This document shows, one piece after another, positions 1 through 64,000 of a stretch of DNA of 64,000 bases. The translations under genes and the position numbers were made by a program. The notes under the pieces were generated by a model. That model did not search any database and had not been told where the DNA came from. It was given only the letters and a program-made list of their open reading frames with translations. How positions within the stretch are numbered: the stretch's first letter is position 1; every line of letters begins with the position of its first letter. Origin of the DNA: Tribonema minus (Eukaryota > Sar > Xanthophyceae > Tribonematales > Tribonemataceae); the NCBI GenBank assembly GCA_017506865.1, contig JAFCMP010000113.1, positions 1,116,001 to 1,180,000 on the forward strand. The letters run 5' to 3'.

Positions 1-40
1 CTCCACCGCCGCCGCGCGCGCGCGCGTCCTGCCCTCCCAG

Positions 41-919
41 GATCTTCAATAGCAAGGACGTGCAGGAGGCGTGCATTCCGTCCGCCAACGGCCTCTTCAC
101 GGCGCGTGCGCTCGCGACGCTCCACAACGACTTCCTACTCTCCCTCGGCGCCGTCGACGCCGCTGCTGCCGCTTCCGATACTTCCGCCTCCACACCCGCG
201 GCAGCAAATGGAGGACGCCATGCGCATTCCGCCGGCGGCGGCGCAGCGTTTGCAGGCGTGAACGGGACAGCGGCGGCGGCGGCGCAGCGCGGCGGACTGC
301 TGTCGCGTGAGCGCGTGGAAGAGTTTAGGTCGTACGCGGCGAGCGACTCGAGCGCGATGCACCGGCTGTTTGGCCTGCGCAACCGCATGCGCTACGGCCT
401 CGGCTGCCAGCTGTTCGGGTTCAAGGAGGAGGGGCCGGAGGGGGCGCGCAGGACACGGCTCAGCGGCTTTGGGTGAGCACACCAACTTCACACTTGAAGT
501 TTGCATGGAACTGTGTACCCATCGAGCGTGAAGTTTGGCATGGGGTCACGGCATCCTCGCGCGTGACCAAGAGGCTCAAAGGGTGGAGCGCACCGCAACA
601 CTCAAAATTTCAAGATGAATTTTCGGATTGGTAATCTATCTGGGCATGTAGTACAACTTCGCGCTCTCGTACTCACTCACTTACTCACTCCTTTACTGAC
701 TCACACACTCACTCGGCCGCGCCGCTCTCACACACCCCCTGCGCCAGGCACGTGGGCGTCGGCGGCAGCGCGGCCCTCTGCGACCCCGCCACCGGCGTTA
801 GTTTCGCCATGACGGTCAACCGCATCCGCCCGGGGCGGCGCGCGACGACGCAGGTGTTTGAGCTAGTCTGCAAGGAGCTGGGCATGGGGGAGCCTGTGCC
901 GCTGTTTGCCAACTCGTAG
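41..919 (+). CDS. Class C beta-lactamase-like serine hydrolase, C-terminal part (5' truncated by the window)
   Basis: Two exons are visible, 41-472 and 748-919. The first begins after a cccag acceptor and ends at a GTGAGC donor. The second begins after a gccag acceptor, restores the glycine codon, and ends at a TAG at 917-919. The protein resembles the C-terminal half of the class C beta-lactamase / penicillin-binding family: a segment CIPSANGLFTARALA, then GLGCQLFGF, then FGHVGVGGSAALCDPATG, where HVG sits where the family has its K/H-T-G motif. The SxxK nucleophile motif would lie upstream, outside the window. An alanine/glycine-rich insert occupies roughly residues 30-75 of the visible part. 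In eukaryotes this domain occurs alone (LACTB-like) or fused to ABC1 kinases; the missing 5' end prevents a choice. The substrate is unknown. Confidence 0.75.
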
Positions 920-1090
920 TAGCTGCGCTGAGCACGTACAGTACATGTGCTGCAGCAGACGCACAGCTAACTCATAGTAGCTGCGCTGAACGCGTACTAT
1001 GTACGCGGGGGCGGGTGGGCGTGTGCTGCAGCGGATGCTCAGCTTACTCAGCCAACTCAACAAACTGCGCTGAATGTGACGCTGGCGCGT
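905..1090 (+). repeat. Three decaying tandem copies of the beta-lactamase-like gene's 3' end
   Basis: The sequence around the stop codon, aactcgtagtagctgcgctg at about 911, recurs at about 969 and, more diverged, at about 1053, each time followed by a short GC-rich spacer. The unit is about 60-80 bases. This is the first of the exon-edge copies seen through the window. Confidence 0.6.
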
Positions 1091-2587
1091 GCTGCGGCGT
1101 GTGGTTAACGCTCAGCATGGGACGCCACGCGGCGCGCTGCTGCGACGCTGTGAGGCATTCGCGCAAACGCACGGCAACGCTGTGGTGGCACGTGCTGCAG
1201 CGCTCAGCATAGCCCCCCCCCCCCCCCCCCCCGTGACAGCGCTCGCCGCTGCTGCAGCTGCGAAGCTGCCCCTGGGGCACAGTGCCACGGGCGCAGGTGC
1301 TGTCGTCCGCTTCTGTGCCAAGGCGAACAGTGCTTGCGGCGCGAATGTGGTGGCTGCAGCCTCTGGAGCTTCAAGTTCGGGGCACCACTTCGCGAGTGAC
1401 CCCCTAGCACCACTTGGTAGTTGACAGTCATCTGTACATGATTCACCATACCGGCAACTTCGCTGATGCAAAGGGTGAGCACTGTTACCAACAGCTGCAG
1501 ACAGGGCTTCACCGGTTTGTACCATGCCCCGGCTGTCATTCCCCCACAGCTGCGTGGTACAATGAGAGTGTTTTGGCAGTTTGAATGCCAGAGTAAGGTT
1601 GCCGATAGGGCTCAAGGTGGCGGTGTGGCAATTGCGCAGCTGTAGCCCTTTTGGCCAAGCAGGCAAGGAGCGCGCGCGGTCATCTCCTGCGCCCTTGTGG
1701 TGGCCATCAACATTTTGCCGTGCCTGATGGCATAGGTGTACTGCATCCGGGTGTGGGAGTGTGTAGGGTTAGGGTTAGGGTTAGGGTTAGGGTTTGTACA
1801 TGCGGGGGATGTACAGTGAACGATTCAGACAACAATCATGGCCTGCTCACATGGCCCTGCGTAGCAGGGCATTCAAGTGTCACCACTGAATATACCACTG
1901 TTCCTTATAGATGGGATCACCAAGACCGTGGGCTTCATCGCATGTTGTTAATGGCATTCAATGGCATAATTGGTTGCCCATGCTTGTTAAGGCGTGTTCT
2001 AGACACTGCTTGGTGCACATGTGTGCACGCATGTTACAGCTGGCAATGGCACTTTTAGACCTAGGCCGAGATGCACATATCGGTGCGACACAAACTGCCT
2101 TGATTGAGGATGCGATCTTTGAACTTCGGCACTGCACAACCAACCCATAATGCAAATACTTCAAGAAGAAATGAAGTACGTATCGATGCCGCTGCAAAAT
2201 TCTGATCACTGGTGTGATCACTGCAGCCCATGACACGCAGGCCTGCATGGCCTCAGACACAGACGTGCAGAGCAGTAGCATCACGCAACATTGCTCACCA
2301 AAGCGAGGGCCTTTCCTTTATCATTGATGCGCACGGCGTCCTCTGTGATCTGTGTAAAGGCGCGCGCGCGTGTGCGTGCAGCACCCGCGCGCGCAGTGAC
2401 CGCGCATGCCGTCCAAAGACAGCGCTCGCAGGTAAAGCCTGCGTAAAGAGTGATGCCCTGAACCTGCACCACGGCTCACTTCAACCTCACAGCAGCGCTC
2501 CGAACGCACTGCAAGACGCAGTACCAGCTGCACATATACATGCAGCCCACTGTGCGCATGCGGTAATGCGGAGCGACCGAACCGCGG
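1091..2587. other. Intergenic stretch without a supported gene
   Basis: Contains a C-homopolymer near 1211-1232, a telomere-type tract at 1763-1793 and low-complexity CG-rich sequence near 2360-2400. No reading frame shows a domain. It separates the plus-strand hydrolase from the 3' end of the minus-strand kinesin, so the two genes converge here. Confidence 0.5.
1763..1793 (+). repeat. Interstitial telomere-type tract (TTAGGG)n
   Basis: About five uninterrupted TTAGGG units lie in the intergenic region. It is one of more than twenty such tracts in the window. Confidence 0.9.
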
Positions 2588-3130
2588 TCACGCCGCGACG
2601 TAGTTTCTCCGTGGAGCGCTGCTGCCGGTCTGCTTGACCAGCTCAAACTTGTAAACGTCCTCGTCGTCTGCGGCGTCGGCAGGCGCCCCTCCCCATATAT
2701 GATTCCCAAGCAGCGACGAATACCCGACCCCCGCCGCCGGCGCCGCAGCCACCGCCGCCGCGCCGCCGCCGCCGCCGCCAGCGCTGTGCAGCCCTTGCCG
2801 CTCGCGCTCCGCCGCCGCCACCGCTTTGTCCCGCCTTTTCTCGGCCTTCCTTTCCCTGCGGCGGCGCTCGTCTTCGTCAGCGCTCGACGTCGCCGCGTGC
2901 TGCGCATCGCCGCCGCCGCCGCCCCCCTCCGCCGCGCCCCTGTCGCCGGCGGCGCGGCGCGGGTGCCGCGCGCCGCCCATGCGCGAGGAGCACCTGTCGT
3001 GCGTGACCGCCGCCGCCGGCTCTGCGGCCCGCGCGTCGTCCCCCGCAAACCCCCCAAAGTCCCACCCCATGGCCCCCTGAGGGCCTCCCTCCGCAGCCTC
3101 CTCTCGCTGCGCCGGCAGCACGTTTTCGTA

Positions 3131-3161
<31 letters not shown>

Positions 3162-3853
3162 CCGCTGCCCCTGCTGCCGCCTCTGCTGCCGCCCCTGGCG
3201 CCGCCGCCGCCGCCGCCTCCGCCGCCATCGACCGCCACCTCGCGCCGCAGCTTGCTGCTGGGCCGCTGCCGCCGCGACGCGCTGCGCAGGCTCGCGCGCG
3301 CGCCGCCCTCGCGCGACAACGGCAGCGACAGGGCCGCCGCCGCCGCCACCACCGCCGCCGCCGCGTCGCCGCTGTCCTCCGCCGCGGACTCCCCCTCGCT
3401 GAGCGCGCCGGCGCTCATCGCCACCGGCGCGGGACCGAACTGCGGCAGCATGCCTGCATAGCCGTCGTCGCTGGCGCCCACGGGGCTGCTGCGGGCGCTC
3501 GACGCGCTGCTGCGGCTCGTCTTGGTGCCGCTGCCGTTTCGCCCGTCCCTGCTGCCGGCGGCGGCGGCGGCGGCGGCAGCGGCGGAGGTGCCGGAGGCGT
3601 CAATCCTGCTGGTCCGCTTGTCGCGCCGCTCCGCTGATCCGCCGCCGCGGCCGCCGCCGCCACCTGCAGAGTCGCTCTCGCCGTCGCGGTCGCGATGCCG
3701 CCGCTTCTTGTCCCTCTCCTTGACCGCATCGGAGGAACCAGCAGGGGTGGCGGCGGCGCCGCCGCCGCCGCCGCTGCCGCCGCTGCTGCCCCCTCCGCCG
3801 CCGCCAAACGACACCGCAGCGCTGGCGGCAATACTGGGCAGCTTGTACGCCTC

Positions 3854-3896
<43 letters not shown>

Positions 3897-6800
3897 ATGG
3901 TCGCGGCGCGCGTGCGCCCCGCGATGCGCGGCACGATCCAGCGCTCCTCCTCCTCGACGTACTCGGCGCCGTCCCAGATGCGCGCGATCTCGCGCGCCGT
4001 CAGCAGCGCGCGCGCCACTTGCTCCCACAGCTGCAGCTCGCGGTTCTGCGTGCGCACCGTGGCCATGAGCTCGGCGCGCTCGCGAGCGGCGTCGCCCTGC
4101 AGGTCTTCCACTTCGTCGCGCGCCTCCGCGAGGCGCCGCTCCGCGCGCTTGGCGCGCCGCCGCAGCCGCACCTTCTCCTCCTCCGCCGCGCCGACGGCGG
4201 CGCCGAGCTCGTCCTTCTCCGCCTCGATGCGCGCCTGGTGAGGTTTGGGTCAGGGTTTGCAGTAGGGTTTGAAGTAGGGTTAGGGCTAGTTTGGCGGACT
4301 GCTGCGAGTCAGTCCGTCTCCGCCTCGATGCGCGCCTGGTGCGGGTTAGAGTGAGGGCTTGAAGTAGGGTTACGGCTAGTCGAGGGGGCTGCCACCAGGT
4401 TTGTTCTTCTCCGCCGCGATGCAAGCCGGTTCGGGGTTGCCTCGGTTAGGGTTTGCTCAAGGGCTAGGGCTAGTTGATGGAACAGCCACGCCGAGTCGTT
4501 CTTGTCCGCCTTGATGCGCGCCTGTTGAGGTGTGGGTTAGGGTCTTAAGTAGGGTTAGGGCTACTTTGGCGGACTGCTGCGCCGAGTTGGTCCTTCTCTG
4601 CCTCGATGCGCGCCTGTTGGGGTTTGGGAGGTTTGTCCAAAGCCCTACTTCAAACCCTACTTGAGCCACACCTGCTCCGCCTTAACCAGCGCCTCACGCT
4701 GACGCCACTTGCGCAGCTTGGCCGCCCCCCGCGCACAAGCGCCGTGTCACTGGCAGCAGATCAAGCAGCCTACCCACAGCGTGGTAACTGCGGCGCACAC
4801 GCCACGGCCAAAACTTCACCCATCCTCACCCTCTGTTCAAACCCTACTCTCAAACCCTACTTGAACCGCACCTGCTCCGCCCTGAGCAGCGTCTCATTTT
4901 GGCGCCGCTTGCGCAGCTTGGCCGCGAGCCGCCGCGCCTCGCGCGCCTGCCGTGCCACTAGCACCTCCGGATCGACCGCCTCCTCGTCGCCAGTCTCGGC
5001 GGCAGCTGCGCCGCTGCTAGGCCGGTCACTGCTGGTGGCCGCTTCGTTGTCGGTGCCTGTGTCAGGTGGTGGCGCCAGCGTCGACAGTGGCGAGGCGAGG
5101 CGAGGCAAGGTCAGTGGTGTGGGGTATGCGTAGGTGGCATGTATGGTGGACAGAGGTGTAACCTCAAGTTCATGTTAAACTTCATCATGGTGTGGGGTAT
5201 GTATAGGCGGTATGCATGGTGCGCACACGAGCGCAGGCAATCAGCGCCCCCAGTTGCGGCTTTCGTTGATTCAAGTCGAGGTCGAAATTCACTTCTTCAT
5301 CACTGCACATTACACCAGGGGCAGCACGTGCATTTTTTTTCCTGTGACCCACTGGTCGGAATGCACTGATCGGTGGCAACTGCCTCGCCAACAAACCGGC
5401 AATAACCCTTGGGTTGTGAGTTAAGGCTTGGGGCTAGGGTTATGTACAACTAGGGTTATAACCAATGCTGCTTAATGTTCAATACAGCCACACCAGAGAG
5501 CCGCATCGCAGTGCTTGGCGGCGAGTGCTTTACACTGCTGTCACCTACGTCAGCCACAGCCACGCTCAACGCTTGTGTGACCTACCACCACACTCTACAA
5601 AAGACCGCAGCGCTTCCGCTGCTGCGCACGCTTGCGGGCCAGCGACCCACCCACCTGCATCGGGCTGGCGCCGCCGCCGCCGCTTGTTTGTTGCCGCCGC
5701 AGCACCAATGAGCCGCGACTGCAGCGCGGCGAGCTTAGCGGCGAGGGTCTCACCGTAAGCCACTTAGAGCAAACTTGTGTGCACCACGACGACACTCTAC
5801 AAAAGACCGCAGCGCTTCCGCTGCCGCGCACACACTGCTGAGCACCCCACCTGCGTCGGGCTGGCGCCGCCGCCGCCGCTTGTTAGTCGCCGCCGCCGCG
5901 CCAATGAGCCGCGATTGCAGCGCTGCAAGCTTGGCAGCGAGGGCCTCGCGCGCCTGCCTCTCGCGCGCCACCGCATCATGCGTCGCCTCGAGCTCCTCGC
6001 CCATGCGATTGCGCTGAGCCTCCACCGCGCGCGAGTACGTTTCGAGCGCCGCCGCCTGGTCCGCGCGCTGCTGCAGGTGCGCGGGGATGACCTCCTTCTC
6101 TACGGTTACGAGCTTTTCGACGGTTACGACCTTTTCTTCGACGACCACGCGTTCTTCCACGACGATGCGCTCGCGGTCTTGGTAGACAATCTGGGGGGGG
6201 AGGGGTGGGGGTGGGCGGAGGTAGGGGTTGTCAGGCTGACAGAGCGAGTGGTTGAATTCAGACCTGGGGCTAGGGTTAGGGTTAGGTTAGGGTTAGCATA
6301 ATACAGCGCTCCTCCACGGTGATGCAGATTGCGGTCCTGTTAGAGGATCCGGGGGTGTTGGGTCAAAATGTTGAGTGAAGAGGTTGTGAATGGGTTGGGC
6401 TCGCAGAGCGTGCAGCTGGGGGAGGGGCTGCAGTCAAGCAGGCAGGTGTTCAGCCCAAAACGGTGCCTGTTTGGCGTTCTGTGAGCGCAGATGCGGCTGG
6501 ATGCTTTGACTTCTTGCCTAGTGCTTCAACCTCTTGCTAGAAATTCTGCTGCACATGCAGGGGTCATCATGGATGCTCACCTGGGGAGCGCGTTCTCGTA
6601 GAAGGCCTAACGACAATTCAGTGACCAAGTCTGAGTCAGGGTCACCTGCTAGGAGGCACAAAGACTGCGTCACTGCGGTGCGTACTGCACCCATTGCCAA
6701 CTGCACTTTCCATGATGCAAGTAGGTAGATGAAGTGAAGCACACACAAGTGAAGCACTGCCTGACACGACAGTAGATACTAGCGCATGCTCCCACCTTCT

Positions 6801-8496
6801 CAATGATGGTGGGCTCTGGAGGCGCAGCAGGCACCGGCAGTGCCGCCAACGCCGCCGCTGCCGCTGCCGCAACCTCCCCCTGCACCGCTGCTGACGCGCC
6901 ATCATCTCCTGCATCCGCATCCGTCTGCCCTTCCTCCTCACTGCCGCCGCCACCGCCGCTGCTGCTGCTACTGCGCCTGCTCCCAACCTCGCCGCCGCCA
7001 TCGCCACCGCCACCGCCGCCACTGCCGCTGCCGCCATCGCCACCAGCTGCATCGGCAGCACCGGCAGTGGCGGCGGGGGGCAGCTGCTGCTGCGGCGCGC
7101 GCGCCATCTGCTCCTGCAGCGCCTTCTTGAGCGCCTCGATCTCCTCCTTGTACTGGCGCAGCATGGCGTCCTTGGGGTCCTCGTTGATCTTGGGCTTGTT
7201 CTTGATGTTCTTGGCGCGGTTCGCGTAGCGCAGCGTCGACAGCGTCTCCTCGTAGTTGTAGTCCGCGGGCGACACCGCCGCGACCATGAGCGTCTTCGTG
7301 TTGCCGCCGAGGGAGTCCTGCAGGAGGCGCGTGAGCTTGGAGTCGCGGTACGGGATGTGCTTGCCCTTGGCCTGATCGACGAGCGCGCTAATAACGTTGC
7401 CCAGCGCACTCAGACTCAGATTGATCTTGCAGCCCTCCTTGAGTCTGTCGCCGCTCGCGCCGGTTTTGCTCTGGCGCTCGGAGCCCGCGAGATCCACCAA
7501 GTTCAACTTGCCGACGCGGATGTGGTCCTTGCCGTTGTCGTCGACGTCATTCATCTCGATCACGATGGTGAAGATGGAGTGCGAGCGCGAGGACGTCTGG
7601 TTCATCATGGTCGCGCCCACGGTGCGGTTGCCCTGGCCCTTGTCCATGACGGCGTTGATCGCCGCCTGGTCGCTCACAACCTGATTAATCAGGTCTTTGG
7701 TGTAGACTCCCTTGTTGGCGTCTTCGCGCAGCTCCAGCTTCTTCTTGGGGTCATCTGACAGCAAGTCGCGGATCTCCTCATTGTAGATCTCGAGGTAGCT
7801 GCAGCGCACGAGGAACACGGTGCCGCCGCCTGCCGCCGCCTGTATGTTCTCGAAGATGTGGTCGAAGCTGTTGGGGATCACCCCTCGCAGCTCCCGGGGC
7901 TCGGCCAAGCCCTGCAGTTGAAGGTCGGGATGGGTTGATCCCTATCAGTTGACGCAACTGACAATGCAGTGCCAGCGTGTGTGGGGCATGCGTGCACGGG
8001 CTGCAAGCGCCGACAGACTTTGCAGGTGCAGACCGATTGTGCAGGATTGCTGGCTAGCTGCACTTCGCCTGGTACTGCGAAATGCTTGCAGCAGTCAATA
8101 GCGAACAACGACTCGCCGCAGTGCAACAAAGAGATATGCAGTGTCAAAAACGTTAAAAGCCCTCAAATTAGATTGCTCGTGTACCTGCATGGTGTGGGAC
8201 TTGCCGCAGCCTGTTTGGCCGTAGGCGAAGATGGTCCCGTTGTAGCCCTCCATAACGCCCTCCACCAAGTCATAGCATGACTCATCGTAGAACCGCCGCT
8301 GCGTAGTAGTTTCATCGTAAACGGCATCAAAGGTGAAGCACTTGGCATCATGCTCTGGTCTGTCCTTGTCGACGATTGCTATTTGCAGCTGCTCTGGAAT
8401 AATCTGGACGATGTTGGTGCAGCCTTCCGCTTTTTCCTTGCTGCTGAAGGGCCTACATCGCACCACCACCTGCACGCACTCAGCCTGCTTGCTCAT
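2588..8496 (-). CDS. Kinesin-2 (KIF3/FLA10-type) motor, five exons
   Basis: Exons on the minus strand: 8496-8185, 7911-6796, 6190-5851, 5056-4872 and 4234-2588; all junctions keep phase, giving about 1,200 residues. The N-terminal motor domain has the P-loop GQTGCGKS (residues 93-100), switch I NQTSSRSH (about 208-215) and switch II DLAGSE (about 244-249). It is followed by the neck segment [15 protein letters not shown], which is diagnostic of kinesin-2. A Glu/Val-rich coiled coil fills exons 3 and 4. The tail contains a W-E-Q...IARIWDG...WIVPRI stretch like that of FLA10/KIF3 tails, then a long Gly/Ala/Ser-rich region. Kinesin-2 is the plus-end motor of anterograde intraflagellar transport, so the organism probably has a flagellate stage. 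The start chosen is the ATG at 8496 ([16 protein letters not shown]); an in-frame ATG at 8556 would add 20 residues. Introns 2-4 contain exon-edge repeat arrays and telomere-type tracts. Confidence 0.92.
4212..4620 (-). repeat. Five-copy array of kinesin exon 5 start plus acceptor, with telomere-type spacers
   Basis: The real exon 5 start (reading A-R-I-E-A-E-K from 4234) is echoed at about 4345, 4432, 4523 and 4617. Each copy retains the block cctcgatgcgcgcctg or a close variant and is followed by gggtt/tagggtt-rich spacer DNA. The period is about 90-105 bases. Confidence 0.8.
4655..4970 (-). repeat. Two-copy repeat of kinesin exon 4's 3' edge and donor
   Basis: The block with cacctgctccgcc and ttgcgcagcttggccgc at 4853-4970 (real exon end at 4872) is repeated at about 4655-4760 inside the next intron. 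Both copies are preceded by aaaccctactt. The period is about 200 bases. Confidence 0.75.
5565..5942 (-). repeat. Tandem duplication (about 190 bp) of kinesin exon 3's 3' edge plus intron start
   Basis: Both copies encode [20 protein letters not shown] followed by the [11 protein letters not shown] end and a GTGGG donor, then a matching intron stretch with ctctacaaaagaccgcagcg. The upstream copy is joined to the rest of exon 3; the downstream one is an orphan with its own intact donor. Confidence 0.85.
6270..6296 (+). repeat. Interstitial telomere-type tract in kinesin intron 2
   Basis: Contains tagggttagggttaggttag and one more unit; about four units with one shortened. Confidence 0.8.
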
Positions 8497-9086
8497 GCTG
8501 CAGTGCAGCAGCGCTGCGAGCTGTCGTGTGGCAGCGCCTCCGCTACCGCTCTGCACTGCACGTGTTGATCACGAAACGAATTTGACAGTTTCAGTACAGT
8601 TTCGCAAATGTAACTGAACTTCCAACTTCAAGTTGTCATTTCAAATCACCTGACAGTGCTTTCCCGATCATATCCACGCAAGGAGTCCACGCATTGAACA
8701 CAGTCAGGACAGCATTGAAACCACCACGATGATTTGCAGCACAGCAGCACAACAGAGGAAGCACGGCAGCAAGCTGAGAAATCTCAAATGCTGTGTTCAA
8801 TTATGTTTACTGTGGCCAGAACGAAGCAAGCATGTAGCTGTGCACTGTCCAGTAGTGAACAAACATGTACTTCGGTACCGATGCGCGTGCAGCACGCAAC
8901 GTGCTACAGACTACAGCACGCACATCATGTGTGTCTTGTTGATGGCAAAGCAACAACAGCTGCACCGCGTCGGCAGTTGAAATGCACCAACAGCACAGCA
9001 CACTTGCAGGCACCCATGGGTGGCGGCATGCACGGCAAGGAACAGACACAAAACATCTCAGATCCACCCAGTTTCTGAGGTCGTGG
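8497..9086. other. Kinesin upstream region / CK2 downstream region
   Basis: This is the only space between the CK2 alpha stop codon (9087) and the kinesin start, so it must hold the CK2 terminator and the kinesin promoter. No coding potential, TATA box or poly(A) hexamer stands out. Confidence 0.4.
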
Positions 9087-11421
9087 TCACCACCTTTCAT
9101 CACCCACGCTGCTGCTGCCGTCGCAGCAGCTGCCCCCGCCGCCGCTGCTGCTGCTGCCGCCGCCGCCGCCGCAGTCGCGCAGCGCGGCGGCGATCTCCCC
9201 GCGCACGTCATCAAAGAACGCGTGCGCCATCGCCGCCTTGGCCGTGATCCTCTCCTGGTGGTCGAACCGCAGCATGCGGCTCAGCAAATCGAACGCAGCG
9301 TCGCTGACCAACTCGCTGTTGTCCGAATTCACAAACGACCACCAGTCCTTGGCGGCGTGCGCGCCGAGCGCTGCTGCGAGCTTCGCGTCCAAAAGGATGC
9401 CGTAGCGCTTGAGGTACGCAAATAGTGGCGCGGTGCCCAGCACGCAGCAGATGCGCACGAGCTGGTCCTCGTTGTCGCGCCCGCGGAAGAAGGGCTCGCG
9501 GCGCAGCAGCAGCCCTGCGAGCACGCAGCCGGCGCTGAACATGTCGACGGAGTAGTCGTAGTACCTGCGCGCGTGTGCACGGGGGGGGATTAGGGGAGCG
9601 CGCACGTGCTGAGCACTGCATGGCTGCACTGTACTAATCCGAAAGAAGTTGCCGTGTGTGTCTGGCGCAAGGGCCAATGGGGCGTGTGTTCTGAGCAGCC
9701 AGGCTGTGGCTGGGAGGGATTACAGGACGACTCACTAACTTATTCAGCGTATCTGGCACAAAGGGAGGAGTGTGCAATAGGGCAAATCAAAATCACGTTT
9801 GTGGTGCGCGGAGTAAAGAGGCGGTGCATGGTGAACGGCGCCCATACTACATTCAAGTGGGGCTGTGGTGTGTCTGGCGTAGAGAGAGGGGAGTGGGTGC
9901 CACAGGGCAGATCGTCGTGTTAGCAGCGCAGTAGCCTGGCAAGGAGACGTTCGCAGGTCACTTGCAAGTATGGTAGGTGGGTGTGTATGAAAAGGCAGGT
10001 GCACGACGCACAAGTGAACAACACACAGCAAGTTTTGGCAGTTGAAGAGCACGTTACAGTGCATTTTCGCTACGGCCTGGCCGCACACTCAACACCGCCT
10101 GAAGCAGCAGCTACGGTGGCCGCTGCCGTCCTCACTCAAATGGCTGTCAATCGAACCATGGCATTGTCCAAACACAGGCAACGTTTAGCAGACCCCAAGA
10201 GCGTGCAGCGTGAGTGTATGCATACCTACTTATGTCCATGCAGTCAAACAGCGCCGACGAAGTACGTGCCTGTAACCGCACAGCAGCTCCGGCGCCTTGT
10301 AGTAGCGGCTCCCCACGCGCACCGCGTACCGCCTGCCGGGAATGTAGAAGTCCCCCAAGCCCCAGTCTATGAGCCTCAACTCGCGCGTCCCGTGGTTGAT
10401 AATCACGTTTCTAGGCTTGACGTCACGGTGCATGACCCCGCAGCTGTGGCTGAAGTCCAGCGCCTGCAGCAGCTTGTACATGTGGAACTTGATGTCGTAG
10501 GCGCGCAGCTCGCGGCGCGCGCCCCCTGCGCTCGCGCCAGCAGCACATCTGTGTGTTGTTGTTGGCGGTAATAGCGGTGCACAGGTGGCGGCGATGCGCG
10601 CTCACACGGCACGGCCATGACAGTGACTAGGTAGGATATCATCGCATACAGAAGCATACCCCCCGTGGTACATACCAGTAGGTACTCGCGAGGCCAGACG
10701 TGTCAGCGCAGTCCTAGCGCGCTCTTGCACAAGAACAGCCACGGCAGCGATGCTGCGCAGGCCAGAACATGCGGGCGTTTGCGACCAGTGTGGAGAGCCG
10801 ATGCTCACCGTCATGACCCGTGTGGTGATGCCGCCGCTGCGCGCTCGGCGGCAGCGGCGCTGAGTGCGCAAGCCACTGGGCTTCGTCGCCCAGGTGCTCA
10901 AACACCAGGGTCACCGTGTCCGCGTTTTTGTCGCGGCACAGCCCCTCCAGGCCCACCACATTCAGCCCGCCCCGCAGCAGCTGCAGTATCGCCACCTCCC
11001 GCTTGACCTTCTTGATGTGTATGGGTTTCAGGATCTTGAGGACAACGGGGCGGATGCGCACCGTGTCTATGGCCTCCATGACCTCGCTGAACTTGCCGCT
11101 GCCGAGGCGCTCCGTGATCGCGTAGGCCTCGGGATCTAGCCAGTCGGAGTCGTGCATCTGGTGCCTTTCGTAGTCCCAATAGTCCTGCTTATGAAAGAGG
11201 GGGCAGCAGCGGCAGACCACGTGTCATGCAAAAGCTCGCCACAATTGGATAGGCTACAAGATAGTGGCACAGCGCTCTGAGTGCCGTCGTCATTGACCAT
11301 AGTGTGGTCCTGCGTCGATCCGCACATGTGGTGATACCAGACACAGGCGCGCAAGCCATTCTACAGCAACTGCCAGTTACTCGCGTACCTTCCCTCTTGC
11401 CACACAGACGTTTTGGTAAAC
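9087..11421 (-). CDS. Casein kinase 2 catalytic subunit (CK2 alpha), 5' exon not located
   Basis: Four exons are supported: 11421-11389 (a 33-nt microexon encoding [11 protein letters not shown]), 11184-10809, 10525-10270 and 9564-9087. Together they read like CK2 alpha. VYQNV...DYWDYE matches the family's VYTNV...EYWDYE. The glycine loop is GSGKFSEV, the catalytic lysine is in VVLKILKP, the catalytic loop is [14 protein letters not shown], and the metal-binding motif is the CK2-specific DWG ([13 protein letters not shown]). The C-lobe continues through [13 protein letters not shown] and [10 protein letters not shown] to [14 protein letters not shown], then a short Gly/Ser tail. The intron after exon 3 uses a GC donor (ag|gcacgt); this alone restores the GYRYYDYS reading. 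An unusual insert of about 25 residues follows [10 protein letters not shown]. The start codon and first few residues lie upstream and were not placed. CK2 is a constitutive Ser/Thr kinase acting in nucleus and cytoplasm. Confidence 0.92.
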
Positions 11422-12556
11422 CTGAGAGACGGTGCGGCTTTCTGCCACCGCCTGCGCAATCATTACTAGCGCCACCAGTGCATGGAAGCGCACAGCTGTT
11501 CGACAGCCTCGACTCCGAACTCTGCCGGCTGCCGAGAGTTTGTGAGATCCACATGCTTGCAGCGGCTTCTCTAGATGCTGCACGCTTCTGTGGCAGACAG
11601 ATGCCGTAGTGGTGAGGCAGCAACAGCACCGTCTACTGGCCTGACTTCTCCCTGGCATTCGGCACACAACACACGAACACACACCACGTTGACACACACT
11701 TTCAGTTCAAGTTGAAGATAATATGTTGAGGCTGAAGTTGAAGATCATGCACGATGAGCGAATGCTACACTCAAGTGTCACAATGAGTCGTCGCATTTGT
11801 AGTACTGATAGACTTTGGCGAGCCAAAACGGCGTCAGGCATGACGAAACCATTCGCTCAGCTGCTCAAGAGCGCATTCATCAGCAAGTGAGGAATGCATG
11901 GCAGATGGTGTGTGTGACCTTCACATGCCCGTTTTTCAGATTGATGCAGCCAGCACGCCTGTAGCTTTCCCATCAGCCAAATGTTGTGCTGCACATATGT
12001 GGCTCTGCAGATGGTCAGCCAACCGCGACTGCTTTTAGTATGCTGTTGCTGCGGTCAGGTCACAACTGAAGCATACATGCGGTTTCAGCCCTCATGACAC
12101 GGTTAAGGGGGGGTGCGGTCAAGGCAGGAGCCACCTTGCGGCACACCTCACATGCTCTCTCAAGAGGGCAGAAAGGGCAGCTGAGAGCAAGCAAAAGAGC
12201 AGTTGTGGACAGCATCATGTTGTGTTGAGCGGTGTGCTTGGTGTGTGCGCTGCAGAGCGCGTGACACTCCACGTTCAAGTTGAAGTTGATTTGAAGATCT
12301 CAGCTCGCGCACGGTCGCGCAGGGCAGTGCTGACCCTCAAGGCAGGACCACCATCGCATCACGTCATCAAGCAACTCGTGAGCGAGCCGGCTGACGCCAT
12401 TGATAACAACACCATGCAGCTGACACAAGAAGCCAAAGCATGCAGGCAGCGATGTACATGGAAGTACTTGTTAGCAGCCCAGTAGGGGTATAGGGCACAC
12501 TCAATATTGACATGGTCTGCCTGCTGATTTACATCAATCGCGCGCCGATGCGCTGC
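11422..12556. other. CK2 5' region and intergenic space
   Basis: Should contain the missing first CK2 exon and promoter, and the 3' flank of the PARP-like gene. Short (TTGAAG)-type motifs occur at 11703-11750 and 12270-12296. No other gene was seen. Confidence 0.4.
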
Positions 12557-13571
12557 TCAAGCGGCGGCGTCTGCGACATAGTACACGACGTAGCACGGCA
12601 GCAGCTGCGCGCCGCTGCGGAACACATGCCGCCCGCCCCCCAGCTGTCCCCCCGCCCCCTCTCCCCCTCCTGCCCCTTGAGCGCGCGCGCCAGTATCACC
12701 GCCTTCGTGCCGTCCACCTCATTTGCGTACACATTGTTGGAAGGTGGCCCGCTGGCCGCGTAAACACCATACCCGTGCGCGCTGCCGTTCAGAACGGGGA
12801 ACGCCGCGTCGCTGCCGCCGACTGAACCCCGTGCACATGATGGCGGGGATGTTGGCTCTGTGCGTGGCGTGGAACACCTACGTCTCCTCGGTGCTCCTGC
12901 CCGCGCGCCGCAGCTCACTTTTCTTGGCGCAAAACGTTTCCTGTACGGCCGCGCCGCAGGCGTACGCGTGGACCTCGGTGACGTCCCGCGCGCGCGCACT
13001 CGTGAGGCGGCAGAAGTGAGCGCACGCCATGTTGAACTCCATGGTGTCTCGCGCGACGGCGCCGCCGCGCACGTCAGCGGCCGTCACCACGTACCTGCAG
13101 GGTTGCACAAAAGCGTATTTAGCCACACAAGTACGGCGTATTAGGGACGTATTTGGCATATTCAGGAACATGTCTCGAGCAAACCCCCAACATGATCACG
13201 TGCTGCGCAAAGGGCGTACTCGTGGGGCATGCGGTGAGTCTGCTCGATTCCGAGCATACAGTCCACCACCACAAAAGGTGGCACTTGCACTCAGATCTAA
13301 ACTTCATAACACGCTTTTTGAACTACCCTACATACCTGTGGCAGCGCTCAGGACCCCACACGACCTGCTCGCGCGGCGCGCGCCACACGCACAGGTGCGC
13401 GTCCCACGCCGTGCCGGGGAAGCTGACGGTGACTTCAGGGCACTCGGTCTCGCAAGAGGTGTGCGTGTGCAGGGGCGCAATGTCCTCGGAGTACAGATGG
13501 ACCCAGCGCGGGTGGCCGCACGCGGGGTGTTGGTGGTCGGCTCGCACCAGGATCCAGCCGCTGGCTCATGG
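12557..13571 (-). CDS. PARP-like ADP-ribosyltransferase domain protein with two frame breaks
   Basis: Exon pieces on the minus strand: about 13571-13336, 13094-12918 and 12877-12557. The catalytic core can be read as VFHATHRANIPAIMCTGF, then VGGSDAAFPVLNGSAHGYGV and YAASGPPSNN, then GTKAVILARALKG, and finally QLLPCYVVYYV before a TGA at 12559-12557. This follows the PARP pattern: an HGT-like histidine, G-x-G-V-Y tyrosine, and a C-terminal LP-x-Y strand. However, these parts lie in different frames. One break falls at about 12819-12831, the other in the G-rich run at 12629-12680. The upstream exons (WVHLYSEDIAPLHTHTSCE and YVVTAADVRGG) are joined in phase by a GT-AG intron but resemble nothing I recognise. 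Either the gene is decaying or the assembly has homopolymer indels. The family adds ADP-ribose from NAD to proteins or nucleic acids; activity here is doubtful. Confidence 0.55.
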
Positions 13572-14569
13572 GCACAGGGGTGTAGATGGCATTTCAGAAG
13601 CGTAGCAGAACAGGTGCTGGCACCGGAGCGAGTGCATAGATGTCACGAGAGCGAGAACCTGCAATGTGTATGGTTCTGCTTCAACAAGTAGTTGACATGG
13701 TGAGCGCCGAGTGATCAGGATTAGCCTGGCTCTGACTTGCGTGTGCACCCAAAGCCTTGAGGCAGTAGGTTCTGTGCTTTCTTAGGTTCAGGGTTAGGGT
13801 CAGGGTTATGCAACACGTGAGTTAGAGTATGTATGTGGCCATGCAGCTTTGTCACAGCTACATGCAAGGCTCGCCTAGCAGGTGTGCATCAATACGACTG
13901 CTTAACACGCACAACGCCTGAACTTCAAGTGAGTGCATCAGCCCATGCAAGCAGATACCCCAAACCGCAACAAAGATGATTATATTGAAGTGTACGTAAT
14001 GGGCGGGAATCGCCTATGTAGTTCCCAGACTCTTCTGCTATGGTCACTGAAACTGGTACAGGGCACTGCCACCTAACCCTAAGAAGAAGGTCACAGGCAT
14101 TTACTCTCTTACCCAGGCAACAACGCTGAAACTCCCTGCACCCAGGTCCTAGAGACACCAGCTTAAGCTTCTTGAAAGCCTCTCTCTCAGGCTACGACAA
14201 CAAACCAGTTACAAACACATCCCACCAATGGCATGCTGTGTCTCAGCATTGTGCCCCTGAGTGCCGCACTGGCAGTCAAACCTAATGGTGAGCGCTACCT
14301 ACTGCATGTTAACATACACGCCAACTACCTACCGCGTGCATGGCTTTCCCTACTGCCAGCCAGCATGTAGGTATGGTGGGTGTGGAATAAACACAAGGCT
14401 CAGCTGGCCTGATGCCTGCGTGAGCGTTCAACCACTCGAAATACTATGCCCATCGCATGTTCGTTGGCATGTTTGTTTGTGTATGCTTCAGCTGCTTCAA
14501 AGCGCATGCCTGGGCTTGCGCCCCAAGCGTGAATCGACAAAAGTGGCAAGCGCTTTGTCTGGCGGTCAC
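13572..14569. other. Intergenic stretch without a supported gene
   Basis: Holds a short telomere-type tract near 13786-13808 (ggttagggtcagggtta). No frame shows a recognisable protein. It may hide further 3' exons of the minus-strand gene that starts at 15984, or upstream exons of the PARP-like gene. Confidence 0.4.
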
Positions 14570-15984
14570 CTTGCATGTCCTGCACTTTTGCAGACTGCCA
14601 CAGGGTCTTGGGCTCCAAATCGAGGAATCGCAAATTGTCCACGGAGCCGCACTGCCGCAGCTGCGGTTCTGGCGTGCAGAAGTCCACGCTGCTGCAACGG
14701 TGAGCTCATTTCGCCAGTCGTGAGTGTGTGAGTGCAGCGGTTGAAGTTGAGATGAGGTGATCGGCACGCTCATGTCCCACGCCTTGCTCCACCCCATGAA
14801 ATGCACTGTCACCTGCACATGCGCACAGGCAAGGAGCAGTTCAGTTGGCATACTAGTAAGTTCAGGCACTGCAACGCAGTGCTACAGAGCAGCAGACTAT
14901 GAGTGCCAACACCAGGAACGCCTGCGCTTGTCTCAAGCCGGCCATTCTCCATGGTGCACGAACCACATTGGACGAGTTGTACGCGTTTTGAACACTCAGC
15001 GAGCACACTGACTGCCAGGAAACATTTTTACGAATCAAAAGATCGTAGAGCTCTAGGCGATAAGGAGTGGTTAGCCGCAAGTGCCTTCCACCAATAACCG
15101 TGGTCGCCGCTGAATAGTATGACTTCCATGTAGTGCACTGCCTGAGGCTTGCTCTCACCGTGGGCCCGATTTTTGCCACGATCACGCCCTCGTACCCAGC
15201 TGCCCATTGAATCGCAGGCATCCAATAGAGCACCAGGGGCCAGGGCTTGGCGCCACGGATCTGCGTTCCTGGCTTGCTGCTCCCAGCTTCGCGCCGTGAC
15301 GCCAGCCGCCAGTTCAAATTCATCGTCCGACCATTCCACCTCAGAAGCTACGACCGTAGAGGCCACTGGCCTATCAGCTGTCGTGTGAGTCTGCAGCCGA
15401 CATGGGCTTGAGGCTAGAGGCACCGCCGCTGTGGGCTTGCGTTGAGGTTTGCTATGGCCCCTGCTGCTAGCGACTGATGCAGCCAGTTGCTGCTGCTTTG
15501 CCTGATGCGCCTGCAGCGCTGCGGCGTACCGCATCGCCCTTTTAAACAAGTTCCTAGTGCGCGGAGTGGAGGCTGCATGGAAGCCAGAGTTTCGCTTGTT
15601 GAGGAGTTTGATGGTGACCCCATCGTCCGTGCATTGTGCCAAATCAAGCTGGCTGCACCTCATGCTGTAGCTGTTGCTCATCACTCTCCCAACGAGCATG
15701 TAAAAGCCCTTCCCCGAAGCCTTCTGCGAGCCTCTGACGAACACGCTCACGCGCACGGAGGCGCCCATAGGACGGCACACGGGCTTGCGAACTCGGCTCA
15801 TCGTGCAGCAAGCAAATCTGCCAGCCACAATAACAACTAGGTGCGGCTCCCCCGCGAGGTCAAAATCCAGCAGCAGCAGCCGACAACAAAGCTCGATCGT
15901 GTCTCTGCTGCATCTGACCTTGGCGTGCACCTCGGCGAGTCCTGGTGAGAACAGAGCTGAACCCTCGAGCTGTGGGGGTGACAC
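14570..15984 (-). CDS. Hypothetical protein with a possible Tudor/MBT-like segment, one frame break
   Basis: The main exon runs 15984-15159, ending at a GTGAGA donor. Smaller exons begin at 14812 (VTVHFMGWSKAWD) and at about 14691, ending at 14570. The run LLDACDSMGSW, then YEGVIVAKIGPT, then VTVHFMGW has the order and spacing of a Tudor/MBT-type barrel (D-A-x-D-x-x-G-x-W ... V-x-V-H-F-x-G-W), a fold that reads methylated residues or nucleic acid. The W and YEGV parts are in different frames, separated by one extra base in a CCC run at 15195-15197. After that shift the exon joins the next one in phase. The first 200 residues look conserved in composition (FYMLVGRVMSNSYSM) but I do not recognise them. 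The start may be an internal exon, since a ccccacag acceptor lies close to it. The domain assignment is tentative. Confidence 0.45.
15022..15118 (-). repeat. Dispersed repeat element, copy 1 (partial)
   Basis: Shares gatcgtagagctctagg and ttagccgcaagtgccttcca with copies at 42515-42550, 43085-43300, 54990-55195 and 58665-58725. Here it runs in the opposite orientation to the two longest copies and extends an open reading frame past the exon donor. Confidence 0.75.
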
Positions 15985-17690
15985 GCCCCTTTAGCGAACT
16001 TCACATTCAACTTCTCGAAGACTTCGTTTCGTGAGTGGGCGCTACAACCATTTATCGGATGGCAAGTCGCTTCGTTATGTGTCAGCATAAGCACTTTCCT
16101 CACAAGAGCACGGTGGCAACACAGCAGGTTTTCAATTGCAGGTTCATTTGCAATGTTAAATAGAGAGCCTGCAGATTGCAGCCACAACGTAGGTTGACGG
16201 GCGTCAGAGTGTCTTGTGCTGTCTGCATTCACGAGTCTTGCCAAGGCCACCATGTCATCTTGTGCATCGTTTGCTTTTGCACACGTGACTTACATCACTG
16301 TGGTGAGGCAACACGAAGCACTGCTGGCATCACAATTCTCAACGTGTATGATCCCGGACAACAGAAACAAAAGCCACAAATCCCTGTCTCTTTCCACAGC
16401 ACAACGTAACCAGCACGAGATCTTAGACGCTTGAGTTCATGCACGTGAGTGTTTCATTCTGGGATGTGTGTGTCTGAATTGCGCCCCTCTCGAGAGCATG
16501 GCCGGTCAGCGGGGCACATGCTGAGCACTGCCGCTCTCAGCCACACAATCGCTATGTGTGCGCGCGCAACGCCTATGCTACACCGTGTCGCTGTGTGTGG
16601 GGGGGACATGTGCACAGCTCAGCTCGGAGTTCCGTGCAGGCGCGCCAAAATCCGCAAACTCGCTACCGCTACCGCTACATACCTACCGCTATCGCGCGCG
16701 CCTGTACCGGCAGCGGCCCTGCCTGCTGAGCACGCGAACTCACCGAATTGAACTGGCGCATCTAGCCCCGCCGTTGCGGACTCACACGCGAGCTTGACAT
16801 GAAAAGAATGTAGCGGGGACATCACCCCCCCCCCCCCCCCCCCCTCCCCTTCTGCGTGTGAAGGTAGTACCCCCAAAACCCCCCAGTCTCAAAACTCGCT
16901 AGGCTCTTTTTTTGACGTGTGCTGCTGTGCGAATCACCACAATCAAGAACGCCCTACCGCTACCCACCCTCTGCGCTCTTCCTACATGAATGGCAAGCCC
17001 CTCGGCTGACCGTTTGCCGCTGCTGCTGCGGCCGCCAGCCCCCGCCGCTGCACAAAGCAGCTGACGTGGGCCGCGGCGGCGCTCAAAATTGCGGCGGCGT
17101 GACATGAATGGCCCTCTCGTGCGACACTCGGCAATCCCTCACAATGCGCCGCGGTGGCAGCAGCTGCATGCACAGCTGCCGCGCCGACGGCACAAAAGCT
17201 GCCGCGCTGCTGCGCGCGCTGTAAGGGCGCCACTGGTGTCGGGCAGATCAGAACGCATGGATATGAAAACGAGCCATCTCTTGCTGCCGCCCCCCTCCCC
17301 GAAGCCCATGTTGGTGAGAAGAGGGGGTGCCAGGGCTGCTAAATGCTGCCCTCCTTGTTCTTGTCAACCTTGTAGTCTCCGATGGTTTGTCTCAAAACTC
17401 TGCAAGCAAGTGCCATGCACATGGGGCACTGCGCCCCACTCAATCCGCTGCATGCCGTACACAGCAGCCTCAGTGTCCATCCTCTCACGACCCTACATAC
17501 CCCCCACCCCCTTCCCCCTGCGCATCGCGCCAAAATCTGCAAGCTCAAGTTCCGCTCCCCCCCCCCCCCTGCGCTCTTCACTCATCCGCCAAAACTGCAT
17601 TGCCACGACTTCACAACAGTGCTCAACGCACGTGCTCGCTGCCACCGGTCCCCAGCAGCACGTGCTTACGCACTCGCGCGCCTGCCGCGC
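15985..17690. other. Intergenic stretch without a supported gene
   Basis: Contains a C-run at about 16826-16844, (cgctac)-type short repeats at 16660-16690 and low-complexity GC-rich sequence around 17030-17230. Several open frames exist on both strands but none carries a domain. It would hold the promoter of the 15984 gene (minus) and the 3' flank of the RRM gene. Confidence 0.4.
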
Positions 17691-20600
17691 TTAGCCCGTG
17701 GCGTCCGCTGCCGCCTGCTGCTGCCGCGCCAGAGCCGCGCCAGTCGTGGCAGCAGCAGCTGCGCCTGCAGCACTGCTCAGCGACTGGTCCCAGGCGGCCT
17801 TCACCGGCAGGCCGGGGGGAGGGGGGCTCCTCTGCGTGGGCCTGTCCTCGACCCACGCTACGGGGGCCCTGCCAGAGCTGGCGTCGAAGCCTGTAGCAGA
17901 GAAGGGGGGGGTTGCAATAGGTGTTGGTGACATGAGTGACTCGGCGTCATGGTCGGCAGCATGGCGAGCTAGCGGCAGTGGAAATAGCCGGCATGCGACA
18001 AGCAACGACATTATTCCAAGTATGACTCATGACTCATGAGTCAATACATGCCTACGACTGCACTGCTAGTCATTGTCAGGAGGCTTGGCACGCACTCTAT
18101 AAAGACATCCTGACCGTGTACTTCATGTAGAAGTACTGCTGCTCGACGAGCGGAAAAAGCTATGAAGATGTGCAACGCACGCGGGCCTGTGATCGTGCAA
18201 AGTGCGTACGGACTGTGTACTGCAAATGCACTGTACAGGTGTCATGCAGTACAGTACGTACCTTTGGCAGCGCTGGCGTCGTACGCCGCCTGCAGCACGC
18301 TGCCGCCGCCCTCCCCGCCTCCGCCGCCGCCGCTGCGCACCATCACCGGCGGCGGCACCGTCGCAGCAGCGCCGCCGCCGCCGCCACTCATAGCATCACC
18401 GGGCGCAGCGGCGCCACTGCTACCGCCGCCCACCGCACCGCCGCCACCGCCGCCACTATAGTCGAGGCGAAGCTGGCGGTTCAGGGCATCGGCGAGAGAA
18501 TCGGGGGCGTTTTCGGCCAGGGCGTCTGAGCGCTGCTGCAGAGGTTCGGCGGCGGCGGCGGCGGCGGCGGGCGGCACGGCGGCGGCGGCGGCGCTGTAGG
18601 CGTCGGGCTGCTCCGTGCCGACGAACGCGTGGCGGAAGTAGGGGGCGGCGGTCGCCGCAGGCATGCTGTGCCTGGCGCGGCAGCGGAGGGTAGGTATGCA
18701 TGAGCGGGTGTTGAGCGCTGTTGAGCATGACGTTGAAAACGGTGCGCGCTTCCAGAGGGCACGATAACGCCGACCCTAACCCTAACCGTAACCCTAGCGG
18801 CGCGCGCTGCGGCTTCACAGTAGCGTCAGTGCGGCTGCCTGTTGCGACCTTAGGGATGGGGCTGGGGGGTTGGTATACCCTAGGGGCTAGGGTTTGGACA
18901 ACACGTAGCGCGAGTACGAGCAGCAAATATAGTAAAATTTGAAGCTAGAACTTGAAGTTCAGTGATACTGCGGGGTAGGCGTAGCTACACCACGACTGCG
19001 ATAATAGCAACAAAACACCAAACATAAATCTAGCAGTATGTAGTGCAGTTCTAGTACGCGACAGTGTTCAAACGCACTCGTACCACCATGTGCTGGTATG
19101 GTGGCCTTAGAAGCTGAGCCGCGGGGCACCGCAGCTGAGCTGCTGCAACAGCAAGGCGACCAGCACACCGCTGAGCACTGCCGCGTGGTCCATACGTGCC
19201 GATACGGACATGCACTTCAGCTGCATGGTGCTACTATGGACCGCAAGTAGGTTGCGCTTGTGATCGCAAATTGCGTTTGCAGATGCCAAGACTGCGACTG
19301 TTCCCAAACCGTACGGGCGCGACACTGCACGCTCAAGCGCGCAAACCTCCCAGCAGTTTAAGTTCAATCACCAACAACTTCAAGCGCGAGTGATGCGCAC
19401 CTGCGCAAGTGGGTGGGCGTAGCCCTGTCGAGCCTGTCCTTTTCTTTTTTGTGCTGCACTTTGAGGCGCTTGTGGCCGATGTGGTAGCCGTTGAGCGCCT
19501 TGATGGCGTCCTCCGCGCTGGCGCGCGCGCTGTAACTGACGAAACCGAACCCGCGGCTGCGCCCCGTGGCCTTGTCGACCATGATGCGCGCCGATATCAC
19601 CTCCCCGTACTCGCAGAACAGCGAGTAGAGGTCGTTGTTGGTCATGTCGTTGGGGATGTGGAAGACAAAGAGGTTACAGCCCTCAGGGCCCTGCAGGTCC
19701 TTGGTGGTCTGGATGGGAGCTCCGGGGGTGATGACGGGGGCTGCCATGCCCGCGGCGGCGGCGGCGGCGCCTGCGTCGCGAGACATAATGTGCAGCGTGT
19801 TGGCGGCGTGATCTAGCAACTTTGATAAACATCTGCTTCAAGCGCAGAGCGTGTGTGTGTATGGCGGCGCCTCACATGGTTGTGTGGAGATGTGGTGCGG
19901 GCGCAGTGGCTGCATTGCGGCGGCGGCGGCGGCGGCGCCTGCGTCGCGAGACATGATGCGCAGCGTTTCAGCGTGTGTCAGTGAGTTGAGTGGAGATCTG
20001 GTTCGGCGCAGAGGGTGTGCATGTGTATGGTGGCGCCTGACGTGGTGTGTGTGGAGGTCTGGTGCAGGCGCAGTGGCTGTGTCGTCAGTGTGCGGCGTTG
20101 GCAGGCGGCAGCGCTGGCGGCAGCGTCGCGACGTGTCCAATATGAACTCAACGTGAGCGCAGATTGTTTGCGAACTGTCATCATAAAGGTCAGCCAGGTG
20201 TCAGGTGTCCAGTGCGACAACAAGCATTCCTATCGCATGATTGGCGGTCAAGCATTCCTATCACATGAACGGCAACGCGCGCCTAGACTGAGGCGTGTGG
20301 CAGATTTTTTTTTCCATCAGCATGAGCACAGGTTGCAAGCTGCGCTTGGAAGTAAATGAAATGAGGAGTGTCGATTGTAAACGACTTGAATGGTAATTGT
20401 AAATATCATGTATATAGATGTGTGTGTGGGTGAGAACAAGTCAGCACAACAGATGTAGCTGCTTCAACTCTAATTGCGAGCCAAGTGCTGGAGATCAGCA
20501 GAGGCACAAATTGCCGCCGTGCCAGTAGAGCGCTGCTGCGGAGCGACGAACCATACACATCATTCAAACCCGATCAATTGAAGCTAGAACTGAGCAGCGC

Positions 20601-22472
20601 CACATCACAAGACTTAAACTTCTGAATCTCAATCTTAAGCTGAGCATCACCACGAGCGTCATCACCCTCATTCTGACCCTAACCCTAACCCTAACCCTAA
20701 CCCTAACCGTATCACAGAGCATCATCACCACACACCTGTGAGCTGCTGCAGTGCGATCGGCGAGCGCCCCGTGGGCTTCGCGGAGAACACCTCGGGCGCT
20801 GCCGCCGTATACCCATACCCCTGATAGGGCATGTACCCGTAGGCAGGCATGCCGACAAGGGCGCCGTAGGGGCTGGGGGGCCCCATCATGGCGCTGGTGA
20901 GGGCGGGGGAGTTCAGGCCAGGGAAGAAGGTAGGCAGGGTGTTGGCGCTGTTGCCGGCGCCGCCGCCGCTGGTGGACCTGCCGTTTCAGAATTGAAGTAC
21001 AAGTTAAAGAAAAGTTGGAGTGAGTGTCAGATACTCGAGCAGTGGATGCCAACGTGTAGCGCTCCAAGCGTGCGCGCGCGGCGCTCGCGAGTCACCTCGA
21101 CTCACTCACAAAACCAGAGTCGTGGTCGCTGCCGTCGCTGAGTCCACGTGTCCTGTGTGCAGGGGCCTGAGTGCGTGTCTGAAACCGCCACTGCCGACGA
21201 TATATATGACCAGCGGTACAGGTTGAAGCTGAAAAAGAGCAAGGGTGGCGGCCGACACGATGCCGCAGCGCTCAGGTAGTAGCACTCAGCAGCAGCGCTC
21301 CACGCGCACATCGCTGGCAGCATGCTATCGCGGCGCTGAGGCCGAGCACTCTGATGACCCTAACCCTAACCATAACACTCATTCGGGTACAACGGCATTC
21401 GGGTACAACGGCGTTGCTGGTGGCTTGGCAAGTTGCATGTGCACGTGCAGAGTGCCGCTTGTAGCGGTGGTGTAGGAGGCGCAATGCCTGCCATGCTAGC
21501 CCCAATCCTGACTCTAAAGCTAGGGTTTTAGATGGCGTCGAGCTCTGAAACCACGTGCGGCAACGTGTACATTACACCTGGTATACGCCAGAAACCGCTG
21601 GAATATTGTTGCAGGTGCGCCCTTTTCCGGGAAACAAATACGCCAAAAGAAATCTCTGACGTTGCCTCTAGCCATGAAAGAGAAGTTACGGTGTATGCCG
21701 CATGTGCCCCTTGATGAACGCATCAAACACGGCCGACTACAGTACTCCAGCCAGGGGCAAGCACCGTGTGACACCAAAGCAAATGCGGAACGGGCACGCG
21801 GGCTTTCTCTCTTTTCTTTTGTCTGTGGCACGCAGTAAGCGGCAGCATAATGAGACGCTGAGCGCGCCACAGCAGAGCGGCGTGGGCGTGCCATCAGGTT
21901 CGTCGTGCACTGCTACATGATAGAAGTAAATTACAAGCAGAATCCACCATGTCCCCCCAACACAGCGTGCATCAGGGTGATGACGGTATGCTGGCGCAAG
22001 TATATTACACCAAGAGAGGCAATCAATATCCTGTGCTCACCTTGTAGCTGTCTCAAAATTGTTGATGGTACCGGAGCCCGGGCCCGGGTCCACCTGGTCG
22101 TACACGAGGTAACGAGGCTCGAGGGCGGCGCCTCCGGTGGCTGTGTTGTATGGAGATATGCCACCACTGGCGCCGCCGCCGGCGCTGTTCATCAGCAGTG
22201 GGCCGTAGGACTCGCCGCCCTGCTGTCAGGCACAATCACGATGCAGGTATACAGCGGTGAGCAGCGGGATGACGAAAGCGTAGGCCACACACTTTTTCGT
22301 GCCTTTGTACAAGTCGAACAAGCAGTGCGAATGGGACAACACAGTTGATGTAGTGCGTTGATCATAGAGATACCTGGGGATAGGCCGTCATATAGGCTGC
22401 CGCAGTGCCGTTGCTGCCCCCGGAGAAGGAAGAGCCTCGCCTCATGAAACCAGGCTGAACATAACTTGCCAT
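17691..22472 (-). CDS. CELF/Bruno-like RNA-binding protein with one C-terminal-type RRM, six exons
   Basis: Exons: 22472-22374, 22222-22041, 20977-20736, 19770-19401, 18665-18262 and 17890-17691; every junction keeps phase, giving about 500 residues. Exons 1-3 form a low-complexity Gly/Tyr/Pro/Ser region (MASYVQPGFMRRG, then SAMMGPPSPYGALVGMPAYG). Exon 4 encodes an RRM starting GPEGCNLFVFHIPNDMTNND, with RNP1 as RGFGFVSY and ending GHKRLKVQHKKEK. This resembles the third RRM of CELF/Bruno proteins, which bind GU-rich RNA in splicing and translational control. Exons 5-6 add an Ala/Gly-rich tail with AWVEDRPTQRSPPPPG and the stop at 17691. No RRM1 or RRM2 is visible upstream within 900 bases, so this is probably a single-RRM relative. 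The ATG at 22472 is the likely start, but an upstream exon is possible. Confidence 0.8.
18773..18796 (-). repeat. Telomere-type tract in RRM gene intron
   Basis: Contains ccctaaccctaaccgtaacc-like sequence; about four units, one variant. Confidence 0.75.
19771..20145 (-). repeat. Echo copies of the RRM exon start and acceptor region
   Basis: The acceptor-proximal block that ends gacgcag|gcgccgcc at the real exon (19770) recurs at about 19925-19960 with the same cgcgacgcaggcgcc motif. A weaker third copy sits at about 20105-20140. The intervening gtgtatggcggcgcct / gtgtatggtggcgcct blocks also repeat. The unit is about 170-180 bases. Confidence 0.7.
20676..20709 (-). repeat. Telomere-type tract (CCCTAA)n
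   Basis: Nearly perfect, about six units, in an RRM-gene intron 27 bases beyond the exon 3 donor. Confidence 0.9.
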
Positions 22473-23414
22473 GGCGTCGGATGGATCTGGTTGCAGTTGA
22501 ACTGATCACCTGTGTTGCTGCTAAACTGTCGCCCACGGAGGGCCGGGAAAACGCTGCTCACGCTCTGGTAATGCAGCACGACACTGCTGCAGCGCCTGAA
22601 CAGGTAGTCTGCAGTGTGGCCACTAGGGAAAGGAGTGAACTCGCCACGCACCCAAAAGTCGACGTGCGATGGCTGGCGCTGTCTCAAAATGGGTGCCTCG
22701 TCCTGCGGTCTGCACCTATATGGAGGACACGCAATGAAGACACGATGTGCAGCGATACTAGGCCTGGTGATCTGCTCTTCCCATGCAGTGATGCCTGGTG
22801 ATCTGCTCTTCCCATGATGTGAAGAGCTTTTTTTCTGGTGAGTCGCCTCCATGTTCAACTTGGCTGTCCGAGGTCAGCCACTGCAGTTCATTTGCAATGA
22901 AGAGAAATGTTGAAATTTGATGAGTTTCCAAGTAGGCAAGGCTCAGTGTCGGCGAGTCTTGTCTACGAACCTCAGCAACAAATGTGCAGTATGGACGCAG
23001 TAGGGCAAGTGCGAACGGGAGAGAGAAAATTCGCAAAAAGCAGTTTGTTGTTGACATGAAGTGAGTAACCACCAACTGGTACATGATGATGGCACGTTGC
23101 CGGTGAGGCCAGTGATTTCGACAGCATAACCCCCTACAGAACATCAACGAATGTATTCGAAATTTTTTCATCCCCTTTGTTCATGTCTGCGCGCGATGCC
23201 CCCCCCCCCCCCCCCCCCGCGCCGGGTCCCGCCCCTTGACTCCCTACCCGGGATTCGATGCGGCATGTTCTCTAGAATGTACCACGCACGGTAACCGCCA
23301 TCCCGCTGAGTATGTGCACCTGCGCGACGCCAGAGGTGCGCGCGCGGTGCCGCCAGCAAGCGTGCCGCCGCTGCCGCTGCAACGTGGGAGCTGAGGCAGC
23401 GGCGGCGACGCCGC
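22473..23414. other. Gap between the MYB and RRM genes
   Basis: Contains a C-run at about 23199-23218 and a short tandem repeat, gatctgctcttcccatg, at 22769-22817. No supported exon. It should hold the RRM-gene promoter. Confidence 0.4.
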
Positions 23415-24275
23415 TCAAGGCGCGGCTTTTGTAGCCTTGCCCCTTGCCCTCTGTGCATTCCTGATGCGATTGGAGACTTGTTCCGAAGTGCGCCCAGGCA
23501 GCAGCTTCGCGATCTCGGTCCAATGGCCATGGCCGAGCTGCTGGTATGCCTTGGCGAGGACCGCCTCCTCCTGCTGCGTCCATGGATCCTTGTTGATGGT
23601 GGGGTCCAGTTGATAGTGCCAGCGGTTACTGCATGCGGTTGCTGTACGTCGGTGCCCTAGGTGCCCTAGAGAGGCCGCAGCGGTGTTCCATTTTCTTGCG
23701 CCATGCTCGCGCTCGTGCCTCCGCAGGATGCCATCCTCCTCTTCGGAGCACGTGGTGGCTGCAAGAGCACCAGTGGTAGGGAAGTCACATTTAGTGGCTG
23801 ATACATACACAGTGATACATACATACACAGTGATGGCATTGTGTGCAACTTGCAGCGCCCAAGTGCCCATGACGTGCATTGGTGCAATCAGGTCATGGCA
23901 CGATAACGCTGAACTGCAGCTGTCACACAAGCATGATTCAATGATTCAAAGATGTACGACAAGAAATCAATTGGACTTCACAACACATGGTCAACTTAAA
24001 AGCATGTACAACCCAGGCTACGGTATACCACATTGTGCATGTGGTTCAGCACAACGTTCCAGTTGGTCCTCCAATCACGCGGGGCGATTGGGGTTCATTG
24101 CACCAAACACGTAGTATACGCGTACAGGTACCGCGATGCGTTGCATCGACAACACCCGGCCGCACACAGCTGAATGTATTCCGCGGACGCAACTCACCGC
24201 GTTCACTCGCGGTCATCCTCTGCTTGCCCTTGTTCTTGCCCCACAGCACCTCGCCGGGCTCGTGGCCCGCCGTGC
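23415..24275 (-). CDS. Two-repeat MYB/SANT transcription factor, 3' exons
   Basis: Exons 24275-24198 and 23758-23415 join in phase 1. They give GKQRMTASER-ATTCSEEEDGI, then a first MYB repeat (ILRRHEREHGARKWNTAAASL, followed by TATACSNRWHYQLDP) and a second (WTQQEEAVLAKAYQQLGHGH, then WTEIAKLLPGRTSEQVSNRI), ending RARGKATKAAP. The tryptophan spacing, the C-x-NRW end of repeat one and the INKDPWTQQEE linker match 3R/2R-MYB proteins, which bind DNA and often regulate cell-cycle genes. A short duplicated block (agggcacctagggcacc) enlarges the loop before TATACSNRW by a few residues. Upstream exons are missing from the model; the phase-1 duplicated exons at 25188-26161 could be part of this gene. 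Confidence 0.8.
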
Positions 24276-25187
24276 CTGCGGCAAAACACATAAGCATTGC
24301 ACAGAAGCAGAGTGAGCAGTGTGCATCTCACCTCCAGTCCCCCCTGGCATCACACTGCAATCACAATTGTTACTCCAAACGCTATGCAAATGCGCTTGTC
24401 GCGCTCTCGCGTGGCTATCATGATTAGAAGGGGGATGCATCGTCGACAAGTGCGCACCCCAGATCACGCGCAGAGCACTGCTGTTGACCGCAGGCGCCAC
24501 AGCGGCGTCGACGTTGTTTCAAGTGGTGCACAACGGAGGTCAGACCAGTGACGTGTCATGCAGCCGCGGAGAACTTCAAGCAGTGGCAACTGTTGAAACA
24601 TGTTCCGCCGACGCAAACAACATCATGCTGTTGAAACTGCTGCACCATACAGCTTTGAAACCAGTGGCGCCACTGCTGCAGCGTGCAGATGCTGGTGGGG
24701 CATGCACGGGTTTCCATCAAGGCGACGCCCAGAGAGTGAGCGCGGTGCAGATCAAGATATAAGGGCACGCCAAAAACCCCGCAACTTCAACTTCAACTGC
24801 AACGTCACGTACAAGGGGTGCGCCCCTGGCCTTGCCAACAATGGTGCTGCTTACTGACACATCGTGGATCCTGACCAGAACTTCTACCTCATGTGGTGCG
24901 ACACAGCAGAGTGTTGATGGACGGGCGATGCTGCGCCTGTTGAGCGCCGTCGGCGTCGCTGTGCCAAATGTGCACTGCACAGAGGGGGGTCGGAAAAGAG
25001 TGCAGGTGCATCGTTGCACGCTGCCGTGGATGCCGCGAAGCGCGGCGCGCACGTTGCAGCCGTCGACGAGCTTGTCGATGAGCGCCACAGTTACAGTTCC
25101 ACGGCAGAGGGCAACACTGTGGTCATCACCGACCAAGCGCGCGTCTCATGATGATGACTGTAACTTCAACGGCATGGTGAAGCTCAC

Positions 25188-25593
25188 CAGCAGCGGACTG
25201 GTTCTTTCGGGCCGCCGCCACAATCTGCTCCGCCGTCTTCACGGCCAGCTCCTCGTGCGTAAACCCAGATGCCAGGGCGTCGCCGACCGTGACCGAGCCG
25301 TCGAAGCGCTGAATGTGCACGCAAAGGGCCTCGGCTGCTGCTTCGCCTGTGCGGTGAGCAGACAGGGCGACAGTGGCGCAAGCGGCAGGGGCAGAACGTG
25401 TCAGGATCAACACGCGCGCGCGCTCCAGCAGCAGCGGCAGCATATTGAGGGGACGCACCAGAGTTCACAAGCACATTGAGCCAGGCCTCAAAAGCTGCAG
25501 ATGGCGTGCAACAGCACTGTTCAAGAGCGCGCAACACCAACAGCGCTTCATGTGTGTGAAGGCGGTACGCCAACGCTGCTGCTGCCGCTGCCT
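25188..25593 (-). CDS. Candidate exon pair, downstream copy of the duplication
   Basis: Two minus-strand exons, 25593-25459 and 25346-25188, each flanked by good splice sites (gttgcag / GTGCGT and ccgcacag / GTGAGC) and both phase 1 at each end. Joined, they encode AYRLHTHEALLVLRALEQ...FEAWLNVLVNSG-EAAAEALCVHIQRFDGSVTVGDALASG...TAEQIVAAARKNQSAAG, about 98 residues and mostly helical in appearance. I do not recognise the family. The phase matches the acceptor of the MYB exon at 24275, so the pair may belong to that gene, but intermediate exons are not resolved. Confidence 0.45.
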
Positions 25594-25755
25594 CTGCAAC
25601 TTCAACACGATGCTGGGCCGTGATGCACCCCTTTCATGGGGCGCAGCCCATGGTGACACGTGCCAGACAGCTCAGATGCAATCCCAACTACGCACAACTT
25701 CCAAGCGCGCGTCTCATGATGATGACTGTAACTTCAACGGCATGGTGAAGCTCAC

Positions 25756-26161
25756 CAGCAGCGGACTGGTTCTTTCGGGCCGCCGCCACAATCTGCTCCG
25801 CCGTCTTCACTGCCAGCTCCTCGTGCGTAAACCCAGATGCCAGGGCGTCGCCGACCGTGACCGAGCCGTCGAAGCGCTGAATGTGCACGCAAAGGGCCTC
25901 GGCTGCTGCTTCGCCTGTGCGGTGAGCAGACAGGGCGACAGTGGCGCAAGCGGCAGGGGCAGAACGTGTCAGGATCAACACGCGCGCGCGCTCCAGCAGC
26001 AGCGGCAGCATATTGAGGGGACGCACCAGAGTTCACAAGCACATTGAGCCAGGCCTCAAAAGCTGCAGATGGCGTGCAACAGCACTGTTCAAGAGCGCGC
26101 AACACCAACAGCGCTTCATGTGTGTGAAGGCGGTACGCCAACGCTGCTGCTGCCGCTGCCT
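25756..26161 (-). CDS. Candidate exon pair, upstream copy of the duplication
   Basis: Same structure as the pair at 25188-25593: exons 26161-26027 and 25914-25756, with splice sites and phase preserved. Because all four exons are phase 1-1, a transcript could include both pairs and gain a 98-residue internal repeat without a frameshift. Confidence 0.45.
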
Positions 26162-26701
26162 CTGCAGCTTCAACACGATGCTGGGCCGTGATGCACCCCT
26201 TTTATGGGGCGCAGCCCATGGTGACACGTGCCAGACAGCTCAGATGCAATCCCAACTACGCACAACTTCCAAGCGCACAACATGGACAACAGTCCGACGC
26301 TTCACAACAGCATACTGTCCGCTCACGATGGGACCTGCTCTGCTTTGTGCTGCTGTGAAGTTGGTAATCACCACTGCTGATCACTCAGAGCTGGCGATAT
26401 TTGGTTTCTCAGATTGAACGAGGAAAACAAGTGTGCAAGCAAGTGCCAACTTCAAGGCACCCTGCATGACCTACCGACTGAACGTGACACACTGTGCTGC
26501 CGTGAAGTCAATGCATCACGAACTGCCGGTACTGCGTGGTGCTGCGCTGTCGCGGAGGTCTCGACAATCGGCGTATTACAGTATAGGCAGCTATCAGGCA
26601 AGCACACAGGGTTTGGCGATGGGCTCACGTGCTTATTGCGTCTGCTCATCGCAACTACCTGACAGGACAGACCCTCAAAGTTCAACTCGCATGGGATTTA
26701 C

Positions 26702-28321
26702 CTGCCCGTGGTAGTGGCCAAGTAGGCTGTAGAGAACGAAGAAGTCTGCACTCACTGCGGACGTGAGGCGCAGGACGCGGGTGGGGAGCGGGACGTCAGC
26801 GACCGCTGTCGACTTCAGGAATACAGCTTCGTTGCGGGGCCAGCTGGCTGCGGATGCTGCTGCTGCGGCAGCCGATGCTGCAGGTGCGGCTGCCGATGCT
26901 GCTGCTGCCACTGCTGTGGGCAGCTGCGCCGCTATGCCGCCGCGCGCCTCGACTGCGTCGGCCTCGGGTGTGGCGTTCGCGGCAGCGGCGCCTGTCTGCC
27001 CCTCCATGTAGCGAACAACGCGCAGCGCGTTGCCCTTCGCCCTTGCTGCTGCCAGCGTCAGCTCGCCCAAGTAGCCGTCGTACTGGGCAATGACGAGTAT
27101 TCCATTCTCGCGCAGCAGGCGGCTGAACTCCTGCATGGCGGAGGTGATGGTACTGCTGTTGTACAGTGCGTTGCAGCAGATGACGATGTCATACTGGCCG
27201 GCTGGGAGCTGGGTGTCGCACATGTGTGCGATGCGGATGGCCGAGTTGGAGAAGCCGTAGTCTTAGATGTCAAGGTGCGTGACTGCCGCGCCAGGGGCGG
27301 CTCGCGCCACCGCTGTCTCAAACTGGCAAAGCCGCCAACCGCTGCCGATGTTGAGGACGCGCGGCGAGCGGCGTGCTGCACCTGCATCTGCGTTGTGGCG
27401 CTCCCACTCTGCTGCCGCGGCTGCAACGACATCAGCGAAAGGCAGCTCCTTCCCCTCAGCTGCCGTCATCGCCTCTAGGTGCTTGGCATAGGCGCCAAGC
27501 TGCGCCCTGCCCCTCTCACTGTTGGCATAGGCCAGCAGCTCAGCTCCAGACATGGACTCCATCAGCCCCACAGCCGACCGTGCCTGTGCGCGATTTGCTG
27601 GGTTCAGGTGGATGCCCCTGCCTGACGGCTTTCCGTCCGCCTTCTGCGCAGACTCCTGCCAGCGGTTGAGGATCTTGGCCGCCTGCTCTGCTGACCTCCC
27701 GAGCAGCATGCATCGCATGCACTGCCGCTCGTGCGCCTTTGCATAGCGGAGCTGAGCGCCAGCAAAGTACACGTCAGGCTGCCTAGAGTACTGCCAAACA
27801 CCGCCGCATCCTCCAGGTTTCGCGGAGTTGCAAACACTGTATCCTCGGAGAACCCCCCCCCCCGTGTAGGCCAAAGCGACCTCTGGTGGCCTGAGCTCGC
27901 GAAATCGCGTGCTTCCCTCAAGGATGTTGTTGATGATCTGAAAATCAGCAGGGCACAAAACAGCAGCGATTGGTGTCATGTGAGTGTACAACATGAATGC
28001 ACAAGTCTCCGGGCATGTGCATGTGCGCACATAAGGGTTGACGGGGCTTGTGTGCCACTTGTGGACAAGATTAAATGACGAGTGTGCCAGTGGCAGGCCT
28101 CACAGGTCTTGCTCACCTTCTCGTCGCCGCAATGCCTGAAATCCACCAGCAGCCTCCTGGGCGCATCCAGCAGCTGGGCGACGGTCTGGATGCCGGCCTC
28201 TTGCAGCTTGTCCATGGTTTCTGTGCCAAGTCCCAGCTCCCTGAGTTGCTGCACTTCATCTGGATGACCGCGCTTCTCCCCGGGTTGCGCCATCATGACA
28301 CCGGTCTTGATCCCGTGATTC
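26702..28321 (-). CDS. Class I SAM-dependent methyltransferase-like protein with an in-frame TAA
   Basis: Exons 28321-28117 and 27937-26702, joined in phase; further exons are expected on both sides. The N-terminal exon carries an NHGIKTG segment and a helix-hairpin-helix-like stretch (LRELGLGTETMDKLQEAGIQ). The second exon has a Cys-rich region (CNSAKPGGCGG, RQCMRCM), then helices, then SAM-binding motif I as PRVLNIGSGWRLCQFETAVA and a TxLD strand. After the TAA (27265-27263) the same frame continues with DYGFSNSAIRIAH, QYDIVICCNALYNSS and LLRENGILVIAQYDG, which match motifs II-IV of class I methyltransferases. The stop falls inside the fold, so the gene is broken, mis-sequenced or read through. 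The substrate is unknown. The exon ends at a GTAAAT donor at 26701. Confidence 0.55.
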
Positions 28322-28825
28322 CTACACAGAAGAAAAGAGGGCCCCTTTCCAAGTTGAAGTTGCTCAAGAAGTTGTTGCTCGTGCTCTCTCACTCCTCCAC
28401 ACTCGCGCTCTCGACGATCTCATCATGGGCAGGGTAAGTCAAACAAGCATGTATCAGACGTGCTCAGCGATTTTGCAGTTGCCTCTGCGTGCGCCTAAGA
28501 TTTCTGACGCTTCTGACGCTTCGTTGACCGCAGTTTACCGGGGAAGGTTGCGATCATTATTACTGGCGCCAGCCACTCTGAGTTTGGGGCAGGCGGGGCG
28601 ATGCTATCATTCATTCGCACGGCGCCATAGTTTCCATCATGACCAGGGTAGGTCGTGTCAGTATGAGCCATATCCTGTCGAAAGGCCCCGAAAGGGGGGG
28701 GGGAGTCAAAACGTTGGTGGAGATGGAGCCTGAGTCCGGAGGGCTTGTTCGCGTTTGAGTTTTCTTTGTGTCATATGAATGTATGTAGGTCGGCCTTGTA
28801 GTATGATACAAGAGAATGATATTCG
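28322..28825. other. Gap between methyltransferase-like gene and Helitron-type units
   Basis: Should contain the 5' exon of the methyltransferase-like gene. A G-run lies near 28693. Nothing else is supported. Confidence 0.35.
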
Positions 28826-30460
28826 ACGGCGGTCGTCATGCTCTATAGTGAAACCCTAATTTAAGCAGGGCAAGCTGCGGTGAAGTCTGCAGGGGTGTAG
28901 ACGGCAATGGTGTTAGGTGTGGAGGGCACGAGGTCATAACTTACGGTCAATCACTGACAGGCAGACTTTGATGTAGGTCAAGCACCACCAGTGCCAATTC
29001 AGCAAGCATGCAACACCCAGGACATCGCAGTCAAACACAGGCAGTGCATTGTGCACTGTTTCAAACATTGATGCAAAATTTGTCTTAAAAGCATCACGAG
29101 GCACAGATTCATGTATGCAAAAGCATTGATGGCGGGGCAGAGACTGAGCCATCTGTTGCACTGTATTGGTATTGTCCAGCGTTGTCACATGCCCTGCATA
29201 ACTTACTTGTCCACCAGAAAGGTGATACATTGAGCGAGAATTAATAAAAAGTACACCATAGGCAAATACATGCATATGCATACTACTAGTATACTATAGC
29301 CATTCCACTGGCAAATATGTGAGCTCCGACAGTTCAGGGGGACATGGTTCAAGGACCGTATGATCATCAACGCTGAGGAATCAGTCTGGTGGCATAACAG
29401 CACTCGATTTGCGTTGTCGGTAGGCATTGTATGGACCTATGCATTCGCTACAGATGAAACCTGCAGGACGAACGAATTTCAATTAGCATTGGTGTTCATA
29501 GCTTGCCGGCGCTGGTCATAGGTCTGCTGCGGCCAACCTTCACGACACACGTGGCAAGACTTGACTTCGTAGGAATACAAACGGTCATAGAACTCATTTG
29601 CCAACCCTAGAACTTGAGGACTCTCGAGCAAATTTACATGTGGTGGCAGCCCATCCGGTGATCCTCCTGTAGCTGATTGCCCATGTGGCAACTGCACATG
29701 TGCAATTTGAGGCTCCGCACGTGAAATCACCAGGACCGAATGCATCCTTGGGTGAGGAATATACTGACGAAATCATGTCATCTATGTTGCAATGACTTGC
29801 AATGGTTGCAGCTCTTTAATTGGACTGCCTCTCGCGTTCAGCCGCCACCCTCTGTGCGCGTTGGTCCAGAGAAGCATGTTAACTCTACGCTCGAGCAGCC
29901 ACGCTGGCACGACCTGCAGTGAGTCGCTGCTCACGTTTCTGTGGTGTCTGTCGCGCAAGAGCATCAGACTGCCTAGCACGACGCGCAGCGAGAAGTTGCT
30001 CACGTTGCTCTGGTGTTCCTCGCACAGACCGCCTAGCACGGTCAACAGCAGACCATTGCTCACGTTGCGCTGTTGTCTCTTGCATAGGCCGCCTAGCATG
30101 GTCAACAGCAAGCCCGTTCCTCACGCTGCTATCGCGGTGGGCACGACGCCACGCGTTGCACCTCTTCGCTTGCGACCTTGCTGCTCTGATGCGACGGCCG
30201 ATTGAGTGCTACTGCTGCACGCTGCGGCTGCTGTTACTGCTGCTGCCACTGTCGCTGACACTGCGCCTCGCCTCGCTCCTTCTTGGTTTTCTGACCATGA
30301 CCATTGACATTGACCATGGCTTCGGTTTCGAAGTTCAACTTTTGCGCACAGCGGACAGACTTGAACTTTAAACACCATCCCACGAAGTAGAAGGCGTGCG
30401 CACGGCGCGCGCTCGCTTGCGCTCGCTCGCCACCGTTGACGCCCGCCGACAAGGGAATGA
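28826..30460 (-). mobile_element. Helitron-type (DUF6570/STPR-bearing) degenerate segment, unit A
   Basis: First of two tandem paralogous units of about 1.6 kb. On the minus strand it carries fragments of a protein with SATVAAAVTAAAACSSSTQS, then about 23-residue Arg-rich repeats (RREQRLAARRARQSDALAR-like, TPQKREQRL), then a CHVCREGWPQQTY segment and GGQVSYAGHVTTLDNTN. The last two resemble the DUF6570 region found upstream of Helitron helicases, and the repeats resemble STPR motifs of the same proteins. The frames are broken. No Rep or helicase domain is present. Confidence 0.6.
28934..29760 (-). pseudogene. Degenerate DUF6570-like coding remnant, unit A
   Basis: Fragments in different minus-strand frames: AEPQIAHVQLPHG ... 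SPQVLGLANEFYDRLYSYEV-KSCHVCREGWPQQ at 29745-29480 and LSGGQVSYAGHVTTLDNTNT further on. The frame changes at least twice compared with unit B. Confidence 0.55.
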
Positions 30461-30462
30461 TC

Positions 30463-32049
30463 TTCGACGTCGGGCGTCATGCTATGAAACCCTAATTCAA
30501 GCAGAACAAGCTATGGTGAATGCGGCGATGGTGTTGGGTGTGTAGGTCAGTAGGTCATAACCTACGGTCAATCAAGCAGGACATTGATGTAGGTCATGCA
30601 TCACCAGCGCAAAATCAGCAGGCACTGCATGCAACACCCAGGACATTGCAGTCAAGCACAGGCAACTTGAAGGCAGCATTGAGGTTTGTTGTGAAGGAAC
30701 GGGCAATTTGAGAGCATATGGCACAGCATGCTGCAGTGAGCAGGCCACGGCAGCACAATGCAAAGCATCACAAGGCACACATTCATGTATGCAAAATGGT
30801 GGGACAGAGACTGAGCCATCTGTTGCACTGCATTGGTATTGTCCAGCGTTGTCACATGCCCTGCGTAACCTTCTTGTCCACCAGCTGAGCCAGGAAGGCG
30901 ATACATATTTGCCATGGGCAAATGTAAGCATATGCATACTATGCAGTAGCTGTTCCAAATATGTGAGCTCGTACAGTTCAGGGGGACATGGTTCAAGGAC
31001 CATGTGATTCTGAACGCTGAAGACTGGCGGCATAACAGCACTCGATGTGCGCTGTCCGTAGGCTTTGTATAGACCTATGCATTCGCTACAGATGAAAACT
31101 GCAGGACGAACGAAAGGAGCATTCTTGTGCATAGCTTGCTGACACTCGCCATAGGTCTCCTGTGGCCAAGCTCCATGACACACGTGGCAAGACTTGACTT
31201 CGTAGTAATACAAACGGTCATAGTCATGTGTCATGTCATAGAACTCCTTTGCCAAACCTAGAACATGAGGACTCTCGAGCAAATCTTCAGGTAATGGCAG
31301 CCCATGGGATGCATACGGTGATCCTCCTGTAGCTAGTTGCCCGTGTAGCAATTGCACATGCGCAATTTGAGGGTCGGCACGTGATAAATCACTGTGGCAC
31401 AGGACTGTATGCGTCCTCGAGTGAGATTTGCGCGTTGGTCCAAAAAGTGTTGTTGACTCTATGAGCAGCCACTCTGGCACCATCTGCAACAAGTCGCTGC
31501 TCACCGTGACGTCGCTGTGGTTTCTCTCGCGCACGAGCATCAGACTGCCTAGCACGACGCGCAGCGAGACGTTGCTCACGTGCCACTGGCTCGGGTGTTT
31601 CTCGCACAGACCGCCTAGCACTGTCAACAGCAGACCGTTGCTCACGTTGCGCTGTTGTATCTCGCATAGGCCGCCTAGCACGGTCAACAGCAAGCCCGTT
31701 GCTCACGCTGCTCTATCGCGGTGGACACGAGTAGCCACTCATAGCACCTCTTCGCTTGCGACCTTGCTGCTCTGATGCGACGGCCGATTGAGTGTTACTG
31801 CTGCACGCTGCGGCTGCTGTTACTGCTGCTGCCACTGTCGCCGACACTGCGCCTCGCCTCGGTCTTTCTTCTTTCTCCGACACTGCGCCCTCGCTCTCGC
31901 TCGCGTCCTTCTGTGTCGTTTCAAAGTTCAAGTTTTGCGCACAGCAATTAAACACCATCCCTTAGTCCCCGCACACGAAGTAGAAGGCGTGCGCACGGCG
32001 CGCGCTCGCTTGCGCTCGCTCGCGGACCGTTGACGCCCACCGATAAGGA
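30463..32049 (-). mobile_element. Helitron-type degenerate segment, unit B
   Basis: Second tandem unit, beginning like unit A with cgtcatgct...gaaaccctaatt and ending with the same ctcgcttgcgctcgctcgc plus gttgacgccc block. It keeps a longer open frame than unit A. The direct tandem arrangement suggests a segmental duplication of an inserted element rather than two independent insertions. Confidence 0.6.
30572..31693 (-). pseudogene. DUF6570-like Helitron-associated protein remnant, unit B
   Basis: A 373-residue open frame contains ADPQIAHVQLLHG, VKSCHVCHGAWPQETYGECQ, VFICSECIGLY (paired CxxC zinc-knuckle-like motifs) and FSVQNHMVLEPCPPELYELT with a following EQLLHSMHM, which together match the DUF6570 layout. 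The next conserved part, GGQEGYAGHVTTLDNTNAV, lies in another frame (about 30880-30810), so a frameshift has broken the domain. Arg-rich STPR-like repeats at 31706-31500 lie in a third frame. Confidence 0.55.
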
Positions 32050-32076
32050 TACAGTTAAAGTCGGGTCACTAGTGCT

Positions 32077-32104
32077 GGACTATACCATACGTATGGTATA
32101 GTCC
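32077..32104. repeat. Perfect 28-base palindrome
   Basis: ggactataccata followed by cg and tatggtatagtcc: exact self-complementarity over 28 bases with no loop. It lies just outside the end of Helitron-type unit B. Confidence 0.9.
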
Positions 32105-34322
32105 AAGTATGACTCAAGTTGGACTTGAATTGAATATGTTCAATGCACTTTCTATTGATCCTATAATAGCCCTGCGGGCTGGGGGAAAGTCCTAGGGACG
32201 CGTGCAGATAGAGTGCACCATGGTGCTACAAAAAGCAACAAGAGCATTGTGATTGCTCACAACTTGAACCTGTGGAATGTTGATGTCAGGGTTGTTGTAT
32301 TGCAAATGTTGGAAAGCTGGCCTTGCACACAGGCACACCCGGGTCGTTGCCAATGCACAGCAGGGGGCGCAGGAGGCGGCACATGCGACAATGTGTGCAA
32401 TGAAATAAGCAATATCTTGTAAACAAATGCCCAAAAGCTGGTTGCAAAACAACACGGGAGCATAACCTTCCCCTAAACTTGAGAGATGTCAAGCGCAAAC
32501 GTCAGCCACGCTGAGCTGCAGGTGAGCAGCCATTTCGTGCGTTTAAAGGGCTGCGTGACTCCACTGAGGTCTGTAATGATTGCTCCACCGCCTGGGGTTA
32601 TCAAAGGCATAACCGGTGACCACACCCTACGCTGCTTCATTGCGCACTGCAGATGTGTATGTTGGCAAGCATGGCAACGCAGGAGTTCAGCACACAATGT
32701 CATGCTTGTTGCTACGACTTCATGTAGCTTCAAGCGCATACACTGTCCAGAAAAATGCACTTATTCCATGCAGGTTTCATGGCAGTATCAGAAGTGTGCT
32801 ATCACATTCTGCTGTGCCAGCTTGGTCTGCGCCTCAGCTGCTCTCATACCACATGATGCTGTTGACACAAGTGCGTTGTTGGCATCACCTGGCCTTATGA
32901 AGAATGCATTACCATGGCACCTGCTGCCAGAAGCAGCTGTGCCACGATGTTTGCAGTAGCATGCAGGCAAAAGCCTTGGTGCCTTTTTGCAGCATAGTGA
33001 GAGGGTGCCGCTCATTGCTGGTTCATGCAGCTCTGCAAGCCTCAAAGCTGAATCACGTCGTCGGGTGCATCCAGCCCAAGCCAGTCACCATTGCAAACAG
33101 TTGGCAAGGACCGATCCATGGCAGTCCAATGCTCACAAGTCGCCAAGTCAACTGAGCACAACTTGCTGCGTGCTCACTGGCAGTGCATACTTGGCCCAAT
33201 GTGACAGCATGCACTGGCAGCTCCGCAAGCCTCGCATGTTGCATATGTCTTCAGCTGCAGCCAGCCCAAGCCAGTCGCCGTTGCAGACAGTTGGCAGGTA
33301 CCGGCCATGGAAGTTTATGACTGATGGGTCGCCAAGTTAATCGATCGCAGTCTGCTGCGTGCTCCCTGCCGGATTTGACGGCATGCAGCTCTGTAAGCCT
33401 CAGGCTCGTATGTTGAATTATGAATCCAGCTTCAGACAGCCGGGCCAGTTGCTGTTGCGAGCAGTTGGCAAGTACCAGCTATGGAGGTTGATTGCTGATG
33501 GGTCGCCAAGCAACCAACCACAATGTGCTGCATATCTGCAGGTCATCGAAAACACCATTATTGTGCTCCTCCTGCATGTCGAGTAGCATTACCTTGTTGT
33601 TGCCTGCAGCCATCGTCGGAACACGACACGCTCCGTCCGTCCAGACAGCCCACTGAAAGTGACATGGACTTTCAACACCTAGGTACTGGCACTCGCGATC
33701 CCGTCACACGGTCGTCCGCCTGTGCCGGTCACAATATGGCGTTTTCTGAGGTACGCGACGCAGCAGCTGCACCAGGTTTTTGTGTCCAACAGTGGCGGAA
33801 CACGCAGCGCACATGCCAGATGTGCATGTCACAACAGCAAATCCCTGGGACAAAATATGATATCGACCCACTATGCGTTTATAATGTGTCCATGCACCCA
33901 TAGCCACAGTTTCCGCAACCGTCAACCTCAAGCTTTTGAAACCCAACCTCAACAGAAAAACCATTGGGTTGAGTCACCGTGGCCAAGCGTGGCGCAGCCA
34001 CGCAGAGATAAAGATCGTCGCTGTATAGAAACTCGCGCTGCCAACCGCAGGTCGGTATCCTACTCCGTTGCGCATGTTGGTGCCTGCCTATGTACTATGT
34101 ACGTAAAAATCAAATGACGATGAAACACCCAAATGGTGAACTGCTTGAGTGCGTGTGCTTGTACTGCAACTCAAGACCGATCTTCACGTATAAGAGACGG
34201 CGCAGATATCATGTTTTGATCGAGTGTGCTCCTTGTGCTGCTCTAGAGTATGAGCATGACATCTGCACGGGTCCTTCCTTCTTCATCTCAGATCCGCTCG
34301 GCAGTCACCTAAGCCCGCCGAC
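32105..34322. other. Gene-poor stretch with degenerate tandem repeats
   Basis: No frame on either strand carries a domain. Three degenerate repeat copies lie at 33028-33515. The last part should hold the promoter of the FAD monooxygenase at 34323. Confidence 0.45.
33028..33515 (+). repeat. Three-copy degenerate tandem repeat, about 165-190 bp unit
   Basis: Each copy has gcagctctgcaagcctc (or a close variant), then a block with cagcccaagccagtc and gcaaacagttggcaag, then gatgggtcgccaag. Copies start near 33028, 33218 and 33382. No coding content was recognised. Confidence 0.75.
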
Positions 34323-35819
34323 ATGGCTGCCGTCACGCAAAGCATTGCGGTCGGGAACCCTAACGTCATCATTGTCGGGGGAGGTCCTGCCGGCTTGTCC
34401 GCCGCCGTATGCCTGGTGCTCATGGCGCACGTGGCAGCGCCCAGCATAGCCGTCCTCGAAGCCCGCCAGCAGCCCCCCGCGCGCACCAACTTCATCCTCC
34501 TGTCCGCCGCGAGCGTCGTGCGGCTGCGCGCGCTTGGTGTCGAACAGCTGCTGGTGGAGCGTCGCCAGCTAGGCCCCTACGACGCCTTCCACCTGATCGA
34601 TGAGACCGCGAACGGGCGCGGCTGCACATGCACCACGTATCCCCTGAGCCCCCACCCCATCCCCGTGGCGGGATCGCTGGAGCCCGTCGATGTGGATTCC
34701 GTGGTTGAAGCGCAGGCCATGGGGGTAGGTATCCAGTCGGTGCGCCTCATGGACTTGGAAGCGGCGCTGCGCGACCGCTGCGCGCAGCTCGGCGTGCGCC
34801 TGCTGCCGGCAGCGCGCGTCGTCAGCATCGCCAAGAGCAGCAGCAGCAGCAGCGGCAGTGACACCATGTACAGCGTATTCCTCGAAGGCCCGCCAGGCAA
34901 AGCCGCTCGGGAGGTTCCGTGCACAGGGCTGATTGTTGTGGCGGAAGGCGCTGCGCGGCGTCTCATCGGCAGGAGCAGCAGTGGCAGCAGCGGCAGCGGT
35001 AGTATTGACAGTCACCTGACCATCGGCAGCAAGGTGACATCGCCCCTGGAGCACCACGTGCGTGTCGACTTGGAGACGGCGGTGGGCCCGCAGATTGCGG
35101 TAGCGCGCCTGATCGCTGACCCTGATGCGGCAGACGGCGTGGACCACCTGAGCGATGCCTCTGCACCATCACTCGACGACCCGAATGCCCATCATCAGGA
35201 TGGATGCGCACCACGCGCGCAGCAGCAGCGCGGCACGCTGAAGCGCCTGCTGTCCGGTGACGCTGCGCGTGGCGGTCCCGGCATCGCCTTCGTCCAGGTG
35301 CCGCCGCGGCTCGCGACCACGACCGCCGACGGCGACCTTGCGACTGGCACAGAACCGCCGCCTGCTGACACGCCCGAGCAGTTACACTCGGAGCAGTTAC
35401 AGCCAGGAGCGGCGGAGCTGGATGCGTATGCGCGCACGGCAATGGCCGACTTCGCGCAGCGGCTCGGCGGCGGCGGCGGCGGCGGTGCCGCGCTCGAGTG
35501 CGCGGCGCTGCGCGTGGCGCGCGTCGCTCGCGGCACGTTCGCCGTGCAGGACTGTGCCGCGGAGGCGACGACGGCGGGGGCAAACGTCGCGCTCGTCGGC
35601 GACTGCGCGCGCGCGGGGCACTACTTCGCGGGCGTGGGCATGGGGGTGGCGGTGGTGTGCGACGGCGACGCGCTGGCGGCGCTGGCAAGGGGGGTGTTGG
35701 GGGGGGGAGGGGACCGGCGCGCGGCGCTCGCGGCGTTCGAGCGCAGCATGGCGCGGACCGCAGAGAAGGTGACGGCGTACAACAACATATGGTGGTACGA
35801 TGCGGTCAAGGTTGAATAG
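34323..35819 (+). CDS. FAD-dependent monooxygenase (PHBH/UbiH-type fold), intronless
   Basis: A single open frame of 498 residues from ATG to TAG. The Rossmann FAD-binding motif NVIIVGGGPAGLSAAV lies at residues 14-29, followed by the strand-end acidic residue in AVLEARQQP. A second FAD/NADPH-contact region comes near the C-terminus, NVALVGDCARAGHYFAGVGM (about 421-440), where the GD motif binds the ribityl chain. The middle of the protein is more divergent, with Ser/Gly- and Ala-rich inserts. The family hydroxylates or epoxidises aromatic or isoprenoid substrates using NAD(P)H and O2; nothing in the sequence fixes the substrate. The lack of introns contrasts with its neighbours and could reflect retroposition or acquisition from bacteria. 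Its coding frame is strongly GC-rich at third positions, and no exon-edge repeats surround it. Confidence 0.85.
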   Translation: MAAVTQSIAVGNPNVIIVGGGPAGLSAAVCLVLMAHVAAPSIAVLEARQQPPARTNFILLSAASVVRLRALGVEQLLVERRQLGPYDAFHLIDETANGRGCTCTTYPLSPHPIPVAGSLEPVDVDSVVEAQAMGVGIQSVRLMDLEAALRDRCAQLGVRLLPAARVVSIAKSSSSSSGSDTMYSVFLEGPPGKAAREVPCTGLIVVAEGAARRLIGRSSSGSSGSGSIDSHLTIGSKVTSPLEHHVRVDLETAVGPQIAVARLIADPDAADGVDHLSDASAPSLDDPNAHHQDGCAPRAQQQRGTLKRLLSGDAARGGPGIAFVQVPPRLATTTADGDLATGTEPPPADTPEQLHSEQLQPGAAELDAYARTAMADFAQRLGGGGGGGAALECAALRVARVARGTFAVQDCAAEATTAGANVALVGDCARAGHYFAGVGMGVAVVCDGDALAALARGVLGGGGDRRAALAAFERSMARTAEKVTAYNNIWWYDAVKVE

Positions 35820-38039
35820 CGGCGTCATGGGGGGCGCCGGGAGGCAGCGGGAGTAGTGGTGGGGGTTGAGTGGGTGTTTTGGATTGCGGCTCGCGCAGTC
35901 GCGAGCCTTGGAGAGTGTGCTTGTGTTGAGGGGCTGAGGGTGTTGGAGCGATGCTGTCGCTGCCACAGCATGTGGCAGGCGTGTTGAGCATGTGGCTTGT
36001 TGCATGCCAACGAGAAGCTGAGCACTGCACCAACGGCTGTGACAGCCTTCAGGAGGGGGCATGTAATTACCTACATGAAGAATACCTACATGAAGAACTG
36101 TGCTTCCCCTTTGTGCCAACTCGACATAGAATCGCGCTTCATGGGTCAGGCTACAGTAGGGGACAAACCAATCTGCAATGATGGGATTGATGTTGATTTG
36201 CACATACATTTTCACGCTGAACGGATGCGAATAGCGTCATGCGATCAACCGAACGGCTTTGCCAAGTGGTTGCCGATTTTCCCTGTTCAAGCAGTGTGCT
36301 GTGTGGCAGTGGCGGTCAGTTCATACTTATTCTGGTCGCCGACGGCAATCACTGTGGACCCTGCACTACAGTAACTGCTCGTGTAATCCAGTGTGATTCA
36401 AAGCAAAAGCAAGAGATTGTTTCTCACAGTGGATCATCAGCGAAGGCGGCAACGCGCGGAATCTACTGCGGGCTAGCTAGCGCCTGGAGCCAGTGAGTTT
36501 GTCAGCTGCAACGGCAGCCGACGAGCTGCACAGCTTTGACTTCTGGTAGCAAGCAATCGCTATCCTGACTCGGGAGCGAGGTACCCTGCGACCCACGTAG
36601 GGAGGAGCAGCTGCGCTGGAGCGGAGGAAGCTGCAACGGCTGGTAAGTGTCTGCAATTTCCTCACAGCAGCTGCTGGCAAACAACCTTGCAGGCTGGTGT
36701 CAGACCGACATCGCATCCACGAGACGGCGTTATAATTTGAGGTCCGACCAACGACACTTCAACACGCCAGTGGGCTTGCCAGTGTGTTGTAGCCAACAGT
36801 GCGCGACTACAATAGCTTCGTCCAGAATGAACAATCCCAACTACCAGCCGTGTTGGCGAACAAAACAAGCTCGCTTGTACATCTTCAAGTTCCACGATCT
36901 TGACAGCGACCTTGTAATTCAGGGTGCTGCCTTGCAGAAGCAGTGCGACGGCTGATGACGAATGTTATACTCATTCAATGGCATGCATGTACACATGTTG
37001 GTGCTCAATGTCGTTTTGTGAGGACAGCGACCGACGACCACCCGCACTGCAAATGCAGCTGGCGAGACCTGATAGACCCTGAGGTGTATATGCTGCCCTG
37101 GTACAACCTCTGCATCAGCTGCCGGCGCTACAAACATTTCCCTGCTGCTCGCTTTCAGCTGTAGATGTGCAAACGTGGAGGGTCCAAGTGTGATCTTCAC
37201 ACGCGACGAATATACCAGGATTCATGCCCATGCATAGGTTTCATTTGGCTGGGTGAGATTGACTCACAGATGCGGTTTCATTCCCCCCCGGTGCTGATCA
37301 ACAGCAGCTTCGTTTGCTTCCGCCTGATGAAGCAGACAGACCTTGGCACGCCAACAGCAGCCACGACTTGTCACTGATGCTGCGCCGCAAGGCATCGCGC
37401 TTCGCAACGTGCAGAGCTGTGTGGACAAGTCACAGTCGTTATGATATTTCACACTAAGATTCACGATGCGCGCCGTACATAGGGTAGGTACCATGTGTAT
37501 CGCAGCCCGTCACCCTTGCTATACTTCTATATTGAACTTCAACCAGCCCCTAGCATCTCGCACAGTAGCGTGCTATTGCGGTAGGGATGCGCGCAGCGCA
37601 CCTTTCAACGACTGCTCAGGGCTTGAAGTTGCTGTCTGCCTGTTGAAGTTGGCATCCCTCCCATTCTGTTCTCGCTTAAGGCCCTGGACACTGTACTGCC
37701 GGAGTCAGTGCCATCCAGCGAATCGATGCACGCATTTACATACCGCCCGCAGTAGTGTTCCCTTGGTACGAGGCTGTGCAAGGCTTCATGCAATGGGTGC
37801 GAAGCGCAGCGACACGTACTGTGCCAAAACTTCATCAGCATCTTGATCAGCATCTTCAAAGGTCTTTGAACCAACTTCACCTCGGCAGCGCTCTGCAGTG
37901 GACCAAGCAACCGCGCGACGCCGCCGGCGCCATACAGCATGTCGATCCATACGCATGGTCCTGCTTTCCCTGTCCTCAACTACGATCACCATCCTTGTCA
38001 TCGCGCTCTCGTCCAAGCTGCGCGCACCGGGCGCAGCGC
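35820..38039. other. Gene-poor stretch between FAD gene and phytochrome leader repeats
   Basis: Open frames are short and composition-driven. No domain, RNA gene or mobile element was recognised. Confidence 0.4.
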
Positions 38040-38512
38040 CGCCCCGCGCGTTCAGCGCTGAGCACGCGCGACCGCGGGGCCATCACTGCACATCGACACA
38101 TGCATACGTACCCTCAGCGACAATCGACGCCTCTTACGGGGCGCTTCGGCTCTCAGGGTCGGCGCGCCCACGCGGTGGGCGGCGATGGAGGGGCTGGAGA
38201 GCGCGCTGAGCACATGCAACTGCGAGGCCATCACTGCCCAGCGACGCATGCTCACGTGCCCCTGAACGATTGAAGTATCGATTGAGGTCACGACTGAGGT
38301 CTCACACGGCGCGCTTCGGTCCTCAGGCTCGGCGCGCGCCCGCGCGGGTGAGCGGCGATGGAGGGCCTGGAGAGCGCGCTGAGCACATGCAACCGCGATG
38401 CCATTGCTGCACAGCAACGCATGCCTACGCACGTACCCCCCATGACAATCAAGGCCTCGTACCGCGCGCTTCGGTTCCCAGGCTCGACGCGCCCCCGCGC
38501 GGGTGATTGGCG
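38040..38512 (+). repeat. Tandem copies of the phytochrome 5' leader and start codon
   Basis: The leader plus gcgatggagggcctggagag appears at 38183 and 38356 before the real copy at 38511; a fourth, older copy starts at about 38050. Each copy includes a cgcttcgg...caggctcgg-type block and the gagcacgtgcgaccgc-like segment. Spacing is 173 then 155 bases. The two upstream ATGs (38185 and 38358) open short frames that begin MEGLESALSTC, then diverge and stop. Confidence 0.85.
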
Positions 38513-41500
38513 ATGGAGGGCCTGGAGAGCGCGTTGAGCACGTGCGACCGCGAGCGCCTCCACGAGATCGGCGCCATACAGCGCATAGGCTGGCTCGTGG
38601 GGGTGGAGCTCAAGGAGGGGGGGTCGGGGCTGGGCATCGTGGCGCTGTCGGAGAACCTGGCGGACGTGCCGTGGATACTGCCCACGCAGGACTTGCGGGG
38701 GCTTGTGGGGAAGGACCTGCAGGAGCTGCTGGACAAGAACGCCGTGGTGACGGTGCAGCAGGTGAGGGGGGCAGTGCTCAGCGCGTGCAGAAAGGCTCAG
38801 CTCTGCATGGCAGTGCTCAGGTGATGTTGAAGGACCTGCAGGAGCTGCTGGACAAGAATGCCGTGGTGACGGTGCAGCAGGTGAGGGGCGGCGCTCTGCG
38901 CGCGCAGCACGGCTCAGCTTATGCGATGCAGCGCTCAGGTGACGCCTATGGATTACGATGGCACGTGAGGGGCGCAGCGCATGCAGCACGGCTCAGTGTG
39001 AGCGTGGCAGCGTGCCGTTAAAGCAGGGGCTGCTGGACCAGGCTGCGGTAGGAAGAGAGCGGCAAGTGAGAGAAATGCTTGTGGGTGGGTGGGTGGGTGG
39101 GTGGGTGGGGGGGGGAGCGCATTAGTTGATACAGCACAGCTCAGCAACTGCAGGGGTGCTGGACAACGACCCGTGATAACGGTGCGGAGGATGAAGGAGG
39201 CGCGTGAGGGGGAGGCCCATTACTCGAGGCAGCACGGCACAGCGCTTGCGGGACGGCAGTGCTCAGGTTAGGCAAGGGTGGCGCCGGACAAGACCGCCGC
39301 GTCGTTGGCGCAAAAGGAAATGGCTCAATTGTGAAACGACGTGGCGCAGGGGCCGCTTGCGAAAGCAGCGCTCAGGCGAGGCAGCGCTGGGCCTTGCTGC
39401 GTACTGGTAGACCTTCACCGGATGAAAACACTGTGGCGACGCTGCAGTAGAAGGCGGTGTAGTGTGCAGATACAGTGGCGCGCGCGGTGCTCAAGAGTGA
39501 GGCTCATTGTTGAAGTTGAAGAGTGGTGCCAGTAATGCAGCGCGGCGGAGCGCGGACGACGTGCGCAAGACAGCGCTCGGCAGCACAGCTCAGCGGGTCA
39601 TGCGTGACGGCAGATCAGGCGTGGGGAGGGGGGCAGTGCTCAGCTGAGGCAGCACGGCTCAGCAGCGAACGTAGGGTTAGGGTAAGGTCAGGGTTAGGGC
39701 TAGGGCTAGGGTCAGGCAGCGCTCTCATGCAGCGCTGCTCAGCGGATAACGTGCGACACTTCCAGCAGTGCTTGGTCGGAGCAGCGGGGCTCAACGCGTT
39801 ACTGCCGCGGTTCTATGGAAGCCGCTGCTTGGCCCATTCGACGCACAATAAGCTCTACAGCATGTCTATAGTATGCAGTGCCGGCAGCTGCGCAGCGCTG
39901 TACTGTTGAAGTGACGCATGCGCAGGTTCAAGTACAAGTAGTACAAGGACGCGACTCTTCTGCTGGCAGCACTGGAGCAATCGACAGCTCGCTGCATTCA
40001 CAATTCCTGTCACTGGCAGTGGCGGGCGGTCTCATGCTGCTTCATTTTTGTTGGCAATCATGGCCCTCTGATATAGTGCTCACGCCTGGTTGTCACCTGT
40101 CTGTTGGCAATTTTGACCCTTCAACTTTGCATGGCTACTGTCAAATTGTTGCTTTGGGATGGCGTGGCCTGATGCAGGAATGAAGTTGCAGTTGAAGTTG
40201 CTCAGCGCCAGCGGACAAATCATCACTAGGTTGCACATGCGACGTCAAAAGATGGCTTGTATTGGCTCTGCAGCACTGCATACGTTGTGCCATGAGACCT
40301 GATTATTTTGCACCCTCATTATTGATGTTCTGCAATGCTGCCCCTTCTCCCCCGCCCCTCCCCCATCTCCCTCTGTGGCCTTGACCTCAGCTCATCGATC
40401 GATCTCAAGTCTTCACACCGCAGCAGACTGACACCCCCCCCCCCCCCCCCCCTGCCCTCTACTGCAGCTCATCAAGCGCTTCCAAGTGTTTGCGCAGCAG
40501 CAGCAGGACGCGTCGCCGCGCGGCACACTCGACGAAGCGAGCCCCGCGGCGTGCGGCGCCAAGAGCTTTGGCGCGCTGCGCATGCTGTGCAAGGGCACGC
40601 CGCTGAGCGTCTGCGCGGATGGGACGTGGTCGCTGTGCTGCTCCGTGGTCGCCGCGAACGAGGGGGTGTTCTTGCTGGAGCTGGAGGACGCTCAGGTGAG
40701 ACACTTCTTTTGCGGGCTAGGGTAGGTACGTAATGTGCATTCACGAATTGGCGCAGGTAATTGAAAGCTGTGCTGCTCTGTGGTCGCCGATGAGGGGGTG
40801 TTCTTGCTGGAGCTGGAGGATGCTCAGTTACAGTGCATTTGCGCGCTAGAGTAGGTGTTTAGTTGTGAACTCGGGCTACTTAGTGGTGTGCATTCAGAAG
40901 TCAGTGTCGGGAGGTAATGTGGTCGCTGTGCTGCTCCGTGGTCGCCGCGAATGAGGGGGTCTTTCTGCTGGAGTTGGAAGATGCTCAGGTGGGGTGCATT
41001 TGCGACCTACATAGGGTAGGTTCGTAATGTGCTTTCACGAGTTGGCGCTGGCGGTGTACACGGCGACGTCGCTCAGAATTCAACCACCTTGCAGGAAGAC
41101 ACAAACTGCGTCGCTCTCTGCCATGCACCGCAGCAGTGCTCAGCGCTGTGCGGCTCGCTTGCCGCGGTGCTACGCCACTGCTATGCCGCTGCCACGAGCG
41201 GTCCATCGCGACGTGAACAATCAATGGCCTTGCAGGAACTTAGGGTTAGGGTATGGGTTCGCCATGCCACCACAGCTTCCTGTCTGCAGAGGTGCCCTTG
41301 CGCATCATCAACGACGCTGTCTGCGCTCACCCCCCGCGCCGCGCGCCATCTGCCATGCCACTGCCACGACCGCAGCGCTCCATCGCGACGTCAATACCCA
41401 ACGCCGACGTGCTGCTGTGCGGCGACATCATGGGGCGCGTGAGGGCTGGCACCAGCATACTCTCCACCGCGGCGGCGTTCTGCGACGCCGTCATGGACGT

Positions 41501-43559
41501 GCTGCCGCTGTACGACCGCGGCATGGTCTACAGGTGATTCATGTTCATGAACAGTCATGAATTCATGTTTGTTAATGTTCTGCGATGCCGTCATGGACGT
41601 ATTGCCGCTGTACGACCGCGGCATGGTGTACAGGTGACTCATGTTCATGAACGGTCATTAATTCATGTTCATTGATGTTCTTCGACGCCGTGGCCGTGTT
41701 GGACGCTCATGAATGGTCACGGTTCATGTCATGGTTTGTGAGTGGTCTTGGCATGGTCTACAGGTGATTCATGTTCATGGATGGATGGCCATGAATTCAT
41801 GTTCATTGATGTTCATGATTTCATGTTCATGAATGGCCATGAATGATGTGGGTGCGTCCTTGGTGTGGTCTGCAGGCGATGATTCCACGCACTTGTGCTG
41901 CTGTCGGCATGGGGCGCCATGACCTGGCATCCTCCTCTTGAATGAATTGACCGTCATGAATGAATTCACCGTCGTGATTGCGCGTTTTGATGGCACGTCA
42001 CAGCAATCAGTGTAGGGATGAGACGGCATTCAATACCTGCATGCTTGCTGTCAATACCTACCTAGGATTAGGACTAGGGTTAGGGTTAGGGGTGGGGCTA
42101 GCTATGAGAGGTGAACTGCTCGTGCTCCATGGCAACTGGCATCACCGCGCACTGCTCGCGTATGCGCAGCAGCCCATCAGCTGCATCACACTGAGGTTTC
42201 CTGAAGTTACATACGCACAACTTCAACTCTCTCACCCTGCTCAACGTGCCCCCCCCCCCCCCCCCCCCCACCCCTGTGCCAACAGGTTTAGAGATGACGT
42301 GGCAGGCGAGGTCATCTATGAAAAAATACGGGCGGGCACCATTGACAGTTCCTACGCAGGTCTACGATTCCCCGCCGGGGACATACCAGTGCCCGCGCGG
42401 CGGCTGTTCATGCTCAACGGGCTGCGGCTCATCCACGACACAAGCGGCGTGGACGCTGAGGCAAGATGACTTGCTTGTCAGCCTTTTGTACAGGAGTAGT
42501 ACATGCGTAGAAGCGAACCAGAAGATCGCAAAGCTCTAGGTGACAAGGTGTGTATATACGTACCGGTGCTTGCGCAGCGGCTGTTCATGCTCAACGGCCT
42601 GCGGCTCATTCACGACACAAGTGGCGTGGATGCTCAGGCAAGTTGACTTGCTTGTCAACCTCTGTACACAAGTAATACATACATACCGCGGTGCTTGCGC
42701 CGCGGCTGGTCATGCTCCACGGTCCGCGGCCCATTCAGGATGCCAACGGCTCGTATGCTGAGGCAAGTAAGTCAAGCAAGGGTCAGCATGTCGTAGAGGG
42801 TATGGTACGTGTGCATGCACATCCGTGTGGATGCACAGGCAAGTAAGTTGCTTGTCAGCCTTCTGTAAAGAGAATACAAAGTAGTACATCATACCGGTGC
42901 TTGCGCGGCGGCTGGTCATGCCTTACGAGCTGCGGCTCATTCACGACTCAAGCGGTGTGGATGCTCAGGCAAGTCAACTCGTCTTTTGGGCCGAGGGCAA
43001 GCGGGTCTAGAGGGTATATATGTATGTACATGCATACCTGCGTGCGTGAATGGTCAGGCTTACAGGCTCAGTCTCTTCACAGAGAATATCAAGACCATTC
43101 GATACTGAATACCCATGCCTCGAACGCTAAAAGCTTGCACACAGAAGTCTTTTTGATCACTGTGGATATGGTGGTACTGTTTGACTCGTGGCCAATTGCT
43201 GCAGCAGCGGCGACCACGGTTACTGGTCGAAGGCGCTTGCGGCTAACCATCCCTTGTCACCTAGAGCTCTACGTTCTTTTGATTCGTTTTCATCAAGTAA
43301 TTCATACATACCAGTGCTTGAGAGCGGCTGGTCATGCTCAATGGGCAGCGGCTCATTCACGACACCAGTGGCATGGACAAACAGGCAAGTGGATCTTGGG
43401 CCGATGCCAAGCGCGACAAGCCGGTGCGCCCACGTGCTGCAGAACACGACAGTACAGCGCAGTACAATGCAGTACACTGCATCTCCCGTACGCGCCCACA
43501 TGCCCGGTTCCTGTGTGCCATACACAGCTGTTGATATGGGTTTGCATGTAACATACACG

Positions 43560-43594
<35 letters not shown>

Positions 43595-46500
43595 GCGTTG
43601 TGACCCCACTGTTTTTTTGCCATTTGCCACTTGGGACACACCTCGCCATCGATTCATCTCCCTATATACTTGCTTAATGCTCGCGCACACCTCACCACCT
43701 TTACGTCTGCCTGCATACCTGCATGCCCCTGTGCGCGCAGGTCGTTGGGGCAGCGCTCAAGTCCGGCGAAAAACTGGACCTCTCCATGTGCAGCCTGCGC
43801 GCCGTGAGCAAGGTCCACGTGGCTTACCTGCGCAACATGGGCGTAACCGCCAGTATGAGCATCGCCATCGTCGTCAATGAGGAGCTGTGGGGGCTGTACG
43901 TCTTCCACTCGTACACGTCGCCCGTGTCGCCAAGCGTCGAGCAGCGCATCATGGTCGAGATGGTGAGATATTGAGCACTGCTGCAGCCGCTGCTGAAACG
44001 TAGCATACATGGGAACATACTCGTATACGTCGCCTGTGTCGCCGAGCGTCAAGCAGCGGACCTTGGTGGAGCTGTTCAGGCGCTGCGTGCTTGCCAGAGC
44101 TTGGTGATCGAGACACTTGCATTGGAATGCTATTGCGTGCACATGACACGAACATGTATGCTCCTTTATTTATAGCAGTGTGGCGCTGCACATTTGTGTT
44201 GAAGCTATGTAAGAGGAAGTTCGTGAGCCAATGTCAAGCACACGCTCCGAGCCTCGTGCGTGTTCGCGGCATGAGAGCACATATGTTAATCAGCACCTTC
44301 ATACTGCGCATCTCACTGGTCAGGGATGACTCACAGGTGTCATTGGTTGTATCACTGGCTTTTGTTGCGCAGCACAGGCCAACCTTGATGTCGAGTCCAA
44401 CGCATGGGTCGCATCACTGGCTTTTGTTGCGCAGCCCAAGGCCAACCTTGATGTCTACTCCAACCCCCCCCCCACCCCCCCCCCCCCCAACTGCGCTCAC
44501 CTCCTACTTCCCCCTTTCCCCTCCGCATTTAACCAGGTGGCATCAATCAGCGCAGTGCGCATCGACGGCTTCATCCGCGAGCAGTACGTGCAGCGCAAGC
44601 TCAACCTCATGTCGGCGCTTGGCGCGCTGGCGGAGAGCCCCAGCATCTTTGCCTTCTTTGACTCGTACGCCCCCGCGCTGCTGGCAGTGCTCGACATTGA
44701 CGCCATTGTCGTGTGCGAGGGCAACGACATATCTGCCAGGTGACTGAGAGTTTTGACCAGCATCGGTTGAACTGTGCGCAAAGCGTTGGCGTGGAGTGCG
44801 TCCATGTACAGTTGTGTACTCTGTGTGTGCTGCGCTGCTGGCAGTGCTGCACATTGACGCCATTGTCATGTGCGAGGCAACGACACTTCTGCCAGATGAT
44901 CGATAGATTTCTCTTGTTGTTTACAAGTGTCTGTTGAACTGTGCAAGAGCGCTGGCGGTGACAGCTTGAGTGCGTTTGTGTACAGTTGTGTACTCTGTAT
45001 GTACTGCGCTGCTGGCAGTGCTTCGAGGCCATGGTCGTGTGCGAGGGCAACGACATTTCTGCCAGGCAACTGTTGTTTTGCACCCCTGACTGTCTCTGTT
45101 GAATCGTGTCTGCGGAAGGGCGCTGGCAGGCTAGGTGGCGATGAAGGTTGTGGGAGCGCAATCATGTACAGTCGTGTACTCTGTGTACAGTCGAGTACCC
45201 TAAAACGCTCCCAGCTATGAGACAACTGCAAGGTGATCTTCGCGGCAGATACGTAAAAACCTAGATGCCTGACACCTGCACGATTGAAACATTCACCACC
45301 TGTTGATCCCCACACCCTCCCCCCCCCTTCCCGTCTCGTTGGTAGCTATGGCGACAAGACCATAGCGCCCAGCGCGTGGGGGCTGCGCAATCTCAACACC
45401 CGCTTGCAGCAGCGCTCAACAAACACTTACAGCAGCGCTCATCAACCACCTTTGCCCCCCCCACCCCTCTGTCTCACTGCATCTTGGCCCCATCCCTACC
45501 TTGCCATCTTGTCAACAGCTACAGCGACAATACCATAGCGCCCAGCGCGCGGGGGCTGTGCAAACTCGGCAACCGCTTGCAGCAGCGCCCCACAACCGCC
45601 TTCCGTCCCCCCCTGTCTCACCCCATCCTGCCCCCTACCTCGCGTTCCTCGCAGCTACGGCGACAAGACCATAGCGCCCAGTGCGTGGGGGCTGCGCGAG
45701 CTCAACAAGCGCTGCGGCGCGGAGCAAGTCCTCCTGCTGTCCGCCTTCAGCAGTGGCCTCAACGGCGACGGCGCCGGCGTCGCCTTCCTCAAGATGAAGC
45801 GATTACAGCTGGCGCTCGTGCGCGCGAGCCACCGGCACGACGTAAAGTGGGGCGGCAATCCGGATGTCGCGAAACTGCCTTTTCTGGATGGGCAGCTGCA
45901 GCCGCGGCGGTCCTTTGAGATGTACCTCGAGAAGGGGCGCATGGAGTCCAAGGTACAACTTCGATGTTGTAGTTGAACATGTAGTGGGAGGTGTTGGGCT
46001 ACTCCATGATTGCAGCAGGAAGGCATGAGGGTAGTAAATGAGAGTTGAATTGGATGACGAAGCTGCCGTTTCTGGATGGGCAGCTGCAGCCGCGGCGGTC
46101 TGTCGAGATGTACCTCGAGAAGGGGCGGATGGAGTCCAAGGTACAATTTTGATGTGGAACGTGGTAGAAGTAGTTGAAGGATGGAGTCCGAGAACTACTT
46201 GCCTGGAATTGCAAAATGCGAGTGGAAATTGCCACTTGAACATTCAAGTTGGACGGCGACTTCGCATGTTTGAGACATGCTTGAAGGACCAAGGTTACGA
46301 TTGAGGTTGAGTTGGGGTGAAGGTGGAGATTTGCCCAGCAGCGCAGTGCCATTTTCGCGATTCACACTGTCTGGCGTGTAGCTTTGATCAACTAACCCTA
46401 GCCGTGGGCACTCTTCAGTGCTTTGTCATGGTTACATAGCTTCAATTGTGGTCCTTGACACGGGCCTGTATGTCACATAGTGCTGAGTGCGAGAACGTGA

Positions 46501-49500
46501 CTTCAGCTTCGAACGTAGTGTCGCATGAAAAAGCTACTCCGGAGCATACTGTTGGTGATCTACGTTGATCAGAGCCACCCTATATGAGAAACAGTGGCGT
46601 CGATCATGAAGGCGCCGCTGACTTTCACGACGACCTTTCAGGGTCGATGAAGGGCACGTGGCGTGATTAAAGAAGTGTGATAACATTTCAGCGAGGTGAT
46701 TACGGTCACGTTGGGCTAATAACAGCATTGAGGTCATGGTCATTTTGGTTATCATGCATAATTTTTTTTGTGTCATGCTGGTGATGCTCAACAGGCGTGG
46801 AGCGCTGCCGACAGCGAGGTCATCACGGTGATGTTTGACTACTGCCGCGACTTCCTGCACGCGGAGATGCTGCGGTCGTTTGAGCTCTCGCTCGAGCGCA
46901 GCAACCACGAGTGCATGGAGAGCCACAAGGCGGCGCAGGAGAACTACGAGTACTTTGCGCACATGAGCCACGAGCTGCGGTGAGTGCGTGAATGATTGTG
47001 AACATTCATGATCGTGAACATGCATCATGAACATGATCATGAATCTATGAATAGAGCATGGAGAGCCACAAGGCGGCGCAGGAGAATTACAAGTACTTTG
47101 CGCACATGAGCCACGAGCTGCAGTGAGTGCATGAATGATTGTGGACGTTCATGATGAACATGATAATGTGAAGAGAGCATGGAGATTCACAAGGCGGCGC
47201 AGGAGAACTATGAGTACTTTGCGCACATGAGCCATGCGCTGCGACGAGTGCACGCAAATGTTCATGATCGTTGACATGATTGATCGTGAACAATGTACAT
47301 GCATGATGAACATGATAATGTTTTGTGAACAGTGCGTGCATGGCCACAAGGTGGCGCAGGCGAACAACGAGCACTTGGCGCACATGAGCCATGAGCTGCG
47401 GTGAGGGCACGCCAATGTTCATGATCGTGAACATTACTGATCGTGAACAATGTACATGCATGATGAACATGCTAATGGATTTGTGAACAATGTTCATGAT
47501 CGTGAAGATTTATGTAAACGCCGCCTGTGGTCAACAAGCATGTGCTTGATTGCAGCCGCCCCAGCTGTCTGGTCATGCCGCATGGCACAATGTAGGTAGC
47601 AATCGGGAGTTTGATTTGACATTTATCAGCCCCTTCCTCTGTATCACACACATCAGTCAGCCTTTTTTGCTGCGGTTCAACATCTCCGACAACACCTGAC
47701 CACGGCTGCACTTGCCATCGTGTTTGATGCGCTCGTGTCCTTACTCCCCCCCCCCCTCCCCAATTGCCACATCCCCCGCCCCCCCAGGACCCCCTTCCAC
47801 GGCGTCATGGGGTCCCTGCAGCTGCTGCTCGACGCCTCCGACAAGCTCAACACGGCGGAGTGCCGCGACATCGTCACGGGCGCGCTCGACTGCGGCGACG
47901 CCCTCCTGCGCACCCTCAACGACATCCTCGCGGTGGCAAAAAACAAGTACAAGATGGCACTTTCCATGGAGGCGTTCAGCACGGCCGCCATGCTCTCCGA
48001 CGCGTATAGTGTAATGAAGCCCTTTGCCATGCAGAAGGGGATCCGCCTCAGCATTCGCGCGCGGGGGCGCGGCGACGCTTCGGCGGCGGCGGCGCCGGAA
48101 CCGGCGGAACCGGGGGCGGCGGTGCGCGCGGAGCGGCCGCTGCTGGACATTGCGACGTGCGGCCGCACGCACGTCGTTGGCGACCTCCAAGTCTGCATGC
48201 AGGCAAGTATAGCATATTGTTTTCTTGTGTGCGTACCGCACTTTTGCACCCCCCCTCTTTGTTTGCAAGCGCGCCAGTGGCGGTCGGGCTGAGCTGACGC
48301 TGGGGTCGGTGGTGAAGCTGTTGATGTTCACACCTCGGTGAGCGCTAAGTTTGGGGGCGGTGCACTGTTGCGATGCGCGCGTGGCAGCAGCTGCTGACAC
48401 GACGGATAAGGTCAAAGTTGAAGCTTACAGGCGCCGTTGTCAGCGTCGATCTCATGCTCGCCTTGCTGATGCGGCTCATGGCATACCTGCGTACCCTAGC
48501 GTTTGCGCCAAGAGGTTATTTTGTTGAGCTTTGCGTCAGCGCCAAAGCGAGACCGTGTCCACCTGTGGATGCAGCATTGCAGTTGGCAAACACTGTCGCC
48601 ATGACCATCAAATGCGGCACGGCAGCATATAACACCTGTGCTCTTCTCCACGAGCGGATGGACACATGTGATGCGTGCGCGCCCCCCCTTGTTCCCCCTG
48701 CCCCCCCCCCCCCCCCCCCCCCCCCTCAGGTGGTGCAAAATCTGCTCAACAACGCCATCAAGTTCACGCCCAACGGCGGGAGCGTAACGGCCTGCATGCG
48801 CGACGTCACGACGTTTGACGAGGCGTGCAACAGGTACGTATGCGTGCCGAATGTTGATGCGTGCGCGTAACCCTATGCCCAGGTCTAGCGGCTCTGCACA
48901 GCCGCCAGTGTACTCATCTGCGACACATGGCAGGGGCAAAAATTGCTAGGGTTAGGGCTAGGGTCAGGTGCAGCAAGGCCTACTGCCTTCGTATCTGCTT
49001 TGGGATCGAAGTAGGACTACTAGAAAAGCCTACAAGAGGGTAGCCTTCAACAGGGTTGCAGGAGTACGGTTGCATGCCATGTGATCATACAAGTATTTGC
49101 TTTGGGATCGAAGTAGGACTACTAGAAAAGCCTACAAGAGGGTAGCCTTCAACAGGGTTGCAGGAGTACGGTTGCATGCCATGCCATGTGATCATACAAG
49201 CAATGAAAACCATCTCATTCTTGTGGGCAGGTACTGAGCCAACACGAATGGCCTGACTGTGCCAGCAAGCGTGCACTGACTGCCAACGTCAACGTGCATA
49301 CTTTAACTGCATTTGATGAGAACGCTAAACACTTTGAAAAGGATGAAGCAGCAGACCATCAGGGTGCGAATGTGTCTGTTGTAAAGTTTTGCTACACCTG
49401 GTAACTCATATCTGCATTCCCCTCAAAGCTATGTAATTCTAGCTCTGGTAACGCCAGCTCTACGCAGACTCTACTCAACCCGCGCTGCTACGCACACTGG

Positions 49501-52500
49501 CCAGCTATCTTTAACATGCACCATGTGCTGTGTACTGATGACACAGGTGCATGCTCGCCTGTCGATGCTGACATGCACCGCGCGCAGAGGGACTGACAAT
49601 ACATGGCGTGAGCGGACCGAGCGCTTTGGTGGACCAGTGTGCAACCCATGCCGACGCTGACGTACGAATGCCTCCGCTGCAGCTTTTGTCAACTGCAACC
49701 TCAGCAACACATGTGTGCCGAGGCAGCAGTAGGTGCCACCAGACATCCGGGTCAGCGTTAGGGCTAGGGTTAGGGTTAATAATCACTCACTCACTCACTC
49801 ACACCGTTACGTGCACTGCACACTGCGGAACCCAATGACAGATGGCGCGAGTGCGCCAAGCGGTTTGACCACAGCTACTGGGCGCAGGCTGAGGGCGAGG
49901 TGCCAACGCCGCCGCACTCATGGACAACACAGCAGTGCGCATCCGCGCTGTGGTACTGCCTCGAGGTGGAGGACACGGGGCCCGGCGTGGGCAGCCACGA
50001 CGACTTGGTTGACATGCTCAAGTGAGTCGTGAGTCGTGAGTTGTAAGCGTCAGTTGTAGCATCGTCGCCACGTCTATAGAAGTGAGCAATACTGCTAGAG
50101 CACATAGGTGAGTGGTAATTATGAGTGAGCTTGGGGCACTCTTGGTGGCAGGAGCTGTGAATTTGCTGACGTCATGCACCATGTACCGGACTTTTGTCAC
50201 AGCGCAAAGCTGCCACGTGCGCGTGGTCAGCCGCATACTGCTTTAATCATTCGCAGGGCTGAGTGAGGGTTAGGGTCAGGGTTAGCAGACCTCTAGTTAG
50301 GGTCGGAGAGAGTCAGGAGAGCGTTTCAGCTGGCCAGGAGTGCAATAACCTTAACTACATTGGCTGTGCTCAACTGCGAGCCGAACACTAACCCTAATTC
50401 TACCCCCAACCCTAACTCATGGCAACGCCACCGTAGATGACTGTTACAGTCGTGAGTAGAGTAGGATTTGGCTTTGCGGTCACGGGTTACCCTAACCCTA
50501 ACCCTAACCCTAACCCTAATCCTTACCCAAATGTCAGGCAGGTGGCACAAGCACGTGCCATCACCGCCACCGCCTTTTAAGCACCACAACATCGGTCCAT
50601 GCACTGCCTGGCTTAGCGCTTGGATTAGGGTTACGAGCTCGCGTTGCGCAGGTAGGCGTTAGTATGCTGCAACCTACTGCACTTCAAACGCACGCCAGGT
50701 ACGTGATGACACGACCATTGCAATACTGTATCACGGCGCATGGCCGCCGCCGCCGCCATCAACTTTGCGAGGCATCACCACCCCCCAGACCATACCATCA
50801 GCTGTAATCGGGGGTAATCCTAACCTAACTCTAACCCTAACCCTACCCCTATCCCAGGCCATACCACCAGCTGTCGTCGGGGGTAACCCTAATTTCACCC
50901 TCACCCTAACCCCACTAAGCATAAATTCAATTCAACCCCAACCCTAACGCAGGCCATACCATCAGCTGTCATCGGGGGTCTCCAAGACACATCAGGGGAC
51001 GGGACTGGGCCTCCACATCTGCCTGTCGCATGCCAAGAAGCACGGCGGCGCTCTCGGCGTGGCGTCGTCTGCCGGCAAGGGCACGCTGTTCTACTTCGCC
51101 GTGCCGCTGCTGCCAGTTCAGGTGAGCACACACGTGTTGTTGCTGCTTGGCGATGTTGTTCAGAAGTGATTGTCGATGTGTATCGAGACACTGTAAAGGT
51201 GTTCACGAGATACATGTGAGTTCTGGTACAAGCTGGACATCCACCATCCGTTGTTTTCTGCGTACTACGTAAGCGAGAACCAATAAACAGGTACTTTCGA
51301 AGTTCTTGCAACCCAGCATACTAGATGCTTCAGTACATATACTGGGGCACTGGGTGGAGCAGCACATGGAGCTTTGTAACAGTTGGTGCTCATGCTGAGA
51401 AGTGATTGTACTCGTGTACCGTCTTGTCGATAATTAAGGTCACTGGACGGCTTTTCTGTTTCCGCGTAAAAAGGGGGGGTGGACGTGCTTTTTGCGGAGC
51501 TAATTAAAAGGGGTGGATGCATTTCAAGAAGACTACACAGATCGACTTCTATGCACTTCGTTCTTCTTCATAATTGATTCGCGCTCGCGCGTCGCCGCAC
51601 AACCAACGCGGCAGAAAAACGTTTCGTCCCTCGCCAGTTTTTCAGGGTCCGCGTGCACCTGTGTGTGTCCAAAAGTGCTGGGGGCCTCCATAGAGCAGAG
51701 GTCGAAGCTGAAAAGGAGCGCCTAATGTGTTTCAAGCCAGTCCCGCAGCAACGTACAGCAGCACCGCATGGCCCAGCTCCAGCACGACCAAGTTCAGCTT
51801 TGCTTCGACAGAGTGAACTTCGTCGTGAACATAGTAATCGGTACTGGTGCACACAAAGAGGGGTGAACATCTTATTGCTGAAGCAATAAAATAAAGGGGT
51901 GAACATCTTTTTGGTGAAGCAATTAAAAGGGTGTCCTATGCTGGCGTTAAAACTAACAAAAAAGCCGTCCAGTGACCTTAATTATCAACAAGACGGTATA
52001 CACTAGACACTGGCAGGGCTGCTTTCGCGCCGTAAGCGCGATTGATTGGTACTCTGAAGAAGTATACACAGCATACCAGATGCTTCAGTACATATGCTGA
52101 GGAACTGGGTGCGGCTGTGGCGACAAAGCCATATCGGTTGTTTGGTGTCAGGCGCAGCACACGGGCTTTGCGACAGGCGATGCACACGCTGAGAAGCGGT
52201 TTCACATGAGTACATGACACCAGATATTGGCAGGGCTGTTGTGACCGAGTAGTGTTGTACCATAGAGGTGGTGTATTGTTTTGTGTGACAGCAGCATCAG
52301 CTTTGTGCCAATACGTGCTCACACAAACAAACATAGCTGTTTAGCTGGTGTGGCATCCCTACCTAACCTAACCCTGAGGCTTGGCTTTGCCCGAAGGCTA
52401 CCCTAAGGCTTCGCGTCGAGGGTCAGTATGCGGCCGATTGTAACCCTTGTGTTCCATGCTATCAAACTGCCTCTCTATGCCACTGCTGACAGTTCAGGTG

Positions 52501-55500
52501 CTGTGTGGAACTCGCATAGGGCCGATGCCTAATGTAGGGTCGACACCTACAGCAAGGAAGACACCTTAGCAGAGTTTTATGTTCGAGTGGCAAGTGAAAG
52601 CAGTTGGCGTTTGTTTACATCATTCTTGCTGACAGTGCTGCTGCAGAACCATTCGAGTGGCAAGTGAAAGCAGTTGGCTTTTACATCATTCTTGCTGACA
52701 GTGCTGCTGCAGAACCACATCGAATGCAGCCACCCTAGCGCCGACAAAAACCACCAGAGCAGACATATTGTGCATACTTAGCATTCGTTCGCACCCAGAG
52801 CGTTTGGCTCCGAACCTCGACGACGTGCTTGCTGTGTCTTGCTGCCATGCACAGCAGCACCGGTATTGTGCCCCCGACAGAGAAAAGCCACCATCGTTTG
52901 CGGCCGTTGTTATTTTCAACTTCAACACCGCTCTTCTCAGATCATCAACTTCAACACCGCTCCTCTCAGATCATCCATTTATTTCAGAGATGGCGCGTAG
53001 TGCCATCTCTGCACTGGTCGCGCGCAGCGCGAGAAGTTTTTGACAAGTACGCGTACGAGTACTTTCAAACGTGGTAGCTGTGGCTACCCGTACAAGTTTA
53101 ACTGGTACGCTGTGCCAACCGGTACCCGTATACTTGTTGCACCGGTTATTACTGGTTCAACAAGTTTTCACCAGCTGCACCAGTCATTTGGAAGGACTAC
53201 CAGTATTCATGTCTTGCAAACGTCAGAGTATGCTCATGTACTCACTCATATGCTGGCCTGTGTATGAAGGCTGCAAGATGGGCACGCATTCGCACGCGAA
53301 TGTCACAAAGTGTAATCTGCCTGATATGCAGAGAGTGCGCCACACATGTCACAGCAGCAGCATGCCAGCACGGCTCGTCCTCTACAAATGACTCACGAAG
53401 TGATCCCATCAAGCTGAGAACCGCGTGCTGCAGCTGCTTGCTGTCGACACCTGTGTTATTATGTAGGCAGCCGAGCGTGCGTGCGTCGCTTCACATAGTT
53501 TCACGAACTCTTACCTTGCCCTGCTCAAGCTAGAAGGCATTTTCGAGCTGCTGAACCCTCTGAAGTGGCAAACATCGCTCGTGCCATCGGTCGCTACTAC
53601 CAGTTGGTTGCAACTGTCGATGTTCCCTCGGCAAAACTCCGATCACCGACAGAATAAAGCGGAACAGGCATTTAACTTGTACCGCAAATTATCAGCTGCG
53701 GGACCGATGGGTGTTCACGCGTTGCCCCCACGGCAAGTTACACGCACCGGTTAACGCGTGCGGCGCAGTGGGCCACTGGTTACGGGTTAAAACCGGTACA
53801 AAAACTTGTACTTGTACCGGTGCAACAAGTGAACGCGCCATCTCCGATATTTCTACCCCTGAGCCTCTCCGCACCTGCCAAACCCTAACCCTAACCCTGC
53901 TTCACCGCTGCCGCCGACCGATGCTGCAGGGGAACTTGGAAGGCGGCCGCACCGGCACGCCTAGCGGCTCATTATCAGAGTCGCGGCAAGGCGTGCTCCG
54001 AAGACTGAGCGGAGCCACCAACGGCATGCACGGTGCCAATGGCACCGGCGACACGCTGCCGGATCTGGGCGTGAAGAATCCGACGGTGTTCATTGTGGAC
54101 GACAGCAGAATAAACGTCAGGCTGTGCGAGCGGAAGCTCGCGCTCGTGCTCGGCGAAGGCGTAAGGTGGGCAAATGTAGCAACTTGAACTTGAAGTTGAA
54201 CTTGTGCTAGCTCTCATCCTACTGAGGGGCGTGAAGCATGATGACATCGCATGGCTTTGTACTCCGTGCAAGGGATTGGTGCTGTCTGTAGCTGGCATCT
54301 ATGCACCTTCAACGTAAATGCCTGCTCAGCGCAGTGGTGTGTGAAACTTCTATTGCGAATGGGTGGTCAAGAAGTCGTAGAGACATGTATCCCACACGGC
54401 CTTCTTTCAGAACACCAGCGGGGGGGTAAGGCCACATGCATGGCTAGTCACGACATCGCCTTCTGTAACAGGTTCTGCAGGTGGGACTTAGTAGAGTTAG
54501 GGATAGGCGTCAGCAACAGCAATGCTGTGTACGTGCTACAGTCTGCGACGGCAGCGGATTGTATGGGACAAATTTAAGTCCACCGCACGCGCACGCACGG
54601 GACTCCACGGCACGTGCCAATCCGTCAATGAGAGGATTGGATACGAGAACCACGCTATATCATGTTTCAATGTGAGAGCGTTACAGAGCAGCACGCCTGG
54701 TAGTGTCGGCACGGCGTGCCAAGCTCAAGCACAACGTATGGCAGCGACTCACAGATAACCTAGACCTTGCCCTTGAAGAGTGTGGTGGCTGTCGCGCTGC
54801 ATTACATAATGCTTTTAAGTCCAAGATTTAGCAACTCCAAATATATTGCTGTCGCCTTGCCAGACTGGAGTACAAGCCGTACGAGTCTACTCATGCTACC
54901 ATGCATAAATCATCGCGTGAACACCATATTGAACTACAGCTGCATCCCTCAGCCTGATCCCTGCAAAAATGCTGTACATGGTGACTGTATGGCTAGACAG
55001 GACATACATGCCTCGAATGCGATAGAGCTTGTACACAGAAGTCTTTTGACTACTGTGGATATGATGGCACTGTTTGATTCGTGGCCAATGACTGCAGCAG
55101 CGGCGACCACAGTTATTGGTGGAAGGCACTTGCGGCTAACCATCCCTTGTCACCCAGACCTCTACGATATTTTGATTCGTTTTTATACATAACGTCCTTT
55201 TCTTCATCCCGCGTGCGCCGCAGATTTCTGTCGGCCATGGATGGTGACCAAGCCGTGAGCAAGTATGAGCAGATCCTGGAGGCAGGGGAGCCGGTGCTGC
55301 ACGCCATACTGGTGCGTGCGCTTACTCGGGTTAGGGTTAGGACTAGGTGCTGCACACCATACTGGAACGCGCGCTTACTGGGGTTAGGGTGAGGGTTGGG
55401 GTAAGGGTTAGGGCTGTGTTCAGGGTTAGGATTAGGGTTAGGGTCCGGCTTCCCTTCATTCTCATTCTCATCATGGCGGACTTGTTTGGTTTCACCCCAC

Positions 55501-56597
55501 GTATGTGCTGTCGGGTCTGCATGTGAGGATGCCATGTGGATACAGCACCTACTGTTTGTGAGCCATCGCAGGAGCACACCGCCTGACGTGAATGATGATC
55601 TGGCAAGTCAACTCTTGATGTTCGCAGTTGCAAGACCAAGCAGTTGCGTTGTCACCTTTGGTGGACTGTGCTCACGACCCCGACTCTACTCCGCAGAGCT
55701 GGCACCCATCACTCTACGCCTCAGGCTCTCAGACTCTGCGGAGCGTTGACACCCTCCAAATGACTCCAACCGCTTGCACGTCGGAGTTGGAGTCGCACGA
55801 TGACTTTGAGTATGGGCTGAGCACTCTCTGTAACTCTAATCTGACCGTCGTCTTAATCCTGACTTTGATCCTGGCGCAAACCCCCATCGTGCAGATGGAC
55901 TATCACATGCCGCGAATGAGCGGCAAGGATGCCATACTGAGAATACGCGCCGTGGAAAAGGAGCGGGGGCGGCCAAATGTACCCATCGCCGCGTACACAG
56001 CAGGTGAGCTACAAGTCGCCCTGGTGTAGCTCTAAGCCTAATGTTAGGGTTTGATGTGACCCTCCGCAACCAAGGAGGCGTTGGCTGTGCTGTATTTCCT
56101 GCCCCAGTGCTAGGGTTACATGTGACGACATGTGTGTTATGCAAGCAGTGTTTTGGCCTGTCAGCAGTGGTCACATTGGCGGAGTTGCCGATCAGTTGCA
56201 AACAGCAGTCACAGGAGAGAGCAGGGCCAGAGCCCTAGCTGCGCGTTGGCAATGATGCTGTACGATCAGCCTGGCATATAATAGTGTGGGTTCCGTCAGT
56301 GTTTGTACCAGACATCATACCTTCCAGCACACGCCGTGCTGCCCTGAGATGTTGCTGGGGTCATGTGTAATTGCCGCATCTCTGCTCACCTTAATAGGCG
56401 CAACGACACATTGCAGCGCATGGCCTGAATGCCATCTGTGTACCGCAAACCTGTGCGCGCGCGCCGCAGACCTATCGGATGTGTCCAAGGCAGTGCTGCT
56501 CAACGCCGGCGCCAGCGTCGTGATACCCAAGCCTACCCCCGCGGGCCTGCTGGAGACCACCATACAGCAGATGGTGGGACAGTTTGCGCAGCCATGA
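38513..56597 (+). CDS. Biliverdin-type phytochrome hybrid histidine kinase (PAS-GAF-PHY-HisKA-HATPase-REC), 16 exons
   Basis: Exons: 38513-38761, 40468-40695, 41292-41533, 42286-42460, 43741-43962, 44537-44739, 45655-45952, 46795-46979, 47788-48202, 48730-48833, 49875-50021, 50953-51121, 53930-54165, 55224-55311, 55895-56003, 56470-56597; all phases agree, giving about 1,065 residues. PAS: STCDRERLHEIGAIQRIG, with Cys11 in the bacteriophytochrome chromophore position. GAF: YDRGMVYRFRDD, FPAGDIP, then LRAVSKVHVAYLRNMGV, which has valine where plant phytochromes carry their bilin cysteine. PHY tongue: WGGNP and QPRRSFEMY. Kinase: H-box MSHELRTPFHG (His about 598), N-box QNLLNNAIKFT, G1 VEDTGPGV, G2 QGTGLGL. 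Receiver: VFIVDDSRINV, phospho-acceptor Asp989 in LMDYHMP, and the conserved lysine in VIPKP. It should sense red/far-red light and signal by His-Asp phosphorelay. Introns 4 and 9 use GC donors. Diatom and brown-algal phytochromes share this architecture. Confidence 0.93.
38711..38880 (+). repeat. Echo of phytochrome exon 1's 3' edge and donor (2 copies)
   Basis: The end of exon 1, aaggacctgcaggagctgct through gtgcagcag|gtgagg, is repeated 118 bases later with one or two changes and an intact GTGAGG donor at about 38881. Confidence 0.9.
39672..39714 (+). repeat. Degenerate telomere-type tract in phytochrome intron 1
   Basis: A run of TTAGGG, TCAGGG and CTAGGG variants; about seven units. Confidence 0.7.
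40628..40990 (+). repeat. Echoes of phytochrome exon 2's 3' edge (3 copies)
   Basis: The block ctgtgctgctccgtggtcgc ... ctggaggacgctcag of the real exon (ending 40695) recurs at 40768-40829 and 40923-40988. The third copy keeps a GT donor; the second has lost it (ctcagttac). Confidence 0.9.
41130..41225 (+). repeat. Partial echo of phytochrome exon 3's 5' half
   Basis: cgctgccacgagcggtccat with cgcgacgtgaacaatcaa here mirrors ccactgccacgaccgcagcg with cgcgacgtcaatacccaa inside the real exon at about 41355-41402. A telomere-type piece (ttagggttaggg) sits between the two copies at about 41239. Confidence 0.6.
41467..41885 (+). repeat. Echoes of phytochrome exon 3's 3' edge (4 copies, decaying)
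   Basis: ttctgcgacgccgtcatgga through catggtctacag|gtgattc at the real edge (41533) is repeated at 41577-41640, then more weakly at about 41680-41775 and 41845-41880. Copies share a trailing (ttcatg/attcat)-rich spacer. Confidence 0.85.
42379..43400 (+). repeat. Echoes of phytochrome exon 4's 3' edge with GC donor (5 copies)
   Basis: The block ctgttcatgctcaacgggct with cggctcatccacgacac and the end ag|gcaag is present at the real edge (42460) and again ending near 42640, 42763, 42968 and 43385. All five keep the GC donor form ag|gcaag; several extensions read gcaagt, a better match to the GC-donor consensus than the real edge. Confidence 0.88.
43085..43300 (+). repeat. Dispersed repeat element, copy 3 (about 200 bp)
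   Basis: Nearly the same as 54990-55195: catgcctcgaacgctaaaag, then cacacagaagtctttttga, then ctgcagcagcggcgaccacg and cttgcggctaaccatccctt, ending near ttttgattcgtttt. No protein is encoded. A short fragment (copy 2) lies at 42515-42550. Confidence 0.8.
43556..43597 (+). repeat. (CG)n/(CA)n dinucleotide microsatellite
   Basis: About six CG units run into about fourteen CA units, in phytochrome intron 4. Confidence 0.9.
43910..44085 (+). repeat. Echo of phytochrome exon 5's 3' edge (2 copies)
   Basis: tcgtacacgtcgcccgtgtc with gccaagcgtcgagcagcg in the exon is repeated at about 44020-44085 as tcgtatacgtcgcctgtgtc with gccgagcgtcaagcagcg. The donor is not preserved in the copy. Confidence 0.8.
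44680..45070 (+). repeat. Echoes of phytochrome exon 6's 3' edge (3 copies)
   Basis: gctgctggcagtgctcgaca ... gcaacgacatatctgccag at the real edge (44739) recurs ending at about 44895 and 45066. The later copies have lost the GT donor (ccagatg, ccaggca). Confidence 0.88.
45338..45720 (+). repeat. Echoes of phytochrome exon 7's 5' edge and acceptor (3 copies)
   Basis: ag|ctatggcgacaagaccatag at about 45344 and ag|ctacagcgacaataccatag at about 45520 precede the real ag|ctacggcgacaagaccatag at 45655. Each copy keeps a pyrimidine-rich acceptor. Confidence 0.9.
45855..46150 (+). repeat. Echo of phytochrome exon 7's 3' edge (2 copies)
   Basis: aaactgccttttctggatgg through gagtccaag|gtacaa (real edge 45952) is repeated about 188 bases later with an intact GTACAA donor at about 46141. 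Confidence 0.9.
46905..47405 (+). repeat. Echoes of phytochrome exon 8's 3' edge encoding the kinase H-box (4 copies)
   Basis: gcatggagagccacaaggcg through cacatgagccacgagctgcg|gtgagt is present at 46913-46981, 47056-47125, 47177-47244 and about 47338-47404. Reading them in frame gives MSHELR, MSHELQ, MSHALR and MSHELR. Spacers are (ttcatgatcgtgaaca)-rich. Confidence 0.9.
48946..48966 (+). repeat. Short telomere-type tract
   Basis: ctagggttagggctagggtc in phytochrome intron 10. Confidence 0.7.
48992..49200 (+). repeat. Near-perfect tandem duplication, about 100 bp
   Basis: tgctttgggatcgaagtagg through catgtgatcatacaag occurs twice back to back with almost no change. It is intronic and non-coding. 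Confidence 0.92.
50488..50520 (-). repeat. Telomere-type tract (CCCTAA)n
   Basis: Five clean units in phytochrome intron 11; more degenerate tracts lie nearby at 50264-50284, 50388-50418, 50818-50848 and 50884-50950. Confidence 0.9.
50781..50980 (+). repeat. Echoes of phytochrome exon 12's acceptor and start, alternating with telomere-type DNA (3 copies)
   Basis: ag|accataccatcagctgtaat at 50789, ag|gccataccaccagctgtcgt at 50858 and the real ag|gccataccatcagctgtcat at 50953. Between them are taacctaactctaaccctaa and taaccctaatttcaccctca stretches. Confidence 0.9.
51290..52205. mobile_element. Probable non-autonomous DNA element with long inverted repeats, in phytochrome intron 12
   Basis: Inner inverted repeat: about 51419-51462 (gtaccgtcttgtcgataatt ... 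tcactggacggctttt) against about 51962-52003 (aaaagccgtccagtgacctt ... caagacggtatac). Outside it, a direct repeat: catactagatgcttcagtac at 51318 and cataccagatgcttcagtac at 52072. The interior has no domain. Confidence 0.6.
52480..52505 (+). repeat. Degenerate echo of phytochrome exon 12's 3' edge
   Basis: gccactgctgacagttcag|gtg resembles the real gccgctgctgccagttcag|gtg at 51121. It stands alone 1.4 kb downstream, beyond the inverted-repeat element. Confidence 0.5.
52978..53862. mobile_element. Probable DNA transposon remnant with terminal inverted repeats, in phytochrome intron 12
   Basis: The left end atttcagagatggcgcg (about 52981) is matched in reverse complement by cgcgccatctccgatat (about 53836). 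Further inside, acttgttgcaccggt at about 53132 is matched by accggtgcaacaagt at about 53817. The length is about 885 bases. There is no intact transposase; short open frames exist but carry no recognisable domain. Confidence 0.6.
54990..55195 (+). repeat. Dispersed repeat element, copy 4 (about 200 bp)
   Basis: Same element as 43085-43300: catgcctcgaatgcgataga, cacagaagtcttttgactac, gcagcagcggcgaccacag and cttgcggctaaccatccctt. It ends 29 bases before exon 14 of the phytochrome. Confidence 0.8.
55285..55445 (+). repeat. Echo of phytochrome exon 14's 3' edge with telomere-type spacers
   Basis: gtgctgcacgccatactg|gtgcg (real edge 55311) is followed by gggttagggttaggac, then gtgctgcacaccatactgga, then a second and longer TTAGGG-variant tract at 55380-55442. 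Confidence 0.85.
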
Positions 56598-57634
56598 CAT
56601 GGCTCGTGCGCACCGCCGCCGCCGGCTTGCGCGGGGGGGGGGGGGGTTCGCCGCTCCCCCCCATGTACAGAATCATGACGCCTGTGAATGTCGCGCTGTT
56701 GGATGTGTGCTGCGTCGCGTCAGCGCAGTTCCACCACTGCGCGGAGCGGTGTCCATAGCTACCACCGTGGTGGATATTGGCCCCTCTTTCAGCGTCATGC
56801 CCCCCCCCCCCACCCACCCCGTCACTCCTCACCCCCCCCCCCACCCCCGCCGCCAAGCTGCTCAGCGAGCCACAGTGGTGGACTGGCCCCCTCTTGCAGC
56901 GACCCCCCCCCCCCCGTTCTGACCAGTCACAGCCTACATAAGGGCGCCCATGCTGTGGCGCGTTTGCCCTTTTTTGCAGTCATGTATTCCCCGTTGCGGT
57001 GTATTTTTTTATGAGAGACGCACTCCCCGTGCTCTTCGATACCAGGGCTACTCGCGCGCCAGAATAAAACGCGCCGCGACTCGCGACCACTTGCTGGCTC
57101 CGAGCTGATCAGGCAGCGTATCCCGCCTTTAGTGCAAGGGTAAGGGGGCGGCGGTGGCTCCCGCTGGTTACCGCAGTAGTGTCAGAACCAGAAGTGCATG
57201 TGTATGTTGCGGCTCTTTGGGGGCACATGGCTCATGTCAGGAAAGCTGATGATCACCTCCTGGGGGAACTGCCGTCGTAGACAGCTTCACACAACACACG
57301 CACGCGCGCCTGTTGCATATACATAAATGTGTTGTCGCCGTGTGCCTTTCTGCGCAGTGCTCGGTACTTCAAGGTTCACATGCCGTTGTTGCAAGCCTAC
57401 TGAGGCGTGTTGCTGCTGCTCACTGCGGTGCATTCTGTGCATGCATATTTGCAAGCGACTGCCACCAGCGTTAGGGCGCGCTTATGATCATTGCCTGCGG
57501 GTCTCTGCCATTGAAACAGAAACAGAAACAACACGGGTGCATTTCAAGTTCAAGTTACACTTCAAAAAAAAAAAGTGTAACGGAAAGATAAGATCGATCA
57601 GTTTGACGCCGAAGTGAACCTGGCTGCAGCAGCA
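56598..57634. other. Phytochrome 3' flank
   Basis: G-run at 56630-56647, several C-runs at 56800-56910, and an A-run near 57570. Short frames here lack domains. Confidence 0.4.
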
Positions 57635-58553
57635 ATGCGCTGCTGCGTCTTGCTCATTGCTGTGCTGCTGGCACTGCTGGTGGATGGCCTGACGAAAGCA
57701 AGTGAGGACAGCCAATGGTTAGCTGAAGCCCAGCCAGCGGCAGGTTGGTGTCTGGCCAATCGTCTGGCCATGCTTTGCTTTACATGTGTGTTCAGTTCGT
57801 CATCAACTTCTGCCAAGTCTCGCATGGGGTTGCTGCTTGCGCATGCAGTCAGTTAAAAGCATGGTGCTTTTACAACGAGTCTCAGTACCGTGATCCTGTT
57901 GAACTTTCGATGTGTGTGCCGGGTTTGCGGAGATCCGATTTGTTCCAGTATAAGCGAAAGTCTGTCGACGCAATGCCTTGTTCTGCTCTGCACCAGGAGA
58001 AGAATCGGAAGTGGTCTCGGCAGGGAAAGAGCCATGTTCGAATGAGCCGGCAGACCCGCAACTAGCTGCACGAGGCACCAAAGGCGAAGCAGATCAACAG
58101 CAGCCACTACACATGGTACTGGTACCTAAAGGACTCGAAGACACAATGCAAGAGCAGCAGAGTATCGCTATCAACCAATCTGCAAGGTTACATGTTACAG
58201 GCAACGAGGCTGTTATGATGGCATCGACTGCAGCAACTGAACCCATCGCTTCTGATGCTTTCATGACAGAGGAGGTGGTTGACGTGTTAGCAGCGCATGT
58301 AGGCGATGGAGTGGGCGACAACACCGACAAAATCAGTGAAACCAGCAGCGGCAGCAGTGACGGCAATGGCAGCAGCGACAGCAGTGGCGCCGCTGCCGGC
58401 TTTGCCAGCTACATCGGCAGCAGCAGTGACAGAAGCAGCAGCGGCGGCGGCGGCGACAGCAGCAGCGGTGGTGGCGAGGGGCTTGCTGACTCAACGCCCT
58501 CGGTCACTGGAGGTGACTCGTTCAGCAGCAGCTCGAGCGGCAGTGGTCAGTGA
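57635..58553 (+). CDS. Possible secreted, Ser/Gly-rich protein (exon structure unresolved)
   Basis: An ATG at 57635 opens MRCCVLLIAVLLALLVDGLT, a convincing signal peptide. It is followed by ASEDSQWLAEAQPAAG and a GTTGGT donor candidate at 57744. Downstream, a different frame encodes WCFYNESQYRDPVELSMCVP (57855-57920). A third, ending in TGA-less TAG at about 58552, is very rich in Ser and Gly (ETSSGSSDGNGSSDSSGAA) with a SATEPIASDAFMTEEVVDV-like acidic stretch. No combination of splice sites that I tried joins all three cleanly. If real, it is an extracellular or cell-wall protein; the low-complexity tail gives no function. Confidence 0.3.
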
Positions 58554-58664
58554 CTAGCTGAGGACAGCGTTGACAGTGATGCAGATCATCCATTGCGCTT
58601 GTTCTGGCCGCCAGAGAGCATCTGCAGAATGCACCAGCATCTCACTTTGCGTGCGTATGAAAAC

Positions 58665-58730
58665 GAATCAAAGGATCGTAGAGCTCTGGGTGACACGGGA
58701 TGATTAGCCGCAAGTGCCTTCCATATTAGG
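58665..58730 (-). repeat. Dispersed repeat element, copy 5 (partial)
   Basis: gatcgtagagctctgggtga and gattagccgcaagtgccttcc, in the same orientation as copy 1. Confidence 0.7.
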
Positions 58731-58965
58731 CACATTCGACGGGCACGTACAACCTCATCAAGCGTGAGTCGGTGCAGATGACAGTGCTCTCAATTCTAGG
58801 TGTGCACTGTAGCTACATTGTGACAAGACAGCACTGGAGTAGTCTGCTAGGCCATTGGTGCACTGTGCCAACAGCTTGCATTGCATGCATGGTTGCCAGG
58901 GCAGACGGGCTTCTCTGATGTGTGAGACAGGCCGATGCAGCCATTGAGATAGAAATCCACCAAGG

Positions 58966-59024
58966 GTTGGGGTTAGGGTTAGGGTTCGGGTTAGGGTTAG
59001 GGTTAGGGTTAGGGTTAGGGTTAG
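58966..59024 (+). repeat. Longest interstitial telomere-type tract in the window
   Basis: About nine TTAGGG units with one TTCGGG variant, in the intergenic region upstream of 59380. Confidence 0.95.
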
Positions 59025-59379
59025 CTTGCTCAGACAGACCAGCAGTGATGCAGTGCAGTGCTTTTCACTGCGAATGAGAAGCATTGTACCAGCATCCAGC
59101 CAGGGGCGTGAGAATGGTTTTGGCACTGCAACATGTAACGTCACGTGCCGCATCGCACAGCATGATGCTGCAGCTGGAGCACTGCTTTCCTGCGCTTCAT
59201 CAATGAGCTCAATCACGGCTGTCGGTGCCTCAGCATGAGTCCCATTCTGCCGACAACACAAGTAGTGCATGTGTGCGCAACATTGGAACCTGCAGTCCCC
59301 ACGCCGCCTCTTCAACTTGTAGTTGAGCATCCCACAAACATAGTGCAGAACACATACATAGTGCAGCATACAAAGGTAT

Positions 59380-60498
59380 ATGAGCTCTGACCCTCACGCC
59401 GACAAGAACGTTGCTGGCCCTTTGTCAACAGGTGATGAAAGCGATGACACTGTTGAAGTCGCGGCACACCGCGCAGCACGCCGCCTGGCCCAGCGCATGA
59501 AGCTGCAGCGGCGGCGGCGCCTGCAGCTGACAGAAGTCGCCGTGGAGCCGTCCTCGTACATTGAAAGTGGCACCGCCATCACCGTGGACGTGACCTTCAC
59601 ACCCAGCATTCAGCTCAAGTCCGGCAGCACCGTCGAGGTAGTCTTCTCACCGCTGAGCGTGGTGAGTTCCTGGGGGGGCGCCGTCCTTGCCCCCCTCCCC
59701 GACACGCCCACATGGCACACCACTGGGGTCACCGCCGCTCACACGCCATCCGTCCCATGGACACTGAGCACAAACACGGATGCCGTCGCCGACACGAGCA
59801 CAGCGACCGTCGTCGTCAACGACGTCATCCCCGGGGGCAGCGTCATTCAGTTCACGCTCGCCAACGTCAACAATCCGGCCGCTGGCGTGAGCATCGTCTC
59901 CTTCAAGACGTTCCACCCGAGCTTCCCCACCAAGCCCAGCAACGTCGCGGATCTCAACAACATGCCGGCGGGGTGGATGGTCGTGCCGTCGGGCGGTGCC
60001 GGCACGACTCCTACGTTAACCGGCCTCGAGGCTGCGCCGCTGCTGTACATCTACTACAGCGGCAAGAGCCAGGAGGGGCGCATGCACCCGCCATCCGCGG
60101 CGTCGGTCAAGCTGACCAATGCGATCCTCATCGGCGGCGTCAGCACCGTTGACAGCGCCGCGGCGACGCTCACGCCGCCGGGCAAGCTCGGCACGCTGCT
60201 GTTCGATGACACGGCCAAGATCGGCGGGCACTGGGACGCGGCAACCAACACTCTGACGCTGACGAAGAAGGGGGCGGCGGTGCCCACGTACGAGTTCCAG
60301 GCGGCGCTGCGCAGCGTCCGCTACCAGTGCGCGGAGGGCCTGAGCTACCTCGACGAGCCCAACCAGCACACGGAGAGGGTGACGATCACGGTGACCTTAA
60401 ACAGCGTCGTCAGCACGTCAGTGTGGCGCGACATCACGCTGCGGACCGTGGTGCGCGTGTACACCGATGCGTACCCTGGCCACATCGTCATCAAGTAG
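59380..60498 (+). CDS. Cadherin/VCBS-like beta-sandwich protein, intronless
   Basis: A single frame of 372 residues. After a basic, charged N-terminus (about residues 1-50, RRLAQRMKLQRRRRLQ) come Thr/Ser/Val-rich strands (VEPSSYIESGTAITVDVTFT, GGSVIQFTLANVNNPAAGVS). The C-terminal third has LLFDDTAKIGGHWDAATNTL followed by TLTKKGAAVPTYEFQAALRS and VRYQCAEG...ERVTITVTL. This matches the pattern of bacterial and algal cadherin-like/VCBS repeats (G-x-W/Y-D-x-x-x-x-x-L-T-L ... Y-Q-A-A-L-R-S-V-x-Y). Such domains usually sit in extracellular adhesion or surface proteins, but no signal peptide is visible at this start. The high GC and lack of introns resemble the other intronless genes in this window. 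Function is unknown. Confidence 0.7.
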   Translation: MSSDPHADKNVAGPLSTGDESDDTVEVAAHRAARRLAQRMKLQRRRRLQLTEVAVEPSSYIESGTAITVDVTFTPSIQLKSGSTVEVVFSPLSVVSSWGGAVLAPLPDTPTWHTTGVTAAHTPSVPWTLSTNTDAVADTSTATVVVNDVIPGGSVIQFTLANVNNPAAGVSIVSFKTFHPSFPTKPSNVADLNNMPAGWMVVPSGGAGTTPTLTGLEAAPLLYIYYSGKSQEGRMHPPSAASVKLTNAILIGGVSTVDSAAATLTPPGKLGTLLFDDTAKIGGHWDAATNTLTLTKKGAAVPTYEFQAALRSVRYQCAEGLSYLDEPNQHTERVTITVTLNSVVSTSVWRDITLRTVVRVYTDAYPGHIVIK

Positions 60499-62071
60499 AC
60501 AGCAGCAGCGCTGCGCCATTGTGTCACAGCGCTCAACAGGTGTCGGCGGCGGCAGCAGCAGCAGCAGGCTGTAAAGCAGGCACTCCTGGAGCCTGGAGGA
60601 CCGACTGCTCGTCAATGAGCAGCGGACAGTGAAGTGCAAGTTGAAGTGCTAGTTGCTGTACACACATCAGCACAGTCGCGCACACAAGAGGACTACTTTG
60701 AGTGTAGGCAAAGCGGAGCATGCCAGTGATGTGCCAATGCCTTCAGGCTGGCGCCCAGAGCGGCGGCGAATCCTGCCTGCAGTGCTGACGGCGGCAGCAG
60801 CAGGCGCAACGGTCGAGTGCCACATGGCTGCTGCAGCCAGCAAAAGCAGCCACTGCGGCATGGAAAAGTGTGGCGTAGCTAGCGGTGCAACATGCCTGCA
60901 GCAGTTGCAACATAGGCGCACACTGAGCCCAGCAACAGTGGCGTCCCGGCCTACTGAGCTATGACGCCAGCAGTTGCACGGTATGTATGACCACTTTGAA
61001 GAAGAAGGGGTATGTATGTACCACTGCCAATCAGGGGTAGGTATCACAGTTTAGGTAGCCATGCCCTGGCTGGCTGCGCATCAGCGCTCAACTTGCAGTG
61101 GCGCATAGTCAGGTAGCACATGAGCGTGGAAAAGCAAACACATGGTGACAGAGAACCCGAATGTTGCACGGGCGAGCGCATTGCCTGCGCATCTGTGTGT
61201 GCTGCTTATGTGTGTCTGCCCATTGTGGTCCGTTGTTGCAGCAGGTTCAAGGCTCTGGCGTGGTATGACACAGCCTCAGGCATCTTGTGCCCCAGAGTTT
61301 TAGTGGCGGTGCGCCTCATTGCTCCACACGTATTCCTGCTCATCCTGGTTTGCTTTGTCACTGTCATCACGGTTTGGCACTGCGATGACACTTACTTGGC
61401 AGGTTCGCTGCTCAGACCCGTATCCTCATTCTGTGCTATGTGTAATTTGCCTGCATGCTGCATATGCCACCAGCTGATTTGAATCAAGGGGACATCCACT
61501 CACCAGTAGACCCAGCGTACATGATCACAGGTTCAGCTAAACCACACTGCAAAGTTCACAATCGAGGTAAGGCCTATCTTTCAAGTACTTGGGATCAGAA
61601 TCTGCCTGTGTGCATTGCTGTAGCAGCACGTTTATCGCCTTTCACATCGCAGTATCAGCGCTGCCTATGGGAGCCAGACCGTCTGCATGTCGTCTGAGGT
61701 CAGTATGCATGCACTCAAATTTGAAGTTGAACTGCGAAGTATACGTCTTACACCTTGGCATTTTGGACCGCAAAACTAAAAAAAAAGGGACGCCTCTGCC
61801 TGTTGATGCTTACTTGTTGAGCTCTCCACAAGACTTGAAGCCGACACCATCTCGATGCAGAATAATCAGATCGAAGGCTGTCGTCGATTGCTCCAGCAGA
61901 AAGAATGAGTGCCATAAGCACCCTGCTCCATGTGACACACAACGGTGGACTTAATGCTAGCAATTTAGTTCTCCTCAAGCACACCAATCATGGAACAGGT
62001 AAAAGGCACGTTTGCGGACAGGCAGGCATGATGCACCACTCAGGTTGCTTGTCATAAACATGAGATGTGTG
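60499..62071. other. Intergenic stretch; no supported gene
   Basis: A plus-strand frame at 61120-61482 contains a hydrophobic stretch (APHVFLLILVCFVTVITVW) that could be a membrane segment, after a possible gttgcag acceptor at 61241, but it has no partner exons or family match. The rest holds nothing recognisable. Confidence 0.35.
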
Positions 62072-63700
62072 CTATTCATCTTGATCATCATCATCACCGT
62101 CGTCACCATCACTACCTTCTGGCGCAGCGTTCGCGAGCGTCGTCTGCCGCCGCAGTCGCTGATTCTTCTTCTTGCGCGCGCTTTTCAACCTCTTCTTTGC
62201 GCGCTTGCTATCGTCCAACCCCTCAGCCCCCCCTTCTAACAGCCGCTTTTGAGAAACCCCTCCCCCCTCCCCCTCCCCCTCCCCCTCCCCCTTCCCCTCC
62301 CCCTCGTCCGCCGGCCCTCTGGCAAACAGCGCGACGAAGAAGCCGTTGGTGTCGTCTGCTGGCGCAGCGCGCACCATGCAGTCCGCCTGCTGAGCCGTGA
62401 GGCCGCTGCCTTCGGGCACGATGCCGCGCCGATGCCACCGCGGCAGGCACTTGACGAGGCGCCACGGCCCCGGGCAGCAGCGCTCCTCTTCCCCCTCCCC
62501 CTGCCCCCCCTGCCCCCGCTGCTGCTGCTGCTGCTGCTGCCGCAGCGCCGCGGCGACGACGCCCTCGTTCTCGCGCGCGTGTACGGAGCACGTCGAGTAC
62601 ACGACGCGGCGCGCGTGCGGGAACGACAGCGCCTTCAGCAGCGCCGCCAGCTGGAACGCGGCGAGCTTGTCCACCCTGTCGCCGCCCCCCGCCCCCCCCT
62701 GCTCCTCTTCCTGCCACCTGTCCGGCGCCGTGACGATGCCGGAGCCGGAGCACGAGGGGTCCAGCAGTATGCCGCGCACGCGTGAGAAGCGCGCATCGTT
62801 TACGTCCACCGCCAAGAAGTCCTGCAGGCACGGCGTGATGCGCCCCGCGCCGCCGGCGCCATCGCAGCGCCGCCGCAGCAGCGCCAGCCGCTTGGCGTCC
62901 CTGTCGAAGGCGAAGACGTGGTGCGAGGCGGCGGCGGCGGCGGCAGCAGCAGCGCCGCTCAGCGCTGCCGCGGAGAGGAGCGCTGCCGCGTGCAGCGTCT
63001 TGTTGCCGGGCGCCGCGCACGCGTCGATGACGTCGCCGCCATCGAGCCAGCTGCTGCCGCCGCCCAGCAGGGCCTGTGCCGAGAAGCAGCTGCTCTTGTC
63101 CTGCAGTATGAGGCGCCCGTCGGCGACCAGCGCGTGCGCGTGCAGGTCGGTGCCGTGCGGCAGCACCAGCAGCGCGCCCACGGTGCCGTCGCGCGCCACC
63201 TCCAGGCCCTCCGCGCGCAGCTGCGCCTCCACGGCGTCCGGCGCCGCGCGCAGCAGGTTGACGCGCGCGTACCGCGGAAACGCGTGGCGCCGCGCCGCGT
63301 CTGGCAGCAGCAGCTCCGCGGCGGCATCCGGCGGCAGGCCGCGCGCGGCCTTGAGCGCGGCCAGCGCGGCGCGCAGCTGCGCGTCGCGCGCCACGAGGTG
63401 GCGCTTCAGCGCGCCGCCGCCCTGTATGGAGCCCTTGCCGAAGAGGAGGTCGTAGAGCATGACCCACGCCTGATCGCTGTCGTGCACGTCCTCGGCGTTG
63501 ACGAGGCCACCGCAGTCCGCCGCCAGCGCCTGCAGCAGCGGCAGGTGCCGCAGGGTCTCGCTGACGAGCGCGAAGGTCTTGCGGCGCGCGGCGGCGCCGG
63601 CGTCGTCGCTGCTGCCCGCGAAGACCAGGGTCTTGAGGCTGGTGCGCTTCTTCTGGACTGTGCTCAGCACGCGCGCTGCCTCCCGATACTGGAAGCTCAT
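62072..63700 (-). CDS. NSUN5/Rcm1-type 25S/28S rRNA (cytosine-5) methyltransferase, intronless
   Basis: A single frame of 542 residues beginning MSFQYREAARVLSTVQKKR, a start typical of NSUN5 proteins. The SAM-binding motif is DACAAPGNKT (226-235). The catalytic motif IV is DPSCSGSG (314-321, Cys317) and motif VI is YSTCSVHARENE (368-379, Cys371). RNA (C5) methyltransferases use the motif VI cysteine as the nucleophile and the motif IV cysteine for release; both are present. The tail ends in a basic stretch (KRAKKRLKSARKKKNQRLRR) followed by an Asp/Glu-rich end, consistent with nucleolar localisation. Inserts of Ala, Gln and Gly/Glu repeats lengthen the protein compared with human NSUN5. It would methylate a conserved cytosine in large-subunit rRNA. 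No introns and no exon-edge repeats are present. Confidence 0.93.
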   Translation of the reverse strand: MSFQYREAARVLSTVQKKRTSLKTLVFAGSSDDAGAAARRKTFALVSETLRHLPLLQALAADCGGLVNAEDVHDSDQAWVMLYDLLFGKGSIQGGGALKRHLVARDAQLRAALAALKAARGLPPDAAAELLLPDAARRHAFPRYARVNLLRAAPDAVEAQLRAEGLEVARDGTVGALLVLPHGTDLHAHALVADGRLILQDKSSCFSAQALLGGGSSWLDGGDVIDACAAPGNKTLHAAALLSAAALSGAAAAAAAAASHHVFAFDRDAKRLALLRRRCDGAGGAGRITPCLQDFLAVDVNDARFSRVRGILLDPSCSGSGIVTAPDRWQEEEQGGAGGGDRVDKLAAFQLAALLKALSFPHARRVVYSTCSVHARENEGVVAAALRQQQQQQQRGQGGQGEGEEERCCPGPWRLVKCLPRWHRRGIVPEGSGLTAQQADCMVRAAPADDTNGFFVALFARGPADEGEGKGEGEGEGEGGGVSQKRLLEGGAEGLDDSKRAKKRLKSARKKKNQRLRRQTTLANAAPEGSDGDDGDDDDQDE

Positions 63701-64000
63701 GATGCAGATGGCGTGCGCCCGTTTGCAGTCAGTGTGTGTTGTGTTCGCGCACTTAGCCTGGAGTAGACATCAGGCAGCAGGAAAACCTGTGAGCGCTTCA
63801 TGCGTGATAGCTGAGCGTATCACGCTCGGCTGGAGGCAGCAGATGGCGAGTTCAGCGGACAATGCCCCAGAGGTTCGGTGGGCATAAATGAACGAGACGG
63901 ACACCAATAATCACGTTTCACAACCTTCATCTTGACTGTCAGATCACAACTAGCCGCTGTACAGTACCAAAGCTCAAGGGAGGGATGCACACGAAGTCGA
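63701..64000. other. Upstream region of the NSUN5-type gene
   Basis: Should contain its promoter. No gene or clear regulatory motif was identified. Confidence 0.35.

Follow-up and report, generated by a model that had tools for sequence, protein, structure and literature searches.

Recurrent short tandem duplications across splice junctions in phytochrome and kinesin genes of Tribonema minus

Gao and Lynch 2009 is reportedly the reference cited for intron gain by tandem duplication. In potato RdRp, one tandem duplication across an intron-exon boundary is described by Ma, Lan and Niu 2016 (PMC4974935). Short tandem duplications are also attributed, as summarized in PMC8355091, to Pol alpha-primase filling the complementary 3' overhangs of staggered breaks, which are then joined, and telomere-like repeats are presented as break-repair insertions in primates and rodents (PMC7215372). 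A first-pass annotation of the locus studied here had reported that the edges of many phytochrome exons recur in the neighbouring introns (echoes) and had held that no described mechanism gives such a pattern; with fill-in repair duplication (PMC8355091) and boundary duplication in potato (PMC4974935) both outlined in these sources, that statement was too strong. A limited search of the open-access literature by title or abstract found no report of recurrent junction-anchored arrays.

The window, meaning the whole 64,000-nucleotide stretch analysed here, comes from an assembly of the yellow-green alga Tribonema minus, a xanthophyte, with 158 Mb in 554 contigs. Its phytochrome gene (PHY) was rebuilt as 16 exons encoding a histidine kinase-response regulator of 1048 aa (Table 1). 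The introns are all GT-AG save for GC donors after exons 4 (42461) and 9 (48203); two GC-AG introns are therefore found within this single gene, and the GC donor is kept in 4/4 aligned exon 4 echoes. The top database match, Tribonema minus protein P0001 (1151 aa), spans the whole query and carries several echo peptides in tandem, such as a second LKDLQELLDKNAVVTVQQ. Judging by these peptides, some PHY echoes are apparently annotated as exons in P0001.

To score echoes, edge segments no longer than 130 bp were compared with the adjacent intron, and introns of other genes served as the null; 0.18% of 2197 cross-gene comparisons pass the threshold. Edge copies were present in the adjacent intron at 9/15 PHY donors (exons 1-8 and 14) and at 3/15 acceptors (exons 3, 7 and 12). 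The calibrated threshold recovered the same nine donors that the first-pass annotation had listed, together with its acceptors of exons 7 and 12, and added the exon 3 acceptor. In the alignments the echoes are arranged head-to-tail, each unit enclosing the splice site; they lie side by side in the same orientation with a unit equal to the period, as in short head-to-tail tandem duplication. The best-matching copy lies at an offset of 53-190 bp from PHY donors, and the reported separation of exon 4 copies by up to about 420 bp was confirmed. The start-codon region of exon 1 is duplicated as well, which would involve one edge of coding sequence (CDS) unless a 5'-UTR intron ends there. The upstream duplicate, at 38185, encodes an identical first eleven residues, MEGLESALSTC.

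Table 1. Coordinates of the PHY gene model and of edge duplications in the window.
Feature	Coordinates	Strand	Remark
PHY gene	38513..56597	+	gene model and full-length match to Tribonema minus protein
PHY exons 1-8	38513-38761, 40468-40695, 41376-41533, 42286-42460, 43741-43962, 44537-44739, 45655-45952, 46795-46979	+	
PHY exons 9-16	47788-48202, 48730-48833, 49842-50021, 50953-51121, 53930-54165, 55224-55311, 55895-56003, 56470-56597	+	
Exon 1 start-codon region, duplicated	38055..38563	+	38055-38234 vs 38376-38563
Exon 1 donor edge and first echo	38710..38942	+	period 119; another echo at about 39143-39201
Exon 2 donor edge and two echoes	40617..41051	+	echoes 40767-40856, 40910-41029
Exon 3 acceptor edge, upstream echo	41144..41224	+	absent from first-pass annotation
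Exon 3 donor edge and echo	41477..41691	+	period 100; further copies, more decayed, as far as about 41835
Exon 4 donor edge (GC) and four echoes	42381..43398	+	echoes 42558-42674, 42681-42802, 42890-42992, 43306-43398
Exon 5 donor edge and echo	43907..44079	+	echo 44019-44079
Exon 6 donor edge and echoes	44675..45108	+	echoes 44832-44944, 45006-45108
Exon 7 upstream echo and true acceptor edge	45293..45713	+	
Exon 7 donor edge and echo	45862..46180	+	echo 46058-46180
Exon 8 donor edge and three echoes	46909..47492	+	echoes 47053-47159, 47173-47291, 47331-47448
Exon 12 two upstream echoes and true acceptor edge	50784..50979	+	
Exon 14 donor edge and echo	55293..55394	+	period 53
Kinesin exon, acceptor-edge echo array	4263..4628	-	period about 91
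Kinesin gene, donor-edge duplication	5572..5947	-	period about 196-202
RRM exon 5' edge, echo	19702..20131	-	offset 175

Echoes were also present, as claimed earlier, in the window kinesin and the RRM gene, and the claim that the intronless FAD, NSUN5 and beta-sandwich genes are free of them agrees with the edges tested, as no echo was found at the start and stop edges of FAD and NSUN5 or at the stop edge of the beta-sandwich gene. Stretches outside the PHY gene, such as that between 10 and 17 kb of the window, hold almost no local copies. Two further repeats lie elsewhere in the window: a 568-bp tandem duplication at 25133-26276, 99.5% identical and linked to no identified exon edge, and, at 33024-33531 upstream of FAD, a unit of roughly 180-190 bp that is present three times, has no evident coding part and lies away from any identifiable exon edge.

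Kinesin genes provided a sample across the genome. A Pfam kinesin search gave 132 exon matches, from which 20 regions were taken, and splice sites were set by profile continuity, blind to repeats, using pairs with profile gaps of at most 12. Of 33 introns resolved, 28 from 15 genes were retained; those scoring below 9 were dropped (L048, the third of L049 and the first of L055 and of L056), and one L045 entry lying inside an echo was merged. Echoes were found at 9/28 donors and 7/28 acceptors against a null of 0.18%, in 7/15 genes, with L058 alone supplying 7 of the 16. Among homology-free coding-like donors, a set that includes some sites that are not true donors, 21/65 exceeded a looser threshold and 15/65 a strong one. 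The whole sample comprises 43 introns of 16 genes; junction echoes in T. minus are not confined to PHY and occur at about a third of the borders examined. The observation that exon middles are not copied was upheld: no PHY exon window starting at least 75 bp from the edge scored above 17 against the intron, and kinesin exon windows gave 1/24 matches at 75 bp and 1/25 at 100 bp from the donor, with none further in or at acceptors. No tandem array with a period of at least 25 was found inside kinesin HMM exons.

Best-copy offsets are mostly 90-200 bp at donors and 95-339 bp at acceptors. The exon part of the echo covers 19-112 bp at donors and 21-83 bp at acceptors, and the intron part of the unit is at least 34 bp where the copy adjoins; we make no claim that units are centred on the junction, as the test mixed adjacent with distant copies. 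Every echo aligns to its own exon edge, the best of the 2197 cross-gene comparisons scoring 31.3. With a looser threshold (null 1.3%), the nearest copies were less diverged than the farthest (0.095 vs 0.152, p=0.0096, 19 arrays; pairs 50 vs 21, 2 ties), a gradient that would follow from insertion of each new unit beside the exon, and kinesin introns with echoes were longer (medians 854 vs 591 bp, p=0.03). Together with the junction families and the echo counts, the longer introns bear out the earlier proposal that duplication across junctions recurs and lengthens introns.

Substitutions in donor echoes amount to 0.101, 0.110 and 0.170 at codon positions 1, 2 and 3, and to 0.183 in the intron part. 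The ratio near one-to-two between codon positions is as expected with a drifting intron copy and a constrained exon copy, and the copies decay near-neutrally; by these sequence comparisons, intron copies would decay at about the neutral rate beside constrained exons. Many copies keep the splice dinucleotide, as had been noted (27/37 donor and 17/21 acceptor echoes), at roughly the level that 10% per-site divergence would leave. The suggestion that echoes are working extra splice sites found no support, the copies decaying about neutrally. Selection for the echoes as extra exons or as decoy or backup splice sites is very unlikely in our assessment. The several echo peptides in P0001 would suit it, as would the count of in-frame stops in donor echoes (1 vs 5.3 expected, P=0.03), a figure on which we do not lean; however, frameshifting indels are present in 13/38 donor-echo exon parts, the codon-position pattern suits a neutral copy beside a constrained exon, and there are paralogues without the echoes.

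These paralogues also date the events. PHY introns 4 and 8 are common to paralogues L001 and L002. At intron 4, the window gene has donor echoes, L001 lacks a donor echo yet has a strong one at the acceptor, and L002 has no echo at the one edge examined (the acceptor). At intron 8, echoes are present in the window gene and absent at the L001 donor edge and at both L002 edges. Likewise, kinesin introns near profile positions 95 and 289 are common to several paralogues, with or without echoes. Common introns whose echoes differ among paralogues indicate that the events postdate the introns and are independent, and thus do not represent intron birth; the duplications recurred after the paralogues had diverged. 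The birth of introns from tandem duplication of an AGGT-containing exon segment, an established model as presented in PMC3443670, is therefore hardly credible here, even though one array family covers an entire intron from donor to acceptor (L045 3523-4460). We had considered intron gain as a candidate and rejected it, as it calls for an intron that was absent before, and these introns predate their echoes. Phytochrome-like paralogues L003-L007 differ from the window gene in appearing intron-poor or intronless in the stretches examined.

The first-pass annotation had also proposed a process tied to splice junctions. Against this stands a possible and more ordinary account, which we consider a serious one, in which tandem duplication is uniform and has no junction bias: exon events are purged, intron-only events blur faster and junction-spanning events survive visibly. 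The near absence of exon-interior copies fits this account, which also predicts the constrained exon parts and decaying intron parts that were found, and young intron-only arrays do occur in PHY introns 10 and 12. In 36.9 kb of intron we counted 27 junction-touching families (one at both ends counted twice) and 8 intron-only families, a junction fraction of 27/35=0.77; kinesins alone have 16 and 4. A first simulation, with one uniform, length-weighted event per intron, placed 228/800 events at junctions (0.285). The large excess that this implied was rejected as too generous, because nested events fuse into families that reach a junction more readily. With 1, 2, 3 or 4 events per intron the simulated junction fraction is 0.46, 0.52, 0.61 or 0.64, and the kinesin count of 16/20 has P = 0.002, 0.009, 0.07 or 0.11, in introns that were equally weighted and shortened, which also raises the fraction; the fractions reached at three or four events favour uniform duplication.

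A matched simulation placed 82 nested uniform events in the same 27 introns with repeats, using the same detectors and keeping exons intact, in 120 replicates. Event numbers were estimated from the copies detected, a procedure that may favour junctions, and the 20 exon bases demanded here give 27 echo junctions where 28 are counted elsewhere. Junctions with echoes numbered 19.4±3.0 in simulation vs 27 observed, exon-derived copies 33.5±5.0 vs 58, and intron-only families 17.0±3.0 vs 8; on each of these, 0/120 replicates were as extreme, which argues against uniform duplication. Junction family ends numbered 20.5±2.9 vs 27 observed, with 2/120 replicates as high, and the simulated junction fraction reached at most 0.706 vs the 0.77 observed. 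Uniform duplication is also at odds with the 24/28 kinesin introns that have no intron-only family, and with the 16/21 echo introns in which an intron repeat is still detectable once exon-derived sequence is masked. TRF detected four arrays that the BLAST count had overlooked, namely three short intron-only ones in PHY intron 12 and the junction array of exon 14; adding these TRF-only arrays gives a fraction of 28/39=0.72. Under strict TRF settings, 5 arrays lay at junctions and 7 were intron-only, of which three overlapped junction arrays. The youngest class is too small to decide. We also considered, as a conjecture, that selection may keep junction arrays from collapsing.

Relative to the matched simulation, junctions with echoes are about 1.4-fold and copies about 1.7-fold in excess, so that much of the pattern can be attributed to random duplication and purifying selection on exons. 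The earlier proposal therefore stands in part: an excess over the matched uniform simulation remains but is modest, and much of what had been ascribed to a junction-bound process is explicable by random duplication and selection. The data support a junction bias of roughly 1.5-2-fold on a small sample, a result that depends on the model.

A bias of this kind could arise if exonic DNA itself were prone to duplication by composition or chromatin, with interior events lethal and splicing playing no part. Junction units extend 19-112 bp into exons, intron-only families are scarce and the PHY start edge is duplicated, all in keeping with such a reading; however, it predicts echoes past stop codons, and these were seen at 0/6 stops, with 1/12 starts, in a small sample. 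Three families start 46-70 bp inside the intron, and the lack of arrays with a period of at least 25 in kinesin HMM exons also weighs against it, although such arrays would be purged there anyway. Overall, 1/18 CDS ends in a hand-picked set (12 starts, 6 stops) have an echo, the one being the PHY start, vs 28/86 splice edges in PHY and the kinesins (Fisher p=0.02). The difference is not significant when the splice edges are compared with the 8 kinesin starts only (p=0.10) or when kinesin splice edges alone (16/56) enter the CDS-end comparison (p=0.18). A coding-potential scan had yielded just 4 stop sites, for several kinesins the start codon could not be chosen with certainty, and the set excludes L041, L044 and L045; the PHY start duplication was counted from a separate comparison, and its row in the CDS-end test covered the upstream copy. 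We regard a duplication-prone exon as an improbable explanation.

Taken together, our best explanation, held tentatively, is recurrent short tandem duplication straddling junctions, tolerated as the coding sequence stays intact, with a modest bias toward splice edges. The duplicated unit, mostly 90-200 bp long, would comprise about 20-110 exon bases and an intron part of no fewer than about 34 bases. Such an event would leave the coding sequence unharmed while the intron gains one unit, and would be tolerated because the coding sequence stays intact, exon-interior events being purged. The true exon edge would remain constrained while the added copy drifts neutrally, and repeated events would shift older copies inward, so that introns lengthen from their edges. 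For the excess at junctions we suggest that staggered breaks may form near splice edges and be repaired by fill-in and end joining; break repair there as the cause of the excess is something we infer only. Telomere-like (TTAGGG)n repeats, possibly scars of break repair, occur at 29 loci in the 36.9 kb of introns, favouring transcript orientation 20 vs 9, and none was found in 18.8 kb of kinesin HMM exons. PHY introns have 15 in 15 kb (six in one intron) vs 1 in 23 kb of two other window stretches. Their link to echoes is loose, since their density is only slightly higher in echo introns (0.90 vs 0.63 per kb).

In a bolder form, which we think unlikely, splice junctions would be mutational hotspots where splicing or exon-edge chromatin causes staggered breaks and repeated junction duplication, with conveyor-like intron growth from both edges spreading candidate splice sites and proto-exons genome-wide. 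If recurrent splice-edge duplication did hold across the genome, intron length would be tied to it, and T. minus would offer a test case for intron lengthening and the origin of new exons. A mutational origin of the junction bias would implicate splicing or the chromatin of exons in damaging DNA. For annotation, the practical point is that such copies can distort gene models, as the echo peptides in the database phytochrome illustrate.

Among known systems, as far as the cited sources present them, the potato RdRp duplication (PMC4974935) likewise crosses a junction that already existed and duplicates its splice signals; it was one event yielding a new intron, whereas in T. minus many recurrent events affect old introns, at donors and at acceptors, and nothing suggests that a new one arose. 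The intron-gain model outlined for Drosophila (PMC2891723) likewise derives intron sequence and splice sites from short pieces of gene DNA duplicated in tandem, but acts on exonic AGGT and makes introns, whereas in T. minus existing introns are lengthened by units straddling the junction. In Lipomyces, the donor duplication in stwintron formation is attributed to asymmetric break repair (PMC7138796); these duplications of 4-7 nt help to form a nested intron, whereas the T. minus units of 90-200 bp occur in series. When CST-Pol alpha fills in staggered breaks (Schimmel et al. 2021, PMC8355091), short head-to-tail duplications also result, a match in the form of the product alone; the insertions described in human are <100 bp, below most T. 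minus units, and splice junctions go unmentioned in the abstract and introduction of that paper.
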